Notes under the pieces: model-generated
Told to the model about the DNA's origin: nothing
Database searches by the model: none
What the model saw: the letters and a program-made list of their open reading frames with translations, nothing else
Translations under genes and position numbers: made by a program
Origin: Bryobacteraceae bacterium
GTDB lineage: Bacteria; Acidobacteriota; Terriglobia; Bryobacterales; Bryobacteraceae
DNA: 64,000 nt
Assembly: GCA_019748195.1 (NCBI GenBank)
Contig: JAIEPW010000022.1
Location: 1-64,000, forward strand
Direction: 5' to 3'
Shown here: piece by piece, positions 1-64,000 of the stretch
Position numbering within the stretch: position 1 is the first letter of the stretch
How the letters are laid out: the number at the start of each line of letters is the position of its first letter

Positions 1-3000
1 GTCGCCAGCTTCATCGATGACAACAACAAGGAGAACGGCAACCCGTTCCGTTACCTGGGAGCGGTGCAGGTGGATTCGGGAACGTCGGGACAATTCCTGG
101 ATAAGCCGTGGATCGCTACCGCGCTGAGCAGCTCCGGACGCAAGTGTACGATTCCGGGTTCCGGCTCTGTTGCGGCGCAGACGTTCGATGCGTACAACGT
201 CTATATCGTGTACGCGAAGTTCGTGGGCAACAACAGCACCAGCTCGCAGATCATGTTCTCGCGCTCGCTCGACTGCGGACAGACGTTCAGCAATCCGGTG
301 AAACTCAGCGAAAGCAACTCTCTGAACCAGGGCACCGTGATCGCGGTGAATCCGGCCAAGGAAGGCGAGATCTTCGTGGCCTGGAGGCGGTCGGCGAGCA
401 GCAGCGATACGGACGCGATTTTGGTGACGAAGTCGACGGATGAGGGCCGCACCTGGGTGGGTCCGGCGAGGGTGGCGGTGAGTTTCGCGACGAATCAGTT
501 CTTCGATCAGCCGCGCATTACCCCCTCCAATCCGAACGCCACGTATCCGCAGGCGTTCCGGTCCAAGGCGTTCCCCACGATGGCAGTGGATGGAGATGGC
601 CGCGTGTACCTGGCCTGGGCGCAGCGGGGCCTCGCGCCGGCGCCGTTCGCGCACAACTCCCGGATCGTGCTGGCGATGTCCACGGACGGTCTGAACTTCC
701 CGGCCTCGCAGATGGCGGTTCCGGACAATCCCGCGGGCGGCGGATATCAGTTCATGCCGGCCATGGCGTTCGCCGGCGGCCGCCTGATGCTGACCTGGTA
801 CGATTCGCGCGATTCGCAGGTCAAGTATTTCTATTCGAGCCTGGGCGGCGGAGCGTACTCGGAAGAGCGCCGGGTGGTGGGCAATCCCACGACGGCGTTC
901 AATATGCCGTTCGTGCAGGACGACTCCACGCTGCCGAGGCTGCAGACGATCGATCTGCGCGGAATCCAGGGCGTGAACATGAATTCGTTCAGCGCGTCGA
1001 ATCCATCGCGTAGCGTTTCGGTCCGCATTTCACAATACAAGTTTGGGACGAGGTCGCAGACCCCGAACGTGATCGAGCAGTTGCAGTTCAACCCGCCGAA
1101 CCTGCCGATGTTCGGCCGCGGCACTTCATCCTTCATCGGCGACTACAACGACGTTCAGGCTATCCCATACCTGCCTTTGCCGGGCAACAAGTGGGAATAC
1201 AACACCAAAAATTCAGAGTTCGCCGTGTTCCACGCCACCTGGGCGGACAACCGCAATGTGCAACGGCCGAGGAACGGGGATTGGAAGGCGTTCACGCCGG
1301 TGGGCCAGAGGTCGAGCGGGACTATGAGCCTGTACGATCCCAGCCAGCAACTTCCGGTGTGCCAGGCAGGCCAGGAAGGAACTCGCAACCAGGACATCTA
1401 CACCGCCGTGATCTCCCCAGGCCTTCTGGTAAACGCGCTGGGTACGGAGAAGCCGCTGAGCACAGCGCTGCAACGCACCTATGCGGTGTGGGTGCAGAAC
1501 ACGACCAACCGCGCGCGTACGTTCCGGCTGAGCTTCGCCCCGCTCCCGGCCAACACTTCCGCGAGCTTTCTGTCAATCATCAATCCGGCGTTGTCGCCGC
1601 AGCCGATTCTGGACGTGACGGTGCCGCGGCGCTCGTCCGTTTCGCGGACCGCGTTCGTACTTTCATCGCTGGCCAACGCCTCGGTTACGGTGCTGGTGAC
1701 GGAAATCGACAACCCGAACGGCACCACGTTCACCGGAGCTCTTCTGGGCACGGCTGTCTTGAACCCGGATCAGGCGCAACCCGAAATCGCGCAGCCGGAG
1801 ATCGCGCAGCCGGAGATCGTGAACCCCCTGATCGCCACCGCCGAGACCTTCAACCCGAGCATTTCGCAACCCGAGATCGCTAAGCCGCTCTCGATCAACG
1901 CGGCGATCACCAACCCGGAGATCGTGCAGCCGGAGATCGCCCAGCCGGAGATTGTGCAGCCCGAAATCGTACAGCCGGAGATCGCACAACCGGAGATCGC
2001 GCAGCCGGAGATTGTGCAACCGGAAATCGCGCAGCCGGAGATCGCGGCGGCGGATATCGCGGCCGGGTACACCGACACGTCATTCACGATCAAGAATCTC
2101 GGCAACACCTCCGCCGCCTACCTGACGAAGCTTCTGTCCACCGGCGATCTGAAGCCTTGCGACGGGTCTGGGAAGACGCCGTGCACCTGCACCGATGCGA
2201 TCAAGACCAACTGCGTGAAATTGAACCTGTTCCTGAGCAAGGCTTACCAGAACCCGGTGAATCGCGCCTGCCAGCTTAGTTTCGTAGTGCAGAACCAGTT
2301 GCTTGCGAATATTGCGAATCCGGAACTGACGCCGTTGAGCTCCACCTTTACGGACACTAGCGCCGGAATCACCAATCCCAGCACGGCGAATCCGACGCTG
2401 GCGCTGCAGCCGGGCGAGGAAGCCAGACTGACCATCCGCAGTTTCCCCGCCAGCTTCGATTTATCGCGATTCCTAACGCCGGTGATCCAGGCGCAGGGGC
2501 CGAACTCAACGGAAGCGAAAGCCCCGCTGACGCTGGCGATCACGACCTTCCGCTTGCCGGACGCGGTCGCGGGCAGGGCCTATGCATACCCCATCACGGT
2601 GCTGGAGCCGCAGCCCAACCTGGCGTTCGTTTTGTCGGGCGGCAATATCCCGCCCGGAAATCCGGCGTTCGCCATGAGTTTGGCGCCGGACGGAAAGAGC
2701 GGCATCCTGAGCGGCACGCCCACGCAGACGGGGACGTACACGTTTACCATTCGCGCGTCCGACAAGCCTCTGAATTACCCGGCGCGAAACGCGTTCGCCG
2801 TGCTGACGCTAAAAGTGGTCGAACCGCTGGCGACTCCGCCCACGGCAGGGCCACTGCCCGCGGCCGGGCTGGGCATTCCCTACGATGGTCAGATCAACGT
2901 CGTAGGCGGCACGCCGCCGCTTACGTTCGCCTTGTTCTCGGGAACGTTGCCGACCGGCCTGGTTTTGGACCCGGTGACCGGCAAGATCACGGGGACGCCG

Positions 3001-4428
3001 ACGGTCGGGGGAACGTTCCACTTCGTCATCAAGGTGACCGACTCGAGTTGCAGCACATTGACCGGGCAGACCTGCGAACCGCAGTTCCTGAACCTGTCGC
3101 TGACCATCGGAGTGGACACCACGCCGCCGGTTGTCGCGGCCGAAGTCTTCGCGGGAACGGTGGGACAGAACGGCTGGTATACCAGCGCGGTATCGGTCCG
3201 CTGGAACGTTTCGGATCCGGAGTCCGGAATCAAGACCGGATGTCCGGACGTAACCGGGCTGACCGCCAGCCAGACTATCCAGTGCACCGCCGAGAACAAG
3301 GCGGGGCTGAAGACGACGGCTTCGCTCGCGTTGAAGATCGACAGCACGCCGCCGGTGGTGACGCCGCAGATCGCCGGCACGCTGGGAGCGAACGGCTGGT
3401 ACACCAGCGACGTGACGGTGACCTGGCTGACCAGCGATCCCGAGTCGAACATCGCTGTGCCGTGCGTCGCTACCGAGATCAAGATTTCGACGGCGGGACA
3501 AGTGGTCACCTGCACCGCGCGGAATTTCGCCGGGCTGGAGACGACCGTATCAACGACAGTGAAGGTGGATCTGGGCGGTCCGGCGCTGACGTTCACGCAG
3601 ACGCCGCCCGCGAACGCCGCCGGTTGGAATAACACTGACGTGACCTTCACCTTCGCCTGTTCCGATATCTCCGGGGTTGCTGCCGTGCCCGCGGCGGTGA
3701 CTTTGACGGCGGAAGGCAATCCCGCCAGCCAGTTGGTGTCCTGCACGAATGGCGCGGGCGTGACCTCCACGGTGACCGTGGCGGCGAAGATCGACAAGAC
3801 CGCGCCGGTGATCAGCATCACTTCGCCGGCGGCGGGAACGTCGTATCCGCCGGGCAGCACCTTTACGGCCACCTATACCTGCACGGACGCGCTCTCCGGC
3901 GTGCTGCCGGCGAACTGCACCGGACCGGTTCCCTCCGGTGGGACCGTGACGGTGACCTCCTCTACCACTTCGTTCACGGTGAACGCCGTGGATCAGGCCG
4001 GCAACGCGGCGACCCGGACGGTGAACTACACCACCCAATACACGTTCGTCGGATTCCAGTCTCCGCTGGGACCGGTAGGGACGTTCTCGGGGACGCAGAA
4101 TTTCGGGCGGGGCGTTCCGCTGAAGTTCGAGTTGCGGATCGGCACGCAGTATGAGACCCGGCTGGACGCGGTGACTACCATCTCCTCGTACTACACGGGA
4201 GCTCGCAACGGCAATAATCCGTGCCCGCTGATTTTATCGGCGACCTCGTTCCTGCTGTACAACCCCACGCAGGGCGCCACGGGCGGGAGCACGTTCCGCG
4301 TCAGCGGCAACACCTACACCTTCAACTGGGACACGTCCTTCGGCGCGCCAACGCGAGGCTGCTATACGCTCGCGGTTCAGTTGAATGACGGCAGTGCACC
4401 GAAGATCACCAGTCTGGAACTGCGCTAA
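1..4428 (+). CDS. Giant secreted sialidase-like / Ig-repeat protein, 5' end outside window
   Basis: The frame is open from base 1, so the start lies upstream; about 1475 codons are visible. The first ~400 residues contain BNR/sialidase-type blades with recurring S-x-D-x-G-x-T-W or similar loops (for example STDEGRTW). Then comes a spacer with the five-residue PEI repeat (listed separately). Next is a putative Ig domain of the He_PIG kind (TGKITGTPTVGGTFHFVI), followed by three copies of an Ig-like module that begins TPPVV and contains NGWYTS. The end resembles the PxKF-type C-terminal domain (GVPLKFEL). It is probably exported and cell-surface or extracellular. The substrate is unknown; sialidase-like blades are common in proteins that are not sialidases. 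A terminator follows two bases after the stop. Confidence 0.75.
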   Translation, partial: VASFIDDNNKENGNPFRYLGAVQVDSGTSGQFLDKPWIATALSSSGRKCTIPGSGSVAAQTFDAYNVYIVYAKFVGNNSTSSQIMFSRSLDCGQTFSNPVKLSESNSLNQGTVIAVNPAKEGEIFVAWRRSASSSDTDAILVTKSTDEGRTWVGPARVAVSFATNQFFDQPRITPSNPNATYPQAFRSKAFPTMAVDGDGRVYLAWAQRGLAPAPFAHNSRIVLAMSTDGLNFPASQMAVPDNPAGGGYQFMPAMAFAGGRLMLTWYDSRDSQVKYFYSSLGGGAYSEERRVVGNPTTAFNMPFVQDDSTLPRLQTIDLRGIQGVNMNSFSASNPSRSVSVRISQYKFGTRSQTPNVIEQLQFNPPNLPMFGRGTSSFIGDYNDVQAIPYLPLPGNKWEYNTKNSEFAVFHATWADNRNVQRPRNGDWKAFTPVGQRSSGTMSLYDPSQQLPVCQAGQEGTRNQDIYTAVISPGLLVNALGTEKPLSTALQRTYAVWVQNTTNRARTFRLSFAPLPANTSASFLSIINPALSPQPILDVTVPRRSSVSRTAFVLSSLANASVTVLVTEIDNPNGTTFTGALLGTAVLNPDQAQPEIAQPEIAQPEIVNPLIATAETFNPSISQPEIAKPLSINAAITNPEIVQPEIAQPEIVQPEIVQPEIAQPEIAQPEIVQPEIAQPEIAAADIAAGYTDTSFTIKNLGNTSAAYLTKLLSTGDLKPCDGSGKTPCTCTDAIKTNCVKLNLFLSKAYQNPVNRACQLSFVVQNQLLANIANPELTPLSSTFTDTSAGITNPSTANPTLALQPGEEARLTIRSFPASFDLSRFLTPVIQAQGPNSTEAKAPLTLAITTFRLPDAVAGRAYAYPITVLEPQPNLAFVLSGGNIPPGNPAFAMSLAPDGKSGILSGTPTQTGTYTFTIRASDKPLNYPARNAFAVLTLKVVEPLATPPTAGPLPAAGLGIPYDGQINVVGGTPPLTFALFSGTLPTGLVLDPVTGKITGTPTVGGTFHFVIKVTDSSCSTLTGQTCEPQFLNLSLTIGVDTTPPVVAAEVFAGTVGQNGWYTSAVSVRWNVSDPESGIKTGCPDVTGLTASQTIQCTAENKAGLKTTASLALKIDSTPPVVTPQIAGTLGANGWYTSDVTVTWLTSDPESNIAVPCVATEIKISTAGQVVTCTARNFAGLETTVSTTVKVDLGGPALTFTQTPPANAAGWNNTDVTFTFACSDISGVAAVPAAVTLTAEGNPASQLVSCTNGAGVTSTVTVAAKIDKTAPVISITSPAAGTSYPPGSTFTATYTCTDALSGVLPANCTGPVPSGGTVTVTSSTTSFTVNAVDQAGNAATRTVNYTTQYTFVGFQSPLGPVGTFSGTQNFGRGVPLKFELRIGTQYETRLDAVTTISSYYTGARNGNNPCPLILSATSFLLYNPTQGATGGSTFRVSGNTYTFNWDTSFGAPTRGCYTLAVQLNDGSAPKITSLELR
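1777..2061 (+). repeat. In-frame 15-base minisatellite encoding Q-P-E-I-A/V units
   Basis: About a dozen full units of Gln-Pro-Glu-Ile-(Ala or Val) occur in two blocks (1777-1821 and 1927-2046), separated by degenerate units such as NPLIA, NPSIS and KPLSI. The units share a cagccggagatcgcg-like core but differ at third positions, which argues against very recent expansion. The period of 15 bases keeps the frame whatever the copy number. The repeat links the beta-propeller-like part to the Ig-like part and may act as a stalk. Confidence 0.9.
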
Positions 4429-4429
4429 G

Positions 4430-4467
4430 AAAAAGGGCGCGGAGAATAGCTTCTCCGCGCCCTTTTT
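4430..4467. terminator. Bidirectional intrinsic terminator
   Basis: A perfect inverted repeat, aaaaagggcgcggagaa / ttctccgcgcccttttt, with the four-base loop tagc. It has a G+C-rich stem, A-tract on one side and T-tract on the other, so it can terminate in both directions. It lies between the stop of the giant surface protein (4428) and the stop of gap (4486), which converge. Confidence 0.95.
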
Positions 4468-4485
4468 GAGATCCGCTAAGCCGGC

Positions 4486-6304
<1,819 letters not shown>

Positions 6305-6308
<4 letters not shown>

Positions 6309-7150
6309 TCAAACCTCTCTTCCGGCGGAACCCGCAGCCGGCGCACCAGCAGGAGCAGCGCGGCGACGGCCACGGTCGTCAGCAAACTGGCCTCCGGGCC
6401 GTACTCGCCGCCGCTCCAGATCTCGCTCGCGGACCACCGCAGGCGGCGTCCCGTCACTCCCATTGTAAATCCGCTGAGATTCACTCCGAAAAGGGGAAGC
6501 ATCCAGTTCCAGCCGTAATGAAGGCCGATTGGCAGCCACAGGCTCCCGGAGCGGAGGTAGGCGTAGCCGAACAGGACGCCCCACAGCATCGTGTTGGCGA
6601 TTCCCAATTGGGAAGCCGCGGGGTTATTGGCATGGGCGAGTCCGAAAAGAACGCCTGCGGGCAGAATCGTCTGATAGGGTCCCAGGCGCTTCATCAGGAG
6701 CTGGAAAGCGTAGCCGTGGAACAGCAATTCCTCGCCGAAAGCCCCAAACAGCAGAACGATAGAGACGAACAGCAGGCCGGACCAGCGGAAGGGCGCGTCC
6801 GGGTTGGGTTCGAGTGTCGCCAGACCCGCGGCGAGGGGAATCGCGTTGACCAGCAGGGCGGCGCCGGCGCCGGATCCCAGCCCGAGCATGAGGTCGCGCC
6901 CGGAGCTCGATACCCACTCCAGCCCTATGCTGGACATCCGGCCGCGCTCGTAAACCCGGACGGCCACGGCGTTAGCCGTGGCGGAGGCGGCGAACGTCCC
7001 CAAGGCGGCCGCGATGAAAATCCCGAACGGGAGCAGCAGCAGCGGAAAAACGTTCATGGCAATCAGCGCGATTACGACGAACAGTCCCACGCGCAGCAGC
7101 AAGCCGCTGATGTCCAACCGTGGTTCCTGGCTACCGCCCGCGGGGGTCAT
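6305..7150 (-). CDS. CPBP-family intramembrane metalloprotease
   Basis: 281 residues with about eight hydrophobic segments. Three signature motifs of the CPBP (CAAX protease/bacteriocin-processing, formerly Abi) family are visible: EELLFHGY (motif 1), FGLAHANNP (motif 2) and GLHYGWNW (motif 3), which supply the Glu and His ligands. The usual Arg after the Glu pair (EExxxR) is His here. Members cleave membrane substrates in the lipid bilayer or serve as scaffolds; the substrate here is unknown. It overlaps the downstream BamE-like gene by four bases, suggesting a shared transcript, and lies 27 bases from the next upstream membrane protein gene. Confidence 0.88.
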
Positions 7151-7177
7151 GAGCGACCAGTATAGCGGCCCGGCCGG

Positions 7178-7858
7178 TCAGCGCTTACCGAAGCTGACCT
7201 GAATCGCCGCGGCGAAAGCGAGCGCCAGGGTCAGCAGCGCGGGGCCCAGGATCGAGGCGAAGCCGGGCAAACCCTCCCCGGTGAGCTGCAGCGAGATCCA
7301 GTCCCGCCAGGGCTCGGGAAGGAGGCGCTCGCGAAAAGCGACGATGCCCAGGATCAGAAGGAACAGGATCCGGACCAAAGCCTGAGCGGTCCCGGAGGCG
7401 AAGCGCAGGGAGAGGTTGGCCGCCAGGTAGCTGATGGCGATGGCGAGCGAGAGTCCGATGGCGGCGGCGGAGAGGAAGACACGCAGGGAAGGGAGCACCC
7501 ACCGCCCGATCCAGTGAAACTGATTCACGGCGATCAACCCGATGCTCAGAATCAGGAGGCTGGCCAGCCAGCCGAACCCCGCGGCGGCCAGGGCTTTCGT
7601 ATGGATTTCACGGGTCGAGGTTGCGCGAAAGGGCGCGGCGAAGAGGGCCAGGGCGGCGGGCGCGACGAACAGAGCTCCGATCATCGCATAGGCGAGCTGG
7701 AACAGAACGTCCAGGAAGTCGAAGCCCTTCGTATAGGGAATCCACACGCCAAAGGTGACAATGACGACGGCGTTCAGGACCAGCACCAGGCCGGGCCGCA
7801 TCATGCCGGATCTGCCCGCCAGCCGCCACAGTTCGGAGAGGAAACTCATCGGGAGCAT
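7178..7858 (-). CDS. Polytopic membrane protein of unknown function
   Basis: 226 residues with about six hydrophobic helices; no family recognised. The start at 7858 has a weak AAGG-type ribosome-binding site; a second ATG three codons later is possible. It is first in the minus-strand run 7858-4486 (membrane protein, CPBP protease, BamE-like protein, gap). Polytopic proteins beside CPBP proteases are often transport or envelope proteins, but nothing in the sequence says which. Upstream, 7859-8003 holds only an imperfect GGATTAG/CTAATCC inverted repeat (7932-7938, 7964-7970) before the divergent PilZ gene. Confidence 0.7.
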   Translation of the reverse strand: MLPMSFLSELWRLAGRSGMMRPGLVLVLNAVVIVTFGVWIPYTKGFDFLDVLFQLAYAMIGALFVAPAALALFAAPFRATSTREIHTKALAAAGFGWLASLLILSIGLIAVNQFHWIGRWVLPSLRVFLSAAAIGLSLAIAISYLAANLSLRFASGTAQALVRILFLLILGIVAFRERLLPEPWRDWISLQLTGEGLPGFASILGPALLTLALAFAAAIQVSFGKR

Positions 7859-8003
7859 GATACCTTGGCCGTGCTACCGTATAAGTTGTCGCGAGAGAGG
7901 CCGAGAGGATCTAAGGGCTTGCCTTAGCAGCGGATTAGGGTGATTTTGAACTGCCCTACGCCGCTAATCCTTTCCAAAATCGACGCCGATAGTTGGAGTA
8001 GTT

Positions 8004-8378
8004 ATGCTGGACCGCCGTGTTGAACCTCGAATGCTTTGCGCGGACCTCGTGGACGTGCAATGGAAAGACCAGACTGGCCGGAACGTTCGGGGGGTGGCGA
8101 ACCTTGAAGATATCTCCCTGTCCGGCGCATGCTTGCAGGTGGACCGCCCGGTACCCGTGCAGACCACGGTGCGGATCAGCTATCCCGCGGGGGAACTGAG
8201 CGGTAAGGTTCGCTATTGCGTGTTTCGCGAGATCGGGTATTTCCTGGGCATCGAATTCGATCCGGGATGCCGGTGGTCACAGCGCGACTTCCGGCCGCAG
8301 CATCTGCTCGATCCCCGGCGCCTGGTTCGAACCACCAACCGCGTGAAGGACGATCCGGCGCAACCGGAAGCGATCTAA
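8004..8378 (+). CDS. PilZ-domain protein
   Basis: 124 residues. The cyclic-di-GMP binding signature is present: RRVEPR at the N-terminus (RxxxR-type) and EDISLSGACL ((D/N)xSxxG-type) about 25 residues on, followed by beta-strands. It is a single-domain PilZ protein that probably acts as a cytoplasmic c-di-GMP receptor adaptor. Its stop overlaps that of the convergent sixA gene by three bases (8375-8378). The output partner is not evident from the neighbours, though the surface-polysaccharide ligase that follows is one candidate. Confidence 0.85.
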   Translation: MLDRRVEPRMLCADLVDVQWKDQTGRNVRGVANLEDISLSGACLQVDRPVPVQTTVRISYPAGELSGKVRYCVFREIGYFLGIEFDPGCRWSQRDFRPQHLLDPRRLVRTTNRVKDDPAQPEAI

Positions 8379-8857
8379 TCCGCCATTTTGGGCGGCAGCA
8401 TCCACTTCAGAATTCCTCTGGGAGCCGGGCCGAAGCGATCGATGTCGATGCGCGCCCATGCGGCTTTCTTGAAATCGATTCGCAGCGACGGATCGCCCAG
8501 CAGGTACGCCGTCAGCCCGCTGAACAGGGGCTGGTGTCCCACCAGGAGAAGCTGTGGAGCGTCCTTGTGCGCGCGAATCTCCGCCCACACCGCTTCCGGC
8601 GGGGATTCCGGAGTCAGGCAGGTCCACTCCCGCAATCGATCCTTGCAGCCCAGCGCTTCGGCGGCGATTCGAGCGGTTTCCTGAGCTCGCCGGTAGGGGC
8701 TGCTGGCGATGATCGCCGGATCGATGCCCGTTTTCGGCGCGAACCGCAGAACCGCGCGCAATTTGTCGATGCCCTCCCGGGTCAAGTCGCGATCCCGGTC
8801 GCGCATGCCGGGTCCGGCCTCCTCGGCGATGGCATGGCGCAGAAGGTGAACCTGCAT
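8375..8857 (-). CDS. sixA: Phosphohistidine phosphatase SixA
   Basis: 160 residues from the ATG at 8857, which has a GGAGAA ribosome-binding site; the frame stays open further upstream, but that part is antisense to the next gene. The histidine-phosphatase signature is complete: LLRHAIAEEA (catalytic RHG variant RHA), SSPYRRAQETA and VGHQP near the C-terminus. SixA enzymes remove phosphate from phosphohistidine on HPt domains or PTS proteins; the partner here is unknown. It is divergent from the O-antigen ligase gene with 31 bases between the starts. Confidence 0.9.
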   Translation of the reverse strand: MQVHLLRHAIAEEAGPGMRDRDRDLTREGIDKLRAVLRFAPKTGIDPAIIASSPYRRAQETARIAAEALGCKDRLREWTCLTPESPPEAVWAEIRAHKDAPQLLLVGHQPLFSGLTAYLLGDPSLRIDFKKAAWARIDIDRFGPAPRGILKWMLPPKMAD

Positions 8858-8888
8858 CACGGTTCTCCATTCTGGCATACTGGCTCGC

Positions 8889-10085
8889 GTGCCCGAGAAC
8901 CAGCGGCGGATCGTGCTTGCGCTCGCGCTCGGCTCCGCGACAGCGGCTCTGATCTCCATCGCCGCCAGCCAGATTCTGATGGGGCTGGCGATCGCGGCGA
9001 TGCTGTTCTTCCGCGTCCGCTGGCAGGCCCCTCCGTTCTGGCCGGCACTGGCGGCATTTACGGCGCTTACGTTGCTTTCCGTGGCGTTTTCCGGCAATCC
9101 GGCGGCGGGGGCGGGGCAAGTCAAGAAGTTCTACGTTTTCACGATACTGTTCGTGATCTTCAGCCTGCGGCCGGTGATTGCCGAGATCCGGGTGATGGTG
9201 ATCGCGTGGGCTGGCGTTTCCGCGGTTTCGGCTCTGATCGGCGTCGGGCAGTTCGCCGGGAAGTATCAACAGGCTCGCGATCGCGGACTGAGCTTTTACG
9301 AGTTCTATGTGGGTGACCGGACCACCGGCTTCATGAGCCACTGGATGACCTTTTCCGGCGAGCAGATGATCACGCTGCTGATGCTGCTGGCGCTCCTGCT
9401 GTTCGGGGGGTGGAAGCGGGGGAAGATGGCGTTATGGCTGATCGTCGGTTTGCTGGGGATCTCGCTATTGCTGGGATTCACGCGCAGCGTGTGGCTGGGC
9501 GCGGCGGCCGGGACCCTCTACCTGATCTGGTTTTGGCGGCGCTGGATGGTGGCGCTGGCGCCGGTGGCGCTCGCGATCGTGTTGTGGATCAACCCCGGCG
9601 AGGTCCGGGCACGCTTCCTCTCCGCGTTCCAGCCGCGCGGCGACAATGTGGATTCCAACCGTCACCGCGAGGTAACGCGTAGGGTCGGATGGGAGATGAT
9701 CCGGGCTCACCCGTTGCTCGGGCTGGGTCCGGGAGTGGTCGGTCCCGCGTTCGAAAAGTACGTTCCCAGCGATGTCCAGCGTCCGCTGCCGGTGGGATTC
9801 TACGGTCACCTGCATAATGTCTATATTCACTATGCGGCGGAGCGCGGGATCCCGGCGGTGTTTGCGCTGCTGTGGATGCTTGCATGGGTGTTGCGCGATT
9901 TCGCCCGCGCGAAGCCGGATTTCGTAATACGGGGCGCCGTCGCGGTGCTGCTTAGCGTGATTTTAAGCGGCTGGTACGAGGTGAACCTGGGCGACAGCGA
10001 GATCCTGACGCTGGTTCTGGCGGTGATTGCCTGCGGGTATTCGCGCGTCCGCTGTTCAGGGTCGCCGGAGCGCCTGACCGCGTAG
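8889..10085 (+). CDS. O-antigen ligase / Wzy-type membrane polymerase-like protein
   Basis: 398 residues starting at GTG. About ten hydrophobic helices surround a large periplasmic loop with the Wzy/WaaL pattern: DRTTGFMSHWMTFSGEQM early, and HPLLGLGPG and YGHLHNVYIHYAAERG later. Members transfer or polymerise undecaprenyl-linked glycans at the periplasmic face. Whether this is a lipid-A-core ligase, a polymerase or a protein O-glycosyltransferase cannot be told from sequence. No Wzx or glycosyltransferases adjoin it, so it may act on glycans made elsewhere. Confidence 0.85.
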   Translation: MPENQRRIVLALALGSATAALISIAASQILMGLAIAAMLFFRVRWQAPPFWPALAAFTALTLLSVAFSGNPAAGAGQVKKFYVFTILFVIFSLRPVIAEIRVMVIAWAGVSAVSALIGVGQFAGKYQQARDRGLSFYEFYVGDRTTGFMSHWMTFSGEQMITLLMLLALLLFGGWKRGKMALWLIVGLLGISLLLGFTRSVWLGAAAGTLYLIWFWRRWMVALAPVALAIVLWINPGEVRARFLSAFQPRGDNVDSNRHREVTRRVGWEMIRAHPLLGLGPGVVGPAFEKYVPSDVQRPLPVGFYGHLHNVYIHYAAERGIPAVFALLWMLAWVLRDFARAKPDFVIRGAVAVLLSVILSGWYEVNLGDSEILTLVLAVIACGYSRVRCSGSPERLTA

Positions 10086-10139
10086 TCGAATCCACGCGTC
10101 AGCCAGCCGGCGGATCTGGCGGATGCCTGCGTGCGGCGA

Positions 10140-10790
10140 TTTCCCAGGGGCAGCGGAACGGACTCGCGCTGGCCAGCGGACCAAACCATAAACGGGAGCT
10201 GTCCACCGCTACCGCGCGACAAGGCCAGCCTTGGCTGGAAACCGGTTTTCAATGTGCGCAGGTGAAACCCCCGGAATACCGGTGCGGTCAACAACGCGCG
10301 GATTCCGGCAGCTCCTCCATCCCGTTCTCCGCCGCCATTCTCCAGCACCTGCAAGAGCTTTTCGCTGGACTCGCGAACCACGAACGGGTCCCCGGGCTTG
10401 AAGTCGCTGAAGGTGCGCACCCAGCCATCACGGGTGAAGCATAAGACCCGTCGCGCCGGCATGAATAAGCAGCGCCCGTACTGTTTTGGGCTTGGGGTCT
10501 AGTGACTTGCCGCGCCACTCGAGCAGGCTGTCGCGACTCCATACGTTGCCCATTCCCGCGCCGCGGAACGCTTGGAGCAGTTGTCGCGGATCGCTTCCCC
10601 ATTCCAGGCCGGCGTTTCTCAAGCGCGAGGCGATGGCTCCGCCGTCCAACATAAGTTTCAGAAGTTGCAGGCATATGCTCTCGCCGCTGGCCTGGGGTCC
10701 GACCAAAACCGTGAGATCGCCAAAGCCGACCTCCGCCAGGCGAATCGGACCGACGTTTTGAATTTTCAGAGCGTCCGGCGTTCGCAGGTC
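10140..10790 (-). pseudogene. Decayed AAA-family (RecF/AAA_15-like) ATPase gene
   Basis: Reading the minus strand from 10790 gives LKIQNVGPIRLAEVGFGDL then TVLVGPQASGESICLQLL, an ABC/RecF-type ATPase start in which the Walker A Lys is Glu (GPQASGES). This frame stops at 10428. The homology continues in another frame as CLFMPARRVLCFTRDGW, FSDFKPGDPFVVR and finally LPFMVWSAGQRESVPL, then ends at about 10140. A frameshift near 10475-10490, the altered Walker A and the loss of the Walker B half mark a dead gene. There is no plausible ATG at the 5' end. The family match is from memory of the conserved SAGQRE(F)VPL block. Confidence 0.7.
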
Positions 10791-10885
10791 TTACTATTAC
10801 CCGCCGGTGGAGCAGGTGAGCCCACCCCGGTGTAACATACAATCTCAAGATTCAGTCTTTTCGAGGACAAGTTTCCAAAACACCT

Positions 10886-12259
10886 ATGCGCTACCTTTTC
10901 GCATTACTCCTGTCGGGAGCGATGGGGCTGCTCGCTGAGCCGCCCTCAACCATCGCGATCCGCAATGCCCGGATCTTTCCCGTGTCCGGGCCCGCCATCG
11001 CCAAGGGAACCGTGCTGATGCGCAACGGCCTGATCGAGGCGGTGGGCGAGTCCGTCCAGATTCCCGCGGGAGCGTGGATCATCGAAGGCGAAAGCCTCAC
11101 CGTCTATCCCGGGCTGATCGACGCCCTGGGAACGTGGGGTCTCCCGCAGCAGCAAAACCAACAGGGCCAGCAGGGCCAGGCGGCGGCTCCGGCAGGCCTG
11201 CCGCCGATCCCGGGCTTGGCGACGCCCACCGTGGCGCCTCCATCAGGACCTCAGGACCGTCCTCAGACCACGAGTTGGCAAAAAGCGGCGGATCTTGTTT
11301 CGCCCGGGGACCGGCGCATTGCCAGCGCTCGCAACATGGGCTACAGCACTGCGGCCGTGTTCCCCAACCGCGGGATCTTTGCCGGGCAGGGGTCGATGAT
11401 GCAGATGGCGGGCGAAAAAGTGGACAGCATGGTGGTGGCCCCCAACATCGGCCAGTATGTCGCGATGCGGCCCGCCGGGTTTGGACGCTCCTTCCCCGAT
11501 TCGCTGATGGGCGTCATCGCGTACGTGAAACAGATCTACCTGGACGCAGGCCACTATTCGCTGGCGAAGAAGATGTACGCGGAGAATCCGCGGGGCATGA
11601 CTCGTCCGGCTTATGACCGCGCTCTGGAAGGCGTATTGGAATCGCCCAGGCTTCTTCTGCCGGCCAATCGCGCGTTCGAAATCGACCGCTACGCGAAGCT
11701 CGGACGCGAGTTGAAGCAGCCCACCGTGCTGTACGGCGGGGTGGAGGCATACAAGGCGGCGGAGATGTTGAAGGACACGCCGATTCTGATCAGCATCAAG
11801 TGGCCGGAGAGGGCGCGGGATGGAGATCCGGAGGAGGAAGAAGATTTCCGCACGCTGGAGCGCCGCGAGAAAGCGCCCTCCGGTCCGGCCGCGCTGGCCA
11901 AGGCAGGCGTCCGGTTTGCTTTCTACGCGGACGGCATCGAGCGGCGCAGCGACTGGCTGCGCGCCGTGAAGCGCGCCCTGGAGGCGGGTCTGACGGCGGA
12001 GCAGGCTCTTCGGGCGCTGACGCTCTCGCCCGCCGAGATCTTCGGCGTCGCCGATCGCGTCGGGTCCGTCGAGAAGGGCAAGATCGCAAACCTGGTGATC
12101 ACCAAGGGCGACTTGTTCCAGGACGGCGCGATCCAGCACGTCTTTATCGACGGCATGAAGTACGATCCGGCGCCGGAGCCGCCCCAAGGCCCGCCGGGCG
12201 GAAGCCCGGGAGGACGCCGCCCCGGCGAAGGCGCGGAAATCGAGGAGGTCCGGAAATGA
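10886..12259 (+). CDS. Exported amidohydrolase-fold protein lacking metal ligands
   Basis: 457 residues with a signal peptide (LFALLLSGAMGLLA). The amidohydrolase frame is clear: an N-terminal strand domain (IRNARIFPV), PGLIDALGTWG, and the C-terminal block LTLSPAEIFGVADRVGSVEKGKIANLVI. The HxH pair normally found in PGLIDxHxH is replaced by D-A-L-G-T-W, and the late catalytic Asp region reads FAFYADGIER, so metal-dependent catalysis looks lost. A Gln-rich insert follows at about residues 90-100. The next gene starts inside its stop codon (ATGA, 12256-12259). It is the first of three; the 95 bases upstream hold a possible TACAAT -10 (10838-10843) without a convincing -35. Confidence 0.8.
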   Translation: MRYLFALLLSGAMGLLAEPPSTIAIRNARIFPVSGPAIAKGTVLMRNGLIEAVGESVQIPAGAWIIEGESLTVYPGLIDALGTWGLPQQQNQQGQQGQAAAPAGLPPIPGLATPTVAPPSGPQDRPQTTSWQKAADLVSPGDRRIASARNMGYSTAAVFPNRGIFAGQGSMMQMAGEKVDSMVVAPNIGQYVAMRPAGFGRSFPDSLMGVIAYVKQIYLDAGHYSLAKKMYAENPRGMTRPAYDRALEGVLESPRLLLPANRAFEIDRYAKLGRELKQPTVLYGGVEAYKAAEMLKDTPILISIKWPERARDGDPEEEEDFRTLERREKAPSGPAALAKAGVRFAFYADGIERRSDWLRAVKRALEAGLTAEQALRALTLSPAEIFGVADRVGSVEKGKIANLVITKGDLFQDGAIQHVFIDGMKYDPAPEPPQGPPGGSPGGRRPGEGAEIEEVRK

Positions 12260-13593
12260 GAATCGCGATCCTGTTAGCCGGAATCGCCGCGGGGCTCGCG
12301 GCTCAGACCGTGGTGCTGCAAAACGGCACCATCATGACCGTGACGAAGGGGACCTTCAAGGGCGCCATTGTCATCAAGGACGGAAAGATCGTGGAGGTGG
12401 GCGACAAGGTGCTCGTGCCCACCGGAGCGCAGGTGATCGACGCCACGGGGCAATACATCATCCCCGGGATCATCGACTGCCACTCTCATATCGCCGTGGA
12501 GAGCATCAATGAGGGCAGCGTATCCGTGTCGGCCATGGTCGGCGTGGGCGACAACATCAATCCTGAGGAGATTGAGATTTACCGCGCGTTGGCCGGCGGC
12601 GTCACCACCGCCAATGTGCTGCATGGATCGGCCAACGCGATCGGCGGCAAGAACGTCGTCCTGAAAATGCGTTGGGGCAAGGATGCCGAAGCGCTGCGCT
12701 TCGAGGGGGCCAAGCCGGGCATTAAGTTCGCGCTGGGCGAAAACCCGAAGCGGCAGGGCAACCCGACCCAGCCGGGGCAGCGCGCCCGCTATCCCGCCAC
12801 CCGCATGGGCGTGGAGGATGTGATCCGGGACGCGTTCACCGAAGCGAAGTCCTATCAAGCGTCGTGGAAGGAATATGAGGAGCGGTCCAAGCGCGGCGAA
12901 CGCGCCTTGCCGCCGCGCCGCGATCTGAAGCTGGAGGCATTGGTGGAAGTGCTGGAAGGCAAGCGCCTGGTGCACGCGCACTGCTACCGCGCCGACGAGA
13001 TCCTGATGCTGATCCGCACCGCCGACGAAATGGGCTTCAAGATCAAGACCTTCCAGCACGTCCTGGAAGGCTACAAGGTGGCCAAGGAAATCGCCGCGCA
13101 CGGCGCCGGCGGATCCACCTTCAGCGACTGGTGGGCGTACAAGGCGGAGGCATATGACGCAATTCCGTACAACGCGGCCATCATGCACAAGAAGGGCGTT
13201 CTGGTCAGCCTGAATTCCGATTCGGCGGAACTGATGCGCCGTCTGAACACCGAAGCGGGCAAGGTGATGAAGTACGGCGGCCTCACCGAAAATGAGGCTC
13301 TCGCCATGGTCACCATCAATCCCGCCCGGCAACTCGAGATCGACAACCGCGTTGGCTCCATCGAAGCCGGCAAGGACGCGGACCTGGTGGTCTACGACAA
13401 GAATCCGCTGTCCGTTTACGCCAAGGTCCAGAAGGTCTTTATCGACGGGACCAAGTACTTCGACCGCGACACCGACATCTCGGAACGCAACCGCAAGGCG
13501 CTGGAGAAGAAGCGGCTGCTGGACGCGGAGAAGGCCCGCCAGGACGAGCAGAAGAAGCAGGGCATGCCACCCGCCCGGAGGACCGGAGAATGA
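12256..13593 (+). CDS. Exported amidohydrolase (imidazolonepropionase/dipeptidase-like), catalytic
   Basis: 445 residues from the ATG at 12256 (GAGGAGG site upstream). The same frame is open from 11800, but that part is a shadow of the previous gene. The signal peptide is AILLAGIAAGLAAQ. Metal ligands are retained: PGIIDCHSHI (HxH), VHAHCYRADE, TFQHVLEGYK and SLNSDSAEL. The C-terminal NPARQLEIDNRVGSIEAGKDADLVVYDKNP is the usual amidohydrolase ending, followed by a charged tail. It hydrolyses an amide or lactam bond outside the cytoplasm; the substrate is not predictable. ATGA overlaps on both sides tie it to two ligand-less paralogues. Confidence 0.85.
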   Translation: MRIAILLAGIAAGLAAQTVVLQNGTIMTVTKGTFKGAIVIKDGKIVEVGDKVLVPTGAQVIDATGQYIIPGIIDCHSHIAVESINEGSVSVSAMVGVGDNINPEEIEIYRALAGGVTTANVLHGSANAIGGKNVVLKMRWGKDAEALRFEGAKPGIKFALGENPKRQGNPTQPGQRARYPATRMGVEDVIRDAFTEAKSYQASWKEYEERSKRGERALPPRRDLKLEALVEVLEGKRLVHAHCYRADEILMLIRTADEMGFKIKTFQHVLEGYKVAKEIAAHGAGGSTFSDWWAYKAEAYDAIPYNAAIMHKKGVLVSLNSDSAELMRRLNTEAGKVMKYGGLTENEALAMVTINPARQLEIDNRVGSIEAGKDADLVVYDKNPLSVYAKVQKVFIDGTKYFDRDTDISERNRKALEKKRLLDAEKARQDEQKKQGMPPARRTGE

Positions 13594-14918
13594 ACAGACT
13601 CGGATTACTGATGGCGATCGCCGGAGCGTTGACCGCGGCGCCGAATGACACGTTTTTGCTGCGGGGCGTCACCGTGCATCCCGTAACGGGACCGAAGATC
13701 GAGAACACGTCGCTGCTGGTGCAGGACGGCAAGATCGCCGAAATCGGGCCCAAGATCGTGGCGCCCAAGGGCATGAAGGTGATCGACGCCAAGGGCATGC
13801 ACGTCTGGCCTGGATTTATCGACTCGGCCACGGACACCGGGATGAACGAGATCTCCAGCGTCCGGGAGACCGTGGACACCGGAGAGGTGGGCACCTTTAA
13901 TCCGCAGATCCGTGCTGCCGTGGCGGTGAACCCGTCCAGTGAACATTTCCCGGTAGTCCGGGGCAATGGAACCACTTCCATGGTGTTGATGCCGGGTGGC
14001 GCGGGCGGGCGCGGCGGTCCGTTCGGCCGTTTGGGAGGCGGCGATGGCCCGCTGATCCAGGGTCAGGCATCGATGATCCACACCGACGGCTGGACCTGGG
14101 AAGAGATGGAAGTGAACCGCTCCGTGGGAATGCAGGTGGCGTTTCCGGATACGCCGCGAATCCCGGGCCGCTTTGCGGCGATGCTCGGGATGGACCGGCC
14201 GCAGACCACGTTCGCCGATATGGATCGCCAGCGGCTGGATCGGATCAAGCGGCTTGCGGATTTCATGACCGATGCCCGGCGCTATCAGAAAGCCAAGGCG
14301 GCTAAGGAGCCTGGCTTCCGGACCGATTTGAAGTTCGAGGCGATGCTGCCGGTGTTGGAGGGCAGGACGCCGCTGGTGATGGTCGCCAACAAGCAGAAGA
14401 ACGTGCGGGAAGTCATCAAGTTCGCCGACGAGCAAAAGGTGAAGGTGGTGCTTGCCGGCACCGACGACTTCGGCAACACGCTACCCGATCTGAAGGCCAA
14501 GAACATCCCGGTGATTCTCGGACCCACCTACGAGCTTCCCGCGGAGGAAGATCACGCCTATGACGAGCCCTTCACGCGGCCTGGAGAGATCTTCAAGTCG
14601 GGCGTTAAGTTCGCGTTCGGCTCCTTCGGGACGCAGTTCGCGCGCAACCTGCCCTACAACGCGGCGAACGCGGTCGCGTTCGGACTGCCATACGACGAGG
14701 CCATCAAGGCGATCACCATCAACCCCGCCGAGATTTGGGGCGTCGCGGACAAGATCGGGTCCATCGAGAAAGGCAAGTGGGCGGATCTGATCGTGACCGA
14801 CAGGGAAGATCCGCTGGAAATCACCACCAACGTGAAGCACATGTTTATCCGCGGTCAGGCGGTGGACCTGACATCGAAGCACACCCGCTATTACGAGAAG
14901 TACCTAAACCGGCCGTAG
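13590..14918 (+). CDS. Exported amidohydrolase-fold protein lacking metal ligands (second)
   Basis: 442 residues with signal peptide LGLLMAIAGALTAAP. The frame is that of an amidohydrolase (VHPVTGPKIENTSLLVQDGK, PGFIDSATDTGMNE, ITINPAEIWGVADKIGSIEK), but the HxH motif after PGFID is S-A-T-D-T and the late Asp segment reads FAFGSFGTQFA. It overlaps the catalytic paralogue by four bases (13590-13593). As with the first gene, the sequence is intact and well conserved in its scaffold, so it is probably a functional non-catalytic partner, not a decaying gene. A Gly-rich stretch sits near residues 133-155. Confidence 0.8.
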   Translation: MNRLGLLMAIAGALTAAPNDTFLLRGVTVHPVTGPKIENTSLLVQDGKIAEIGPKIVAPKGMKVIDAKGMHVWPGFIDSATDTGMNEISSVRETVDTGEVGTFNPQIRAAVAVNPSSEHFPVVRGNGTTSMVLMPGGAGGRGGPFGRLGGGDGPLIQGQASMIHTDGWTWEEMEVNRSVGMQVAFPDTPRIPGRFAAMLGMDRPQTTFADMDRQRLDRIKRLADFMTDARRYQKAKAAKEPGFRTDLKFEAMLPVLEGRTPLVMVANKQKNVREVIKFADEQKVKVVLAGTDDFGNTLPDLKAKNIPVILGPTYELPAEEDHAYDEPFTRPGEIFKSGVKFAFGSFGTQFARNLPYNAANAVAFGLPYDEAIKAITINPAEIWGVADKIGSIEKGKWADLIVTDREDPLEITTNVKHMFIRGQAVDLTSKHTRYYEKYLNRP

Positions 14919-14929
14919 CGGCATCGCCG

Positions 14930-14970
14930 TGCAACCATTTTGGAACCGTTTTGGTGTCATAATGGTTGCA
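14930..14970 (+). promoter_or_regulatory. Palindromic operator and -10 of the toxin-antitoxin operon
   Basis: Two perfect 10-base arms, tgcaaccatt (14930-14939) and aatggttgca (14961-14970), lie 31 bases apart centre to centre, about three helical turns. A CATAAT -10-like hexamer sits at 14958-14963 inside the right arm, so the predicted transcript would begin about at the antitoxin ATG (14970). No Shine-Dalgarno is visible, so the mRNA may be leaderless. The arrangement fits autorepression by a ribbon-helix-helix antitoxin. Confidence 0.7.
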
Positions 14971-15218
14971 TGGCGAACCTGACCATCAAGAACCTGCCGG
15001 ACGATGTCTACGAACGCTTGAAAGAGTCCGCGCAGGAGCGGCGCCAGAGCTTGAACGGGTTCCTGGTCAGCCTGCTGATCGAGCAGGCTCCACGGCTGCG
15101 GAAAAACGACGTGGAGAGTGTTCTCCGGAGGGTACGTCAGCTTCGCGAGGAAGCAGGTCCGATGCCCGAAACCGGATCGGAGTTGTTACGCCGAATTCGA
15201 GACGACGAAGCGCTGTGA
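14970..15218 (+). CDS. FitA/VapB-like ribbon-helix-helix antitoxin
   Basis: 82 residues. The first ~45 residues (ANLTIKNLPDDVYERLKESA, then SLNGFLVSLLIEQA) have the strand-helix-helix pattern of Arc/MetJ-type FitA antitoxins; the charged C-terminal part (RLRKNDVESVLRRVRQLREE) would wrap the toxin. It starts at the ATG at 14970 directly at the right arm of the operator. Its stop overlaps the toxin GTG (GTGA, 15215-15218), the usual coupling of such pairs. Confidence 0.88.
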   Translation: MANLTIKNLPDDVYERLKESAQERRQSLNGFLVSLLIEQAPRLRKNDVESVLRRVRQLREEAGPMPETGSELLRRIRDDEAL

Positions 15219-15634
15219 CCAGACTGTTGGTAGCTGACGCGAGCGTCTTCCTGAGTCTTCTGTTTCTGGAGCCGAAAAGCGACGAAGCCGAAAAGCTGCT
15301 CGCCGCTCACCTGCGCGGCACGATGGTTCTGCAAACGATCGACTTGGCCTATGTGGAAGTGGCGTCCGCGATCTCCCGCAGATGCCGGTCCAACAGGATC
15401 ACAGCGGCTCACGGGAAGACGTTATGGGGCGAGTTCCTATCTTGGGGGCCAGAGCCCGTGGACGCACGCGGGATTCTGACGGACTCGCTGCGGATTTCGG
15501 TTCTGTTGAACCAGTCGCTGTACGACTGCGCCTACCTGGCATTAGCGGTCCGGCTGGAGTGCGAACTCGTCACCGCGGATGAACGGTTCTGCAACTCGGT
15601 CCGGCATCGCTATCCCAACGCAAAGCTGCTATAG
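15215..15634 (+). CDS. vapC: PIN-domain toxin (VapC family)
   Basis: 139 residues starting at GTG. The four acidic positions of PIN ribonucleases are present: VADAS, DLAYVEVASA, YDCAYLALA and LVTADERF, so the nuclease should be active and require Mg2+. VapC toxins cut tRNA or rRNA; the target cannot be inferred. Translation is coupled to the antitoxin. Its stop overlaps the stop region of the convergent hydrolase gene by six bases (15629-15634). A longer frame from 14966 is only a shadow of the antitoxin gene. Confidence 0.9.
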   Translation: MTRLLVADASVFLSLLFLEPKSDEAEKLLAAHLRGTMVLQTIDLAYVEVASAISRRCRSNRITAAHGKTLWGEFLSWGPEPVDARGILTDSLRISVLLNQSLYDCAYLALAVRLECELVTADERFCNSVRHRYPNAKLL

Positions 15635-16675
15635 ATTGCGCTTCAGGAAGCTGCAGATGTGATAGCCGTCCATGAACTTGAACGGCGATTCGCCGAGCGT
15701 GTAGTGACCGCAGGGCAGCACTACCACTTTGTGGTCAATGTCGTGATGCTTTGCCAGTTCGATCACCTGCCTGGAATAGTGCACCGGGAACGTCGTATCG
15801 TACTCGGCGTAGATAAACAGGCTCTTCTTGGGCAGCGAAGCGAAACGGGGCCAGTAGCTGGGCGGTGAGATCACTTTCCAGGAATCGCGCAGCGTCTCGA
15901 TGTCGATGTGCGGCTCGATTCCCTCGCGGATGTGCTGGGTGGAGAGACCCTCCCAGACGACATCGGCGAAGTATGTGGAACAGTGGTTGAATACGTTCAC
16001 CTCCAGGCGCTTGTCGTGCGCGCTGGCGAGGAAGGCGTAGCAGGAACCCAGGCTGGTGCCGACGATCCCGACACTTTCATAGTCCTGGCTGAACAGCCAG
16101 TCGGCGCAGCTCCGGATGTCGATGATCGCCTGGCGGGTGGCGTCGATGGTGCGGGCCACGTTGGAGGAAACCGCGTAATCGGCGCGCTCCAGTTCGGCGG
16201 GCATGCGGTAATCATGATACGGCAGGCTCATCCGCAGAGCGGAAATCCGCAGCTTCTGAAGCCCCCGGCAAAGCCCGGCATGTTGATCGGCGGTTGCATT
16301 CCAGTGCGGCAAGACGATGACGGCGACGCGCCGCTGGCCAGGCTTGAACTTCGCTGGATACCATTGACCCGTAACGGTGTTGTTTTCCGGATACGGGGTA
16401 TCGACGAAGCTGGTGAACTGCAGCAGATTGCCAGTCAGCCGGAAGTCTGTCGGAGTTTCGTAGGCGAAGAAGGTGTCGCTGGACCCGATGGCGGCTTCGT
16501 TGAGTTCCCGAAGGTATTCGTGGGGGTGGTGGCCGTTCATGGGGACATTCAGCGTAGTGGGCCAAAACTTGGTCCACTCCAGACCCCACTCGAACGGTCT
16601 TACTTTCCGATTGGTAGCCCGGAAGCAAAGCCGGTTCTCCCAATCGCTCATCCAACGTGAATACAGTTTCTTCAA
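15629..16675 (-). CDS. Alpha/beta-hydrolase family protein
   Basis: 348 residues without a signal peptide. The nucleophile elbow is GTSLGSC; the acid is probably in YAEYDTTFP and the His in LPCGHYTLGE near the C-terminus. The sequence LPHWNATADQHAGLCRGLQK near residue 120 marks the oxyanion region. It somewhat resembles ABHD18/DUF2048-type hydrolases, but the assignment to that group is tentative and no substrate is suggested. It lies 51 bases downstream of a PilZ gene on the same strand and may share its transcript. Confidence 0.75.
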   Translation of the reverse strand: MKKLYSRWMSDWENRLCFRATNRKVRPFEWGLEWTKFWPTTLNVPMNGHHPHEYLRELNEAAIGSSDTFFAYETPTDFRLTGNLLQFTSFVDTPYPENNTVTGQWYPAKFKPGQRRVAVIVLPHWNATADQHAGLCRGLQKLRISALRMSLPYHDYRMPAELERADYAVSSNVARTIDATRQAIIDIRSCADWLFSQDYESVGIVGTSLGSCYAFLASAHDKRLEVNVFNHCSTYFADVVWEGLSTQHIREGIEPHIDIETLRDSWKVISPPSYWPRFASLPKKSLFIYAEYDTTFPVHYSRQVIELAKHHDIDHKVVVLPCGHYTLGESPFKFMDGYHICSFLKRNL

Positions 16676-16726
16676 GGCAGGCGAAAGACTCGCCTATGAG
16701 TATAACAAGCGGCCGCGAGGCGTCGC

Positions 16727-17062
16727 TTACGAGGCGACTGCCTGGCGCGCGGTACGGAACTCGTATTGCTGGATTTCCATGGCGGCCAGGCCTTCCTCAA
16801 ACCGCACGATGCGGCCCCGAGCTACCAGGCGCAGGGAGCATTTTTCGTTGAGTTGAGCCGGCCAACTGATGGAAACTTCCAGACGGCGTCCGGGCAGCAG
16901 CATATGCTCCGTGGTGAACAGGACTCCGGTGCTGCTGATGTTAACCGTCCGTCCTTCGCCGATTTCGTCCCCGCTGCGCTTGTTCAGCACCTTGTAGTGG
17001 ACGGTCCGTTCGATGGGGAACCGATCCGTGGAACGACGATCCTGCTGAGAATTCTGACTCAC
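16727..17062 (-). CDS. PilZ-domain protein
   Basis: 111 residues. DRRSTDRFPIER supplies the Arg pair and TVNISSTGVLF the second part of the c-di-GMP binding signature; the rest is the six-strand barrel, ending with an AAMEIQQYEF strand. Single-domain PilZ receptor, cytoplasmic. It differs clearly from the PilZ protein at 8004-8378, so they are not a recent duplication. It probably precedes the hydrolase gene 15629-16675 in one transcript. Confidence 0.85.
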   Translation of the reverse strand: MSQNSQQDRRSTDRFPIERTVHYKVLNKRSGDEIGEGRTVNISSTGVLFTTEHMLLPGRRLEVSISWPAQLNEKCSLRLVARGRIVRFEEGLAAMEIQQYEFRTARQAVAS

Positions 17063-17155
17063 TCCGACACCTCCGAAATCAACCGCATCGTGTAACTAAT
17101 CTGCGGCTTCGTTCTGCTCCAGACAATAGCTGAGCTGTTCTATTTTTGGGCGGTA

Positions 17156-17196
17156 CTAAGGTACTGACGGGCCGCTGTGTCAGTCCTCTACCTTAG
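17156..17196 (+). promoter_or_regulatory. Large imperfect palindrome / hairpin upstream of ridA-like gene
   Basis: The left arm ctaaggtactgac (17156-17168) pairs with gtcag (17179-17183) and taccttag (17189-17196); a five-base bulge interrupts the right arm and the loop is about ten bases. This gives some 13 base pairs ending 14 bases before the RidA start at 17211. It has no T-tract on the RidA side, so it is probably an operator or a 5'-leader structure, not a terminator. It could serve either the RidA gene or the divergent PilZ gene (start 17062). Confidence 0.55.
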
Positions 17197-17210
17197 GATA
17201 AGATGCCTCC

Positions 17211-17645
17211 ATGCGATGTCAAGTAACAAAGGCGGTCCTGACCCTCACTTTCTGCGCCTTCGTGCTCCCAGGAGCCGAGAAGAAGGCGATCTACCCTCCC
17301 GGAGCATCCAAAGGGGGCGTTCTGACGCCGGGCATCCTGGTGGACGGCACTCTCTATCTTTCCGGGCAACTCGGACGCGATGCTTCGGGCCGAATCCCGG
17401 AGGAGTTTGAAGCCGAGGTGAAACAGCTATTCACCAATGCCGCCGCTATCCTCAAGGAAGCGGGGATGTCCTTCGACGATGTGGTGTCCGCGCAGGTTTA
17501 TCTGACTGACATGGAGCTGTTTCCGCGGATGAATGCAGTCTACGGGACGTACTTCAAGGACCTCAAGCCTACGCGAACCACGGTCGGAGTCGCCAAGCTG
17601 GTGGGAACCGCTCGAATTGAAATTACGATGACGGCTCGGAAGTAG
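17211..17645 (+). CDS. Exported RidA (YjgF/UK114) family protein
   Basis: 144 residues. Residues ~30-144 are a full RidA domain: GILVDGTLYLSGQLGRD, LKEAGMSFDDVVSAQVYLTD and the final KLVGTARIEITMTA, with the Arg that holds the substrate carboxylate in GTARIEI. RidA deaminates reactive enamines/imines from amino-acid metabolism. Unusually, the first ~22 residues (KAVLTLTFCAFVLPGAEKK) look like a signal peptide, placing it outside the cytoplasm. The 3' end overlaps the convergent rarA gene by 23 bases (17623-17645). Confidence 0.87.
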   Translation: MRCQVTKAVLTLTFCAFVLPGAEKKAIYPPGASKGGVLTPGILVDGTLYLSGQLGRDASGRIPEEFEAEVKQLFTNAAAILKEAGMSFDDVVSAQVYLTDMELFPRMNAVYGTYFKDLKPTRTTVGVAKLVGTARIEITMTARK

Positions 17646-18948
17646 CCGATCTCGCCCGGCGGATCTCCTCCAGGCGGCGGGCGATCCGCTCCTCGACGCC
17701 GCGTTGCGTCGGCTCGTAGAAAACCGCGCCCTTCAGGCCCTCGGGGAGGCAGGACATCGCCGTCAAGGCATCCTGGAACTGGTGCGCGTGCTGATAGCCC
17801 GCGCCGTAACCCCACTGCTTCATCGCCCGGGTGGGCGCGTTGCGCAGATGCATCGGCACTGGTTCCGCCGGCCGTGCTCGAACCGCCTCCTGAGCCTTAC
17901 TCAGCCCTTGGTAAGCGGCATCCGACTTCGGCGCAACCGCCAGATACAAAGCAACCTGCGCCAGCGCCTGATCCCCTTCAGGGGAGCCCAGAAAGTGCGC
18001 CGCCTGTTGCGCGGCCACGGCCTGCTCCAATGCCCGTGGATCGGCGAGCCCGATGTCCTCGATCGCCATCCGGATCAGCCGTCGTGCGATGTACAGCCGG
18101 TCCTCGCCTGACTCAAGCATGCGCGCCAGCCAGTACAGGGCGGCGTCGGCGTCGCTGGAGCGGATGCTCTTGTGCAGCGCGGAGATCAAGTTGTAGTGCT
18201 CTTCGCCGCCTTTGTCATACAGAAGCACTTTCCGCTGCAGGGAGTCCTCGATCGCCTGAGCGGTGATCTGGCCGTCGATCGCGGCTGCCGCGGCGATTTC
18301 CAGGATGTTGTAAGCGGAGCGGGCATCGCCGTTGCAGTAAATGGCGATCTGCTCCAGCAGGTCCTGAGAAGCGGAGAGCGCCAGATCGCCCAAGCCCCGT
18401 TGCGGGTCGCCCAAGGCGCGCTGCAGCAGAAGGACGATCTCGGGAACTGTCAGCGCGCGCAGGGCGTAGACCTTGGATCGCGACAGGAGCGCGGAAACTA
18501 CCTCGAAGGACGGGTTTTCCGTGGTTGCGCCGATCAGGACGATGTCGCCCTTCTCGACATAAGGGAGAAAGGCATCCTGCTGGGCTTTGTTGAAGCGGTG
18601 GATCTCGTCGATGAACAAAACGGTGCGGCGTCCCAGGCGGCGGCTTCGTTCGGCGTCGGCCATGACGGCCTTGATTTCCTTGATCCCGCTGAGCACGGCG
18701 CTGAAGGGCACGAAGTCGCACTTCGAGGCCTTGGCAATCAGGTGCGCGAGGGTGGTCTTGCCAACGCCGGGAGGCCCCCACAGGATCATGGAGGTGAGCT
18801 CGTCCCGTTCGATCTGCCGCCGCAGCGGCTTGCCCGGTCCGAGGATATGCTCCTGCCCGATGTATTCGTCGAGCGTTTCGGGGCGCATGCGCTCAGCCAG
18901 GGGACGCTTGGCCGGACCGGATACGGGAGCGGTATCGAAGAGGCTCAC
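17623..18948 (-). CDS. rarA: Replication-associated recombination protein A (RarA/MgsA AAA ATPase)
   Basis: 441 residues starting at GTG (18948). Walker A WGPPGVGKTT, Walker B LFIDEIHRFNKAQQD and sensor 1 GATTENPSFEV are all present, followed by the C-terminal tetramerisation domain (LQRKVLLYDKGGEEHYNLIS, then LESGEDRLYIARRLIRMA). RarA acts at stalled forks together with RecA and SSB. It sits one base downstream of the polysaccharide deacetylase stop (18950), so the two are probably co-transcribed. The 3' end overlaps the convergent RidA-like gene. Confidence 0.97.
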   Translation of the reverse strand: MSLFDTAPVSGPAKRPLAERMRPETLDEYIGQEHILGPGKPLRRQIERDELTSMILWGPPGVGKTTLAHLIAKASKCDFVPFSAVLSGIKEIKAVMADAERSRRLGRRTVLFIDEIHRFNKAQQDAFLPYVEKGDIVLIGATTENPSFEVVSALLSRSKVYALRALTVPEIVLLLQRALGDPQRGLGDLALSASQDLLEQIAIYCNGDARSAYNILEIAAAAAIDGQITAQAIEDSLQRKVLLYDKGGEEHYNLISALHKSIRSSDADAALYWLARMLESGEDRLYIARRLIRMAIEDIGLADPRALEQAVAAQQAAHFLGSPEGDQALAQVALYLAVAPKSDAAYQGLSKAQEAVRARPAEPVPMHLRNAPTRAMKQWGYGAGYQHAHQFQDALTAMSCLPEGLKGAVFYEPTQRGVEERIARRLEEIRRARSATSEPSS

Positions 18949-18949
18949 G

Positions 18950-19642
18950 CTACTCCCAGGGTGACACGAACAGGCGGCTGAGAGTGAAGGCCGGAGGGGC
19001 CACTTCGAGGATTTGCCGCGTGGCGTCTAAAGTGTTGTCGATATTGGGGTTGGCCGTCAGAATCCGGCCGTCGTGCAGGCAGACGATCGCGCCGGGCCGG
19101 AGCTCCGGGCGGATGGCGGCCGCGATTTCGCTCGCCGGCAGCTTCCAATCGCGCCCGATTACCGTCCACATCGCAAGTTCCAGGTGCAGTTCGCGCAAGA
19201 CCGGACGCATCCCGAACCAGCGGATCCCATAGGGCGGGCGGAACCAGCGGGGCGTGATCCCCGTTGCAGTCTGAATCGCGTCCATGCCCCCGCCGATGTC
19301 GCGCCGGAGGAACGCAGCGCCGCGGAAGTGGTAGTAGGGGTGAACATCGCCGTGACAGGCGATCTCGTGGCCGGCGGCGACGATTTCACGCGCCACCGAC
19401 GGCAGGCGGCGGACATTCGCGCCGCAAACGAAAAACGTGGCGCGAGCGTTGTGCCGCGCGAGGATATTCAAAAGGCGTGGCGTCGATTCACTGGGGCCGT
19501 CGTCAAAGGTCAGCGCGAATCCCGCCGCATCGCGCGGTCCCCGCCAGACCGCCGGCGCGAGCAGTTGGGAGGACTTGCCTCGCACCGCCCACGCGGCCAG
19601 CCCGGCAGCTCCGGCGGCGGCTCCGATCGCGGCAATCAGCAT
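18950..19642 (-). CDS. Membrane-anchored polysaccharide deacetylase (NodB domain, CE4)
   Basis: 230 residues with an N-terminal hydrophobic segment (IAAIGAAAGAAGLAAWAV) that anchors or exports it. NodB motifs are visible: LTFDDGPSES (catalytic Asp pair), IACHGDVHPYYH (His ligands), FRPPYGIRWFG (motif 3), MWTVIGRDW and GAIVCLHDGR. It should remove acetyl groups from N-acetylglucosamine-containing polymers in the periplasm. It is translated just before rarA (one-base gap) and divergent from the HExxH/HhH gene. Confidence 0.9.
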   Translation of the reverse strand: MLIAAIGAAAGAAGLAAWAVRGKSSQLLAPAVWRGPRDAAGFALTFDDGPSESTPRLLNILARHNARATFFVCGANVRRLPSVAREIVAAGHEIACHGDVHPYYHFRGAAFLRRDIGGGMDAIQTATGITPRWFRPPYGIRWFGMRPVLRELHLELAMWTVIGRDWKLPASEIAAAIRPELRPGAIVCLHDGRILTANPNIDNTLDATRQILEVAPPAFTLSRLFVSPWE

Positions 19643-19699
19643 TTCCTAGGAATTCTAACGCGCCCGAATTCTGCGAGACTGAGTGGCGGAGTGTTGGAC

Positions 19700-21172
19700 A
19701 TGCATCTTCTCCTGCCCGCGTGGTTCTCCGTTGCCGCGGTCTGCCTGGCGCAAGCACCGGCGGTGGATGTGGTTTTCCTGGAGCCGGTAACCGCCGTGGA
19801 CGCAAGCGGCGCGGAGCTCAAGGCGCGAATGCCCACCTACCGCAAAGTCGCGGATGTGTCGCGATATCGCGGTTGGATGAACAACGAAATGGCGGATCGC
19901 GCCCTGCGGCTGTACCGGGCAGCGGTTCCGCTGATAAATCCGGGGGCCACGACCGCCCATTACTACATCGCCCTGGTGCGGGGCGGCAATCACGCGGGGG
20001 TCGGATTTCGGATCGCGGGGGATGGCGGGACGGAAGATCTTCCCCATCAGCCGTACCTGGTGCTGGGGCCGGAGGAGTTTCGGTTTCAGGTGACCCTGTT
20101 GCATGAAACGATGCACGTGGTGATGGCGATGCTCGCCGGTAACCGGCTGCTGGAGGGGGATCGGCTGGCCTCGATACCGCATACCACCGCCGCTTTGACC
20201 GATCGGACCACGGCATTTTCCGAAGGGTATGCGATTCATGCCGAGGCGCTGGCCGCGCACCTGGGACGGGAGGCTTCCCTGAGGAAGCGTTATCACCGGG
20301 AGCACGTTGTATTCGGCGGCGGGCAACCGTATCAGGCCGATGAGTATTTCCGCCAGGCGTCCGACCTCCCCAGTTATTCGCAGAACCTGGCACGCTACCT
20401 GGAGGTTCGCGAGAACTCGTACGCGTTTGAAAGCGCCTGGCAGGGGCCGGATTATCTGCGAGTGCAACTGGAGAAGGCCCGCGACTTGGCGACGCTTCGC
20501 GACGCAAACCAGTTGTTGCAATCGGAGGGCTCCTACGCCAGCTTCTTTTTCCTGTGGGTCATCCGGGGTTCCGGCGTGCCTGGCGAGGAAATCGTCATGG
20601 ACCGCGAAGTGCGGCTGCTGCGCGCGATGTCGGCAATGTTCGCGAAGGTGAAAGCAGAACCCGGCACTCCCTGGTTGCCGCACCTGGTCCAGGCCTACAC
20701 GGAGCTGTTTCCGGACGAAAGAAACGCAATGGCAGAGGCGTTCGCCGACCTCACACGGGGTGTGTTCACGGACGGAAATGCGGCGGGAATGTGGAGGCAG
20801 CACTATCTGGCGGCCCTGCGGTTGGATCTGGAGAAGTTGAATCGCGGGGAGATCCTGGGCATGCGGAAGAAATGGGTGGCTTCGATTCTGGCCGATCCCT
20901 CCGTGTTGTTTACCAGGCTGGGTCCGCAGATCTCCTGCACGGTTCCGGCGCGAGTAGTGCAATTGACGGCGTTCTCCAAGACCGGCGAGGCGCTGCGGTT
21001 CGACCTTAACACCGCGCCTGGGGCGATCTTGCGGATGATCCCCGGCATCACGGAAGAGGAAGTGGCGCGCTGGCTGTCGGAGCGCGCCGCCAAGGCGTTC
21101 GCGAACGGGGACGACTTCCGGGGGCGGGTTCGCCTGAATGAGAAGTCCTGGGCGGAGCTACGGTTTCCCTGA
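19700..21172 (+). CDS. Exported HExxH putative metallopeptidase with C-terminal helix-hairpin-helix
   Basis: 490 residues from the ATG at 19700 (a GTG three codons upstream is in frame); the frame is open from 19073 but that stretch is antisense to the deacetylase gene. A signal peptide (LLLPAWFSVAAVCLA) is followed by a zinc motif, LLHETMHVVM (His135, Glu136, His139), and EGYAIHAEAL about 45 residues later, a likely third-ligand region of a gluzincin. The last ~60 residues (DLNTAPGAILRMIPGITEEE) have the ComEA/T2SK-like helix-hairpin-helix pattern. No described family joins these two parts to my knowledge. Substrate unknown. Confidence 0.7.
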   Translation: MHLLLPAWFSVAAVCLAQAPAVDVVFLEPVTAVDASGAELKARMPTYRKVADVSRYRGWMNNEMADRALRLYRAAVPLINPGATTAHYYIALVRGGNHAGVGFRIAGDGGTEDLPHQPYLVLGPEEFRFQVTLLHETMHVVMAMLAGNRLLEGDRLASIPHTTAALTDRTTAFSEGYAIHAEALAAHLGREASLRKRYHREHVVFGGGQPYQADEYFRQASDLPSYSQNLARYLEVRENSYAFESAWQGPDYLRVQLEKARDLATLRDANQLLQSEGSYASFFFLWVIRGSGVPGEEIVMDREVRLLRAMSAMFAKVKAEPGTPWLPHLVQAYTELFPDERNAMAEAFADLTRGVFTDGNAAGMWRQHYLAALRLDLEKLNRGEILGMRKKWVASILADPSVLFTRLGPQISCTVPARVVQLTAFSKTGEALRFDLNTAPGAILRMIPGITEEEVARWLSERAAKAFANGDDFRGRVRLNEKSWAELRFP

Positions 21173-21189
21173 GACGGAAGGTACGCTTC

Positions 21190-21560
21190 CCGGTCCGATG
21201 ACGGACTCGAGCGTTTCCCGGTCGATTCTCAGGTCCACCAAGCCAGGATATAGAGCAGGCGATCCCCGCCCAGCAAGGTCAGGAGCCGCCGGATATCGTC
21301 GGGTGTCGGATGGTCTCGGATTAGCTTTCGCAGGTGATCTTGGGAGCCAGAACGTCCGCCCCGGCAGCCCTCAATTTAGTGGCTATGACGTTGGAAAGAG
21401 ACGTTTTGCCGACACCCCGTTCGCCAAAGATGAGGGCGTGCTGGCCCTCCTGGTTAATCGCGTCAACGACTTTCCGGACTCGCTGCAGGCGGCCCGCGAA
21501 CAGATCGGCTTCCTTAACCGGCCGTGCCGGAGTAAACACCGTGCTGGGCGTAGGCTTCTT
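21190..21560 (-). pseudogene. Fragment of a second AAA/NACHT-like ATPase gene
   Basis: On the minus strand, residues PSTVFTPARPVKEADLFAGR are followed by NQEGQHALIFGERGVGKTSL (intact Walker A) and VLAPKITCES, then a stop at 21321. The likely continuation is in other frames: DDIRRLLTLLGGDRLLYILAW and then RIDRETLE, where a Walker B with Asp-Glu should be. So only the N-terminal part with Walker A survives and the remainder is frame-broken. The protein start is not evident; the open frame reaches 21704, overlapping the rpmH promoter and leader. This is the only gene-like content in 21173-21593. Confidence 0.6.
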
Positions 21561-21593
21561 GCGATCGTCCGGGTTCCGGCGTGCGGTCCGCTG

Positions 21594-21623
21594 CTGACAG
21601 GCCGGCGCGCGTCCATGTATACT
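21594..21623 (+). promoter_or_regulatory. Sigma70-type promoter of the rpmH operon
   Basis: A CTGACA -35 (21594-21599) and TATACT -10 (21618-21623), each one base off consensus, are separated by 18 bases. Predicted transcription start is near 21630, leaving a leader of about 74 bases before rpmH with a GGGGGAGAG ribosome-binding site. No DnaA-box cluster is seen around it. Confidence 0.75.
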
Positions 21624-21703
21624 GAAAAGGCAGAAGACCAACGGAAAGGTGTGTCCACCGGCGGGCGAGAGGTCGCAGGCAGCCGGGGGAGAGATCGAAA
21701 GCA

Positions 21704-21871
21704 ATGCCGAAGCGTACTTTTCAGCCTAACAATCGCAAGCGTGCAAAGACGCACGGCTTCCGGGCCCGCATGAAGAGCAAGGATGGCCAGCAGGTGCTCT
21801 CGCGCCGCCGCGCGAAGGGCCGCCACAAGCTTACCGTGAGTGACGAACGAGCCGTTCGCGACGCCAAGTAA
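21704..21871 (+). CDS. rpmH: 50S ribosomal protein L34
   Basis: 55 residues: [19 protein letters not shown], then [20 protein letters not shown] and a short acidic tail. L34 is normally 44-51 residues, so the C-terminus is a few residues longer, reading [12 protein letters not shown]. It is a structural protein of the large ribosomal subunit. First gene of the operon; rnpA begins inside it in another frame (32-base overlap). Confidence 0.97.
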
Positions 21872-22232
21872 CCTGCCTTCTCCTTCCCCCCGTGGGAGCT
21901 TTCCCAAAAGCTCGAGGCTGTTGCGCCCTCTGGAGTTCCGGAGGGTCTACGACGAAGGTGTACGGCTGCCCGGACCACTGTTTACGGCATTCTGCTTGCG
22001 GAGTGAAGAGCGGAATGGAGCCCGGCTGGGGCTTACGATCCCGAGAGCGGTGGGCAAATCGGTGGTGCGGAACCGGATCCGGCGGCGCGTGCGGGAGGCA
22101 TTCCGGCCGTTGCTGGCGAGCTTTCCGGGTGGATGGGACATCGTCATCAACCCCCGGCGGGCGCTGCTCGACGCGGAATTCGAAGCCATCCGGCAGGAGG
22201 CGCAAAAGGTCCTAAGCCGATGCAGCGCATAA
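21840..22232 (+). CDS. rnpA: Ribonuclease P protein component
   Basis: 130 residues if the GTG at 21840 is used. The family core starts near [17 protein letters not shown]; the RNA-binding signature [18 protein letters not shown] is intact. It assists the RNase P RNA in maturing tRNA 5' ends. It overlaps rpmH by 32 bases and yidD by 13. Overlap with rpmH by an extended rnpA reading frame is known in other bacteria, so the long N-terminus (about 25 residues before the core) may be genuine. Confidence 0.95.
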
Positions 22233-22447
22233 TCATAATCCTGCTTGAATCGTACCGGCGATTTCTCTCTCCGGCCCTGCCGCCGGCGTGCCGTTTTCAC
22301 CCTACCTGTTCGAAGTACATGTTGCAGGCCGTTCAGGAGCATGGAGCGTTGCGTGGCACGGGTATCGGCCTCCGGCGGCTGCTGCGGTGCCATCCCTTTC
22401 ATCCCGGCGGGTTCGACCCGGTTCCGGGAAGCGGCGGACGAAGATGA
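22220..22447 (+). CDS. yidD: Membrane protein insertion efficiency factor YidD
   Basis: 75 residues with the hallmark Cys-rich YidD pattern: YRRFLSPALPPACRFHPTCS, then GIGLRRLLRCHPFHPGGFDP. A small inner-membrane-associated protein that aids YidC/Sec insertion. Its ATG lies inside the rnpA 3' end and its stop overlaps the yidC start (ATGA, 22444-22447). Confidence 0.96.
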   Translation: MQRIIIILLESYRRFLSPALPPACRFHPTCSKYMLQAVQEHGALRGTGIGLRRLLRCHPFHPGGFDPVPGSGGRR

Positions 22448-24150
22448 ACCAGAAGAAAGAAATGTCGATGGAGGCGCGGCTGCTGCTGGCGTTCGCCCTG
22501 ATGGGCGTGGTGCTGTTCGTATCACAGTACTTCATGCCGGCGCCTCCCAAACCGCAGCCTGCGGCGGGGAAGGCAGCCGCCGCAGCGCAGGCGACTCCCG
22601 CCGCGCCCGCGGCGACCCCCGCCAAGCCGGTCCCGGAACCGGCCAAGCCTGCCAATCCCGCGGCGGTGCAAGCTGGAGCGAATCCGGTGAAGGCCGAAGC
22701 GGAGTCCGTGCATGTCATCGAGACGAACCTGGCGCGGATCACCTTCAGCAATCGCGGCGCGGTGGTGAAGAGCTGGATCTTGAAGAACTTCCAGGACTCC
22801 ACCGGGAAGCCGCTGGAGATTGTGAATCAGGCGGCGATTCCCAAGACGGGCGCGCCTTTTTCGCTGGTGTTTCGGACCCAGATCCCGGTAGATGTGAATC
22901 AGGCCTTGTTCGCGGCCAAGGTCCTGGCCGATGGGCTTGGGATCGAGTTTGAGTATTCCGACGGCAGAGTCCGCGCCCGGAAGAGTTTCCGGTTTCAGAA
23001 AGCCAGCTACCTATCGCAGGTTTCGAGCGAGTTCTTCGATCAGAGCGCCGCTGTTCCGCATTTTCTGGTGTGGCGGGGCGGCTTCGGTGATCCCACCGTT
23101 TACAACGCCACGGCCACCCAGCACACCGTCCATTTCGATGCTTCGGCGCAGAAGTTGACCATCCACGAAGCGAAGGAAGCGCAGGACGGTCCGGTGTCGC
23201 ACGGCGGCAACTTCGCCTTCGCGGGGCTGGAAGATCAGTACTTCGCGGCCGTGCTGCTTCCCAAGGGAACGTCGCAGGTGGACATGACCACCTACTCCGA
23301 TGCGCTGCCCGCGCCGCCGGACAACGCGGAGCAGCCGCACATCGGCGCGGCGGTAAGCGGAGGAGGGCAAAATTCCTTTGAGCTGTTCGTCGGACCCAAG
23401 GACTACGACCTGCTGCAAACGGTGAGCCCAAAGCTGGCGCAGTTGATCGATTGGGGATGGTTCGGGATCCTCGCCAAGCCGCTGTTCCTGGTGCTGAACT
23501 GGACCAACAACCAGGTGACCCACAACTACGGATGGGCCATCATCCTGATCACGGTGGTGCTGAACATCCTGTTGCTGCCACTGAAGTTCTCCTCGATGAA
23601 ATCGGCGAAGAAGATGCAATCGCTGCAGCCGGAGTTGAAGAAGATCCAGGAAAAATACTCCTCCCTGCCGCTGCGCGACCCACGCCGAACGGAACAGAAC
23701 GAGGAGATGATGGCGCTGTACAAGAAGCACGGCGTGAACCCGATGGGCGGGTGCCTGCCGCTGCTGATTCAGATGCCCTTCCTGTTCGCTTTCTACAAGG
23801 TGCTGACAGTGGCGATCGAGATGCGCGGCGCCAGTTGGCTGTGGGTGAACGATCTGTCACAGCCGGAAACCATCGCGATCCGGCTGCTGCCCATACTGCT
23901 GATCGTTACCCAGTTCATTCTGCAGAAGATGACTCCCACGGCGGGCATGGATCCGGCGCAGGCTCGCGTGATGCTGATCATGCCCCTGTTTCTCGGCTTC
24001 ATGTTCTATTATCAGTCCGCGGGCCTGGTGTTATACTGGTTGACCGGCAATTTGATCGGCATTGTGCAGCAGTGGCTGATGAACCGCACCAACCCGGTTC
24101 CGGCGCCCGCTGTGAGCAGCGCCCCGGCGAAAAAAGCAACCAGGAAATAA
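22444..24150 (+). CDS. yidC: Membrane protein insertase YidC (Oxa1 family)
   Basis: 568 residues from the ATG at 22444; the frame is open from 22288 but that is a shadow of yidD. It has an N-terminal transmembrane anchor (LLLAFALMGVVLFVSQYFM), an Ala/Pro-rich linker, a large periplasmic beta-sandwich domain and the C-terminal five-helix insertase core starting near TNNQVTHNYGWAI and including NPMGGCLPLLIQMPFLFAFY. This is the Gram-negative two-domain form. The C-terminus is short and ends with a basic AKKATRK tail. Coupled to yidD; jag follows after three bases. Confidence 0.97.
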   Translation: MNQKKEMSMEARLLLAFALMGVVLFVSQYFMPAPPKPQPAAGKAAAAAQATPAAPAATPAKPVPEPAKPANPAAVQAGANPVKAEAESVHVIETNLARITFSNRGAVVKSWILKNFQDSTGKPLEIVNQAAIPKTGAPFSLVFRTQIPVDVNQALFAAKVLADGLGIEFEYSDGRVRARKSFRFQKASYLSQVSSEFFDQSAAVPHFLVWRGGFGDPTVYNATATQHTVHFDASAQKLTIHEAKEAQDGPVSHGGNFAFAGLEDQYFAAVLLPKGTSQVDMTTYSDALPAPPDNAEQPHIGAAVSGGGQNSFELFVGPKDYDLLQTVSPKLAQLIDWGWFGILAKPLFLVLNWTNNQVTHNYGWAIILITVVLNILLLPLKFSSMKSAKKMQSLQPELKKIQEKYSSLPLRDPRRTEQNEEMMALYKKHGVNPMGGCLPLLIQMPFLFAFYKVLTVAIEMRGASWLWVNDLSQPETIAIRLLPILLIVTQFILQKMTPTAGMDPAQARVMLIMPLFLGFMFYYQSAGLVLYWLTGNLIGIVQQWLMNRTNPVPAPAVSSAPAKKATRK

Positions 24151-24153
24151 AGG

Positions 24154-24780
24154 GTGGGAGCGAAAAGATACACGGTTGAAGAAGCTGGTCCGAGGATCAA
24201 TCGATTCCTGAACGCGATTTACCAGCTTTCAGGGTTGGATCTGGAGCACTCGATTTCGCCCGGCGACGGCGTTCACGCGGATTTTGAGAACCCGGACATC
24301 ATGGTGCGGTTTTCGGGCGCGGACTCCGATATCCTGCTGGCCAACAAGGCGGAACTCCTGCTGGCGCTGGAGCAGTTGACCATGGAGCTGCTGAGGATGT
24401 CCAGCGAGGAGCACTCGCGGATCTGTTTCGACTCGAACGATTACCGGATGCTGCGAATCGAGGAGATCCGGCTGTCGGCGTTGGCGGCAGCCGAGCGGGT
24501 GCGGAAGACTGGGATGCCGTTCCACTTCTCCCCGATGAACTCGCGCGAGCGTCGCATCGTCCACCTGGCGCTGCGCAACGAGACGGAAGTCCGTAGCGAG
24601 AGCGTCGGCATGGGACATGAACGGCAAGTGGTGATTGTCCCCAAGGACATGAAGACGCTGCCGCCGCCGAAGCCGGCGCCAAAGCCTCCGCGCGAGCGCG
24701 AAGGCGGCCGGGATTCCGGGCGGGATCGCGGACCGCGCCGGGACGGCGGACGGGATCGCGGACGCGACCGCCGGCGTTAG
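24154..24780 (+). CDS. jag: KH/R3H RNA-binding protein Jag (KhpB-like)
   Basis: 208 residues starting at GTG. The middle part is KH-like (DIMVRFSGADSDILLANKAE) and the R3H domain is clear (FSPMNSRERRIVHLALRNE, with the Arg-x3-His core in RERRIVH). The N-terminal Jag_N domain of Bacillus KhpB is missing. The C-terminus is a low-complexity Arg/Gly/Asp tail, expected to bind RNA non-specifically. It is placed between yidC and mnmE in the conserved order. Confidence 0.9.
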   Translation: MGAKRYTVEEAGPRINRFLNAIYQLSGLDLEHSISPGDGVHADFENPDIMVRFSGADSDILLANKAELLLALEQLTMELLRMSSEEHSRICFDSNDYRMLRIEEIRLSALAAAERVRKTGMPFHFSPMNSRERRIVHLALRNETEVRSESVGMGHERQVVIVPKDMKTLPPPKPAPKPPREREGGRDSGRDRGPRRDGGRDRGRDRRR

Positions 24781-24789
24781 TTCCTTTTC

Positions 24790-26136
24790 GTGCAGTTCCA
24801 CGACACCATTGCCGCCATTTCCACGCCTCCTGGACGGGGTGGCATCGGAGTTGTGCGGATCTCCGGACCTGAGGCCCTCAGGATCGCAGGCGGGCTGCTG
24901 CGCGAGGCGCCGGAGTGGAATCCACGTATCGCATTCCTAGCCGAGCTCGCCGATGAACAAGGCAACACGGTGGATCACGTGGTGGTGACGTATTTTGCCG
25001 CGCCCCGGTCCTATACGGCGGAGGACGTGGTGGAGATCTCCTGCCATGGATCACCCGTGGTGCTGCGATTCGCCGTCGAGCGGGCCTGCCGCCTCGGCGC
25101 GCGTCCCGCGGAGCCCGGCGAGTTCACGCTGCGTGCGTTCGCCAACGGAAGAATTGACTTGCCGCAGGCGGAGGCGGTGCGCGATCTGATCGACGCGACG
25201 ACTTTGTATCAGGCGCGTGTCGCGGCGCGGCAGACCGGAGGTTCCGTCTCACGGCGCATCCAGCCGTTGAAGAACCAACTCCTGGAGTTGATCTCACTGT
25301 TGGAAGCGGGAATCGATTTCGCGGAGGACGACATCAGTGTCGCGCCGCCCGAGGAGATCCTCCGGCGGCTGACGCCGGTACGCGATGGGATCGACCGGCT
25401 GGCGGCGAGCTTCACGTTCGGAAAGCTGGTGCACGACGGGTTCACGCTGGCGATCGCCGGGCGGCCCAATGTGGGCAAGAGTTCGTTGTTCAACCGGCTG
25501 GTGGAGCAGGAGCGGGCGATCGTCACCGAGATCCCCGGCACCACCCGCGATGTCGTGTCGGAGACCGCCGCGCTGGAAGGGATTCCCGTTCGCTTTATGG
25601 ACACTGCCGGGATTCGAGTATCCGCGGATACGGTGGAGGCGCTGGGAATCGAGCGAAGCTTTCAGGCGATGGCGGACGCGGACCTGACCTTGGTGGTGCT
25701 GGACGCGTCCGCGGAACCGGACGACGAGGATCGGGCGCTGCTGGCTCGCGCCCAGGCGCAGGGCCGCTTCCTGCTGGTGGCGAACAAGATGGACCTGCCG
25801 CGGCGCAAGCAGCCGGAACCCGGCGCGATTCCGGTTTCGGCGCTATCGGGCGAGGGAATCGAACGGCTGCGAAAACGGATCCTGGAAGCAGTGGCGCCCG
25901 GGGGCGTCATGGAGCAGCAGGACGGTTTTATCACCAGCGTTCGGCACGTTACGCTGTTGCGCGAAACGCTGGAAGCCTTGGACCACGCCCGCACCGCCGT
26001 GGAGATCGGGATTCCGCACGAAATGGTGCTGCTGGATCTTTACGCGGGCCTGCGGCCGATCGACGCGATCACCGGAGCGACCACGGCCGACGACATTCTG
26101 AACCGCATTTTTTCCACGTTCTGCATCGGCAAGTAG
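24790..26136 (+). CDS. mnmE: tRNA modification GTPase MnmE
   Basis: 448 residues starting at GTG. It begins with the tetrahydrofolate-binding domain ([18 protein letters not shown]), then helices and a Ras-like G domain with [29 protein letters not shown] and NKMDL, and ends with the invariant FCIGK that carries the catalytic Cys. With MnmG it makes the cmnm5U34 modification in tRNAs. MnmG is not in the window. It is last in the rpmH operon and ends four bases before the convergent aminotransferase stop. Confidence 0.98.
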
Positions 26137-26140
26137 CCGC

Positions 26141-27322
26141 TTACAGGCGGGACGTGAAGTCGCGAATGCGATCCAGGCCGCGTTCGAGTTCGTGCATCGA
26201 AGTCGCGTAGGAGATGCGGATGTGGTGGTTCGTTCCGAATGCCTCGCCCGGAACCACGGCAACCGATTTCTCGCTGAGCAGGCGTTCGGTGAACTGCATT
26301 CCGGAGGAGATGCCGGAGCGGAAGAACGCGCTGACGTTGGGATAGGCGTAGAAGGCGCCGCGGGGCTCGCCGATGCTCATGCCGGGGATGTCGCGCAGGC
26401 GGGCGATGACGTAGTCGCGCCGCTTGCGGTACTCGGCGAGCATCGCGGCGACGGAGTCCTGTGGTCCCCGAAGCGCCTCGAGGGCAGCTTTCTGCGCGAT
26501 GGAAGTCGGGTTGGAAGTAGAGTGGCTCTGCAGTTTGAGCAGCGCGCCGCAAACCGCCTGAGGACCCAGCGTGAAGCCGATCCGCCAGCCGGTCATGGCG
26601 TAGGTCTTGGAGAGCGATCCGGCCACCAACACAGTGTCGCGAGCTCCGGAAAGGGCGGCGGCGGAGTAAGGATCACCGTCGTAGACGAAGCGGTGGTAGC
26701 ACTCGTCGGTCATCAGCCAGATGCCGCGCTGGGAGGTCAGGTGGACAATCCGCTGAAACTCCTCGCGATCGAGGACCGCGCCCGAGGGATTCGAGGGGGA
26801 GTTGATGATCACCATCCGCGTCTTTGGCGTCAGGTGCTTCTCCAGCATCTGCGCCGTCAGCCGGAAGTCTTCCTGCTCGTCGGTTTCGACGAACACGCAC
26901 TTGGCTCCGGCATAGTTCACGACGTCCTTGTACGTGACCCAGTAGGGGACCGGGATCAACACTTCATCGCCCGGATCGAGCAGGGCTTGCGTGAGCCCGA
27001 AGATGGCGTGCTTGCCGCCGACGCTGACAATGCATTCCTTGGTGGAGTAGGAGGTGCCGTAATCGGCGGCATGGCGGTCCACGATCGCCTGCTTCAAATC
27101 CTCGATGCCGCCGGCATTGGTGTACTTGGTGAAGTTCTTCTCGATGGCTTCGATGGCGGCGCGCTTGATGTTGTCAGGGGTGGGGAAGTCGGGCTCGCCG
27201 GCGCCGAAGTCTACGACATCGACGCCTTCGCGGCGCAGCCGCTCCGCGTCCGCCTGCACCTTCATGGTGGAAGAAACACTGATCGCTGAGATGCGCCCTG
27301 CAAGGGCGAGGGTGGACTGCAT
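26141..27322 (-). CDS. Class I aminotransferase (aspartate aminotransferase, Ib-like)
   Basis: 393 residues. PLP-binding Lys in SLSKTYAMTGWRIG, substrate-binding Arg in the C-terminal HIRISYATS, and NSPSNPSGAVL for the cofactor phosphate region; the layout is that of subgroup I-gamma/Ib aspartate (or aspartate/prephenate) aminotransferases. It transfers the amino group between aspartate or glutamate and 2-oxoacids in the cytoplasm. It starts directly after the coaD stop (27323) with an AGGAGG site inside coaD, so both are on one transcript. Confidence 0.92.
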   Translation of the reverse strand: MQSTLALAGRISAISVSSTMKVQADAERLRREGVDVVDFGAGEPDFPTPDNIKRAAIEAIEKNFTKYTNAGGIEDLKQAIVDRHAADYGTSYSTKECIVSVGGKHAIFGLTQALLDPGDEVLIPVPYWVTYKDVVNYAGAKCVFVETDEQEDFRLTAQMLEKHLTPKTRMVIINSPSNPSGAVLDREEFQRIVHLTSQRGIWLMTDECYHRFVYDGDPYSAAALSGARDTVLVAGSLSKTYAMTGWRIGFTLGPQAVCGALLKLQSHSTSNPTSIAQKAALEALRGPQDSVAAMLAEYRKRRDYVIARLRDIPGMSIGEPRGAFYAYPNVSAFFRSGISSGMQFTERLLSEKSVAVVPGEAFGTNHHIRISYATSMHELERGLDRIRDFTSRL

Positions 27323-27820
27323 TTACGAGCTGCCTCCTGTGTAGCGGTCCTTCAATCGTAACTCGATCGCGGGGGGGACGAGGCCGGTGACGCTGCCGCC
27401 GAGCGAGGCGACCTCCTTCACCAGGTGCGAGGACAGAAACGAAGTCGCCTCGGAGGCGGTGAGGAAGATGGTCTCGACGGCGGGCGCCAGGCGGCGATTC
27501 ATCAGCGCCATCTGCAACTCATATTCGTAGTCGGCGACAGCGCGGATGCCCCGCAGGATTGCGTTAGCGCCTTTCTGACGGGCGAAGTCCACCGTAAGTC
27601 CCTCGAAAGAATCGACTTCCACGTTGGAAAAGGGCTCCAGGACCTGGCGGGCCATGGCGATGCGCTCCTCCACGGTGAAGAGCGGCTTTTTGGACTGATT
27701 GCGCAGGATGGCGACGATCAGCTTGTCGGCCAGGGCGGATCCGCGCGCGATGATGTCCAGATGCCCGTTAGTGAACGGGTCGAAGGAGCCGGGATAGATG
27801 GCGACCAGGGAGCGGGGCAT
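27323..27820 (-). CDS. coaD: Phosphopantetheine adenylyltransferase
   Basis: 165 residues, the usual length. Nucleotidyltransferase signature YPGSFDPFTNGHLDII, then GANAILRGIRAVADYEYELQ and TASEATSFLSSHLVKEV. It makes dephospho-CoA from 4'-phosphopantetheine and ATP, the penultimate CoA step. It lies between an exported amidohydrolase gene (six-base gap) and the aminotransferase gene (no gap). Confidence 0.98.
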   Translation of the reverse strand: MPRSLVAIYPGSFDPFTNGHLDIIARGSALADKLIVAILRNQSKKPLFTVEERIAMARQVLEPFSNVEVDSFEGLTVDFARQKGANAILRGIRAVADYEYELQMALMNRRLAPAVETIFLTASEATSFLSSHLVKEVASLGGSVTGLVPPAIELRLKDRYTGGSS

Positions 27821-27826
27821 GGTGAA

Positions 27827-29119
27827 TCACTTGCCGTTGCGGTGCACAACGCCTTCCTTCATGACGAAGAAGACGCGGGTGACGGCGCGGATATCCGCGG
27901 ATGGATCGCCGGGCACGGCGATGATGTCGGCGAGCTTGCCGGCCTCCAATGAGCCGGTTCGGGCGGCGATGCCGAACAACTCGGCGTCGGCGCTGGTGGC
28001 GGCCTTGATCGCGTCCAAAGGCTTCATTCCCAGGCGGACCAGGTGGGTCAACTCCTCGGCATTGCGGCCGTGCGGATATACCGCGGCGTCTGTGCCGAGG
28101 CCGATGCGAACGCCTTTCTGGATGGCCTTGCGCACGGTCTCGTCGATCTGTTTGGCGGCGGCGCGCGCCTTGGGTTCGATGGCGGGCGGCAGCATGTTGC
28201 CTTTTTCCAGGGCGATCTTCAGGCCCTCGATGGCCATCAAGGTCGGCACCAGAAACGTGCCTTTGGCCTTCATCAAGTCGAGCGCTTCGTCGTCCAGGAA
28301 TGTGCCGTGCTCAATGGAGTCGATTCCGGCGCGTATGGCGCGCTTGGCGCCCTCGGCGCCGTGAGCGTGCGCGGCGGTCTTGCGGCGCAGCGCGTGAGCC
28401 TCGTCGACCAGCGCATTCAATTCCTCCTGCGTCAGTTGCGGCGTGTCCACATCGTCCGTCAGCGAAAGGACGCCGCCCGTGGCGCAAGTCTTGATGACAT
28501 CCGCGCCATATTTGACGTTGTAGCGGACCAGGGCACGCATGGCGTCGGCGCCGTTGCCGATGCCGTCTTCAATTCCGGACTCGCGTCCGAACAGGTTGCG
28601 GCGGAAGCCGGCGAGACCGTCGCAATGGCCGCCGGTTGCGCCGATGGAATTGGTGGCTACCAGCATGCGCGGCCCGGGAATGCGGCCGTTGGCGACGGCA
28701 TTGCGCAGGGCGATGTCCACATGGTCGGCCGCGCCGACGTCGCGAACGGTTGTGAATCCCGCGTAAAGCGTTTTACGGAGGATTTCCGTGGCTTCCAGCG
28801 CGCGTTCCGCCGGCGTTTTCTTGAGGCCGTCCAGGAGTTCCTTGTCGAAATCGATGGCGAACTGCATGCTCAAGTGCGTGTGGGCATCCATGAGGCCGGG
28901 GAGCAGGGTGGCGTCCCCGAGATCGATGGTCTCGGCGTTGGCGGGAAGCTGCGCGCCGGGTCCGGCGGCGGAAATGCGGCCTCCGGCAACGACCACCAGG
29001 CCGGGGGACACGATGCGGTCGCCCTTGCCATCGAACATCCGCGCGGCCTTCAGGACGATGGGCCGGGACTGTGCGGAGAGCAGCAGAGCGGCAGCCAGCA
29101 GGGTGAGGATGAGTTTCAT
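27827..29119 (-). CDS. Exported metal-dependent amidohydrolase (Xaa-Pro/prolidase-like)
   Basis: 430 residues with a signal peptide (LILTLLAAALLLSAQS). All metal ligands are visible: PGLMDAHTHL, the carbamylated-Lys candidate in VIKTCATGG, AAHAHGAEG, IEHGTFLDD and GLGTDAAVYPHG. The family includes Sgx9260/Cc2672-type Xaa-carboxypeptidases (prolidase-like), so a peptide or acyl-amino-acid substrate outside the cytoplasm is plausible but not shown. First gene of the minus-strand run with coaD and the aminotransferase. Its start diverges from the GT-C gene with 60 bases between. Confidence 0.87.
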   Translation of the reverse strand: MKLILTLLAAALLLSAQSRPIVLKAARMFDGKGDRIVSPGLVVVAGGRISAAGPGAQLPANAETIDLGDATLLPGLMDAHTHLSMQFAIDFDKELLDGLKKTPAERALEATEILRKTLYAGFTTVRDVGAADHVDIALRNAVANGRIPGPRMLVATNSIGATGGHCDGLAGFRRNLFGRESGIEDGIGNGADAMRALVRYNVKYGADVIKTCATGGVLSLTDDVDTPQLTQEELNALVDEAHALRRKTAAHAHGAEGAKRAIRAGIDSIEHGTFLDDEALDLMKAKGTFLVPTLMAIEGLKIALEKGNMLPPAIEPKARAAAKQIDETVRKAIQKGVRIGLGTDAAVYPHGRNAEELTHLVRLGMKPLDAIKAATSADAELFGIAARTGSLEAGKLADIIAVPGDPSADIRAVTRVFFVMKEGVVHRNGK

Positions 29120-29179
29120 CGGGTTGGGATGACTCTAGCGCAAGTGCCGGGGGGGAGACAAGCTATCGTGTTAACTGGC

Positions 29180-30700
29180 ATGAATCCACGGTCCGGGAAG
29201 GCATATCCGCTGCTGTTCGCCGCGCTCTTGTGCGCGCTGGGCTGGATATTCATCCCGCGGCTGGGAATCGAGGCGGATGAAGCGCTGGTGGGCGGGGCGA
29301 TCTATCCTGGTGCGCACCCCGCCTTTTCCCTTCACGTCGGCCGGTGGGAAATCCCGCTGATGCTTTCGTCCTACCTGGGCGCGGGGAAGGCCTGGATCCT
29401 GAATGGAGTCTTCTGGCTGTTCCCGCCTTCGCCGGTTTCGCTGCGCGTGCCGACACTGTTGTTGGGAGCGTTCACCGTGTGGATGTTCTGGCGCTTTCTG
29501 GACGCCACCACGGGCCGCCGGGCGGCGATCATTGGAACCGCCTTGCTGGCCACCGATACGACTTTCGTGCTGACCGAAGTGATCGATTGGGGTCCGGTGG
29601 CGATCCAGCAGGCATGCAAGTTGGGCGGGTTGCTGCTGCTGCTGCGGTTCCACAAATCCGGCAGCCGTGGCGCGCTGTTCGGCGGATTTCTGGTGTTCGG
29701 CCTGGGGTTATGGGACAAGGCGCTGTTCGCCTGGGCGTTAGCGGGACTGGCCGCGGCCGCGGTGGTGGTGCACGCAGCGGTCCGCCGGCATTTGACCTGG
29801 CGGAACGTATCTATCGCCACCGCGGGGCTGGCGCTGGGCGCACTGCCGCTGATCGTTTACAACGTTGCCCGGCCGCTGGAGACGCTCACGCAAAATGCCG
29901 CCATCGGGGGAGATGACGTGCTTATCAAGATTCATCTGCTGCAGGAGACACTGAACGGACGGGCGTTCCACGGCTTCCTGGTAGCCGCGGCGCCGGGTCC
30001 GAAGAGGGGTTCGGCGCGAAGCGTCGTGCAGCGCGTATCCGAACGTCTGAGCTCGGGCGACGAGCCGGTGGCAAACTGGAATGTGCTGGCGCTGGTGTTC
30101 GGCACCTTGGCGGTGATCGCGACACGGCGGCGAGCCGGCTGGTTCGCGTTGCTTTTTCTGGTGGTTACCTGGGGAGCGATGGCGGCCACCGCGCGCGCCG
30201 GCGGCGGCGCACACCATGTGGTGCTGCTGTGGCCGTTCCCGATGATGCTGACGGCGGTGGCGATCGACGCGATTGCGCCGCGGCGGTGGATCGCCGCGGC
30301 GATGTGCGCAATGCTCTGTGCCGGGAACCTGCTGGCGCTGAATCAGTACGCGGCGATGCTGATCCGCAACGGAGGGTCCACGCGCTGGACGGACGCCATG
30401 ACCCCGCTGGCGCGGAGGTTGGAAGCGCTGCACGCGAAGCAGGTTTTCGTGACAGACTGGGGCATTCTGGAGAGCGTGCACTTGCTGACGGAAGGAAGAG
30501 TCGCGCTGCGCGAGGGCGCGGAAGCTGAGATCTCACCGGAGTACGTTTATGCGGGACACACGGCGGAGGCCCGCATTGTTCCGCGGGAGCCGGACGTCGC
30601 CGCGCGCGCCAAAGCCGCGGGATTCTCGCCGGTGTTTCATGAGATCATCCACGATCGCCAAGGGAGAGCAACGTTTGTCATCTACCGGTTCGCCCGCTGA
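29180..30700 (+). CDS. GT-C fold membrane glycosyltransferase (ArnT/PMT-like)
   Basis: 506 residues from the ATG at 29180. The same frame runs open from 28043 but that part is antisense to the amidohydrolase. About eleven transmembrane helices; the first periplasmic loop has the acidic pair (LGIEADEALVGG) typical of GT39/GT83 enzymes that use polyprenyl-phosphate sugars. The C-terminal ~120 residues are soluble and presumably periplasmic. Acceptor and sugar are unknown. The following methyltransferase gene starts inside its last 26 bases. Confidence 0.8.
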   Translation: MNPRSGKAYPLLFAALLCALGWIFIPRLGIEADEALVGGAIYPGAHPAFSLHVGRWEIPLMLSSYLGAGKAWILNGVFWLFPPSPVSLRVPTLLLGAFTVWMFWRFLDATTGRRAAIIGTALLATDTTFVLTEVIDWGPVAIQQACKLGGLLLLLRFHKSGSRGALFGGFLVFGLGLWDKALFAWALAGLAAAAVVVHAAVRRHLTWRNVSIATAGLALGALPLIVYNVARPLETLTQNAAIGGDDVLIKIHLLQETLNGRAFHGFLVAAAPGPKRGSARSVVQRVSERLSSGDEPVANWNVLALVFGTLAVIATRRRAGWFALLFLVVTWGAMAATARAGGGAHHVVLLWPFPMMLTAVAIDAIAPRRWIAAAMCAMLCAGNLLALNQYAAMLIRNGGSTRWTDAMTPLARRLEALHAKQVFVTDWGILESVHLLTEGRVALREGAEAEISPEYVYAGHTAEARIVPREPDVAARAKAAGFSPVFHEIIHDRQGRATFVIYRFAR

Positions 30701-31823
30701 GCCCCGCTTCCAGTGCAATGTTTGCGGCGCGAAGCCGGCTACGCCCGCGGAAGGATTCGATCGCGAGCGTGCGAGCTGTCCGGAATGCGGCTCCACGGTG
30801 CGGCTGCGGGGGCTGGTGTCGCTGATCTCGATGGAGATCTTCGGTGTTCCGCTCACGCTGGACGAAATGCCGGTGATGAAGAGCCTGCGCGGGATCGGGA
30901 TGAGCGATCCGCCGGCGCTGGCCGCGCGGCTGGCGGAAAAGTTCGATTACACCAACACTTTCTACCACCAGGCTCCGCGCTTCGATGTCGTGAGCATGGA
31001 TGAGCGGCACCTCGGACGGTACGATTTTATCGTCAGCAGCGAAGTGCTGGAGCACGTTCCGCCGCCGGTGGACCGGGCCTTCGCCACGCTGCATCGCATG
31101 TTGAAGCCGGACGGCGTGCTGTTGCTGACCACGCCATATTCCTTGAAGCCCGCCACCGCGGAACACTTCCCCCAGCTCCACGATTTTCAGGTGGTGCAGG
31201 TGGGCGGGCGGCCGGTGCTGGTGAACCGCACGCGGGAGGGTCGCGTGGAGGTGTTCGAGAACCTCGTGTTTCATGGCGGCGACGGCTCGACGGTGGAAAT
31301 TCGTGAGTTCGCGGAGAGCGAGCTGCTGACGCTGCTGAAGGACGCGGGCTTCGACGAGGTCGCGATTCGCGGGGAGCATGTACCGGCTCACGGGGTGGTG
31401 CATGGCGAACGCTGGTCGCTTCCCATCGCAGCGCGCAAGGGCAGGTTCGCGCCGGCTGTCGCGGAGATCGCGGGAGCCTACCGCGATCGAGGGGCCGAAG
31501 TCGCAGCCTTGCGCGCGGAACTGGCGAGGCTTGCCGATGAGTTAACGAGGACTCGGGCAACGGCGGCGGCGGTTCAGGAACGTGCGTCCGCGGAGGTCGC
31601 CGAGACGTCGCGCTGGGCGAAGAAGATTGAAAGCGAGTTTGAAGAACGCACGCGCTGGGCGGTGCAGTTGCAGGGTGAAGTGAAGGAGCAGATCGGCAAT
31701 GTCAAACACCTGCAGCAGGAAGTGGAAGCGCAGGCGCGGCGCGCGCGGGAACTGGAGGCGGAGCTGATCCGCATCCGCTCACGGCTGTGGAATCGCCTGG
31801 GGCGGCTTTTCCGGATGGGCTAG
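30675..31823 (+). CDS. SAM-dependent methyltransferase with zinc ribbon and coiled coil
   Basis: 382 residues if translation begins at the TTG at 30675, preceded by AGGGAGAG; an ATG 12 codons earlier is an alternative. The N-terminus has a four-Cys zinc ribbon (FQCNVCGAKPA and ASCPECGSTVRL). The middle has Methyltransf_11-type motifs (YDFIVSSEVLEHVPPPVDRA and MLKPDGVLLLTTPY), but motif I is weak. The last ~110 residues are heptad-rich (EVAALRAELARLADELTRTR) and end in a basic RSRLWNRLGRLFRM helix that could contact membrane. Paired with the GT-C gene, it may modify a surface glycan; this is inference. Confidence 0.8.
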   Translation: MSSTGSPAEPRFQCNVCGAKPATPAEGFDRERASCPECGSTVRLRGLVSLISMEIFGVPLTLDEMPVMKSLRGIGMSDPPALAARLAEKFDYTNTFYHQAPRFDVVSMDERHLGRYDFIVSSEVLEHVPPPVDRAFATLHRMLKPDGVLLLTTPYSLKPATAEHFPQLHDFQVVQVGGRPVLVNRTREGRVEVFENLVFHGGDGSTVEIREFAESELLTLLKDAGFDEVAIRGEHVPAHGVVHGERWSLPIAARKGRFAPAVAEIAGAYRDRGAEVAALRAELARLADELTRTRATAAAVQERASAEVAETSRWAKKIESEFEERTRWAVQLQGEVKEQIGNVKHLQQEVEAQARRARELEAELIRIRSRLWNRLGRLFRMG

Positions 31824-33184
31824 AGCGGACGGCATTTCCAGTAGTAATGATGCAGGCTGCTGCTCGATTTCATGCGCCGCAGCACCAATTCGACGTCCAT
31901 GCCGATTGCGGCGTCGCCGCCCGCATCCGTCACCTGACACAGGATGCGGCCGCCGCCCGTCAGGTCCACGACCGCCAGGAGGTTCGGCTGCACGGGTGAA
32001 TCGTACAGGTAGTCCTTGTTGAAGGTGAAGATCCGCCCCGTGCGGCTCAGCGGATGGTCCTGCATCGCGCCGGAGCTGTGGCATTTTTCGCAGACTTGCG
32101 CCATGGGGAACTGAATCAGGCCGCACTTGCCGCAACGGCTGCCGCGGAGACGGACGTTCTGCGCTTCTTCGCGCTTCCAGAACACGTTGGACATCTCCGC
32201 TCCGCCGCCGCTTTCGCTGAGGACGTGCCGCAGCTTTTTGTACCGGGCGTAGCTGGATACAGGGATGGTACGCGAGTCCGGCGGGAGTGGATGGACGCCG
32301 GTTCCCGTGGCGCGGAACAGGAAAACGTCCGCGCCGTCGCCGTAGCTCACCAGCAAAATCCGGGCGCCGGCGGGCGTCTGCTTCAGCGCCGAGGCGAGCA
32401 GTAGCAGCGGCATCGCCGCGCCGGTGACGCCGATGTTGGAAACGCCCGGATCGGCCACGCGGCTGGCATCCAGAGCCAGCGCTTTCGCTATGGTGAGATG
32501 CGCCTTTCCGTCGGGCGAGGGCAGGATGGCGAGAGTGATGTCCTCGGGTCTCGCGTCCGCCATAGACAGAAGTTCGCGGGCAGCGGCAATCGCGTTCTCC
32601 TCCAGGCCGTGACGGGTAGTGAAGCGCCCGGAGAAGGCGTGCACCTCGGCGTCGGTGTCGCGGCGCCACTCATCCAGGAAATGGTCGTAGCGGGAGACTC
32701 GGGCGATCAGTTCGGCGGCCAGGTCCCGGCCGGATACCAGGAGGGCGGCGGCTGCGTCGCCAAACAGCATTTCCTCGGCGGATTCGGGCTCGGGGTCGCG
32801 CGCTTCGGAGGCGACCACGGCCACCGATTCGGCCGGGCCCGCCTGCACGGCATCGAACGCGGCATGAAGCGCGGAGGTGCCGGCGCGCAGGGATCCGCCG
32901 AAATCCGCGGTGGCGACCCGTGCCGGCAGGTCGCATGCGGCGGCGATCTGGCTGGCGGTGGAGCGCTGCCAGAAGGGCGCGCTGGTGGAGGCGAAGTACA
33001 GCCGGTGGAAGCTGAGATCGCCCAGTGCCCACGCCGCGGCGTAGCCCATGGTCAGCGCGTCTTCATCGAAGCCGGCGATCGCTTTCGCGCCGGGCATGGC
33101 GCGCGAGCCCCAGGCCTGCGCGATCAACTCGCGCGACAGCCGGTGACGCGGCACGTAGAGAGAACTGCGAGCGATTCCGATCAT
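31820..33184 (-). CDS. HMG-CoA-synthase/thiolase-fold protein fused to a DUF35 zinc-ribbon/OB domain
   Basis: 454 residues. Residues 1 to about 310 have the HMG-CoA synthase/KAS III layout (GIARSSLYVPRHRLSRELI, FGDAAAALLVS). The last ~140 residues are DUF35-like: zinc ribbon CGKCGLIQFPMAQVCEKC followed by an OB fold. The segment expected to hold the nucleophilic Cys reads ADFGGSLRAGTSAL without Cys. DUF35 proteins accompany thiolase-fold enzymes as partners in acyl-CoA condensation; here both are one chain. The acyl-CoA ligase gene lies three bases upstream, so a joint role in acyl-CoA metabolism is likely. Confidence 0.78.
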   Translation of the reverse strand: MIGIARSSLYVPRHRLSRELIAQAWGSRAMPGAKAIAGFDEDALTMGYAAAWALGDLSFHRLYFASTSAPFWQRSTASQIAAACDLPARVATADFGGSLRAGTSALHAAFDAVQAGPAESVAVVASEARDPEPESAEEMLFGDAAAALLVSGRDLAAELIARVSRYDHFLDEWRRDTDAEVHAFSGRFTTRHGLEENAIAAARELLSMADARPEDITLAILPSPDGKAHLTIAKALALDASRVADPGVSNIGVTGAAMPLLLLASALKQTPAGARILLVSYGDGADVFLFRATGTGVHPLPPDSRTIPVSSYARYKKLRHVLSESGGGAEMSNVFWKREEAQNVRLRGSRCGKCGLIQFPMAQVCEKCHSSGAMQDHPLSRTGRIFTFNKDYLYDSPVQPNLLAVVDLTGGGRILCQVTDAGGDAAIGMDVELVLRRMKSSSSLHHYYWKCRPL

Positions 33185-33187
33185 GCT

Positions 33188-34831
33188 CTATCCCGGCAGC
33201 GTGTAGCCTTCGAACTGGGCCCGCAGCGCGCGCTTATTGAACTTGCCGACGCTGGTCTTGGGCACGGCATCGATGAAAACGATGTCGTCCGGCAGCCACC
33301 ACTTGGCCACGCGCTCGCTGAGAAACTGCAGGAGTTCCTCCTTGGTGATGGTGTTCCGGTGCTCCGGGGCGGGCGCGACGCAAGCCAGCGGGCGTTCCTG
33401 CCACTTGGGGTGCGGAATCGAGATCACGGCGGCTTCCATCACCTTGGGGTGGGCCATGATCGCGTTCTCGAGGTCCACCGAAGAGATCCATTCCCCGCCC
33501 GATTTCACCAGGTCCTTGGTCCGATCCATGATCTGGATGTAACCCTCGGGGTCGATGGTTGCGACGTCGCCGGTGCGGAACCAGCCTTCGAAGAACGACT
33601 CTTGCGCGCCTCGTTCCGCTCCCCGCGGGTCGTTGTAGTAGCCCGAGGTGATCCAGGGGCCGCGCACCTGCAGCTCACCCATGGTGACGCCGTCCCAGGC
33701 TTGTTCGCGGCCGTTCTCATCGACGATCCGGATGTCCACGCCGGCAAGGGGAAATCCGTGGCGCGCCATCAGGTTCCAGCGATCCTTTTCAGGCAGGTCC
33801 AGGAGCGTGGACTTGAGCGAGGTCACGGTGGCGATGGGAGTGGTTTCGGTCATGCCCCAGGCGAGCATGAAGCGGATGCCGTATTTCTTCTCGTACTGCT
33901 CGATGAAGCCCCGCGGCAGCGCCGATCCCGCGCAGACGATGGTGCGAAGGCTCGAAAGATCGTGCGGGTTTGATTCCAGATAGGCATACAGCGTCATCCA
34001 GATGGTGGGTACCCCGGCGGTGAAGGTGGGCTTCTCGTTCTGGATCAGTCCGGCCACATCCTGGGGCTGCAGTTGACGTCCGGTGAATACGATTCGGGAG
34101 CCGGTCATCACCGCGGCGAAAGGGACGCCCCAACCGTTGGCATGGAACATCGGAACGATCTGGAGGATGGTGTCGCGTTCGCTGAGCGCGAAGCTGTCGG
34201 CCATGGTCAGGCCGTAACTGTGCAGGAACAGCGCGCGGTGGCTGTACAAAACGCCCTTGGGGTGTCCGGTAGTTCCCGAGGTGTAGCAGGTGGCGCAGGA
34301 GGTGTTCTCGTCGAGGACGGGCCAGGGGAAGGGGTGGGACGGAGCCAGGTTCAGCAAAGCTTCGTAATCGAAAGCCGGATCGAGGGTGTGCTTCTCGATC
34401 GGCTCGTCGTCCAGAATGACGAAGCGGGTGACGCCGGGGATGTCGGCGCGGATCTGCTCCAGCAGGTTGACCAGCGAAGCGTCCACGAAGATCACCTTGT
34501 CGCCGGCGTGCTGGATGATGTAGGCGAGCTGATCGGCCGCCAGCCGCAGGTTCAGGGTATGCAGCACCGCGCCGAAGCAGGGGACGGCGAAGTACAGTTC
34601 CAGGTGGCGGTGGGAGTTCCAGCAGAGAGTTCCCACCCGATCGCCCGGCTGCAAGCCGAGGGATTGCAGGACGTGCGCCAGCCGGTGAACGCGGGCATGG
34701 AAATCGGCGTAAGAGTAGCGGTGCATCCCGGCGGGCATGCGTCCGGCGATTTCTTTGCGGGGGTACAGCTTGGCCGCCCGCTCCAGGATATGGGTGAGCG
34801 TGAGCGGGTAATCCATCATCATGCCGGACAT
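33188..34831 (-). CDS. Long- or medium-chain acyl-CoA ligase (AMP-forming)
   Basis: 547 residues. ANL-superfamily motifs: YTSGTTGHPKGVLYSH (P-loop), MFHANGWGVPF, LAWGMTETTP, GELQVRGPWITSGYY, EGWFRTGDVATID and the C-terminal catalytic Lys in KTSVGKFNKRAL. It activates a fatty or aromatic acid with ATP and loads it on CoA; chain length cannot be assigned. It has a normal length and is first in the two-gene transcript with the HMG-CoA-synthase-like/DUF35 fusion. The 177 bases upstream (34832-35008) hold no evident gene. Confidence 0.93.
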   Translation of the reverse strand: MSGMMMDYPLTLTHILERAAKLYPRKEIAGRMPAGMHRYSYADFHARVHRLAHVLQSLGLQPGDRVGTLCWNSHRHLELYFAVPCFGAVLHTLNLRLAADQLAYIIQHAGDKVIFVDASLVNLLEQIRADIPGVTRFVILDDEPIEKHTLDPAFDYEALLNLAPSHPFPWPVLDENTSCATCYTSGTTGHPKGVLYSHRALFLHSYGLTMADSFALSERDTILQIVPMFHANGWGVPFAAVMTGSRIVFTGRQLQPQDVAGLIQNEKPTFTAGVPTIWMTLYAYLESNPHDLSSLRTIVCAGSALPRGFIEQYEKKYGIRFMLAWGMTETTPIATVTSLKSTLLDLPEKDRWNLMARHGFPLAGVDIRIVDENGREQAWDGVTMGELQVRGPWITSGYYNDPRGAERGAQESFFEGWFRTGDVATIDPEGYIQIMDRTKDLVKSGGEWISSVDLENAIMAHPKVMEAAVISIPHPKWQERPLACVAPAPEHRNTITKEELLQFLSERVAKWWLPDDIVFIDAVPKTSVGKFNKRALRAQFEGYTLPG

Positions 34832-35008
34832 AAGCGTCCAATGTATCAGAGGTCCATTCGGCGGGCCAACGACAAGGGGCCTCCTGGGTTTGTTCCGTCG
34901 AAGTCCGCCTGGAACAGATCCTCGAGATCAATGGCCGTTCCCGCGCGCATTCGAGATCTGTAGGGGCCCGGCGTTGTGCGAACGTCTGGATCCGTACGTC
35001 TGGTTCTT

Positions 35009-35980
35009 TCAGTTCACCTTGCGCCCAAAGCTGACGGGTTCGCCGGGCCGAAAGGCGGCAATGAAATCCCAGGCTCCGGGACCGGGTTCCACTGTAATCC
35101 TAGTATTCACAAAATAGACGTGATCCAGCAGCAATGGCCCTCCAGAGTACACAAGATCCATGTTCTCGAAAATAATCCGCCTCAGATGAAATCCGTCTAA
35201 TCGAGCTTGCAAGCCACTCACGATAAGAAACGTTGGACCAGACGGCGACTCTTCCCATTTGCTTTCGATTCGCTGCATGATTGCTGACTTGGGACTTCTC
35301 TCAATCGGAAGCGTGCGATAGTTATCGGGCCCGACATTCGTCGCGATCGGCTGAAATTTCCAGGCTGCACCTGCGAATTCGGGCCGGGAGCGCGGCAGCC
35401 TCATTGCTTCCATTAGTTCATGAGAGAGCTGGAGGGTTTGGCCAGCGACGAGCACTGTTCCCGCAGAAAGCGCCAGGCGCTGGAGCTCAGGGCTAGTCGC
35501 TGCCGTTTCTCGCAGCACCGTTCGAGTGCGATCCAAGACCTCAGACGACACGTGAACTTTACCTTGACTCGCGAACGTCAGGACCCGCTTGACCTCACTT
35601 AGAGCCCTGAAGTCCAACGGGACCTTTTGGGTCAGTTGCCTCAACTTACGGTCTATCGCGGCAGCTTGGATCCGGCGTGGTGCCGAGGTATTGAGGAAGA
35701 TAATAACTGATCCTGCATACGCTGCAAGCAAACTTCGGCGCCGGAAGGTTGCAGTCGTATTTTGAGATCGCACCCGTTCGGGGAACCTCACATACAGCCA
35801 CACTTTGGAAAAGTACACTGAAACCGCCACAATCACACAAGCGTTTGCCGAAGCGCGAAAGCTGAGTGCAAGGAGCAGCTCGCAAGCAATCCCAACCAGT
35901 ACGCCCGTCATAACTGAAACCGCTAGTATTCGGTCTCTTGACTTGGTGTCACGATCTAAGAAAACATCCAGCCTATTCAC
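35009..35980 (-). CDS. Unknown membrane protein with C-terminal beta-helix-like repeats
   Basis: 323 residues; no family recognised. Three hydrophobic segments fall in the first ~110 residues (ILAVSVMTGVLVGIACELLL, VIVAVSVYFSKVWLYV, AYAGSVIIFLNTSA), followed by a soluble helical part. The last ~70 residues show a repeating pattern, GFHLRRIIFENMDLVYSGGP then LLLDHVYFVNTRITV, like one or two turns of a right-handed beta-helix. Base composition is visibly lower in G+C than the rest: two lines I counted within the gene have 48 and 53%, against 67% in a line near 61.6 kb. It overlaps the next upstream gene by eight bases, forming a two-gene cassette. Confidence 0.7.
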   Translation of the reverse strand: MNRLDVFLDRDTKSRDRILAVSVMTGVLVGIACELLLALSFRASANACVIVAVSVYFSKVWLYVRFPERVRSQNTTATFRRRSLLAAYAGSVIIFLNTSAPRRIQAAAIDRKLRQLTQKVPLDFRALSEVKRVLTFASQGKVHVSSEVLDRTRTVLRETAATSPELQRLALSAGTVLVAGQTLQLSHELMEAMRLPRSRPEFAGAAWKFQPIATNVGPDNYRTLPIERSPKSAIMQRIESKWEESPSGPTFLIVSGLQARLDGFHLRRIIFENMDLVYSGGPLLLDHVYFVNTRITVEPGPGAWDFIAAFRPGEPVSFGRKVN

Positions 35981-36272
35981 TGCTCACGACCCTTTGAAAG
36001 GTTCGCCAGGAACGTACCAGACTCGTCAACGAGAGGAGCAAAAAGTTGCCAATCGTTGCCCATTTTCCGATAAAGTTCAGGACGTCAATGATGTCCCTGC
36101 TCACACCGATGAAGTCTAGTGCCCTCGTTAGGAGGTGAAGTATGCCGGTCGTAGCGAGCGCCGCACCTTGGACGACAGCATCCCGGACTAGGGGTCGAAC
36201 CTCGGACTTTGCCTGCGACCACCAAGTGTCTTGCGAGATTGTTACCTTCTGCGGGCTGCTTGGAGAGGCCAC
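35973..36272 (-). CDS. Small membrane protein of unknown function
   Basis: 99 residues with two hydrophobic stretches ([19 protein letters not shown] and [20 protein letters not shown]) and a hydrophilic N-terminus containing Trp pairs. No family recognised. First gene of the low-G+C cassette and overlapping the start of the 323-residue membrane protein by eight bases, so the two are probably made together and may interact. The 144 bases to the divergent dehalogenase gene contain no other gene. Confidence 0.6.
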
Positions 36273-36416
36273 TCCAACCTCCCAGAATCAAGGGTCAACG
36301 CTAGCTTCATTGTGGTTTTAGCTTACCTGAAAGTTTGTGAACTCTGCTCCGCGCAGAATAAGACCGCGATCAAGGCCAAGGCAAGGCACTCGTTGTTGAC
36401 GATAGAATCTTGGTTG

Positions 36417-37352
36417 ATGCGCATGCTGGCGTTACTGACCCTCTCGTCCGTCCTTCTCGCCGAGAAACCGCTCCGCACACCGGACGAGCGGTTCCGCGGC
36501 TTGCCCGATTATCCTTTCCGCCCCCATTACGCAACCGTGGAAGGCAAGCGGATGCACTACGTGGACGAAGGCAAGGGCGACGTGGTGCTGATGCTGCACG
36601 GCGAGCCGTCATGGTCGTACCTGTACCGGAAAATCATCCCCGTAGTGGCGCGCGAAGCAAGGGTGATCGCGCCGGACTTGATCGGCTTCGGCAAATCCGA
36701 CAAGCTTCGCGAGAAGAGCGGCTACACCTTTGAAATGCACTTTGCCGCGCTGAAAAGCTTCGTCGAGAAGCGAAAGCTGCGCAACATCACGCTGGTGTGC
36801 CAGGACTGGGGCGGACTGCTGGGGCTGGCGCTGGTGGGTGAAATGCCAGACCGGTTCGCGAGGCTGATCGTGATGAACACCGGCCTGCCCACGGGCGAGA
36901 AGCCAGGTCCGGCGTTTCTGCAGTGGCGAGCCTTTGCCGCGCAGCAGACGGACATGAACGTCGGCGACGTTCTGGAACGCGGAACGGTGTCGAACCTCGG
37001 TCCGGCGGTCCGCGCTGCATACGACGCCCCGTATCCCGACAAGTCGTACAAGGCGGGAGCACACCAGTTCCCGCTGCTGGTGCCTATCTCCAAGGATGAT
37101 CCGGCGATCCCGCGAATGGAGAAGGCGCGCCAGGTGCTCGCGCAATGGAACAAGCCGGCGCTGGTGATGTTCTCCGACAAGGATGCCGTGACCGCGGGAG
37201 GGGACCGCATGTTCCGCGCTCTGCTGCCGACCGCGAAGAATGAGCCCGAAATCGTGATTCGAGACGCCGGGCACTTTCTGCAGGAAGACAAGGGGGAAGA
37301 GATCGCCGGGCACATCGTCGAATTCCTCAAGCGCCGCCCGATTGCGAAATGA
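36417..37352 (+). CDS. Exported haloalkane dehalogenase-like alpha/beta hydrolase
   Basis: 311 residues from the ATG at 36417 (a second ATG two codons later). The first ~16 residues ([15 protein letters not shown]) look like a signal peptide. [12 protein letters not shown] and CQDWGG match the DhlA-like haloalkane dehalogenase group, with the Asp nucleophile and the halide-binding Trp beside it; SDKDAV and AGHFLQED supply acid and base. It would cut carbon-halogen bonds, but related epoxide or ester hydrolases share the motifs. A TAGAAT hexamer (36403-36408) lies just before the start, without a good -35. Its stop overlaps the TonB receptor start by four bases. Confidence 0.8.
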
Positions 37353-39637
37353 GACGCGCGGCCATCGCGCTGCTGGCGTGTGCCGCGCTGGCGCCCGCGG
37401 ACCGTCAATCCGGCGAGCTGCGCATGGCAGTTGCCGATCCCACGGGAGCGGCGCTCGCGGCGCGCGTCGAAGTCGAGAGCGCTATAAACCAGGTCCGCCG
37501 GACCTATGAGACTTCGCCCGAAGGACGCTTGAACATTCCGGGCCTGGCCTTCGGACCTTACCGCGTATCGGTGATCCGCGATGGATTCGCTGCTTCGAGC
37601 TTCTCGTTCGAGATCCGCGGCGAGGTCCCCGTGGAACGCAAAGTCACGCTGGAGCTGCGCGGGATCACCGAACAGGTGACGGTACGCGATTCCGGCACGC
37701 TGCTGGATCCGCACGCCACTGGTCCCGTGTTCCGGCTTGGCTCGGAGGCGATTCACACGCGGCGGGCCAGCCGCCCCGGCCGCGAGATTCTGGACCTGGT
37801 GAACACGCAGCCCGGCTGGCTGTTGGAAGCAAACGGGATCCTGCATCCGCGCGGGTCCGAGTACGACACGCAGTACGTGATGGACGGCATACCGGTGACC
37901 GACAACCGCTCGCCCGGATTCGCTCCGGCGTTCGCGGCGGAATCGACCGAGTCGATGCGCATCTGGACCGCGGGGATCCCGGCGGAATTCGGCCGCAAGC
38001 TGGGGGGCGTAGTCGAGCTGACCACGCGGCGCGATTCCCGGCTGGGCTGGCGCGGATCGGCGGCGCTGGAAGGTGGTAGCTTCGCCAGCCGCAACGGAGC
38101 GATCGGGGGGCAGTACGGCGCGCGCCGCTGGACCGTCTCGCTGGGGGCGAACGGCTTCTTCACCGATCGCTTCCTGGATCCGCCCGCGCCGGAAAACTTC
38201 ACCAACCACGGCTCGGGCGCAGGATTCACCGCCCGCCTGGATACCGAGCCGTCGGATCAGGACCGGGTGCGCTTTTACTTTCATCAAAAGAGATCCGCGT
38301 TTCTGGTGCCGAACGAGCTGTTTCAGCAAACGGCCGGACAACGCCAGGATCGCGCAACAAGGGAGAGCCTGGGTCAAGCAAGTTATCAGCGCACCCTGTC
38401 CGCGAAATGGCTGTTCGACGCGCGTCTGATGGCCCGCGACGTGGACGCGCGGTTGTGGAGCAATCCTTTGGCGACGCCGATCCTGGCTTCGCAGGATCGC
38501 GGCTTCCGCGAGTTGTACTTGAATTCGAGCGCGGCCACCACTCAAGGCCGCCATGCAGTCAAGTTCGGAATTGAGGCAGCCTTCACCAGTGCGCGCGAGT
38601 TGTTCGCTTATCGGATCGCGGATCCGACGTTCTTTGAGGAGGAGTTTCCGCTCGCCTTCCGCTTCCGGGGCCGCCGCCGGGGCAACGAGCAGTCCGCCTA
38701 TGTTCAGGACACCATCCGCCTGGGAAACCTGACCGTGAACGCGGGGCTGCGGTGGGATCGCTACCGGCTGCTGGTGGCTGAAACCGCGTTCAGCCCGCGA
38801 CTGGGGATCGGGTACTATTTGCCCAGAACACGGACGTTGCTCCGCGCCAGCCTTGACCGGGTGTTCACGACGCCGGCGATCGAGAATCTGCTGCTGGCCA
38901 GCTCGCCGGAGGCGCGCAATCTTACCGATGAGACCAGCGGATTGCCGGTGCGGCCGTCGCGCGGAAACTACTTCGAAGCAGGGTTCTCGCAGGCGATCTT
39001 CAGCCGGGTCCGGCTGGACGCGAGCTGGTATCTGCGGCGGCTCCGCAATTACGGCGACGACGAAGTGTTTCTGAACACCGGAGTCAGCTTCCCGATCGCG
39101 TTCGAGCAGGCTCGCGTGCGGGGTTACGAGGTAAAGCTGGAGGTCCCGTCCTGGGGACGCTTTTCGGGATTCGCCAGCTACTCCAATCTGCTGGGAACCG
39201 GATATCTTCCCGTCACCGGCGGATTGTTCCTGGACGACGCCGCCGAACTCTTGGCCCAGGGCAGTTTCCCGATCACGCAGGACCAGCGCAACACGGTGCA
39301 GCTCCGCGGGCGCTGGGATCTCACGCGCCGGGTCTGGGCCGCGGCCGGCTATTGGTACAACAGCGGCCTGCCTTTTGAAGGCGAAGCCCCGGAAACAGGC
39401 GATCCCCGGGTGCTTTCCCAGGTCGACTTCGCGCGGGGCCGCGTGAAGCCGTCCTATTCCTTTGACCTGTCCCTGGGGATCGATTTGTTGCGCGGCGAAC
39501 GCTACCAGGCCACTTTCCAGGTGGATGCCCTCAATGTCGCCGACCGCTTCAACCTCATCAATTTCGCCGGCCTGCTCTCAGGCACGGCGATCGGGCAGCC
39601 GCGCAATGTCGCCGCACGGCTGCGGGTCGCCTTCTAG
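37349..39637 (+). CDS. TonB-dependent outer-membrane receptor with carboxypeptidase-regulatory-like domain
   Basis: 762 residues with signal peptide ([14 protein letters not shown]). Residues ~22-100 form a CarboxypepD_reg-like Ig domain ([16 protein letters not shown]). A plug domain follows ([32 protein letters not shown]), then a ~20-strand beta-barrel with many aromatic-ended strands, ending [11 protein letters not shown] with the expected terminal Phe. It takes up or senses a large substrate by TonB. It is shorter than the ~1100-residue Oar-like receptors of acidobacteria. Coupled to the exported dehalogenase by ATGA, which suggests the two handle a common substrate. Confidence 0.88.
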
Positions 39638-39658
39638 AGCCATCAATTTCGTGAGAAT

Positions 39659-39670
39659 CCGGACGTCCGG
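39659..39670. promoter_or_regulatory. Perfect 12-base palindrome between TonB receptor and TPR-barrel genes
   Basis: ccggacgtccgg is fully self-complementary, followed eight bases later by a TATATC -10-like hexamer (39678-39683). It may be an operator for the 39697-45028 genes. A 12-base palindrome of G+C-rich sequence can occur by chance, so the evidence is modest. Confidence 0.35.
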
Positions 39671-39696
39671 CGCACACTATATCCATACCGGAGGGT

Positions 39697-41703
39697 GTGA
39701 CCTTGCGATGGCTGGTTCTATGGGCCGCGGGAGTTCTGACGGCGCAAACGCCGGACAGCAATTTCGAAGGCCGGTCGGATGCGTATGAGGCGCTGAACCG
39801 GCGCGACTACGACGCGGCGATCGCGGCGTTTCAGTCCGCCATCGCCAAGGAGCCGCGCCACGCTGGCTTGCGCAAGGACCTCGCATACACGCTTCTCAAG
39901 ACGGGCGAGACCGAGGCAGCGCGGGATCAGTTCGCGGAAGCGATGGCGCTGGAACCCGGCGACCTCCACCTGGCGCGCGAGTACGCCTATCTTTGCCACG
40001 AAACCCGGCAGACTCGCATGGCGCGCCGGGTGTTCGAGCGCCTCCGGCAACAGGGCGATGCTGCCGCCGAAGACGCCTATCAGAACATTGATCGGCCGTT
40101 GGCCGAAGGAATCGCGAGGTGGACCCGGGCCGTCGAGCTGGCCCCCGGAAATTACAGCGCGCACGAGGAACTGGCGAAGCTGGCGGAAACGCGGGATGAA
40201 GTCGCGGCGGCGGCGCTGCATTATGAGCATGCCTGGAAACTGCGCCCGGACAAGCGATCCCTGCTGCTGGATCGCGGGCGCATGCTGCGTGAGCTGGGCC
40301 GGGAGCAGGAGGCGTTTGTCACGCTTCTCGCGGCTTCGCGGGCAGCCGAGCCCCGCACCGCGGAGCTTGCCCGGGAACTCCTGCCGGATCGCTACCCGTA
40401 CGTCTATGAGTTCCGGCAAGCGCTGGAGCTCGATCCCGGCAGTGTCGAATTGCGGCGCGAACTCGCGTACCTGCACCTGGAGATGAAGCGGCCGGAGCTT
40501 GCGGAAGCGGAGTTCGAGCAGCTTCTGAAGCTTACGCCGAAGGACCGCCTCAGCCTGGCGCAGCTCGGATTTCTCAAACTTTCGCGCAAGGACTATGAGG
40601 CGGCGAAGCCGCTGCTCGACCGGGTGCTGGAGACCGATGACGACGAAATCGCGGATCGCGTCCGGGAGGCTCTCGGCCTGCCTCGCACGCTGCGCCGCGG
40701 CGATACACCTCGCCGCGATGTGACGGAGGAGGCTCGCGCCATGGCGGCGAAGAGCCTGGAGAAAGGCTACATCCCCGACGCGGTGAAGTATCTGCGAATC
40801 GCCCATGAAAGCGATCCGGTGGACTTCGACGTCATGATGAAGCTCGGCTGGGCCTACAACGTGCTCAAGCAGGATGAGGAAGCCGCGAAGTGGTTCCGGC
40901 TGGCGGGCCGAAGTCCCGATCCGGAGATCGCGCGGCCGGCGTCACGCGCCTATCAGGGGTTGCGGCCGGGCCAATCGCGATTTCGCACCACCGCGTGGGT
41001 TTTCCCGTTCTTCTCCTCGCGCTGGCACAACGTATTCGCCTACGGTCAGGTGAAAACCGAGTTCCGTTTGGGAAAGCTCCCGCTGCGGCCATATCTCTCG
41101 GTCCGGCTGATTGGGGACACGCGAGGCGAACTCGCGCCGGTGGCGGCGGGATTGCCGGCGCAGTACCTGTCGGAAAGCTCATTCATCTTCGCCATCGGCG
41201 TCGCGACCCCGGTGAGGCGGGGCTTCTTCGCGTGGGCCGAAGCCGGCCAGGCGATGCGCTACATCCAGCGCGACGACGTCGGCCGGTTCGTTCCCGATTA
41301 CCGGGGCGGCGTCAGCTACGCCAAGGGCATCGGGAACATGATGGGAAGCGAATCCCGGGGGTGGTTCGCGGAAACAAACGAAGACCTGGTTTACGTCAGC
41401 CGCTTCCAGCATGACGTGCTGCTGTACAGCCAGAATCGCGGAGGCTATACGCTGCCCTCGGCGGGCGGCTTCGATTCACAGGTGTTCCTTCACGCCAACG
41501 CGACCGTCGACCTGAAGCAGCAATATTGGGGAAACCTGGTGGAGGCCGGACCTGGCATCCGGTTCCGGTTCCCCGGCACACTCCGCCCCGTGCTGTTTTC
41601 CGCCAGTCTGCTGAGGGGGGCGTTTCTGAAGAACATCGGCAATCCGGGCCGCCCCAACTACTGGGATGCTCGCGTGGGGTTATGGTATGCGTTTACTCGC
41701 TAG
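39697..41703 (+). CDS. TPR protein with C-terminal outer-membrane beta-barrel-like domain
   Basis: 668 residues with a signal peptide (WLVLWAAGVLTAQ). The GTG at 39697 is only three bases after GGAGG; the TTG two codons later has better spacing and gives MRWLVLWAAG. Residues ~30-430 are tetratricopeptide repeats (AYEALNRRDYDAAIAAFQSA and others). The last ~230 residues are strand-rich with aromatic residues (AWVFPFFSSRWHNVFAYGQ, GYTLPSAGGFDSQVFLHAN) and end RVGLWYAFTR like a barrel. TPR plus barrel is the layout of PgaA/BcsC/NfrA-type exporters, so polysaccharide export is the leading guess. Confidence 0.75.
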   Translation: MTLRWLVLWAAGVLTAQTPDSNFEGRSDAYEALNRRDYDAAIAAFQSAIAKEPRHAGLRKDLAYTLLKTGETEAARDQFAEAMALEPGDLHLAREYAYLCHETRQTRMARRVFERLRQQGDAAAEDAYQNIDRPLAEGIARWTRAVELAPGNYSAHEELAKLAETRDEVAAAALHYEHAWKLRPDKRSLLLDRGRMLRELGREQEAFVTLLAASRAAEPRTAELARELLPDRYPYVYEFRQALELDPGSVELRRELAYLHLEMKRPELAEAEFEQLLKLTPKDRLSLAQLGFLKLSRKDYEAAKPLLDRVLETDDDEIADRVREALGLPRTLRRGDTPRRDVTEEARAMAAKSLEKGYIPDAVKYLRIAHESDPVDFDVMMKLGWAYNVLKQDEEAAKWFRLAGRSPDPEIARPASRAYQGLRPGQSRFRTTAWVFPFFSSRWHNVFAYGQVKTEFRLGKLPLRPYLSVRLIGDTRGELAPVAAGLPAQYLSESSFIFAIGVATPVRRGFFAWAEAGQAMRYIQRDDVGRFVPDYRGGVSYAKGIGNMMGSESRGWFAETNEDLVYVSRFQHDVLLYSQNRGGYTLPSAGGFDSQVFLHANATVDLKQQYWGNLVEAGPGIRFRFPGTLRPVLFSASLLRGAFLKNIGNPGRPNYWDARVGLWYAFTR

Positions 41704-43648
41704 TGTTCTGTGGGCCGCGGCGCTATCCGCCGCCGACCTCTCCTTTCATGTCGCGGGCGACGAAGCCGCCGGGTGGTCCAAGGTACTTGCGGCGGGCGGT
41801 TTTCAACCGGCGGAGTCCAGCGCGAGGCTGATCGTCGTCGGCGGATCGAGTGCGTCACAACCGGCGGAGTGGATGCGTCGCCTGGAAGCCGGCGCGGTGA
41901 TCCTGATTGAGGGGGACTCGCCCTTGGCGCGGGCGCTGGGCATCCAGCCCTCCGGCAGGCGGATTCGGGTGCAAAGCGCGATCGAGGCGCGTGCGCCGAA
42001 GCTGCACATCGTGTGGGAACCCGCGGCGGCGATTGTCGAATCGAGGCTGCCGGCCGCCGCGCGCGTGTTCCTGCGCGAGCGCTGGACCGGTGCGCCGCTG
42101 CTGGTAGGTATCCGAGTGGGCGGCGGAGCGGCGTTGTGGGCCGCCTGCCCGCCCGGTCGCGAAGGCTATGAACGCTTTCCCTATATCCTTCAGGCGCTCG
42201 CCGATCTGGGCGTCGCGCCGCCGTTCCGCTCCAGGCGGTTGTGGGCGTTTTTCGATTCCTCCTATCGCCTGCGTGCCGACATCGAGTACATCGCGGATCG
42301 CTGGCAACGCGCCGGGATCGGAGCCATTCATGTCGCCGCCTGGCATTACTGGGAAGCGGATGCGGAGCGTGATGCGTATTTGAAACGCGTGATCGCCGCA
42401 TGCCACCGGCGGGCGATCCTGGTGTATGCCTGGATCGAGTTTCCGCACGTCAGCGAGAAGTTCTGGCAGGATCATCCGGAGTGGCGGGAGCAGACCGCGG
42501 TCCTGCAGGACGCTCACCTGGACTGGCGGAAGTTGATGAACCTCGCCAATCCGCAAGCTTCAGCCGCCGCGGAGTCCGGGCTGCGGGACCTGCTGGACCG
42601 GTTCGATTGGGACGGGGTGAACCTGGCGGAGTTGTACTTCGAATCGCTGGAAGGCGCGGCGAACCCGGCCCGCTTCACGCCGATGAACAGTGACGTCCGC
42701 CAGGCGTATCGCGGCTTGACGGGCGTGGATCCGCGGGATCTGTTTCGTCCTGGCTCCCCGCCGGAGGCGATAGGCAGGTTCCTCGATTTTCGGGCGTCGC
42801 TGGCGCACCGGCTGCAGAAGGAATGGCTCTTGCGGCTGGACGAGATCCGGAAATCCAAGCCGGACCTGGACCTTGTCCTGACGCATATCGACGACCGGTT
42901 CGATACGCGGATGAAAGAACTATTGGGGGCGGACACCTCGCGCACCCTGCCTCTGCTGGATCAGCATGACTTCACGTTTCTGATCGAGGATCCGGCCACG
43001 GTATGGCACCTGGGGCCGGCGCGATATCCGGAGATCGCCTCGCGATACGCGGCGTCGGCGCCCGCCGCCGCCAAGCTGGCGATCGACATCAACATCGTTG
43101 AGCGGTATCAGGATGTGTATCCCACCAAGCAGCAGACGGGAACCGAACTGATGCAACTGGTGCAATTGGCGGCACGGGCATTTCCGCGGGTCGCGCTGTA
43201 CTTCGAGAGCTCGCTGGCGCCGGTGGACCTGGAATGGCTTAGCTCGGCCGCGGCCGGGGTGCAAAAGGCACAGGCCGCGGGGGCAAAGCTCGTCATCGAC
43301 TCGCCGCGGGGCGTAGGCTTGCGGTGGTCCGGACCGGCCCTGGTGGACGGCAGGCCCTGGCCCGTGCGCGACGACGATACGCTCTGGCTGCCTCCCGGGC
43401 AGCATTCCGTCGAGCCGTCGGCGCAGCCGATCCCTTCCCGCATCCTGGGCTTCTCCGGAGACCTGGAAAGCGCGGCGGTGTCGAAGGGCGGCGTCGAGTT
43501 CGGATATCGCAGTTCCTCGCGGGCGATTCTGATCCTGGACAAGCTCCCTCGTCGCATCGAAATCGATGGCGAGCTTGCGTCCCCGCGCATCGAAGGCACT
43601 TGCATCTATCTCCCGCGCGGCCAGCACTTCGTGCTGCTGGTTGACTGA
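41687..43648 (+). CDS. Exported TIM-barrel glycoside hydrolase-like protein
   Basis: 653 residues from the ATG at 41687, giving MRLLASVLWAAALSAA as signal peptide; overlaps the TPR-barrel gene by 17 bases. Residues ~30-180 resemble a glutamine-amidotransferase-like domain. From RRLWAFFDSSYRLRADIEYI onward there is a GHL10/DUF187-type barrel (AIHVAAWHYWEADAERDAYL, LVYAWIEFPHVSEKFW, DWDGVNLAELYFE) with Glu and Asp at strand ends; it somewhat recalls the C-terminal domain of PgaB. Action on an exported polysaccharide is inferred from the coupled TPR-barrel protein. The family is not certain. Confidence 0.7.
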   Translation: MRLLASVLWAAALSAADLSFHVAGDEAAGWSKVLAAGGFQPAESSARLIVVGGSSASQPAEWMRRLEAGAVILIEGDSPLARALGIQPSGRRIRVQSAIEARAPKLHIVWEPAAAIVESRLPAAARVFLRERWTGAPLLVGIRVGGGAALWAACPPGREGYERFPYILQALADLGVAPPFRSRRLWAFFDSSYRLRADIEYIADRWQRAGIGAIHVAAWHYWEADAERDAYLKRVIAACHRRAILVYAWIEFPHVSEKFWQDHPEWREQTAVLQDAHLDWRKLMNLANPQASAAAESGLRDLLDRFDWDGVNLAELYFESLEGAANPARFTPMNSDVRQAYRGLTGVDPRDLFRPGSPPEAIGRFLDFRASLAHRLQKEWLLRLDEIRKSKPDLDLVLTHIDDRFDTRMKELLGADTSRTLPLLDQHDFTFLIEDPATVWHLGPARYPEIASRYAASAPAAAKLAIDINIVERYQDVYPTKQQTGTELMQLVQLAARAFPRVALYFESSLAPVDLEWLSSAAAGVQKAQAAGAKLVIDSPRGVGLRWSGPALVDGRPWPVRDDDTLWLPPGQHSVEPSAQPIPSRILGFSGDLESAAVSKGGVEFGYRSSSRAILILDKLPRRIEIDGELASPRIEGTCIYLPRGQHFVLLVD

Positions 43649-43672
43649 ATCGAAACAGGCGCTGGAAGTATA

Positions 43673-45028
43673 ATGGCCGCCATGATCGAACTCGACGTTC
43701 AATCCCGGCGCAAGAAGAATGACGGGCCCGAATCGGAGCATCCGTTTCGCATCCTGCTTTTAGGCGATTTCGGATGCGAGACTGCCAGGCCGGTCTTCGT
43801 CGATCGAGACAACGTAAACGACCTGCCGGGCAAGCTTGGCGTTCATCTCGACCTGCCGGCCGGACGCATCGAGTTCAAGGAAATGGACGACTTTCGTCCA
43901 GAGCAGCTCTATCGCGGCTTCCGTATGTTTCGCGACCTCCAGGAGGCCCGCAAGCGCATGGAGGATCCGCAGACCTTCCGCAAGGTCACGGCGGAGCCGG
44001 TGCAGGCCCCGGCCTCCATTCTCAGCTCCGGCAGCTTGCTGGACCAGATCGCGGCGGAGACCGAAGGCCGCCCCGCCGCCGACGCGGATCCGTTCCAGCA
44101 ATATTTGAAGAAGCTGGTGTCCCCGTATCTGGTGGACCGCCCCAACCCCAAGCAGTTGGAGATCGTTGCGAAGATCGAGACCGCGATCGGAAATGAGATG
44201 CGGAACCTGCTGCATCGCCCCGCCTTCCAGAGTCTGGAGGCCGCGTGGCGAGCCGTGGAGATGCTCGTCCGCGATGTGGAGACCAGCCCCGATCTGAAAA
44301 TCTACCTGTTCAGCCTTCCCCGCAAAGCGCTGGCGAAAGATCTGCTTGAAACGGCCGATTTGCGCACCACCGCCCTGTATAAGGTCCTTGTGGAGCAGAC
44401 GGTCCGAACACCCGGCGCGCATCCCTGGGCCGCCGTCGCGGGGGACTATACGTTCGGCGATAACACTCCGGATATCGAGCTTCTGGGACGCATCGCGCTG
44501 CTTGCCGGCGCGGCCGGCACTCCCTTCTTCACCGGCGGCACTCCGGAAGTCAATGCCTGGAAGCAACCGTCGGCGGAATGGAAGGAGTTGACCGGAATCC
44601 CCGAAGCGTCTCACTTGGGCATCGCGCTGCCGCGATTCCTGCTGCGGCTGCCTTATGGCGCCAAGACGGACGCCGTGGAGACGTTCGAATTCGAGGAGAT
44701 TCCCGGCAAGCCCGAGCATGAGGATTACCTGTGGGGCAACTCGGCCTTCCTCTGCGCGTACCTGCTGGCGCAAACCTTCACCGAGCAGGGGTGGCAAATG
44801 GAGCCCGGCGAGATCCTGGACGTAAACGGCCTGCCGCTGCACGTGTACAAGGACGGCGGCGAAGCAGTCACCAAGCCGTGCGCCGAGGTTCTGATGCTGC
44901 AGACCACCTGCGAGGACCTGATGGAAAAGGGCCTGATGCCGGTGGTGTCGATGAAAGATTCCGACCGAGTGCGCCTGGCGGGCTTCCGCGGCATCAACGG
45001 AAAAAAAATCGCCGGGCGCTGGAACTAG
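43673..45028 (+). CDS. Orphan type VI sheath protein: TssB-like and TssC-like domains in one chain
   Basis: 451 residues. Residues ~20-110 have the TssB/VipA pattern (PFRILLLGDFG, then IEFKEMDDFRPEQLYRGFRM and a D-P-x-T-F motif). From QYLKKLVSPYLVDRPNPKQL on it follows TssC/VipB (LHRPAFQSLEAAWRAVEMLV, GALPRF-like GIALPRFLLRLPYG, WGNSAFLCAYLLAQTF). The C-terminus (DSDRVRLAGFRGINGKKIAG) ends like TssC. These form the contractile sheath of type VI systems as two separate proteins normally. No other secretion genes are visible nearby; it follows the GH-like gene by 24 bases on the same strand. A TATAAT overlaps the ATG; an internal ATG (43682) is an alternative start. Confidence 0.8.
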   Translation: MAAMIELDVQSRRKKNDGPESEHPFRILLLGDFGCETARPVFVDRDNVNDLPGKLGVHLDLPAGRIEFKEMDDFRPEQLYRGFRMFRDLQEARKRMEDPQTFRKVTAEPVQAPASILSSGSLLDQIAAETEGRPAADADPFQQYLKKLVSPYLVDRPNPKQLEIVAKIETAIGNEMRNLLHRPAFQSLEAAWRAVEMLVRDVETSPDLKIYLFSLPRKALAKDLLETADLRTTALYKVLVEQTVRTPGAHPWAAVAGDYTFGDNTPDIELLGRIALLAGAAGTPFFTGGTPEVNAWKQPSAEWKELTGIPEASHLGIALPRFLLRLPYGAKTDAVETFEFEEIPGKPEHEDYLWGNSAFLCAYLLAQTFTEQGWQMEPGEILDVNGLPLHVYKDGGEAVTKPCAEVLMLQTTCEDLMEKGLMPVVSMKDSDRVRLAGFRGINGKKIAGRWN

Positions 45029-45029
45029 A

Positions 45030-48000
45030 TCAGCGGACGGAAATCTGAGTCGTCTTGGCGTCCACTCCCTCGATGGACAGCGTCGCCGTCTGCAGGCCGG
45101 TTCCGATGTTCGGCGGAACCACGACGTTCACCTGGTAGAGGCCCGCGTTGCCTGGGGCAAGCCCGCTGAACTGTACCGGAGCGTTTTGCCCGCCGATGGT
45201 CACCGTGGGGGCGGACGTGGTGCGAACCAGCCGATCCGTGGGAGCGGCTTCGCCCGAGGCCTGTGGTTCGGCCACGGTTCCCAGGCCGTTCACGAAGAAC
45301 TGGATCACGCGGCCGCGTTGCACTGGATTCGCCGCGCTGACCACCGCATTCGCTTCGTCGCGAGCCGCCGCTACCCGGTTCGATCCGTCCTGATATTCGA
45401 AGAAGCCAGGCGACACGCGCTGGATAGGGACCCGGAACAACGCCGTTTGCGAATCGCCGAGCGAAACCTTCACCTGCACCGAGGTAGATCCGGCGAGCTC
45501 CCACGGAATTTGCACGTTTACCTGGTTGTCGCGAACAAAATGCAAGCGTCCGGGGACGCTGACACCGCGGGTGGTGTCATCGAAGCTCACGCTTACGCCG
45601 GAAAGCGATAACGGAAGATACGGCGTGGAGAATGTGCGCGAGGCTTCGCTCAAGCCGGCGCCGAAGATCGTCATATACGACCCCGGGGCCAGTCCGGGTC
45701 CGAGTTCGAAGCTGGCCGCATTCACGATCCCGTTGTTGTTGATTGCCGGGACGCGGCGTGCTCTGCCGTCGAAGGTGAACTGCAATCCGCCTGCCTGGAC
45801 GACGATCTCATCTTCGCCGGGCGTATTCAGGTTCAGAATGGTTGCCGCGCCGATGCCCAGGGCGTCGGTGGTGGGGGTCGCGCTTTCGATTGCATCACGC
45901 GGCGCGAACTGCACGTTCGCGTTGGGAATGGGAAGTCCGAACTGATCCACAAGTTTGAAACTCAGCACCGTGCGGCGTCCCGCGTCGCCCAGATACGGCA
46001 GCGCCCGCGTGGACAGGATGTTCGCGGCGCGATTGTCGGACACGGCGTACCAGAATGGAACGCGCAGGGGCGAGGCGCTTCCCGTAATCAGGATCGCGCC
46101 TTCATACTGTCCCGCCGCGGGTACGCTGCCCTGCAGGCGAACCTGAACTTCCGTCGATTGGCCGGCGTTCAGGGAAACCGAGCCGCTCGATAGCGTGAGA
46201 TTCGCCCGCGAGTCCGGATCGCGGCGGTCCACCGCCAGCGTCAGGTTCAGACTCTGCGTTCCGATATTAGTCAGCCGCAGGGTCCGGTTTTGATTCACCT
46301 GCTGCACGCGGCCGAACGAGATCGCCGACGGCTCCACGGTGACGTTCGTCTGGACCGCGGCCCCCGCATCCAGGCGGCCCGCGCCGACGGCGGCGACCCG
46401 CGCGCGCCCCCGCCCGCCCTGCGCGTCGAAGTCGTCCACGGCGGCATTCGCGGTATTCACCACCGCGCTCTTCAATTGGGCCGCCGTCAGGCCGGGATAC
46501 CGCTGCTTCACCAGCGCGACCGCGCCCGCCACCAGCGCCGCGGAGAAGCTGGTTCCGTTCGCGGCGGACCATCCCGCCGGCGACCAGAGGTCTCCGTTCG
46601 GGTCGTAAGTTTGTGTCGCGAAAAGGAGGTCCGTACCCGGCGCGACCAGCTCCGGCTTGATCTCCAAAGCGTTGATATTCGGCCCTCGGGATGAAAACGA
46701 GGCCACCGTGTTGCTTTCCACGTCGCGCAGTTCGACAAACGCGGGGTCGATGGTCACCTGCAATCCGGGATTGGATTGCAGCAGGTTCCGCAAGGCCTGC
46801 CCGGCCGAAGTCCGGATCTGCACCGAGGGGATCCCGGTATTTGCGACCCCTTGCATGCGGAAGAGGAACTCGGAGTTCTGGCGGTACAGAATCACGGCCA
46901 CCGCGCCGGCGTTGGCGGCATTGGTGACTTTGGTAATCGTAAGGCAATCGCCGCCCTCCACCAGCGCGAATACGCCTTCCAGGGAGCCCACGGGTAGCGG
47001 CGAGCATGCGCGTGCGTTCCCCGGCGCCAGTCGAAGTCCCGCCGTCAGCGGTCCGGCGGGCAGAGGCCCGTCGCTGAAGTAGGCGTACGCGGGACCCAAG
47101 GCTTCCGGCGGGTTGCCCGCGCCCCGGACCGTCACGGTCTGGAAAAGGGCGTGCGCGTTCGAGGTCGCTCCCACGGTGATCGCCGACGGCGCGGAACCGG
47201 GCGAGTTGATGGAGTTCAGAGCCGGGAACCGCAGACCAAGATCTCCGTCATTACCCGCGGAAGTAACCACCGCCAATCCCGCGCGGGCGGCGTTCTCCAC
47301 CGCCACCGCCATGGGATCGCAGAAATCGGTGGCGAAGCTGGGGCAATCGGGTTGACGGCGATCGCTGAGCGTCCACTCCGCGGGATTCGTACCAAAGCTG
47401 AGTAAGGCGACGTCCATGCCGTCCGCCGCCGCGTCACTGAGGGCGCGGAGCACCGCGTCGATGTAGGTTGTGTCGTTCACCCCGGGCGATCCGAAGATTT
47501 TATAGTTGCCGACCCAGGCCTTGGGTGCGATGCCGGAGATGCGGCCGAGCGGGGACTCGGCCGGCGCTCCCGCCGCGATCGACGCGAGCGCGGTTCCCTT
47601 GCCCACCCGGTCGCGTGGCGACAGGTCGTCCGGCCGCGTGCTTTCCAGCCGCCCGTCGAACCGGGCCACGATATCGACATAGCTGCGCGCCACAATCACT
47701 TTCGAATTCGTAAAAGCGGCATCGCCGCGGGGAAACCCGGTGGGGACCGTCAGCGAGGGGTCGCGCAGCATGGGATGGTTGTGGTCGACGCCGGTGTCCA
47801 GGATGGCGATCCTGGCGCCCGCGCCCGCGTTCTGCTGCCCGCCGAGCGCGCTCCAGGCAGCGGATGCGTTGGTCAGATCCAGAGCGCGATTCAGATGTCT
47901 CTTCAGGGGCGCCAGGCGGAACACGGCGCGCACGCCGGCGATCTCGCGGAGCGAATCGCCCGAGGCGGCCTCGCCTTCGGCCACAACCACGTTGACCAAG

Positions 48001-48245
48001 GTCGATTCCGAACTCACCAGCCGCAGTCCCCGGCGCGTCAGCTCCCCGGCCAGAGCCCGATGCCGGTCTTCCAGCGCGGCGCGCCGCACCGCCGCCTGGT
48101 CCGTGAGCCAGTCTTTCCGATCCGGGATGGCCGACGCCAGGGGCGGCTCCTTCAGCCACAGCAGATAGCGTTGGGGCCGCTCCGCGGCCGGCGCGCCCGC
48201 GGTCCAAGCAAGGAACAAAAGGAAAGAACAGACTCTGGGGGTCAT
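45030..48245 (-). CDS. Subtilisin-like (S8) exported protein with lost catalytic His and Solibacter-type C-terminus
   Basis: 1071 residues with signal peptide (VCSFLLFLAWTAGAPAAE). Inhibitor-I9-like propeptide, then the S8 domain: Asp150 in AILDTGVDHNHP and Ser566 in NGTSFSAALVAG are kept, but the HGTH motif reads RVGKGTALASIAAG, with Lys216 (AAG) where the catalytic His belongs. A PA-type insert (residues ~390-510) interrupts the domain, as in C5a-peptidase-like enzymes. After an Ig-like part, the last ~230 residues (VNAASFELGPGLAPGSYMTI, then HFVRDNQVNVQIPWELAG) match the TIGR03437 Solibacter C-terminal layout. Peptidase activity is doubtful. Confidence 0.87.
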   Translation of the reverse strand: MTPRVCSFLLFLAWTAGAPAAERPQRYLLWLKEPPLASAIPDRKDWLTDQAAVRRAALEDRHRALAGELTRRGLRLVSSESTLVNVVVAEGEAASGDSLREIAGVRAVFRLAPLKRHLNRALDLTNASAAWSALGGQQNAGAGARIAILDTGVDHNHPMLRDPSLTVPTGFPRGDAAFTNSKVIVARSYVDIVARFDGRLESTRPDDLSPRDRVGKGTALASIAAGAPAESPLGRISGIAPKAWVGNYKIFGSPGVNDTTYIDAVLRALSDAAADGMDVALLSFGTNPAEWTLSDRRQPDCPSFATDFCDPMAVAVENAARAGLAVVTSAGNDGDLGLRFPALNSINSPGSAPSAITVGATSNAHALFQTVTVRGAGNPPEALGPAYAYFSDGPLPAGPLTAGLRLAPGNARACSPLPVGSLEGVFALVEGGDCLTITKVTNAANAGAVAVILYRQNSEFLFRMQGVANTGIPSVQIRTSAGQALRNLLQSNPGLQVTIDPAFVELRDVESNTVASFSSRGPNINALEIKPELVAPGTDLLFATQTYDPNGDLWSPAGWSAANGTSFSAALVAGAVALVKQRYPGLTAAQLKSAVVNTANAAVDDFDAQGGRGRARVAAVGAGRLDAGAAVQTNVTVEPSAISFGRVQQVNQNRTLRLTNIGTQSLNLTLAVDRRDPDSRANLTLSSGSVSLNAGQSTEVQVRLQGSVPAAGQYEGAILITGSASPLRVPFWYAVSDNRAANILSTRALPYLGDAGRRTVLSFKLVDQFGLPIPNANVQFAPRDAIESATPTTDALGIGAATILNLNTPGEDEIVVQAGGLQFTFDGRARRVPAINNNGIVNAASFELGPGLAPGSYMTIFGAGLSEASRTFSTPYLPLSLSGVSVSFDDTTRGVSVPGRLHFVRDNQVNVQIPWELAGSTSVQVKVSLGDSQTALFRVPIQRVSPGFFEYQDGSNRVAAARDEANAVVSAANPVQRGRVIQFFVNGLGTVAEPQASGEAAPTDRLVRTTSAPTVTIGGQNAPVQFSGLAPGNAGLYQVNVVVPPNIGTGLQTATLSIEGVDAKTTQISVR

Positions 48246-48309
48246 CTGGGGAAGTGGACGCGGCGGCCCGGCAAAGCGTTTCCCGCCAGCGGCGCAGCCG
48301 GCGCCGAAT

Positions 48310-48338
48310 TCGACAATCTTAACTCAAGTTGCTACAAT
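48310..48338 (+). promoter_or_regulatory. Sigma70-type promoter of the Tudor-like small protein gene
   Basis: TCGACA (48310-48315) and TACAAT (48333-48338), each one base off consensus, are separated by exactly 17 bases. The predicted start near 48345 leaves a leader of about 12 bases including the AAGAAGGA ribosome-binding site before the ATG at 48357. Confidence 0.7.
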
Positions 48339-48356
48339 CGCTTAAGAAGGATTTAC

Positions 48357-48599
48357 ATGGCCAGCAAAGCACCCTTCGCGACGGGCGCACAAGTGGAACA
48401 CCCTAAGTTTGGTCTCGGGTCCGTTCTTTCGTGCACGGACGAGCACATTACCATTAAGTTCGACGACCACGGCGAAAAAAAATTCGTCCTCTCCATTGTT
48501 CTCCCGAACTTGAAGAAGAGCGATCGCCAGCCTCCCGTCGAGAAGCGCCGCGCCACACGCAAGAAAGCAACGCCCGCGCCGGCGGCTCCAGCGACGTAA
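48357..48599 (+). CDS. Stand-alone Tudor-like/DUF3553-type small protein
   Basis: 80 residues from the ATG at 48357; a longer in-frame run from 47775 is antisense to the S8 gene. Residues 7-55 (FATGAQVEHPKFGLGSVLSC, DEHITIKFDDHGEKKFVL) closely follow the Tudor-like C-terminal domain of UvrD/PcrA helicases (DUF3553-like), which binds RNA polymerase. The C-terminal ~25 residues are a Lys/Arg/Pro/Ala-rich tail, likely nucleic-acid contacting. No helicase gene is adjacent. It has its own strong promoter, divergent from the S8 gene. Confidence 0.8.
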   Translation: MASKAPFATGAQVEHPKFGLGSVLSCTDEHITIKFDDHGEKKFVLSIVLPNLKKSDRQPPVEKRRATRKKATPAPAAPAT

Positions 48600-48648
48600 C
48601 CACCTTTCGGCAATACTCGACGGCGCGTTGTGGCAGAATCTCAGAAAT

Positions 48649-49734
48649 ATGAGATTCTCCCTGCTCACGCTCGTCGCTTTCTGTGCCTCCGCCGCCGGAC
48701 CGCTCGACAAGTTCGACATTCCCGCCAAAATGAAGCAGTACAAGGTGCCAGGCGTCAGCGTGGCCATCGCGGATGGGGGCAGAATCGTGTGGTCGCAGGG
48801 TTTCGGGGAGCGGGAGGCGGGCTCCGGAAAGCCGGTCACCGTGGACACCCTCTTTCAGGCGGCGTCGATCTCCAAGCCCGTGGCCGCAACCGGAATGCTC
48901 CGCCTGGTGGAGAAAAAGAAGCTTGACCTGGATGAGGACGTCAATCGCAAGTTGAAGTCCTGGCGCTTGCCCGACAACGAATTCACCACGCATCAGAAAG
49001 TGACGCTGCGCCGGATCGCCAGCCATGGAGCGGGGCTGACGGTGCACGGATTTCCGGGCTACGAGGCGGGAGTTCCGCTGCCGACATTGGCGGATATCCT
49101 GGACGGCCGGAAGCCGCCCGCGAACACGGCGGCGGTCCGGGTCGATATGGCGCCCGGTTCCCAGTGGCGGTATTCGGGGGGCGGCACGACGCTGATGCAG
49201 CTCCTGATTCAGGATGTCACCGGCAAGTCGTTTCCGGACTTCATGCGCGACATGGTGCTGAAGCCCGCGCAAATGAAGCAGAGCAGCTACCAGCAGCCGT
49301 TGCCCGGGAATCGCGGTTCCTTTGCCGCCAGCGGTCACGATCGCGAGGGAAAACCGGTCAAAGGGAAGTGGCATGTGTATCCCGAAATGGCCGCGGCTGG
49401 GCTTTGGACCACTCCCGCCGATCTTTGCCGCTGGGCTTTGGAGATCCAACGCGCCTATGACGGCAAGTCGAAGAAGCTCCTGTCGCAGGCGATCGCCCGC
49501 CAGATGCTGACGCGGCAAACGGGCGACTTCGGCCTGGGGCCTGGACTTCAGGGATCGGGCGACGCGCTACGCTTCGGCCATGGCGGATCCAATGCGGGAT
49601 TCCGGTCCCAGTTGGTCGCCAATCTAAAGGGTCAGGCCGTCGCGGTGATGACCAACGGAGACCTGGGCGGGAAACTGGCGGGGGAAATCGTCGACCTCGT
49701 GATCGCGGAGTACAAGTGGGCTCCGGCCCGGTAG
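48649..49734 (+). CDS. Exported serine hydrolase, class C beta-lactamase fold
   Basis: 361 residues from the ATG at 48649, giving a signal peptide (FSLLTLVAFCASAAG). Catalytic pattern: AASISKPVAATG (SxxK), YSGGGTTL (the Tyr of YxN, with Gly instead of Asn) and FGHGGSNAGF (HxG for KTG). That set fits esterases, D-aminopeptidases or transpeptidase-like S12 enzymes more than true beta-lactamases. It acts in the periplasm; substrate unknown. It follows the Tudor-like gene by 49 bases on the same strand. Confidence 0.85.
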   Translation: MRFSLLTLVAFCASAAGPLDKFDIPAKMKQYKVPGVSVAIADGGRIVWSQGFGEREAGSGKPVTVDTLFQAASISKPVAATGMLRLVEKKKLDLDEDVNRKLKSWRLPDNEFTTHQKVTLRRIASHGAGLTVHGFPGYEAGVPLPTLADILDGRKPPANTAAVRVDMAPGSQWRYSGGGTTLMQLLIQDVTGKSFPDFMRDMVLKPAQMKQSSYQQPLPGNRGSFAASGHDREGKPVKGKWHVYPEMAAAGLWTTPADLCRWALEIQRAYDGKSKKLLSQAIARQMLTRQTGDFGLGPGLQGSGDALRFGHGGSNAGFRSQLVANLKGQAVAVMTNGDLGGKLAGEIVDLVIAEYKWAPAR

Positions 49735-49787
49735 GAGCGTGGAAGCAAGGCCCTCCGGCGGTCGCGTTGAGGGTGGACAATCAGTGC

Positions 49788-50183
49788 ATGGGCACACCAG
49801 ATCCCCGGGTCGACCTCGCCTACAGCCGTACGGACATGGCAAATTACCGCACGCAGCTTGCCCTGGACCGGACAACTCTGGCCTGGATCCGCACCACACT
49901 CACGATGGCCAGCTTCGGGTTCGCGCTGGTCGGCTTCTTCCACACCATGCGCGGCGCCGATGGTTCGAATGAGCGGCTGTACCGTACCGCGGTGGAGATC
50001 GGCATCGCGCTGATCGCCGTGGGCGCCGCGGCGATGCTGGCCGCGGGTATTTCGCACTGGAGGATGATCGGCAGGCTCCGGCGGAATGAATCCCTGCAGG
50101 TTTCACGCTGGCCGCTCAGCATCTCGCTGGGGATCATGGTCTTGGTGATTACACTGGGCGGCCTCTGGCGCATCCTGTCCTAG
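49788..50183 (+). CDS. DUF202 (YidH-like) membrane protein
   Basis: 131 residues from the ATG at 49788, with GAGGGTGGA about 10 bases upstream; a GTG five codons earlier is also in frame. The N-terminal signature ALDRTTLAWIRTTLTMASFG is typical of DUF202; three transmembrane helices are evident. Function of the family is unknown. It lies 53 bases downstream of the serine hydrolase gene and nine bases from the convergent GT-C-like gene. Confidence 0.85.
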   Translation: MGTPDPRVDLAYSRTDMANYRTQLALDRTTLAWIRTTLTMASFGFALVGFFHTMRGADGSNERLYRTAVEIGIALIAVGAAAMLAAGISHWRMIGRLRRNESLQVSRWPLSISLGIMVLVITLGGLWRILS

Positions 50184-50192
50184 GACTCGCTC

Positions 50193-51734
50193 TCAGGGCA
50201 CCAGGCGGTAGCCGATCAGACCGGTCCCCCACCTCACATCGGCCAGGTAAACTCCCGACGCGCTCATCGGGGTCAACTTGTCATAAAGGCTCCGGTACAC
50301 CGGCGAATCCCGGCCAATCACCCAGATCACCTGTGGACTCCGGCCGGCCGGCACGTCCACGGGATCGCCTCGCAGAACGCGGACCAGACGCACTCTCCGC
50401 CAGACGGAGGCGTGCGGACGGTTGCCGATATCCAGCGTGTCGAGCAAGAGCGTGATGGGCTGGTTGGGAAGGTAATACGAGATCTTGCGCCAATTGACGG
50501 GCGAACGGTTCCAGAAGATCGGCGCGGACGGGTGTTCGCGCGTCAGGTGTTCCGTAGTGCGGATGACCGCGCGCGTATCGACATCCACATCGTGAATCAG
50601 CGGCCATGCGGTTTCCCACGCGGCGTCGAAAAGCTGCTTGCGCAAATGGACCAGTTCGCCCCCGATCCCGACCCTGGGCGCCGCCAGATAAAGCAGCCGT
50701 GGAGACCAGAACCAAAGGACGTTCAGAGTCACCACGAAAGCCAACGCGGCGGGAACCAGCGCGGGAAAACGGTGGCGCATGGCGGCCAAGGTTGCGCCGC
50801 CGAGAATGCAGCTTGCCGCGATTACGCCCAGCCCGTGTCCTGGAGAGCCGGCGTGCACCAACCCCTGAAAAACGAGGGTCGGGACGGCCCACAAGGCGAA
50901 GAACGCAATCGGGAACGCGGGTCGCGCAAAGTACCGGAAGCCGATCCATCCCCCGATGGCAAAGCCGTTCCAGACCAGCATTTTGACGAGCATTCGCAGG
51001 TACGCGTCGCCGCCGCCCCCATAGACGGGCGACGCATCGCGCGACTGGTCGCGCAGATAATCGCGGAAAACCAGGAACAAAGCCTCCGTGCTTTCAAATC
51101 GCGAGGCGAGGAACGCGAGCCACGCCGCCGCGCAGAGCGCGCCCAGCGCGAGCGCGCCCAGAATGGCGCCGGAGTGCTTCGCCCCCCGCGCGATCGAGAC
51201 CACCGCCAGAGGCATCAGAAGCGCCAACAACTCCGGCCGGTAACCGGAGCCGATTCCGAGCGCCGCCGCCGCGATCCATGCCCACCGCGATTCGCCGGTC
51301 CAGGCCCGCCAGCAGGCATAAGCCACCAGGAGATTCACGGCGGCGATCCACACGCGAATCGTGGAGGTAGAGATCTCGAATAGGAACGAGGGATTCACCG
51401 CGAGCAGCAGCGCCGCGATCCACCCCGATGCGACGCTCTGGAACATCCGGCAGGCCAGCAGAAACGCGAGCCACAGGCTGAGCGCCGCCCCCAGGATCAC
51501 GCCGATGGTGAATGCCGCCCCGGCTTCCAGCCCCAGCAGACGCTGAATCATCTGCGACTGCAGAACAAACAACGGATATCCGGGAGGCTGCGGGATCAGA
51601 TTGCGAGGATCGAAGCGCTCCAGCGCCATCGCGAAGTTGATGCAGTCCTCAGAGAACAGGTGCGGAGGACGGAGCCCCACGGCGGATACACCGGCAGCCA
51701 GCAGGCACAGCATGGCCGGGAGGAGGCGGGGCAT
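50193..51734 (-). CDS. GT-C-like polytopic membrane protein (putative glycosyltransferase)
   Basis: 513 residues with about ten transmembrane helices. The first loop contains FSEDCINFAMALERF, with the acidic residues (Glu-Asp) expected in GT39-type enzymes, and QPPGYPLF, a block common in this group. A C-terminal soluble domain of ~150 residues (WNRSPVNWRKISYYLPNQPI) follows. Probably transfers a sugar from a polyprenyl phosphate at the periplasmic face. Not closely similar to the GT-C protein at 29180-30700. Divergent from the acyl-CoA carboxylase gene. Confidence 0.75.
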   Translation of the reverse strand: MPRLLPAMLCLLAAGVSAVGLRPPHLFSEDCINFAMALERFDPRNLIPQPPGYPLFVLQSQMIQRLLGLEAGAAFTIGVILGAALSLWLAFLLACRMFQSVASGWIAALLLAVNPSFLFEISTSTIRVWIAAVNLLVAYACWRAWTGESRWAWIAAAALGIGSGYRPELLALLMPLAVVSIARGAKHSGAILGALALGALCAAAWLAFLASRFESTEALFLVFRDYLRDQSRDASPVYGGGGDAYLRMLVKMLVWNGFAIGGWIGFRYFARPAFPIAFFALWAVPTLVFQGLVHAGSPGHGLGVIAASCILGGATLAAMRHRFPALVPAALAFVVTLNVLWFWSPRLLYLAAPRVGIGGELVHLRKQLFDAAWETAWPLIHDVDVDTRAVIRTTEHLTREHPSAPIFWNRSPVNWRKISYYLPNQPITLLLDTLDIGNRPHASVWRRVRLVRVLRGDPVDVPAGRSPQVIWVIGRDSPVYRSLYDKLTPMSASGVYLADVRWGTGLIGYRLVP

Positions 51735-51778
51735 TGGAAGAACGAGGATAACACCGGTTGAGGTTATTCTGGAACTTC

Positions 51779-53377
51779 ATGCAAACCTCGAAAGCCACGG
51801 AGCACATGCGCGCCCTGGTGCAAGATCTGCACGACCTGGAAGACCGGCTGCGGCAGGGCGGCGGCGCCAAGAAGATCGAGAAGCAACACAAGGACGGGAA
51901 ACTGACCGCGCGCGAACGCATCGCGCGGTTGATCGACCCGGGCGCCCACTTCCTGGAGATCGGCCTCCTGGTCGCCTATGACTGTTACGAAGGGCAGGCG
52001 CCCGCCGCGGGCGTGGTCACCGGCGTGGCGAAGATCGAAGGCCGTCCCGCCGTGATCGTCGCCAACGACGCAACCGTCAAGGCTGGAGCCTGGTGGCCGG
52101 AGACCATCCCCAAGATCCTGCGCGCGCAGGAAGTGGCCATGCGCAACCGGCTTCCCATCGTGTATTTGGTGGACTCGGCCGGCGTGAACCTGCCCTACCA
52201 GGACGGAATATTTCCCGGTCAGTATGGCGCCGCTCGCATTTTCTACTACAATTCGCTGATGCGCCGCAGGCTCCGCGTTCCCCAGATCGCCGCGGTGATG
52301 GGCATGTGCATCGCGGGCGGCGCGTATCTTCCGGCGCTGTCTGACGTCATCATCATGGTGGTGGGCAGCAGCTTCATGGGCCTCGGCGGCCCGAACCTGG
52401 TCAAGGGCGCCGTGGGACAAGTCACCGATGCCGAGACCTTGGGCGGGGCGCGCATGCACACCACCGCCTCCGGAGTAGCGCATTACACCGCCAAGGACGA
52501 TCCGGAGTGCCTGAAGATGATCCGAGCGCGTTTCCGCGATTTGCCGCCTCCGCCACCCTCTCCCAAGGGCACATCCCCCAGAAAGCCCGCTGAAGGCCTG
52601 TATGATGCGCTGCCCGCCGATCACCGCCTGCCGTACGACATGCAGGAGATCATCGACCGCATCGTGGATGCCGACGAGTATGCCGAGTTCCAGCCGAATC
52701 ATGCTCCGGAGATGTTGTGCGCCACGGCTCGCCTGAACGGCCGTCCCGTGGGCGTGATCGCCAACCGCCGCGGCTTCTTGAAGACCGAAGGAGGTCCCCG
52801 CGTCGGCGGCATCGTTTATACCGAGTCAGCGCGGAAGGTCGCGTATTTCGTGGAAACCGCGGAGCGCCATTCTCTTCCCTTGATCTATCTTCAGGACGTA
52901 AGCGGATTCATGGTGGGAGTGGACGCCGAGCAGGGCGGGATCATTCGGGCCGGCGCGGAAATGGTGGAATCCATGGCGTGCGCCCGGGTCCCCAAGATCA
53001 TCCTGACGCTGAATCACGCTTCCGGCGCCGGCTATTACGCGATGGCGGGCCAGGGCTTCGATCCGCACTTCACGTTCGGTTGGCCCACCGCCCGCATCGG
53101 CGTAATGGAAGGCGATTCGGCCGTGCAAGCGGTGCACGGGCCCGAGATCGAGAAGTACCGCAAGTCCGGTGAGCCGCTTCCGGAAGATATCCAGGAGCGC
53201 GTCAATAAGACGCGAGCGGATTATGACAAATGGCTGGACGCGAAGCACGCGGCTGCGCGAGGCCACGTGGACGCGTTGATCGACCCGCTGAAGACGCGGG
53301 CGGTCCTGTCCTTCGCGCTGGAAGCCGCGTGCTCGCGGCGCGATACGGATCATCTGATTCTGGAGACGCTGGGGTGA
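51779..53377 (+). CDS. Acyl-CoA carboxylase, carboxyltransferase (beta) subunit
   Basis: 532 residues from the ATG at 51779; a TTG seven codons upstream is possible. It has both carboxyltransferase halves: N-terminal GKLTARERIARLIDPGAHFL, VDSAGVNLPYQDGIFPGQYG and CIAGGAYLPALSD; C-terminal LQDVSGFMVGVDAEQGGIIR and NHASGAGYYAMAGQGFDPHF. These motifs resemble methylcrotonyl-/geranyl-CoA carboxylases more than propionyl-CoA carboxylases. It transfers carboxyl from biotin to an acyl-CoA. No biotin carboxylase/BCCP subunit is next to it. Its stop overlaps a possible GTG start of the next gene. Confidence 0.93.
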   Translation: MQTSKATEHMRALVQDLHDLEDRLRQGGGAKKIEKQHKDGKLTARERIARLIDPGAHFLEIGLLVAYDCYEGQAPAAGVVTGVAKIEGRPAVIVANDATVKAGAWWPETIPKILRAQEVAMRNRLPIVYLVDSAGVNLPYQDGIFPGQYGAARIFYYNSLMRRRLRVPQIAAVMGMCIAGGAYLPALSDVIIMVVGSSFMGLGGPNLVKGAVGQVTDAETLGGARMHTTASGVAHYTAKDDPECLKMIRARFRDLPPPPPSPKGTSPRKPAEGLYDALPADHRLPYDMQEIIDRIVDADEYAEFQPNHAPEMLCATARLNGRPVGVIANRRGFLKTEGGPRVGGIVYTESARKVAYFVETAERHSLPLIYLQDVSGFMVGVDAEQGGIIRAGAEMVESMACARVPKIILTLNHASGAGYYAMAGQGFDPHFTFGWPTARIGVMEGDSAVQAVHGPEIEKYRKSGEPLPEDIQERVNKTRADYDKWLDAKHAAARGHVDALIDPLKTRAVLSFALEAACSRRDTDHLILETLG

Positions 53378-53382
53378 TCTTC

Positions 53383-54273
53383 ATGACACGACTTGCCGGG
53401 TTATGCCTGCTGACCGCCGCCTTGACCGCGCAACAGGTTTCCGACACCGAATTCAAGCCTCCCATCGACAAACCGGCTTTCCCCGCCGCAACCGGTCCCG
53501 TGATCGCGATCGACGAAGCTCACAATAACTTCCACACGCGGGACGGGCGGTACCTCACCTTCGCCAATCTTCTGGAGCGCGACGGCTACAAGGTGGTCGC
53601 GTCAAAGAGCGAGTTCCGCGGCGACGCTTTGAAGCCCTTCAAAATCCTGGTGATCGCGAATGCACTGTCTCGCGCCAATCCGGGCAAATGGGAAAAGCCC
53701 GTGGAACCCGGCTTCACCGATGAGGAAGCCGCCGTGCTCGAGAAATGGGTGCGCGACGGCGGATCGCTGTGGATGATGATCGACCATTTTCCGATGCCGG
53801 GAGTATTCGAACCGGTGACTCGCGCCTTCCACCTGAAATTCCTGAACGGGTATGTCGTGGATGAGGCCGCCCCCGGCCCGTTGGTCTTTTCCAAGGAGAA
53901 AGGGACGCTGAAGCAGCACCCAGTCACCGATGGAGTCGACATGGTGGCCACCTTCACCGGCTCGGCGTTTCAGATGCCCGGCGGCGTGCCGCTTCTCGAA
54001 TTCCCCGCCGGACCGGTCTCGCAAATGGTGGAGCGTTCGTATGTAGTCACTCCGGACACGGCAAGAATCCCCGTCAAGGGCTGGCTGCAGGGCGGGCTAA
54101 TGCGCCACGGAAAAGGGCGCCTTGCAGTGTTTGGGGAAGCGGCAATGTTCTCGGCACAACTCGGAGGCCCTAACCGGGCGCCGATGGGAATGAATGCGCC
54201 GGTCGCGCGCGAGAACCCCACTCTGCTTCGCCGTGTCGCGCTCTGGCTCGCCGGCGGATTGGGAGACAAGTGA
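53383..54273 (+). CDS. Exported DUF4350-like protein
   Basis: 296 residues from the ATG at 53383 (GTG at 53374 also in frame, overlapping the previous stop). Signal peptide LAGLCLLTAALTAQQ. The rest follows a GATase1-like Rossmann fold of DUF4350: AIDEAHNNFHTRDGRYLTFA, LVIANAL, FTDEEAAVLEKWVRDGGSL and AVFGEAAMFSAQ. Such domains lack the glutaminase Cys and are of unknown function. It is followed by the enoyl-CoA hydratase gene ten bases on, so the three genes probably share a transcript although it is exported and they are cytoplasmic. Confidence 0.78.
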   Translation: MTRLAGLCLLTAALTAQQVSDTEFKPPIDKPAFPAATGPVIAIDEAHNNFHTRDGRYLTFANLLERDGYKVVASKSEFRGDALKPFKILVIANALSRANPGKWEKPVEPGFTDEEAAVLEKWVRDGGSLWMMIDHFPMPGVFEPVTRAFHLKFLNGYVVDEAAPGPLVFSKEKGTLKQHPVTDGVDMVATFTGSAFQMPGGVPLLEFPAGPVSQMVERSYVVTPDTARIPVKGWLQGGLMRHGKGRLAVFGEAAMFSAQLGGPNRAPMGMNAPVARENPTLLRRVALWLAGGLGDK

Positions 54274-54283
54274 GGCGCAACCG

Positions 54284-55048
54284 ATGAGCGTTCGCGTGCA
54301 GGATCGAGGACGGTTGCGGGCGGTCACGCTGGCCAACGGCGAAAGCAATTTCCTGACCCTGGAGATGTGCCGCGCCATCGTGGACGCGATCGAGGAGGCG
54401 GAAACCGATCGCGGCATCGGCGCCATCCTGCTGGAAGCCGAAGGCCGGGTCTTCTCGGGCGGCATCGACCTGGACGAAGCCGCCGATCCCGACAACACCG
54501 ACCACGGGTTTCTGCACCACAAATTGTTCAGTATTTCGGACCGGATCAGCAAGCCGTTGGTCGCCGCGGTGCATGGCGCGGCGCTGGCGGAAGGCATGGC
54601 CCTGGTCGCGAACGCGCATGTGGCGGTGGCGGCGCAAGGCACCTCGTTTGGACTCACCGAAATCCGCGCCGGGCTGTTTCCGTTTGCCGGTTTCGAAGCC
54701 CTCTCGCGCGCCATCGGCGAACGGCGGGCCACGGAGCTGGCGCTCACCGGCCGCATCTTCGCCGCGCCCGAAGCGTTGCAAATGGGCCTGGTCCATGAGG
54801 TGGCCCCCGCCTTCGAGTACGACGACCGCGCCCAGGACATCGCCGCCAAGCTGGCTTACTCATCGCCGGAAGCCGTGCACCGCGGTCTGGAGTTCGTCCA
54901 CAAGCGGCGATCGCTTTCCGCGCTGGACGCGGGCACGCTCGGCTTGAAGCTCCGCGCCGGGCTGTTCCGCGGCGAGGATTTCCGCGAAGGCTGGAAGGCC
55001 GTCCGGGAGCAGCGTCCGGCGAAGTGGCCCTCGCTCGAAGGCCATTAG
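54284..55048 (+). CDS. Enoyl-CoA hydratase/isomerase family protein
   Basis: 254 residues from the ATG at 54284, GAGG eight bases upstream. Crotonase fold: VFSGGIDLDEA near the oxyanion hole, KPLVAAVHGAALAEGMALVA and FGLTEIRAGLFPF with the second acidic catalytic position; the first (usually Glu in GGG-E) falls in AEGMAL. A crotonase may act as hydratase, isomerase or methylglutaconyl-CoA hydratase. Together with the carboxyltransferase upstream it could belong to leucine or isoprenoid acid breakdown, but this needs the missing partners. Confidence 0.85.
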   Translation: MSVRVQDRGRLRAVTLANGESNFLTLEMCRAIVDAIEEAETDRGIGAILLEAEGRVFSGGIDLDEAADPDNTDHGFLHHKLFSISDRISKPLVAAVHGAALAEGMALVANAHVAVAAQGTSFGLTEIRAGLFPFAGFEALSRAIGERRATELALTGRIFAAPEALQMGLVHEVAPAFEYDDRAQDIAAKLAYSSPEAVHRGLEFVHKRRSLSALDAGTLGLKLRAGLFRGEDFREGWKAVREQRPAKWPSLEGH

Positions 55049-55069
55049 CCGGCTACACCCCGCAGGTCG

Positions 55070-55088
55070 GGTGACATAGAATGTCACC
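55070..55088. promoter_or_regulatory. Perfect inverted repeat over the first S9 start codon
   Basis: ggtgacat (55070-55077) and atgtcacc (55081-55088) are exact complements around the three-base spacer aga. The right arm includes the first ATG of the S9 gene. It may be an operator, or a hairpin that hides the first ATG so that the second ATG at 55090, directly before KPRFLPALLC, is used. Confidence 0.55.
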
Positions 55089-57075
55089 TATGAAACCGCG
55101 CTTCTTGCCGGCCTTGTTGTGCTCCGGCCTGCTCTGTTCCCTGGCGCTCCGGGCGCAAGGACCCGCCGCCTGGACTCCCGAGTTCGCCATGCAGTTCCGA
55201 GGCGTTTCCGCGGTGGCGCCTTCGCCGGACGGGAAAATGGCGGTATGGGTGGAAACACGCCAGGTGATGGACACCGAGCGCAGCGAGACAGAATCGCAAA
55301 TCTTCGCCGGCAGTGTCGACGGGTCGCGGCGGGTCCAGTTGACCCGCGGCGAAAAAAGCTCGAACGCCCCGGCTTGGTCCCCCGACGGAAAAACGATCTA
55401 CTTCGCCTCTGCCCGGTCCGGGAAACGCCAGGTGTACCGCATCCGGCTGGCCGGCGGCGAGGCCGAGCAGGTGACGGAATTCAAGGGCGACGTGAGCGAC
55501 TTCCTGCTCTCCCGGGATGGAACCCAGTTAGCCTTCACAGGCTATGAGCCCGCGGCCGACGAAGAGAAGGCCCGAAAGGAGAAGCGCGATTGGGAAGTCC
55601 TGGACACGAACCCGAAGAACGAAGCAGTCTATGTGGTTCCGGCCGATCCGGACCCGGAGGGTAAGCGCTCGCAGCGCAGGCTCACCGACGGCCAGCAGCA
55701 CGTTACGGAATTCAACTGGTCTCCCGACGGCAAGAACATCGCCTTCGTGCGGCAGGCCTCTCCCAAGGCGGATGACTGGATCAAGAGCGAGCTCGCGGAA
55801 GTGGATCTGGGCAGCGGCGCCGTGAAGATCATCGGTCCGGCACGCACGTTCCGCGGAAGCAACCCGTCGTTTTCACCGGACGGCCGCTGGCTCGCCTACG
55901 CCAAATCCACGCAGGACCCGCCGAAATGGGCCTTTGAATCCGAAATTACGCTGCTCAACCGGCAGTCCGGCCAGTCGCGCGTCCTGCCGGCGACCTTCGA
56001 CGAGCAGCCCCGGATCATCGGCTGGAGTCCGGATTCCTCGCGGATCCTGTTCTCGGAAGCCCGCGGCACCCGCACCGTGATTTATGAGATGCCCGTCGAT
56101 GGCCCGCCGCGTGCGCGCTTTGAACCCAAGCGCGGCGTTCTGAACGGCATCACGCTGAATACCACCGGATCCGCCCTCGGATTCGAGCAGGAAACGCCGG
56201 AGGAGGCCGCGGAAGCGTACGTCCTGGCGCTGGATGCAGCGGCGCCGGTGCGCGTCAGCTCCGCGAACGTCAACATGCCCAAGTTGCCGCTGGGCCGCAC
56301 GGAGGTGATGCGCTGGAAATCCAAGGACGGGCGGGATGTGGAGGGTCTGGTCACCTACCCGGTTGGTTTCGAGAAAGGCAGGAAGTATCCCCTGATTCTC
56401 AATATCCACGGCGGTCCCACCGGCGTGTTCAACGAAGGCTTCATCGGAAAATCCGGCATCTATCCACTCGCCAGCTTGGCCGCCCGAGGCTACGTGATCC
56501 TGCGGCCGAATCCACGCGGCTCGAGCGGCTATGGACGCGAGTTCCGGTTCGCGAATTACAACGACTGGGGCGGCATGGACTACGAGGATGACATGGCGGG
56601 CGTCGACGCCCTCATCGCGCAAGGCGTTGCCGATCCCGATCGTATGGCCGTGATGGGCTGGAGCTACGGCGGATTCATGACGAATTGGATCATCACCCGC
56701 ACGCAACGGTTCAAAGCCGCAGTTTCCGGCGCGGGGTTGTCTAACCTGTGGAGCTTCACCGGAACCGCCGATGTCCCCGGTTTCATCCCCGACTACTTCG
56801 GCGGCGAGCCCCATAAAGCCTTCGAAAACTACCAGAAGCATTCACCGCTCACCTTCGCGAATCAGGTGACTACGCCCGTCCTCTTCCTTCACGGCGAGAA
56901 AGACGATCGCGTTCCGCCGTCTCAGGCAGTCGAGTACTATAACGCGCTGAAGCGGCGCGGCGTGATCACCCGCCTGGTCACCTACCCGCGCACGCCTCAC
57001 GGGCCTCGCGAGCCTAAATTCGTGCTCGACATCATGCAGCGGCATCTGGACTGGGTGGACAAATATGTTCGTTAG
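55081..57075 (+). CDS. Exported S9 prolyl-oligopeptidase-family peptidase, copy 1
   Basis: 664 residues (661 if the ATG at 55090 is used); signal peptide LPALLCSGLLCSLALRAQG. N-terminal WD40-like beta-propeller of the DPP-IV/acylaminoacyl-peptidase type (AWSPDGKTIYFASARSGKRQ), then the alpha/beta-hydrolase domain with NIHGGPTG, MGWSYGGFMTN (Ser528), GEKDDRVPP and RTPHGPREP. It cuts short peptides outside the cytoplasm. First of three tandem copies; the next starts 11 bases before its stop. Confidence 0.93.
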   Translation: MSPMKPRFLPALLCSGLLCSLALRAQGPAAWTPEFAMQFRGVSAVAPSPDGKMAVWVETRQVMDTERSETESQIFAGSVDGSRRVQLTRGEKSSNAPAWSPDGKTIYFASARSGKRQVYRIRLAGGEAEQVTEFKGDVSDFLLSRDGTQLAFTGYEPAADEEKARKEKRDWEVLDTNPKNEAVYVVPADPDPEGKRSQRRLTDGQQHVTEFNWSPDGKNIAFVRQASPKADDWIKSELAEVDLGSGAVKIIGPARTFRGSNPSFSPDGRWLAYAKSTQDPPKWAFESEITLLNRQSGQSRVLPATFDEQPRIIGWSPDSSRILFSEARGTRTVIYEMPVDGPPRARFEPKRGVLNGITLNTTGSALGFEQETPEEAAEAYVLALDAAAPVRVSSANVNMPKLPLGRTEVMRWKSKDGRDVEGLVTYPVGFEKGRKYPLILNIHGGPTGVFNEGFIGKSGIYPLASLAARGYVILRPNPRGSSGYGREFRFANYNDWGGMDYEDDMAGVDALIAQGVADPDRMAVMGWSYGGFMTNWIITRTQRFKAAVSGAGLSNLWSFTGTADVPGFIPDYFGGEPHKAFENYQKHSPLTFANQVTTPVLFLHGEKDDRVPPSQAVEYYNALKRRGVITRLVTYPRTPHGPREPKFVLDIMQRHLDWVDKYVR

Positions 57076-58954
57076 GAATTTCCTGTTTTTCGCCGCCTCC
57101 TGCGCATTCGCGCAACAATGGACGCCGGAGTTGTCCATGAAGGTCGCGAATCTGGGCGCGGTCACCACCGCCAACGGATGGGTGGCATGGACGGAATCGC
57201 GCTGGGTTTACGACAAGGAAAAGAGCGAGCAGGACACGCAGGTGATGGTCGCTCGCACCGACGCTTCGGCCCGCCGCGGGTTGGGCAAGGGCTCGGCCCC
57301 CGTTATTTCCGGCGATCACGTTTACTTCCGCCAGAACGGGGCGATTCTGCGGGCTCCTTTGGCCGGCGGCGATTCGCAGCGCGTGCTGGAGTGGCGCGGA
57401 CCCCTGGGGACCTTCGCTGTGTCGCCCAGCGGCAAGTGGATCGCATTCACCGGGCGCGAGCCCGACGCGGAACGGGAAGCCGCGCGCAAGGAGAAGCGCG
57501 ATTGGCGCGTGTTGAGCAGCACGCCTCCGAACCATGAGGTCTGGATCGCCGGGGCGCAGCCAGGCGCTGTTCCCAGGAAACTCTGGGCGGGCGACCGTCA
57601 CGCGAGCGGAATCGTGTGGTCGCCGGATGAGAAGAAGATCGCGGCCGAGTTCCGCGTATCGCCTTACGCCGACGACTCGGCAAGTTCCGACGTGTACGAA
57701 ATTGCAGTGGAGAACGGCGCTGCCCGGAAAGTCGCGGCGACCAACGCCAGCGAACGCCAGCCGCGCTACTCGCCCGACGGCAAGCATCTGGCCATGGTGG
57801 TCAGCGCCGACCCGCCGCTTTCCCCGGGCGATGACCGGATCGTAGTGGTGAGCGAGGGTGGTCCCACTCGATCCCTCGCGCCGAGTCCGGATCGCCTGCC
57901 GCAGATCCTCGGCTGGACCGCGGATTCCAGCCGCATCCTTTTCCTGGAGCAGCGCGGCACGCAAGACGTCGTGTTCGCGATGCCGCTGCAGGGCGTTCCG
58001 GAGGCCATCTTCGCGCCGGCAGGCGCGATGTCCATCGAGGAAGCGGGCCAGGCAGCGCTGGCGTTCGTCCTGGAAACCTCGGACCAGGCTCCGGAGGTCT
58101 TTGTCAAGAGCCTGAAAGGCGGCGATCCCGTTCGCGTCAGCGCCGCCAATGTGGATCTGCCGAAAGTTCCGCTCGGCAAAACCGAGACCGTGCGCTGGAA
58201 ATCCAAGGACGGTACGCGGATTGAAGGCCTGCTGACCTTCCCTGTGGGCTATCAGAAGGGCAAGCGCTACCCGCTGGTGCTGAACATCCACGGCGGTCCG
58301 TACGGCGGTTTTAGCGAAACCTTCATCGGCAAGAGCGGCTTGTATCCCATCGCGACCTTCGCCGCGAAGGGCTACCTGGTGCTGCGGCCCAACCCGCGGT
58401 CCTCCACCGGATACGGCCGCGATTTCCGCTTCGCGCTCCTGAAGGACTGGGGCGGGGTGGATTTCGACGACATCCAGGCCGGCGTCGACTTCCTCATCGC
58501 CGAAAAAATCGCCGACCCCGAGCGCATGGCCATCATGGGCTGGAGTTACGGCGGCTACATGACCAACTGGACCATCACGCAAACCAGCCGCTTCAAGGCA
58601 GCCGCCGCCGGCGCAGGCATGAGCAACTTGACCAGCCAGACCGGCACCGCCGACATACGCTCCAACAAGGTGGCCGCTTTCGGAGCCCCCTGGGAGAACG
58701 TCGCTTACTACACCCAACGGTCGCCCATCACGCATATCGGCAAAGTGAAGACTCCGCTGCTGATCCTGCACGGCGAAGTGGATGAGCGGGTTCCCGTCTC
58801 GCAAGGCTACGAAATGTATTGGGCGGTCAAGCGAATCGGCGTCCCGGCGGAGATGGTGGTCTATCCCCGCACGCCGCACGGGCTGCGCGAGCCGAAGTTC
58901 CTTCTGGACATCATGCAGCGTCACATCGACTGGGTGGAAAAATATGTTCGTTAA
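57065..58954 (+). CDS. Exported S9 peptidase, copy 2
   Basis: 629 residues; signal peptide FLFFAASCAFAQ. The propeller is degenerate at its first blades compared with copy 1 (no clear SPDG near the start), but later ones persist (RYSPDGKHLAMVV). Catalytic set: MGWSYGGYMTN, GEVDERVPV and RTPHGLREP. The start overlaps the copy 1 stop by 11 bases (atgttcgttag), and its own stop overlaps copy 3 likewise. Confidence 0.93.
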   Translation: MFVRNFLFFAASCAFAQQWTPELSMKVANLGAVTTANGWVAWTESRWVYDKEKSEQDTQVMVARTDASARRGLGKGSAPVISGDHVYFRQNGAILRAPLAGGDSQRVLEWRGPLGTFAVSPSGKWIAFTGREPDAEREAARKEKRDWRVLSSTPPNHEVWIAGAQPGAVPRKLWAGDRHASGIVWSPDEKKIAAEFRVSPYADDSASSDVYEIAVENGAARKVAATNASERQPRYSPDGKHLAMVVSADPPLSPGDDRIVVVSEGGPTRSLAPSPDRLPQILGWTADSSRILFLEQRGTQDVVFAMPLQGVPEAIFAPAGAMSIEEAGQAALAFVLETSDQAPEVFVKSLKGGDPVRVSAANVDLPKVPLGKTETVRWKSKDGTRIEGLLTFPVGYQKGKRYPLVLNIHGGPYGGFSETFIGKSGLYPIATFAAKGYLVLRPNPRSSTGYGRDFRFALLKDWGGVDFDDIQAGVDFLIAEKIADPERMAIMGWSYGGYMTNWTITQTSRFKAAAAGAGMSNLTSQTGTADIRSNKVAAFGAPWENVAYYTQRSPITHIGKVKTPLLILHGEVDERVPVSQGYEMYWAVKRIGVPAEMVVYPRTPHGLREPKFLLDIMQRHIDWVEKYVR

Positions 58955-60899
58955 TCAACTGCTTCCCGGAATCCTTCTTGCCGGCGGCCTGCTGGCCCAG
59001 GCGCCTCCGGCGTGGACTCCCGAATATTCGATGAAGGTCAAGAACGTCGGCGACGTGACGCCTTCGCCGGACGGGAAGTGGGTTGCCTGGACCGAAACCC
59101 GCCCGGTGATGGAGGGCGAAAAAAGCGAGATGCTCACGCATATCTGGCTCGCCCGCGGCGACGCAAGCGATCGCTGGCAGCTCACCCGTGGCGATAAGAG
59201 CGCGACTTCGCCGGCCTTCTCGCCCGATGGCATGTTCGTTTTTTTCGCCTCGAACCGCGGCGCCGCGCGTCAGATTTTTCGCATCGCCGTGGATGGGGGC
59301 GAAGCCGAAGCTGTCACCTCCTTCCAGGGCGTCATCGGGACCTTCGCCATCTCACCCGACGGCAAGTGGGTGGCCTTCACCGGTCGGGAAACGGATTCCA
59401 ACGATGAGCGCGCCGTAAAAGAGAAGCGCGACTGGAAGGTCGCGGATGAGAACCCGCGCAACCAGTCACTCTACGTGACCGCCGTGGAACCCGGCCTGGA
59501 CGGGAAGCGCGCCTGGAAGCGGGCCGCGTCGGGACCCTATAACATCGGCAACTTCGACTGGTCGCCTGACTCGCGGCGGATCGCGTATGAGACCCGGCCG
59601 ACTCCAGGCGCTGACGACGGGCGCAAGGCCGACATCTGGGAGGTGGAGGTGGAAACCGCGAAGGTAACCGCGCTGGCGGCCACGCCGGGCACGGAAGCGC
59701 AGCCGCGCTATTCTCCGGATGGCCGCTACCTGGCGTTTGTCCGTGGCTCCGGCGGTTCCATCGCCGGTGCCCAGGTCGCGCTGCTCACCCGCGCCGAAGG
59801 CAAGGTCCGCGACCTCCCCAAGTCCTTCGACGAATCGCCCGCGTTGCTGGAATGGAGTCCCGATAGCCGCGGCGTCTTTTTCCATGAAGGGCGCGGCGCG
59901 AAACGCTTCGTTTACGCCCTCCCCGTCGACGGGCCGCCCGTGGTTCTCTATGCGCCCGCGAAGGGCACTGCCGCACCCTCCAAGATCGCGGGGTTTTGGA
60001 TGGGGCTGACCATCCAGGCGTCCGACGAGCCGGTGGAGGCGTATGTGATGGATGTGCGCGGCGGCGGTCCCCGCCGGGTCAGCGCCGCGAATTCTTCGCT
60101 TCCCCTGCCTCCGCTGGGCAAGACCGACGTAATCCGCTGGCGGGCCAAGGATGGCCGCGAAGTGGAAGGGCTGGTCACCTACCCGGTCGGATACGAAAAG
60201 GGCAAGCGATATCCCTTGATCCTGAACATACACGGAGGGCCCGCCGGAGCCTTCGGAGAGAGCTTCATCGGCGCTGCCACCCTATACCCGATCGCCACCT
60301 TCGCCGCCAAGGGCTGGGTCACCCTGCGGCCGAATCCGCGCGGCTCCACCGGCTACGGTCTGCCTTTCCGCGCCGCCAACCGCAACGATTGGGGCGGCGG
60401 CGATTACGGCGACATCATGGCCGGTGTCGATTACCTCATCGCCCAGGGTGTAGCCGACGAGAATCGAATGGCGGTGATGGGCTGGAGCTACGGCGGCTAC
60501 ATGACCAACTGGGTGGTGGGGCAAACCCAGCGTTTCAAGGCCGCCGTCTCCGGCGCCGGCATCTCCAGCCTGGTCAGCATGTGGGGTACCAACGACATCC
60601 CCACCACGCTCGACGATTACTTCGAGGGCGCCTGGTTTGAGCAGCCGGACCGCTATATCCGCATGTCCCCGCTCAAGTACGTCGATCGCGTCACCACGCC
60701 CTTCCTGGTGCTGCACGGTGGGGAGGATCTCCGCGTGCCGTTAACGCAGGGAATCGAAATGTACGAAGGCGTGAAGCGGCGCGGAACTCCGGCCCAGATG
60801 GTGGTGTACCCTCGCACTCCCCACGGACCGCAGGAGCCCAAGTTCCTGCTGGACATCATGCAGCGGCATGTCTCCTGGGTGCAACAACATGTCCGGTAA
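58944..60899 (+). CDS. Exported S9 peptidase, copy 3
   Basis: 651 residues from the ATG at 58944; the frame is open from 58782, but that is a shadow of copy 2. Signal peptide LLPGILLAGGLLAQ. Propeller blades PSPDGKWVAWTE and FSPDGMFVFFASNRG, then NIHGGPAGAFG, MGWSYGGYMTN, HGGEDLRVPL and RTPHGPQEP. The catalytic triad is complete. The three copies differ throughout, so the duplication is old. Overlaps the penicillin-acylase gene by 11 bases. Confidence 0.93.
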   Translation: MFVNQLLPGILLAGGLLAQAPPAWTPEYSMKVKNVGDVTPSPDGKWVAWTETRPVMEGEKSEMLTHIWLARGDASDRWQLTRGDKSATSPAFSPDGMFVFFASNRGAARQIFRIAVDGGEAEAVTSFQGVIGTFAISPDGKWVAFTGRETDSNDERAVKEKRDWKVADENPRNQSLYVTAVEPGLDGKRAWKRAASGPYNIGNFDWSPDSRRIAYETRPTPGADDGRKADIWEVEVETAKVTALAATPGTEAQPRYSPDGRYLAFVRGSGGSIAGAQVALLTRAEGKVRDLPKSFDESPALLEWSPDSRGVFFHEGRGAKRFVYALPVDGPPVVLYAPAKGTAAPSKIAGFWMGLTIQASDEPVEAYVMDVRGGGPRRVSAANSSLPLPPLGKTDVIRWRAKDGREVEGLVTYPVGYEKGKRYPLILNIHGGPAGAFGESFIGAATLYPIATFAAKGWVTLRPNPRGSTGYGLPFRAANRNDWGGGDYGDIMAGVDYLIAQGVADENRMAVMGWSYGGYMTNWVVGQTQRFKAAVSGAGISSLVSMWGTNDIPTTLDDYFEGAWFEQPDRYIRMSPLKYVDRVTTPFLVLHGGEDLRVPLTQGIEMYEGVKRRGTPAQMVVYPRTPHGPQEPKFLLDIMQRHVSWVQQHVR

Positions 60900-63108
60900 G
60901 GTCCTGGCGCTCGCCGCGCTGTCGGCGGCGGCTCTATTCGCTGAGAAAGTACCGGGACTCAAGGACCGGGTGGAGATTCTTCGCGACAAGTGGGGCGTGC
61001 CTCACATCTACGCCCGAAATGCGGACGACCTGTTCCTCGCGCAGGGCTGGATTACCGCGAAGGACCGTCTGTTTCAGATTGACTTGTGGCGCAGGCAAGG
61101 CACCGGCAAGCTGGCCGAGATTCTCGGCGAATCCGCGGTCGCACGGGACCGCATCGCCCGGCTGGTCAAGTTCCGGGGCGATTGGAACGCGGAATGGACC
61201 AGTTACTCGCCGGACACGAAAGCGATTGCCACCAGCTTCGCGAACGGCATCAACGCCTACATCCGCGGCCTCGCCGGCAAGCGTCCCGCCGAATTCGCTT
61301 ACGCCGGCTACGATCCGGGCTTGTGGACGCCGGAGGATGTGGTGGCGCGCATCGCCGGGCTGCTCATGACTCGCAACGCGAATAACGAGGTGAGCAATTC
61401 CATTGATGTGTCCAACTTCGGCCCCGAGTTGCTGGAACGCATGACGCCCCCGGACCCGTTCGTCCGGATGACCCCGCCTCGCGGCCTGGAATTGAGCTGG
61501 ATCACACGCGAGATCATGCGCGATTACAGCATGGCCACCGGCGCCGTCCGCTTTCCCAACGCCGCTTCCACGGGCTCGGGCGAACAGGGATCGAACAACT
61601 GGGTGGTGGACGGAACCCGAACCGTCTCCGGTAAGCCCCTGCTGGCCAACGATCCGCACCGTCCGGTGCAATTGCCGTCACTGCGCAAGACGGTTCACCT
61701 GAACGCCCCCGGCTGGAATGTGATCGGCGCGGGCGAGCCCGCCTTGCCTGGTGTCGCGCTTGGACACAACGAGCACATCGCGTTCGGGTTCACCATCGTT
61801 GGGATCGATCAACAGGATCTTTACGTGGAGAAGATCAACCCCGCGAATCCCAATGAATACCGGTGGAAGGGAGCCTGGAAACCCTTCCAGGTCATTCGCG
61901 AAGCCGTCGACGTTAAGGGCGGCGCCAAGCGTACTGTGGAACTGAAATATACGGTGCACGGTCCCGTGATTCACGAAGACCGCACCAGGAATCTCGCTTA
62001 CGCGCTGAAGTGGGTGGGCTCGGAACCCGGCGGGGCCGGATACCTGGGCGCCTTGAAGGTCGCGCGCGCGAAGGACTGGAAAGAGTTCACCGCCGCCATG
62101 TCCACCTACAAGGTGCCGTCGGAGAACATGGTCTACGCCGACACCAAAGGCAACATCGGATGGATCGCCTCCGGACTCGCGCCGGTTCGCCGGAATTGGA
62201 ACGGCCTGTTCCCTATCCCCGGTGAGAACGGCGAGTACGAGTGGGACGGGTATCTTCCCGTGGCTAGAATGCCGCAGGAGTTCAATCCCGCGCGCCATTT
62301 TATCGCCACCGCGAACCACAAAATTCTGCCCGCCGGCTACAAGGAGCAGCTTTCCTACAGTTGGACGTTGCCGTACCGCTACCAGCGGATTGTGGAGTTG
62401 CTTACCGGCTCCGGCAAGCTGAGTGTGGCCGACTTCGAGCGCATCCAGCAGGACATCACGTCGGTTCCCGCGCGGCGATTCCAGGCCGTCCTCCGCAAGT
62501 GGCAGCCCCAGCGCAATCGCGAGTTTCATGACGAAATCCTGAAGTGGGACGCGCGCCTGACCACCGATTCCCGCGCCGCGCTCGTCTACGAAATGTGGAT
62601 CGCCATGCTGCCGGCGTTCCTGTGGCCGGAAGAATCGCGGAGGAAATATCCCACGCTGGAAGTGACCCTTTCGGAAGTGGAGAAGCGTCCCCACCCCCAC
62701 GCGCTCGAGGAATCGCTGGACGCCGCCATCCGCGAACTGCGCCAACGCTTGCCGCGGCCCGAGCAGTGGAAGTGGGGATCGCTGCATCAGATCCGGCTCC
62801 GCCACCCGCTGTCCAACCAGTGGGACTTGCCGGCGCTGCCCAGCCCCGGCGACGCCCAGACCGTCCACTCCACCAGCGGCAACGATTTCCGCCATACCAA
62901 CGGAGCTTCGTACCGCCAGATCATCGACCTGTCGGACTGGGACAAATCCGTCATGACGAACGTCCCCGGCGAATCCGGCGACCCCGCCAGCAAGCACTAC
63001 CGCGACCTGCTGGAGCCCTGGGCCAAGGGGCAGTATCACCCGATGCCCTTCTCACGAAAGGCAGTGGAAGCAGCCTTGGATGAAAGGATCGTTTTGGAGC
63101 CGCGCTAG
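60889..63108 (+). CDS. Exported penicillin-acylase-family (S45) Ntn hydrolase
   Basis: 739 residues from the ATG at 60889, giving a signal peptide (VLALAALSAAALFAEK). An alpha-subunit region (ILRDKWGVPHIYARNADDLF) is followed by the autoprocessing site GSNNWVVDG, where Ser235 would become the N-terminal nucleophile of the beta subunit; the later FTATANHK-like IATANHKILPAGY is also typical. Family members cleave penicillins, acyl-homoserine lactones or other N-acyl amides in the periplasm. The coupling to three S9 peptidases suggests an N-acylated peptide or amino acid substrate. Its stop overlaps that of the convergent kinase by three bases. Confidence 0.9.
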   Translation: MSGKVLALAALSAAALFAEKVPGLKDRVEILRDKWGVPHIYARNADDLFLAQGWITAKDRLFQIDLWRRQGTGKLAEILGESAVARDRIARLVKFRGDWNAEWTSYSPDTKAIATSFANGINAYIRGLAGKRPAEFAYAGYDPGLWTPEDVVARIAGLLMTRNANNEVSNSIDVSNFGPELLERMTPPDPFVRMTPPRGLELSWITREIMRDYSMATGAVRFPNAASTGSGEQGSNNWVVDGTRTVSGKPLLANDPHRPVQLPSLRKTVHLNAPGWNVIGAGEPALPGVALGHNEHIAFGFTIVGIDQQDLYVEKINPANPNEYRWKGAWKPFQVIREAVDVKGGAKRTVELKYTVHGPVIHEDRTRNLAYALKWVGSEPGGAGYLGALKVARAKDWKEFTAAMSTYKVPSENMVYADTKGNIGWIASGLAPVRRNWNGLFPIPGENGEYEWDGYLPVARMPQEFNPARHFIATANHKILPAGYKEQLSYSWTLPYRYQRIVELLTGSGKLSVADFERIQQDITSVPARRFQAVLRKWQPQRNREFHDEILKWDARLTTDSRAALVYEMWIAMLPAFLWPEESRRKYPTLEVTLSEVEKRPHPHALEESLDAAIRELRQRLPRPEQWKWGSLHQIRLRHPLSNQWDLPALPSPGDAQTVHSTSGNDFRHTNGASYRQIIDLSDWDKSVMTNVPGESGDPASKHYRDLLEPWAKGQYHPMPFSRKAVEAALDERIVLEPR

Positions 63109-64000
63109 TACTTCTTCAGCAAGTGCTGCAGCGTCTCCACGGCGAACGGCTTTTGGATGAAGTCGGGCGCGGGTACCTCCATCCACCGTTCCACCATCCC
63201 CTCCACGTCGCGCCCCGTCATGATCGCCACCGGAAGCTCCGGCCTGATATCCCGGAGCTCGCGCCAGGTCTGGAAGCCGTCTATGCCGGGCATTGCGAAA
63301 TCCAGCAGCACCAGCCGGAAGGCTTGCGGGGCTTGGCGAAGTATCGCCAGTCCTTCGTGGCCGTCCCGCGCCACCACCGGGTCCAGCCCCAGAAACGAAA
63401 CCATTTCCGCCGAGATCTCGCGAACGCTCTTCTCATCGTCGATTATCAGCACTCGTCCGCCGTCCGAGCGTGGCTTCGGCGCCGGATGCCGGTATTCCTG
63501 CGGGAACAGCACGGTGAACGTCGCGCCCTTCCCCGGAGCACTGGTTACGTGTACGGCGCCGCGATGCTCGCGGGCGATTCCCACCACCGACGCAAGACCC
63601 AATCCCCGGCCGTTGATCTTGGTGGTGAAAAACGGGTCGAAGATCTTCCCCGTCGTGTTCGCGTCCATGCCGGGCCCGGTGTCGCGTACCGTGATGCACG
63701 CGTATTCGCCCGGACTTAGGCCGCTGCTGCCGACCGTCTCTGACAGCGCGGCTTCATCCCACCAGCGGAACGAGGTTGAAATCTCGATCTCCCCCTCACG
63801 GTCGCCAATTGCCTCCGACGCGTTGATGGACAGGTTCAGGAGCACCTGGCGAACCTGGCTCGCGTTGGCCTCCACGGCGGGGATGCGGGGATCGAGCGTC
63901 ATCCGCAGCCGGATGCGCCGGCTGACGGTGGCTTCGATGAGCGGCGCCGCCTGTTCCACCGCTCGCGACAGATTGAGCTTCGAAGTGACGGTCTTCGATT
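63105..64000 (-). CDS. Hybrid sensor histidine kinase, C-terminal part (N-terminus outside window)
   Basis: The frame is open to the window edge, so only the last ~298 codons are present. The ATPase domain shows the N box (VLLNLSINASEAIGD), G1 (VRDTGPGMD), F box (FDPFFTTK) and G2 (GRGLGLASVVG). A receiver domain follows with LIIDDEKS, the phospho-acceptor Asp in LVLLDFAMPGIDG and the Lys in FIQKPFA. The dimerisation domain and sensor lie beyond base 64000. It resembles PAS-type hybrid kinases; the signal is unknown. Confidence 0.92.
   Translation of the reverse strand, partial: SKTVTSKLNLSRAVEQAAPLIEATVSRRIRLRMTLDPRIPAVEANASQVRQVLLNLSINASEAIGDREGEIEISTSFRWWDEAALSETVGSSGLSPGEYACITVRDTGPGMDANTTGKIFDPFFTTKINGRGLGLASVVGIAREHRGAVHVTSAPGKGATFTVLFPQEYRHPAPKPRSDGGRVLIIDDEKSVREISAEMVSFLGLDPVVARDGHEGLAILRQAPQAFRLVLLDFAMPGIDGFQTWRELRDIRPELPVAIMTGRDVEGMVERWMEVPAPDFIQKPFAVETLQHLLKKY

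What the first reader, a model, noticed from the sequence alone, without database searches (positions are those of the whole stretch)
43673..45028. Orphan TssB-TssC fusion
Both type VI sheath subunits appear in one 451-residue chain, with no TssA, TssD, TssE, TssK or ClpV nearby; the gene follows the exported GH gene. A fused sheath subunit without a system could be a domesticated contractile-sheath or a scaffold protein. The TssB-like part is short (~90 residues).
Basis: partly seen in the sequence, partly recalled or inferred. Interest (0 to 1): 0.6.

Follow-up and report, generated by a model that had tools for sequence, protein, structure and literature searches.

The report
Truncated, fused type VI sheath protein
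This gene makes a single protein built from both halves of the contractile sheath of the bacterial type VI "harpoon" but without the piece that lets sheath rings stack; it belongs to an overlooked family found in many phyla, nearly always in genomes with type VI sheath genes, and may cap or regulate the sheath.

Summary
In detail: window 43673-45028 encodes one 451-aa chain, a shortened TssB (residues 19-101) joined to the N-terminal part of TssC (113-451). It lacks TssC's C-terminal gpW/gp25-like domain, which accepts the next sheath ring. "Without a system" does not hold: the genome has separate tssB and tssC, and TssA, D-I, K (twice), L, M, on other contigs. Nor is it a degraded copy: 79 of 80 retrieved relatives, from eight phyla, share the architecture, and 73 of 79 stop at the same point. 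In one tree they form a single clade apart from TssC and rhizobial ImpD. Of 151 genomes searched, 40 carry the fusion and all 40 have TssC; of the 85 without TssC, one (G131) holds only a small fragment. A longer relative, TssCL, was described in 2022 as limited to Alphaproteobacteria and recent; here it nests inside the wider family and additionally carries a tethered second TssB. Best explanation: a T6SS accessory protein, a sheath pseudo-subunit that cannot be built upon, hence a distal cap or terminator (inferred, about 0.4); baseplate adaptor or ClpV-linked regulator are rivals. New variant of a known kind.

The parts
43673..45028 (+). TssB-TssC fusion gene, 451 aa, lacking the TssC C-terminal (VipB_2) domain; an alternative start ATG lies at 43682
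43673..43726 (+). N-terminal arm (residues 1-18), low model confidence over 1-12; possible remnant of the TssB N-terminal donor strand (inferred)
43727..43975 (+). TssB-like segment, residues 19-101 (= own TssB 31-136 of 175)
44009..45001 (+). TssC-like segment, residues 113-443 (= own TssC 15-373 of 498); starts with an LLDQIA helix at the place of TssC's ClpV-recognised helix
45014..45022 (+). Conserved GxW (residues 448-450) next to the stop, where TssC would continue into VipB_2
41666..43648 (+). Upstream GHL-like gene, 24 bp before the fusion; the order TPR gene-GHL gene-fusion is kept in L042, L064, L133
39697..41703 (+). TPR-repeat gene, first of the conserved three-gene order

Best explanation
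Shown by sequence: the gene encodes a member of one widespread clade of T6SS-associated proteins in which TssB and the first three quarters of TssC are one chain and TssC's C-terminal domain is absent. Shown by prediction: the chain folds into a sheath-subunit core. Inferred: it works in trans for the T6SS encoded elsewhere in the genome, as a sheath pseudo-subunit. In a sheath, each subunit sends strands to the domain 1 of subunits in the ring nearer the baseplate, and its own domain 1 receives strands from the next ring. The fusion has no domain 1, so nothing can be stacked on it; it can sit only on top of the last ring or off the sheath. The mechanism I think most likely is a distal cap or terminator (or length and disassembly control) of the sheath, perhaps touching ClpV through its LLD helix. 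The T6SS link is about 0.9 likely; the cap mechanism about 0.4.
For: T6SS dependence: all 40 fusion genomes of 151 have TssC; counting the G131 fragment, 40 of 41 (hypergeometric 8.7e-18, ignoring kinship); 46 of 80 loci have another T6SS gene within 10 kb, 10 of 80 with the fusion between tssH and tssI and 19 of 80 with both tssB and tssC in the same locus; of the 34 loci without, 28 genomes have TssC elsewhere. Fold: AlphaFold2 pLDDT 89.6, pTM 0.87; aligns to VipB 61-398 at rmsd 2.1 and, from about residue 20 to 451, to single-chain phage/PVC/pyocin sheaths with Z up to 17. Missing domain: no VipB_2 match in the 29 members of A1, nor in the 6 members with a C-terminal extension; 73 of 79 proteins end within 15 residues of the profile match. 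Stacking logic: PMC5807055, PMC10457771, PMC5813253, passages read. Tether: in Leisingera and Roseibium a second near-complete TssB is joined to the fusion by an acidic linker of about 820 or 430 aa, which places the fusion at the sheath.
Against: No experiment or complex model shows binding to a sheath. The fusion also lacks the TssC C-terminal donor strand, so at best one of two ring-linking strands remains, and that arm is only suggested (30 of 73 match a pattern I wrote after looking, 4.5 expected by shuffling). The own TssA is of the ImpA_N+VasJ kind, the domain make-up of V. cholerae TssA1, itself a cap candidate in PMC5813253, so a second cap might be redundant. 26 of 66 TssC-bearing genomes lack the fusion, and 6 of 34 genomes of orphan loci show no VipB_2 (completeness not given). 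Gene slots near tssK, tssI and tssKLM fit a baseplate role as well. The window copy sits in an unrelated-looking operon.
Confidence: 0.42

Rival explanations
1. Baseplate-side adaptor: the sheath-like chain docks at the baseplate or membrane complex (TssK, VgrG, TssE/F/G) and helps start the sheath or load cargo.
For: The gene lies between tssH and tssI in 10 of 80 loci, and in others beside tssK or after tssK-L-M (for example L044, L046, L047, L110).
Against: Lacking domain 1, it could not hand on the ring-to-ring connection if placed in the first ring (stacking scheme from passages of PMC5813253 and PMC10457771). Gene neighbourhood alone is weak in T6SS clusters, where all parts are close.
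Confidence: 0.2
2. Soluble regulator of sheath turnover: a TssBC decoy or chaperone that binds ClpV, TagJ or free TssB/TssC and tunes assembly or recycling.
For: An LLDxxL-type helix motif lies at the start of the TssC part in 49 of 73 members (shuffled expectation 3.2), against 25 of 27 TssC; the VipB motif LLDEIM binds ClpV (PMC4239648, section 18 read). In 16 of 80 loci the nearest labelled T6SS gene on one side is tssH/clpV.
Against: The motif is not universal, and the window copy has LLDQIA, which fails the last position of the pattern I used. A decoy would not need the conserved fused sheath core or the GxW end.
Confidence: 0.2
3. T6SS-independent, domesticated structural protein acting with the TPR and GHL-like genes upstream.
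For: The three-gene order TPR-GHL-fusion is kept in the window, L042, L064 and L133 at 39-51% identity to the window with gaps of 10-33 bp; in 10 other Acidobacteriota loci an mnmG-like gene follows the fusion (gap under 100 bp in 8, about 1 kb in 2), with parA- and parB-like genes after it in 8. Six of 34 orphan-locus genomes show no VipB_2 match (completeness not given).
Against: In 151 genomes no complete or contig-cut fusion occurs without TssC; the only trace is the G131 fragment next to a short TssK-like frame. Many relatives lie in T6SS clusters.
Confidence: 0.08
4. Degraded copy of tssB-tssC with no function.
For: Truncated at the TssC end; a full tssB and tssC pair exists on C82.
Against: Open frame; core residues kept; the same architecture and end point in relatives across eight phyla; one clade.
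Confidence: 0.02

Closest known systems
TssCL of roseobacter T6SS clusters (PMC9515649, 2022; passages and section 12 read)
   Same: One chain with VipA (PF05591) and VipB (PF05943) domains in genomes that keep separate tssB and tssC; the Leisingera and Roseibium versions examined here also have no VipB_2 match; nested in the same clade.
   Different: TssCL is 1,684 aa in the paper (1565 and 1167 aa in the two full frames here), with an extra near-complete TssB copy and a long acidic linker. The window protein is the stand-alone core, 451 aa, away from the T6SS cluster and from another phylum. The paper reports no TssCL outside Alphaproteobacteria and suggests a recent origin.
TssC/VipB and TssB/VipA, the T6SS sheath subunits
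   Same: Homologous cores; predicted fold matches VipB 61-398 at rmsd 2.1.
   Different: Fused in one chain; TssC 374-498 (holding the gpW/gp25-like domain) and TssB 137-175 have no counterpart in the profile comparison; scores below both NCBIfam equivalog cut-offs.
ImpD / TssC40 (Atu4340), second TssC-like protein of rhizobia, needed for Hcp secretion (PMC3702570, passages read)
   Same: A second TssC-like protein beside a normal TssB/TssC pair.
   Different: Two rhizobial ImpD have VipB and VipB_2 and no VipA; they fall outside the fusion clade.
Single-chain contractile sheath proteins of phages, pyocins, PVC/AFP
   Same: One-chain sheath core aligned from about residue 20 to 451, Z about 13-17.
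   Different: 7-15% identity; those sheaths stack through a C-terminal domain (PMC10457771 for phage XM1); no PHROG match up to E 0.01.

Membership tests
TssC (TIGR03355 / VipB) | Curated whole-protein equivalog score | tested here: not met
   188.6 bits against cut-off 271.5; four relatives scanned are also under it (148.3-246.7)
TssC (TIGR03355 / VipB) | VipB N-terminal domain PF05943 | tested here: met
   E 4.1e-56; 29 of 29 in A1
TssC (TIGR03355 / VipB) | C-terminal gpW/gp25-like domain PF18945 (ring stacking) | tested here: not met
   No match for P0001 up to E 1; not among the 3 families matched by any of the 29 members; none in the 8 proteins
TssB (TIGR03358 / VipA) | Curated whole-protein equivalog score | tested here: not met
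   19.9 bits against cut-off 97.25; of four relatives only the tethered Roseibium form passes (202.8), through its extra TssB copy
ImpD / TssC40 | TssC-like with VipB_2 and without a TssB part | tested here: not met
   Two rhizobial ImpD have VipB and VipB_2, no VipA; the window protein is the reverse; separate in the tree
TssCL (PMC9515649) | VipA and VipB domains in one chain, with separate tssB and tssC in the genome | tested here: met
   (the VipA match of the window copy alone is just under Pfam's cut-off)
TssCL (PMC9515649) | Second, near-complete TssB domain and very long chain | tested here: not met
   451 aa with one TssB-like part
TssCL (PMC9515649) | Encoded inside the T6SS cluster | tested here: not met
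   No other T6SS gene in the window; T6SS on other contigs
TssB-TssC fusion family (clade defined here) | One clade with the TssCL core, apart from TssC and ImpD | tested here: met
   80 rows on one side of a branch, SH-aLRT 99, quick method, no bootstrap; TssCL rows nested
Functional T6SS part | Needed for, or bound to, the T6SS | not testable with these tools
   Needs experiments; only co-occurrence was tested

The most novel reading that the evidence does not exclude
The family is an unrecognised, phylum-wide T6SS component: a dedicated sheath terminator made by re-fusing TssB and TssC into a phage-like single chain and deleting the ring-acceptor domain, so that it docks on the last ring and stops growth. 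In Roseobacters it was further tethered to a sheath-competent TssB by a long acidic linker.
Probability: 0.33. Interest if true: 0.75.

Novelty: new variant of a known kind. Interest (0 to 1): 0.56.

Why it matters
It shows that a protein reported from Alphaproteobacteria as a recent fusion belongs to a broad family, present in 40 of the 66 TssC-bearing genomes examined around this organism. The plasmid records listed annotate its relatives as the sheath large subunit, which can distort sheath counts and TssBC trees. Its missing domain gives a clear, testable prediction about what happens at the distal end of the T6SS sheath, whose composition was left open in V. cholerae (PMC5813253).

Tried and rejected
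Orphan sheath without a T6SS: rejected, the genome has a near-full set. TssJ was not searched for.

ImpD/TssC40 identity: my first lead, rejected on domain content and tree.

Degraded copy: rejected. Phage origin: no PHROG match.

Rows dropped before the count of 40 fusion genomes: G011, G012, G028 (C2) and G054 have a row spanning both parts with a stop inside; each lies beside a VipB_2 match, so I took them as adjacent tssB-tssC genes. G028 is counted for its other locus. Rows that cover only the TssB or only the TssC part were not counted either; the table was cut at the weak end ("more matches are not listed"). Two of the 40, G034 and G045, are fragments at contig ends. G131 was first overlooked because its row was in the cut part; searches show a 38-residue piece of the fusion's C-terminus and, just before it, a 135-aa TssK-like frame. 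In one search I had counted five members with C-terminal extensions; the recount gives six (L138 added).

The search for related loci with the single protein found nothing; with the alignment it gave 80 loci. The C-terminal tails of the six were suspected to be VipB_2; none matched at E 1. Paper searches for the fusion under several names gave nothing on it, by organism, listed PMC9515649; one search found TssCL in that one paper only. In the structure second look a family not listed is not excluded. One search (tandem repeats, 35000-55000) found one short array at 51130-51161.

Full report
What is there. Window 43673-45028 (+) is one open frame of 451 codons. Pfam finds VipB (TssC N-terminal part) at 164-437 with E 4.1e-56 and a weak VipA (TssB) match at 66-102, E 1.4e-4, just under its cut-off. 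NCBIfam matches the TssC equivalog only over profile positions 52-343 of 473, and both equivalog scores are below cut-off. With a 73-row alignment the picture is clear: residues 19-101 align to the genome's own TssB 31-136 of 175 and residues 113-443 to its own TssC 15-373 of 498. The last 125 residues of TssC and the last 39 of TssB have no counterpart there.

Surroundings. The genome (5.83 Mb, 154 contigs, completeness 99.67 as listed) does have the system: contig C82 carries tssI, tssH, tssG, tssF, tssE, tssA, tagJ, hcp, tssC and tssB; TssK lies on C30 and C147, TssM and TssL on C147. TssJ was not searched. The fusion gene follows, by 24 bp, a GHL-like gene and a TPR gene; that three-gene order recurs in L042, L064 and L133 at 39-51% identity. 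In ten other Acidobacteriota loci a gene of the mnmG cluster (one member checked by Pfam) follows the fusion, within 100 bp in eight and after about 1 kb in L091 and L095; parA- and parB-like genes follow in eight. The stand-alone sites are therefore kept within lineages.

The family. A search of 151 genomes (own and 150 relatives) with the single protein found many relatives. Of these 80 loci, 79 give one frame holding both parts; the other, L127, is cut by its contig end. Of the 79, 73 end within 15 residues of a profile match that reaches the last 20 positions; six (L114, L129, L134, L136, L138, L141) run on by 91-140 residues, without a VipB_2 match. By record name the 79 fall in eight named phyla, with 1 unassigned: Acidobacteriota 38, Pseudomonadota 12, Planctomycetota 10, Thermodesulfobacteriota 7, Myxococcota 5, Nitrospirota 3, Gemmatimonadota 2, Verrucomicrobiota 1; most are MAGs, and records titled only "Deltaproteobacteria" are counted under Myxococcota. 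All 29 members of alignment A1 match both VipB and VipA, and none VipB_2. A GxW motif lies within six residues of the end in 57 of 73.

Link to T6SS. 46 of 80 loci have another T6SS gene within 10 kb by blastp at 1e-6, kinase and phosphatase hits not counted; in one of them, L142, the only one is a PAAR hit. The fusion lies between tssH and tssI in 10 loci and beside tssH alone in 6; 19 loci hold both tssB and tssC, for example L066, L079 and L088. In the 151 genomes VipB_2, the mark of a true TssC, is in 66; the fusion is in 40 (G034 and G045 only as fragments at contig ends). All 40 are among the 66; 26 of the 66 lack it. Of the 85 genomes without VipB_2, one, G131, has a 38-residue piece of the fusion's C-terminus (E 5.7e-8), just after a 135-aa TssK-like frame, which looks like what is left of a T6SS. 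Counting it, 40 of 41 carriers have TssC (hypergeometric 8.7e-18; kinship ignored). For the 34 loci without a nearby T6SS gene, 28 genomes have VipB_2 elsewhere and 6 do not, completeness not given.

Relation to known proteins. ImpD/TssC40 was the first lead: in Agrobacterium it is needed for Hcp secretion and is not redundant with TssC41 (PMC3702570, passages). But two rhizobial ImpD proteins have VipB plus VipB_2 and no VipA, and they fall outside the fusion clade. In a quick maximum-likelihood tree of the TssC part, 80 fusions form one side of a branch with SH-aLRT 99 against 32 TssC and 2 ImpD. The one direct precedent found is TssCL (PMC9515649, passages and section 12): a roseobacter protein with two VipA domains and one VipB domain, reported as absent outside Alphaproteobacteria and thought recent. 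In my second quick tree the three tethered or long forms (L056, L136, L141; L141 is cut at its contig start) form one group (99) inside the fusion clade, next to planctomycete forms without the extra TssB. So the fusion itself is older and wider; what looks recent is the added TssB copy. In Leisingera that copy (residues 1-166) is 81% identical to the TssB of the same cluster, and about 820 acidic residues (33% D+E) join it to the fusion core; in Roseibium the linker is about 430 residues. The annotated Leisingera CDS starts at 18276, while the open frame begins at 17013.

Structure. AlphaFold2 on the 73-row alignment gives pLDDT 89.6 and pTM 0.87, with pLDDT under 50 at residues 1-12 and 111-120. 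Foldseek's ten matches at E 0.001 or better are nine T6SS sheath chains and one chain of a Streptomyces contractile system. The second look gives Z 31.3 to 5n8n_B (rmsd 5.7), Z 29.6 and rmsd 2.1 over 293 residues to VipB 61-398 of 3j9g, and Z about 13-17 for single-chain sheaths of PVC, AFP, pyocin and phages from about residue 20 to 451. The fused chain thus looks like a one-chain sheath subunit without the C-terminal domain.

How it may work. In passages read, the handshake sheet of domain 1 is made of two TssC strands plus donor strands from a neighbouring TssC and a TssB (PMC5807055); [quoted passage not shown] in phage XM1 the C-terminal domain of the lower ring is the platform for the upper ring (PMC10457771). 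Without that domain the fusion cannot carry a further ring. Position on the distal end, or off the sheath, follows; a cap is my preferred reading. Support for a remaining N-terminal donor strand is weak: 30 of 73 match a pattern written after looking, 4.5 expected. A ClpV-type helix motif is present in 49 of 73 (3.2 expected) and in 25 of 27 TssC; the window copy has LLDQIA, which fails the last position of my pattern. VipB's LLDEIM motif binds ClpV (PMC4239648, section 18). Against the cap: the own TssA has ImpA_N and VasJ domains, as does V. cholerae TssA1, itself a cap candidate in PMC5813253; 26 TssC-bearing genomes do without the fusion; and no interaction was tested.

Verdict. It is a stand-alone member of a wide TssB-TssC fusion family whose only published relative, in the library searched, is TssCL. 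I call it a new variant of a known kind, with a testable but unproven cap mechanism.

Noticed in passing
L056:17013-21710 (Leisingera thetidis plasmid pBMJM1_3): Open frame of 1565 aa: second TssB copy, about 820-aa acidic linker with repeated LxxLL-like motifs (12 against 1.5 expected by shuffling), then the fusion core. The annotated CDS starts late, at 18276, and loses the TssB copy.
   Followed up: partly
L136:8201-11704 (Roseibium litorale): Tethered form, 1167 aa, between tssH and tssI; its acidic tail ends much like Leisingera's. Whether a separate tssB exists was not seen, because the locus starts inside tssC.
   Followed up: partly
L146:968-1614 (genome G131): A 135-aa TssK-like frame followed by a 38-residue piece of the fusion's C-terminus, in a genome without a VipB_2 match: apparently remnants of a T6SS.
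   Followed up: partly
G000:C30:3174-4451 and G000:C147:127127-128422: Two TssK genes in one genome; loci L046 and L050 and L076, L087, L108, L118, L126 also show two TssK frames (L046 and L108 are the same record).
   Followed up: no
L084, L089, L090, L091, L093, L094, L095, L096, L100, L123: Acidobacteriota fusion genes followed by an mnmG-like gene, in eight of ten with parA- and parB-like genes after it: a kept chromosomal site.
   Followed up: partly
window 39697-43648: A TPR gene and a GHL-like gene, conserved with the fusion in four genomes, with no evident T6SS role; possibly polysaccharide-related (guess).
   Followed up: partly
L057:35268-37367 (Eleftheria terrae plasmid): A row of six annotated RebB-family R-body genes about 13.5 kb from the fusion, on the same plasmid stretch as the T6SS cluster.
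   Followed up: no
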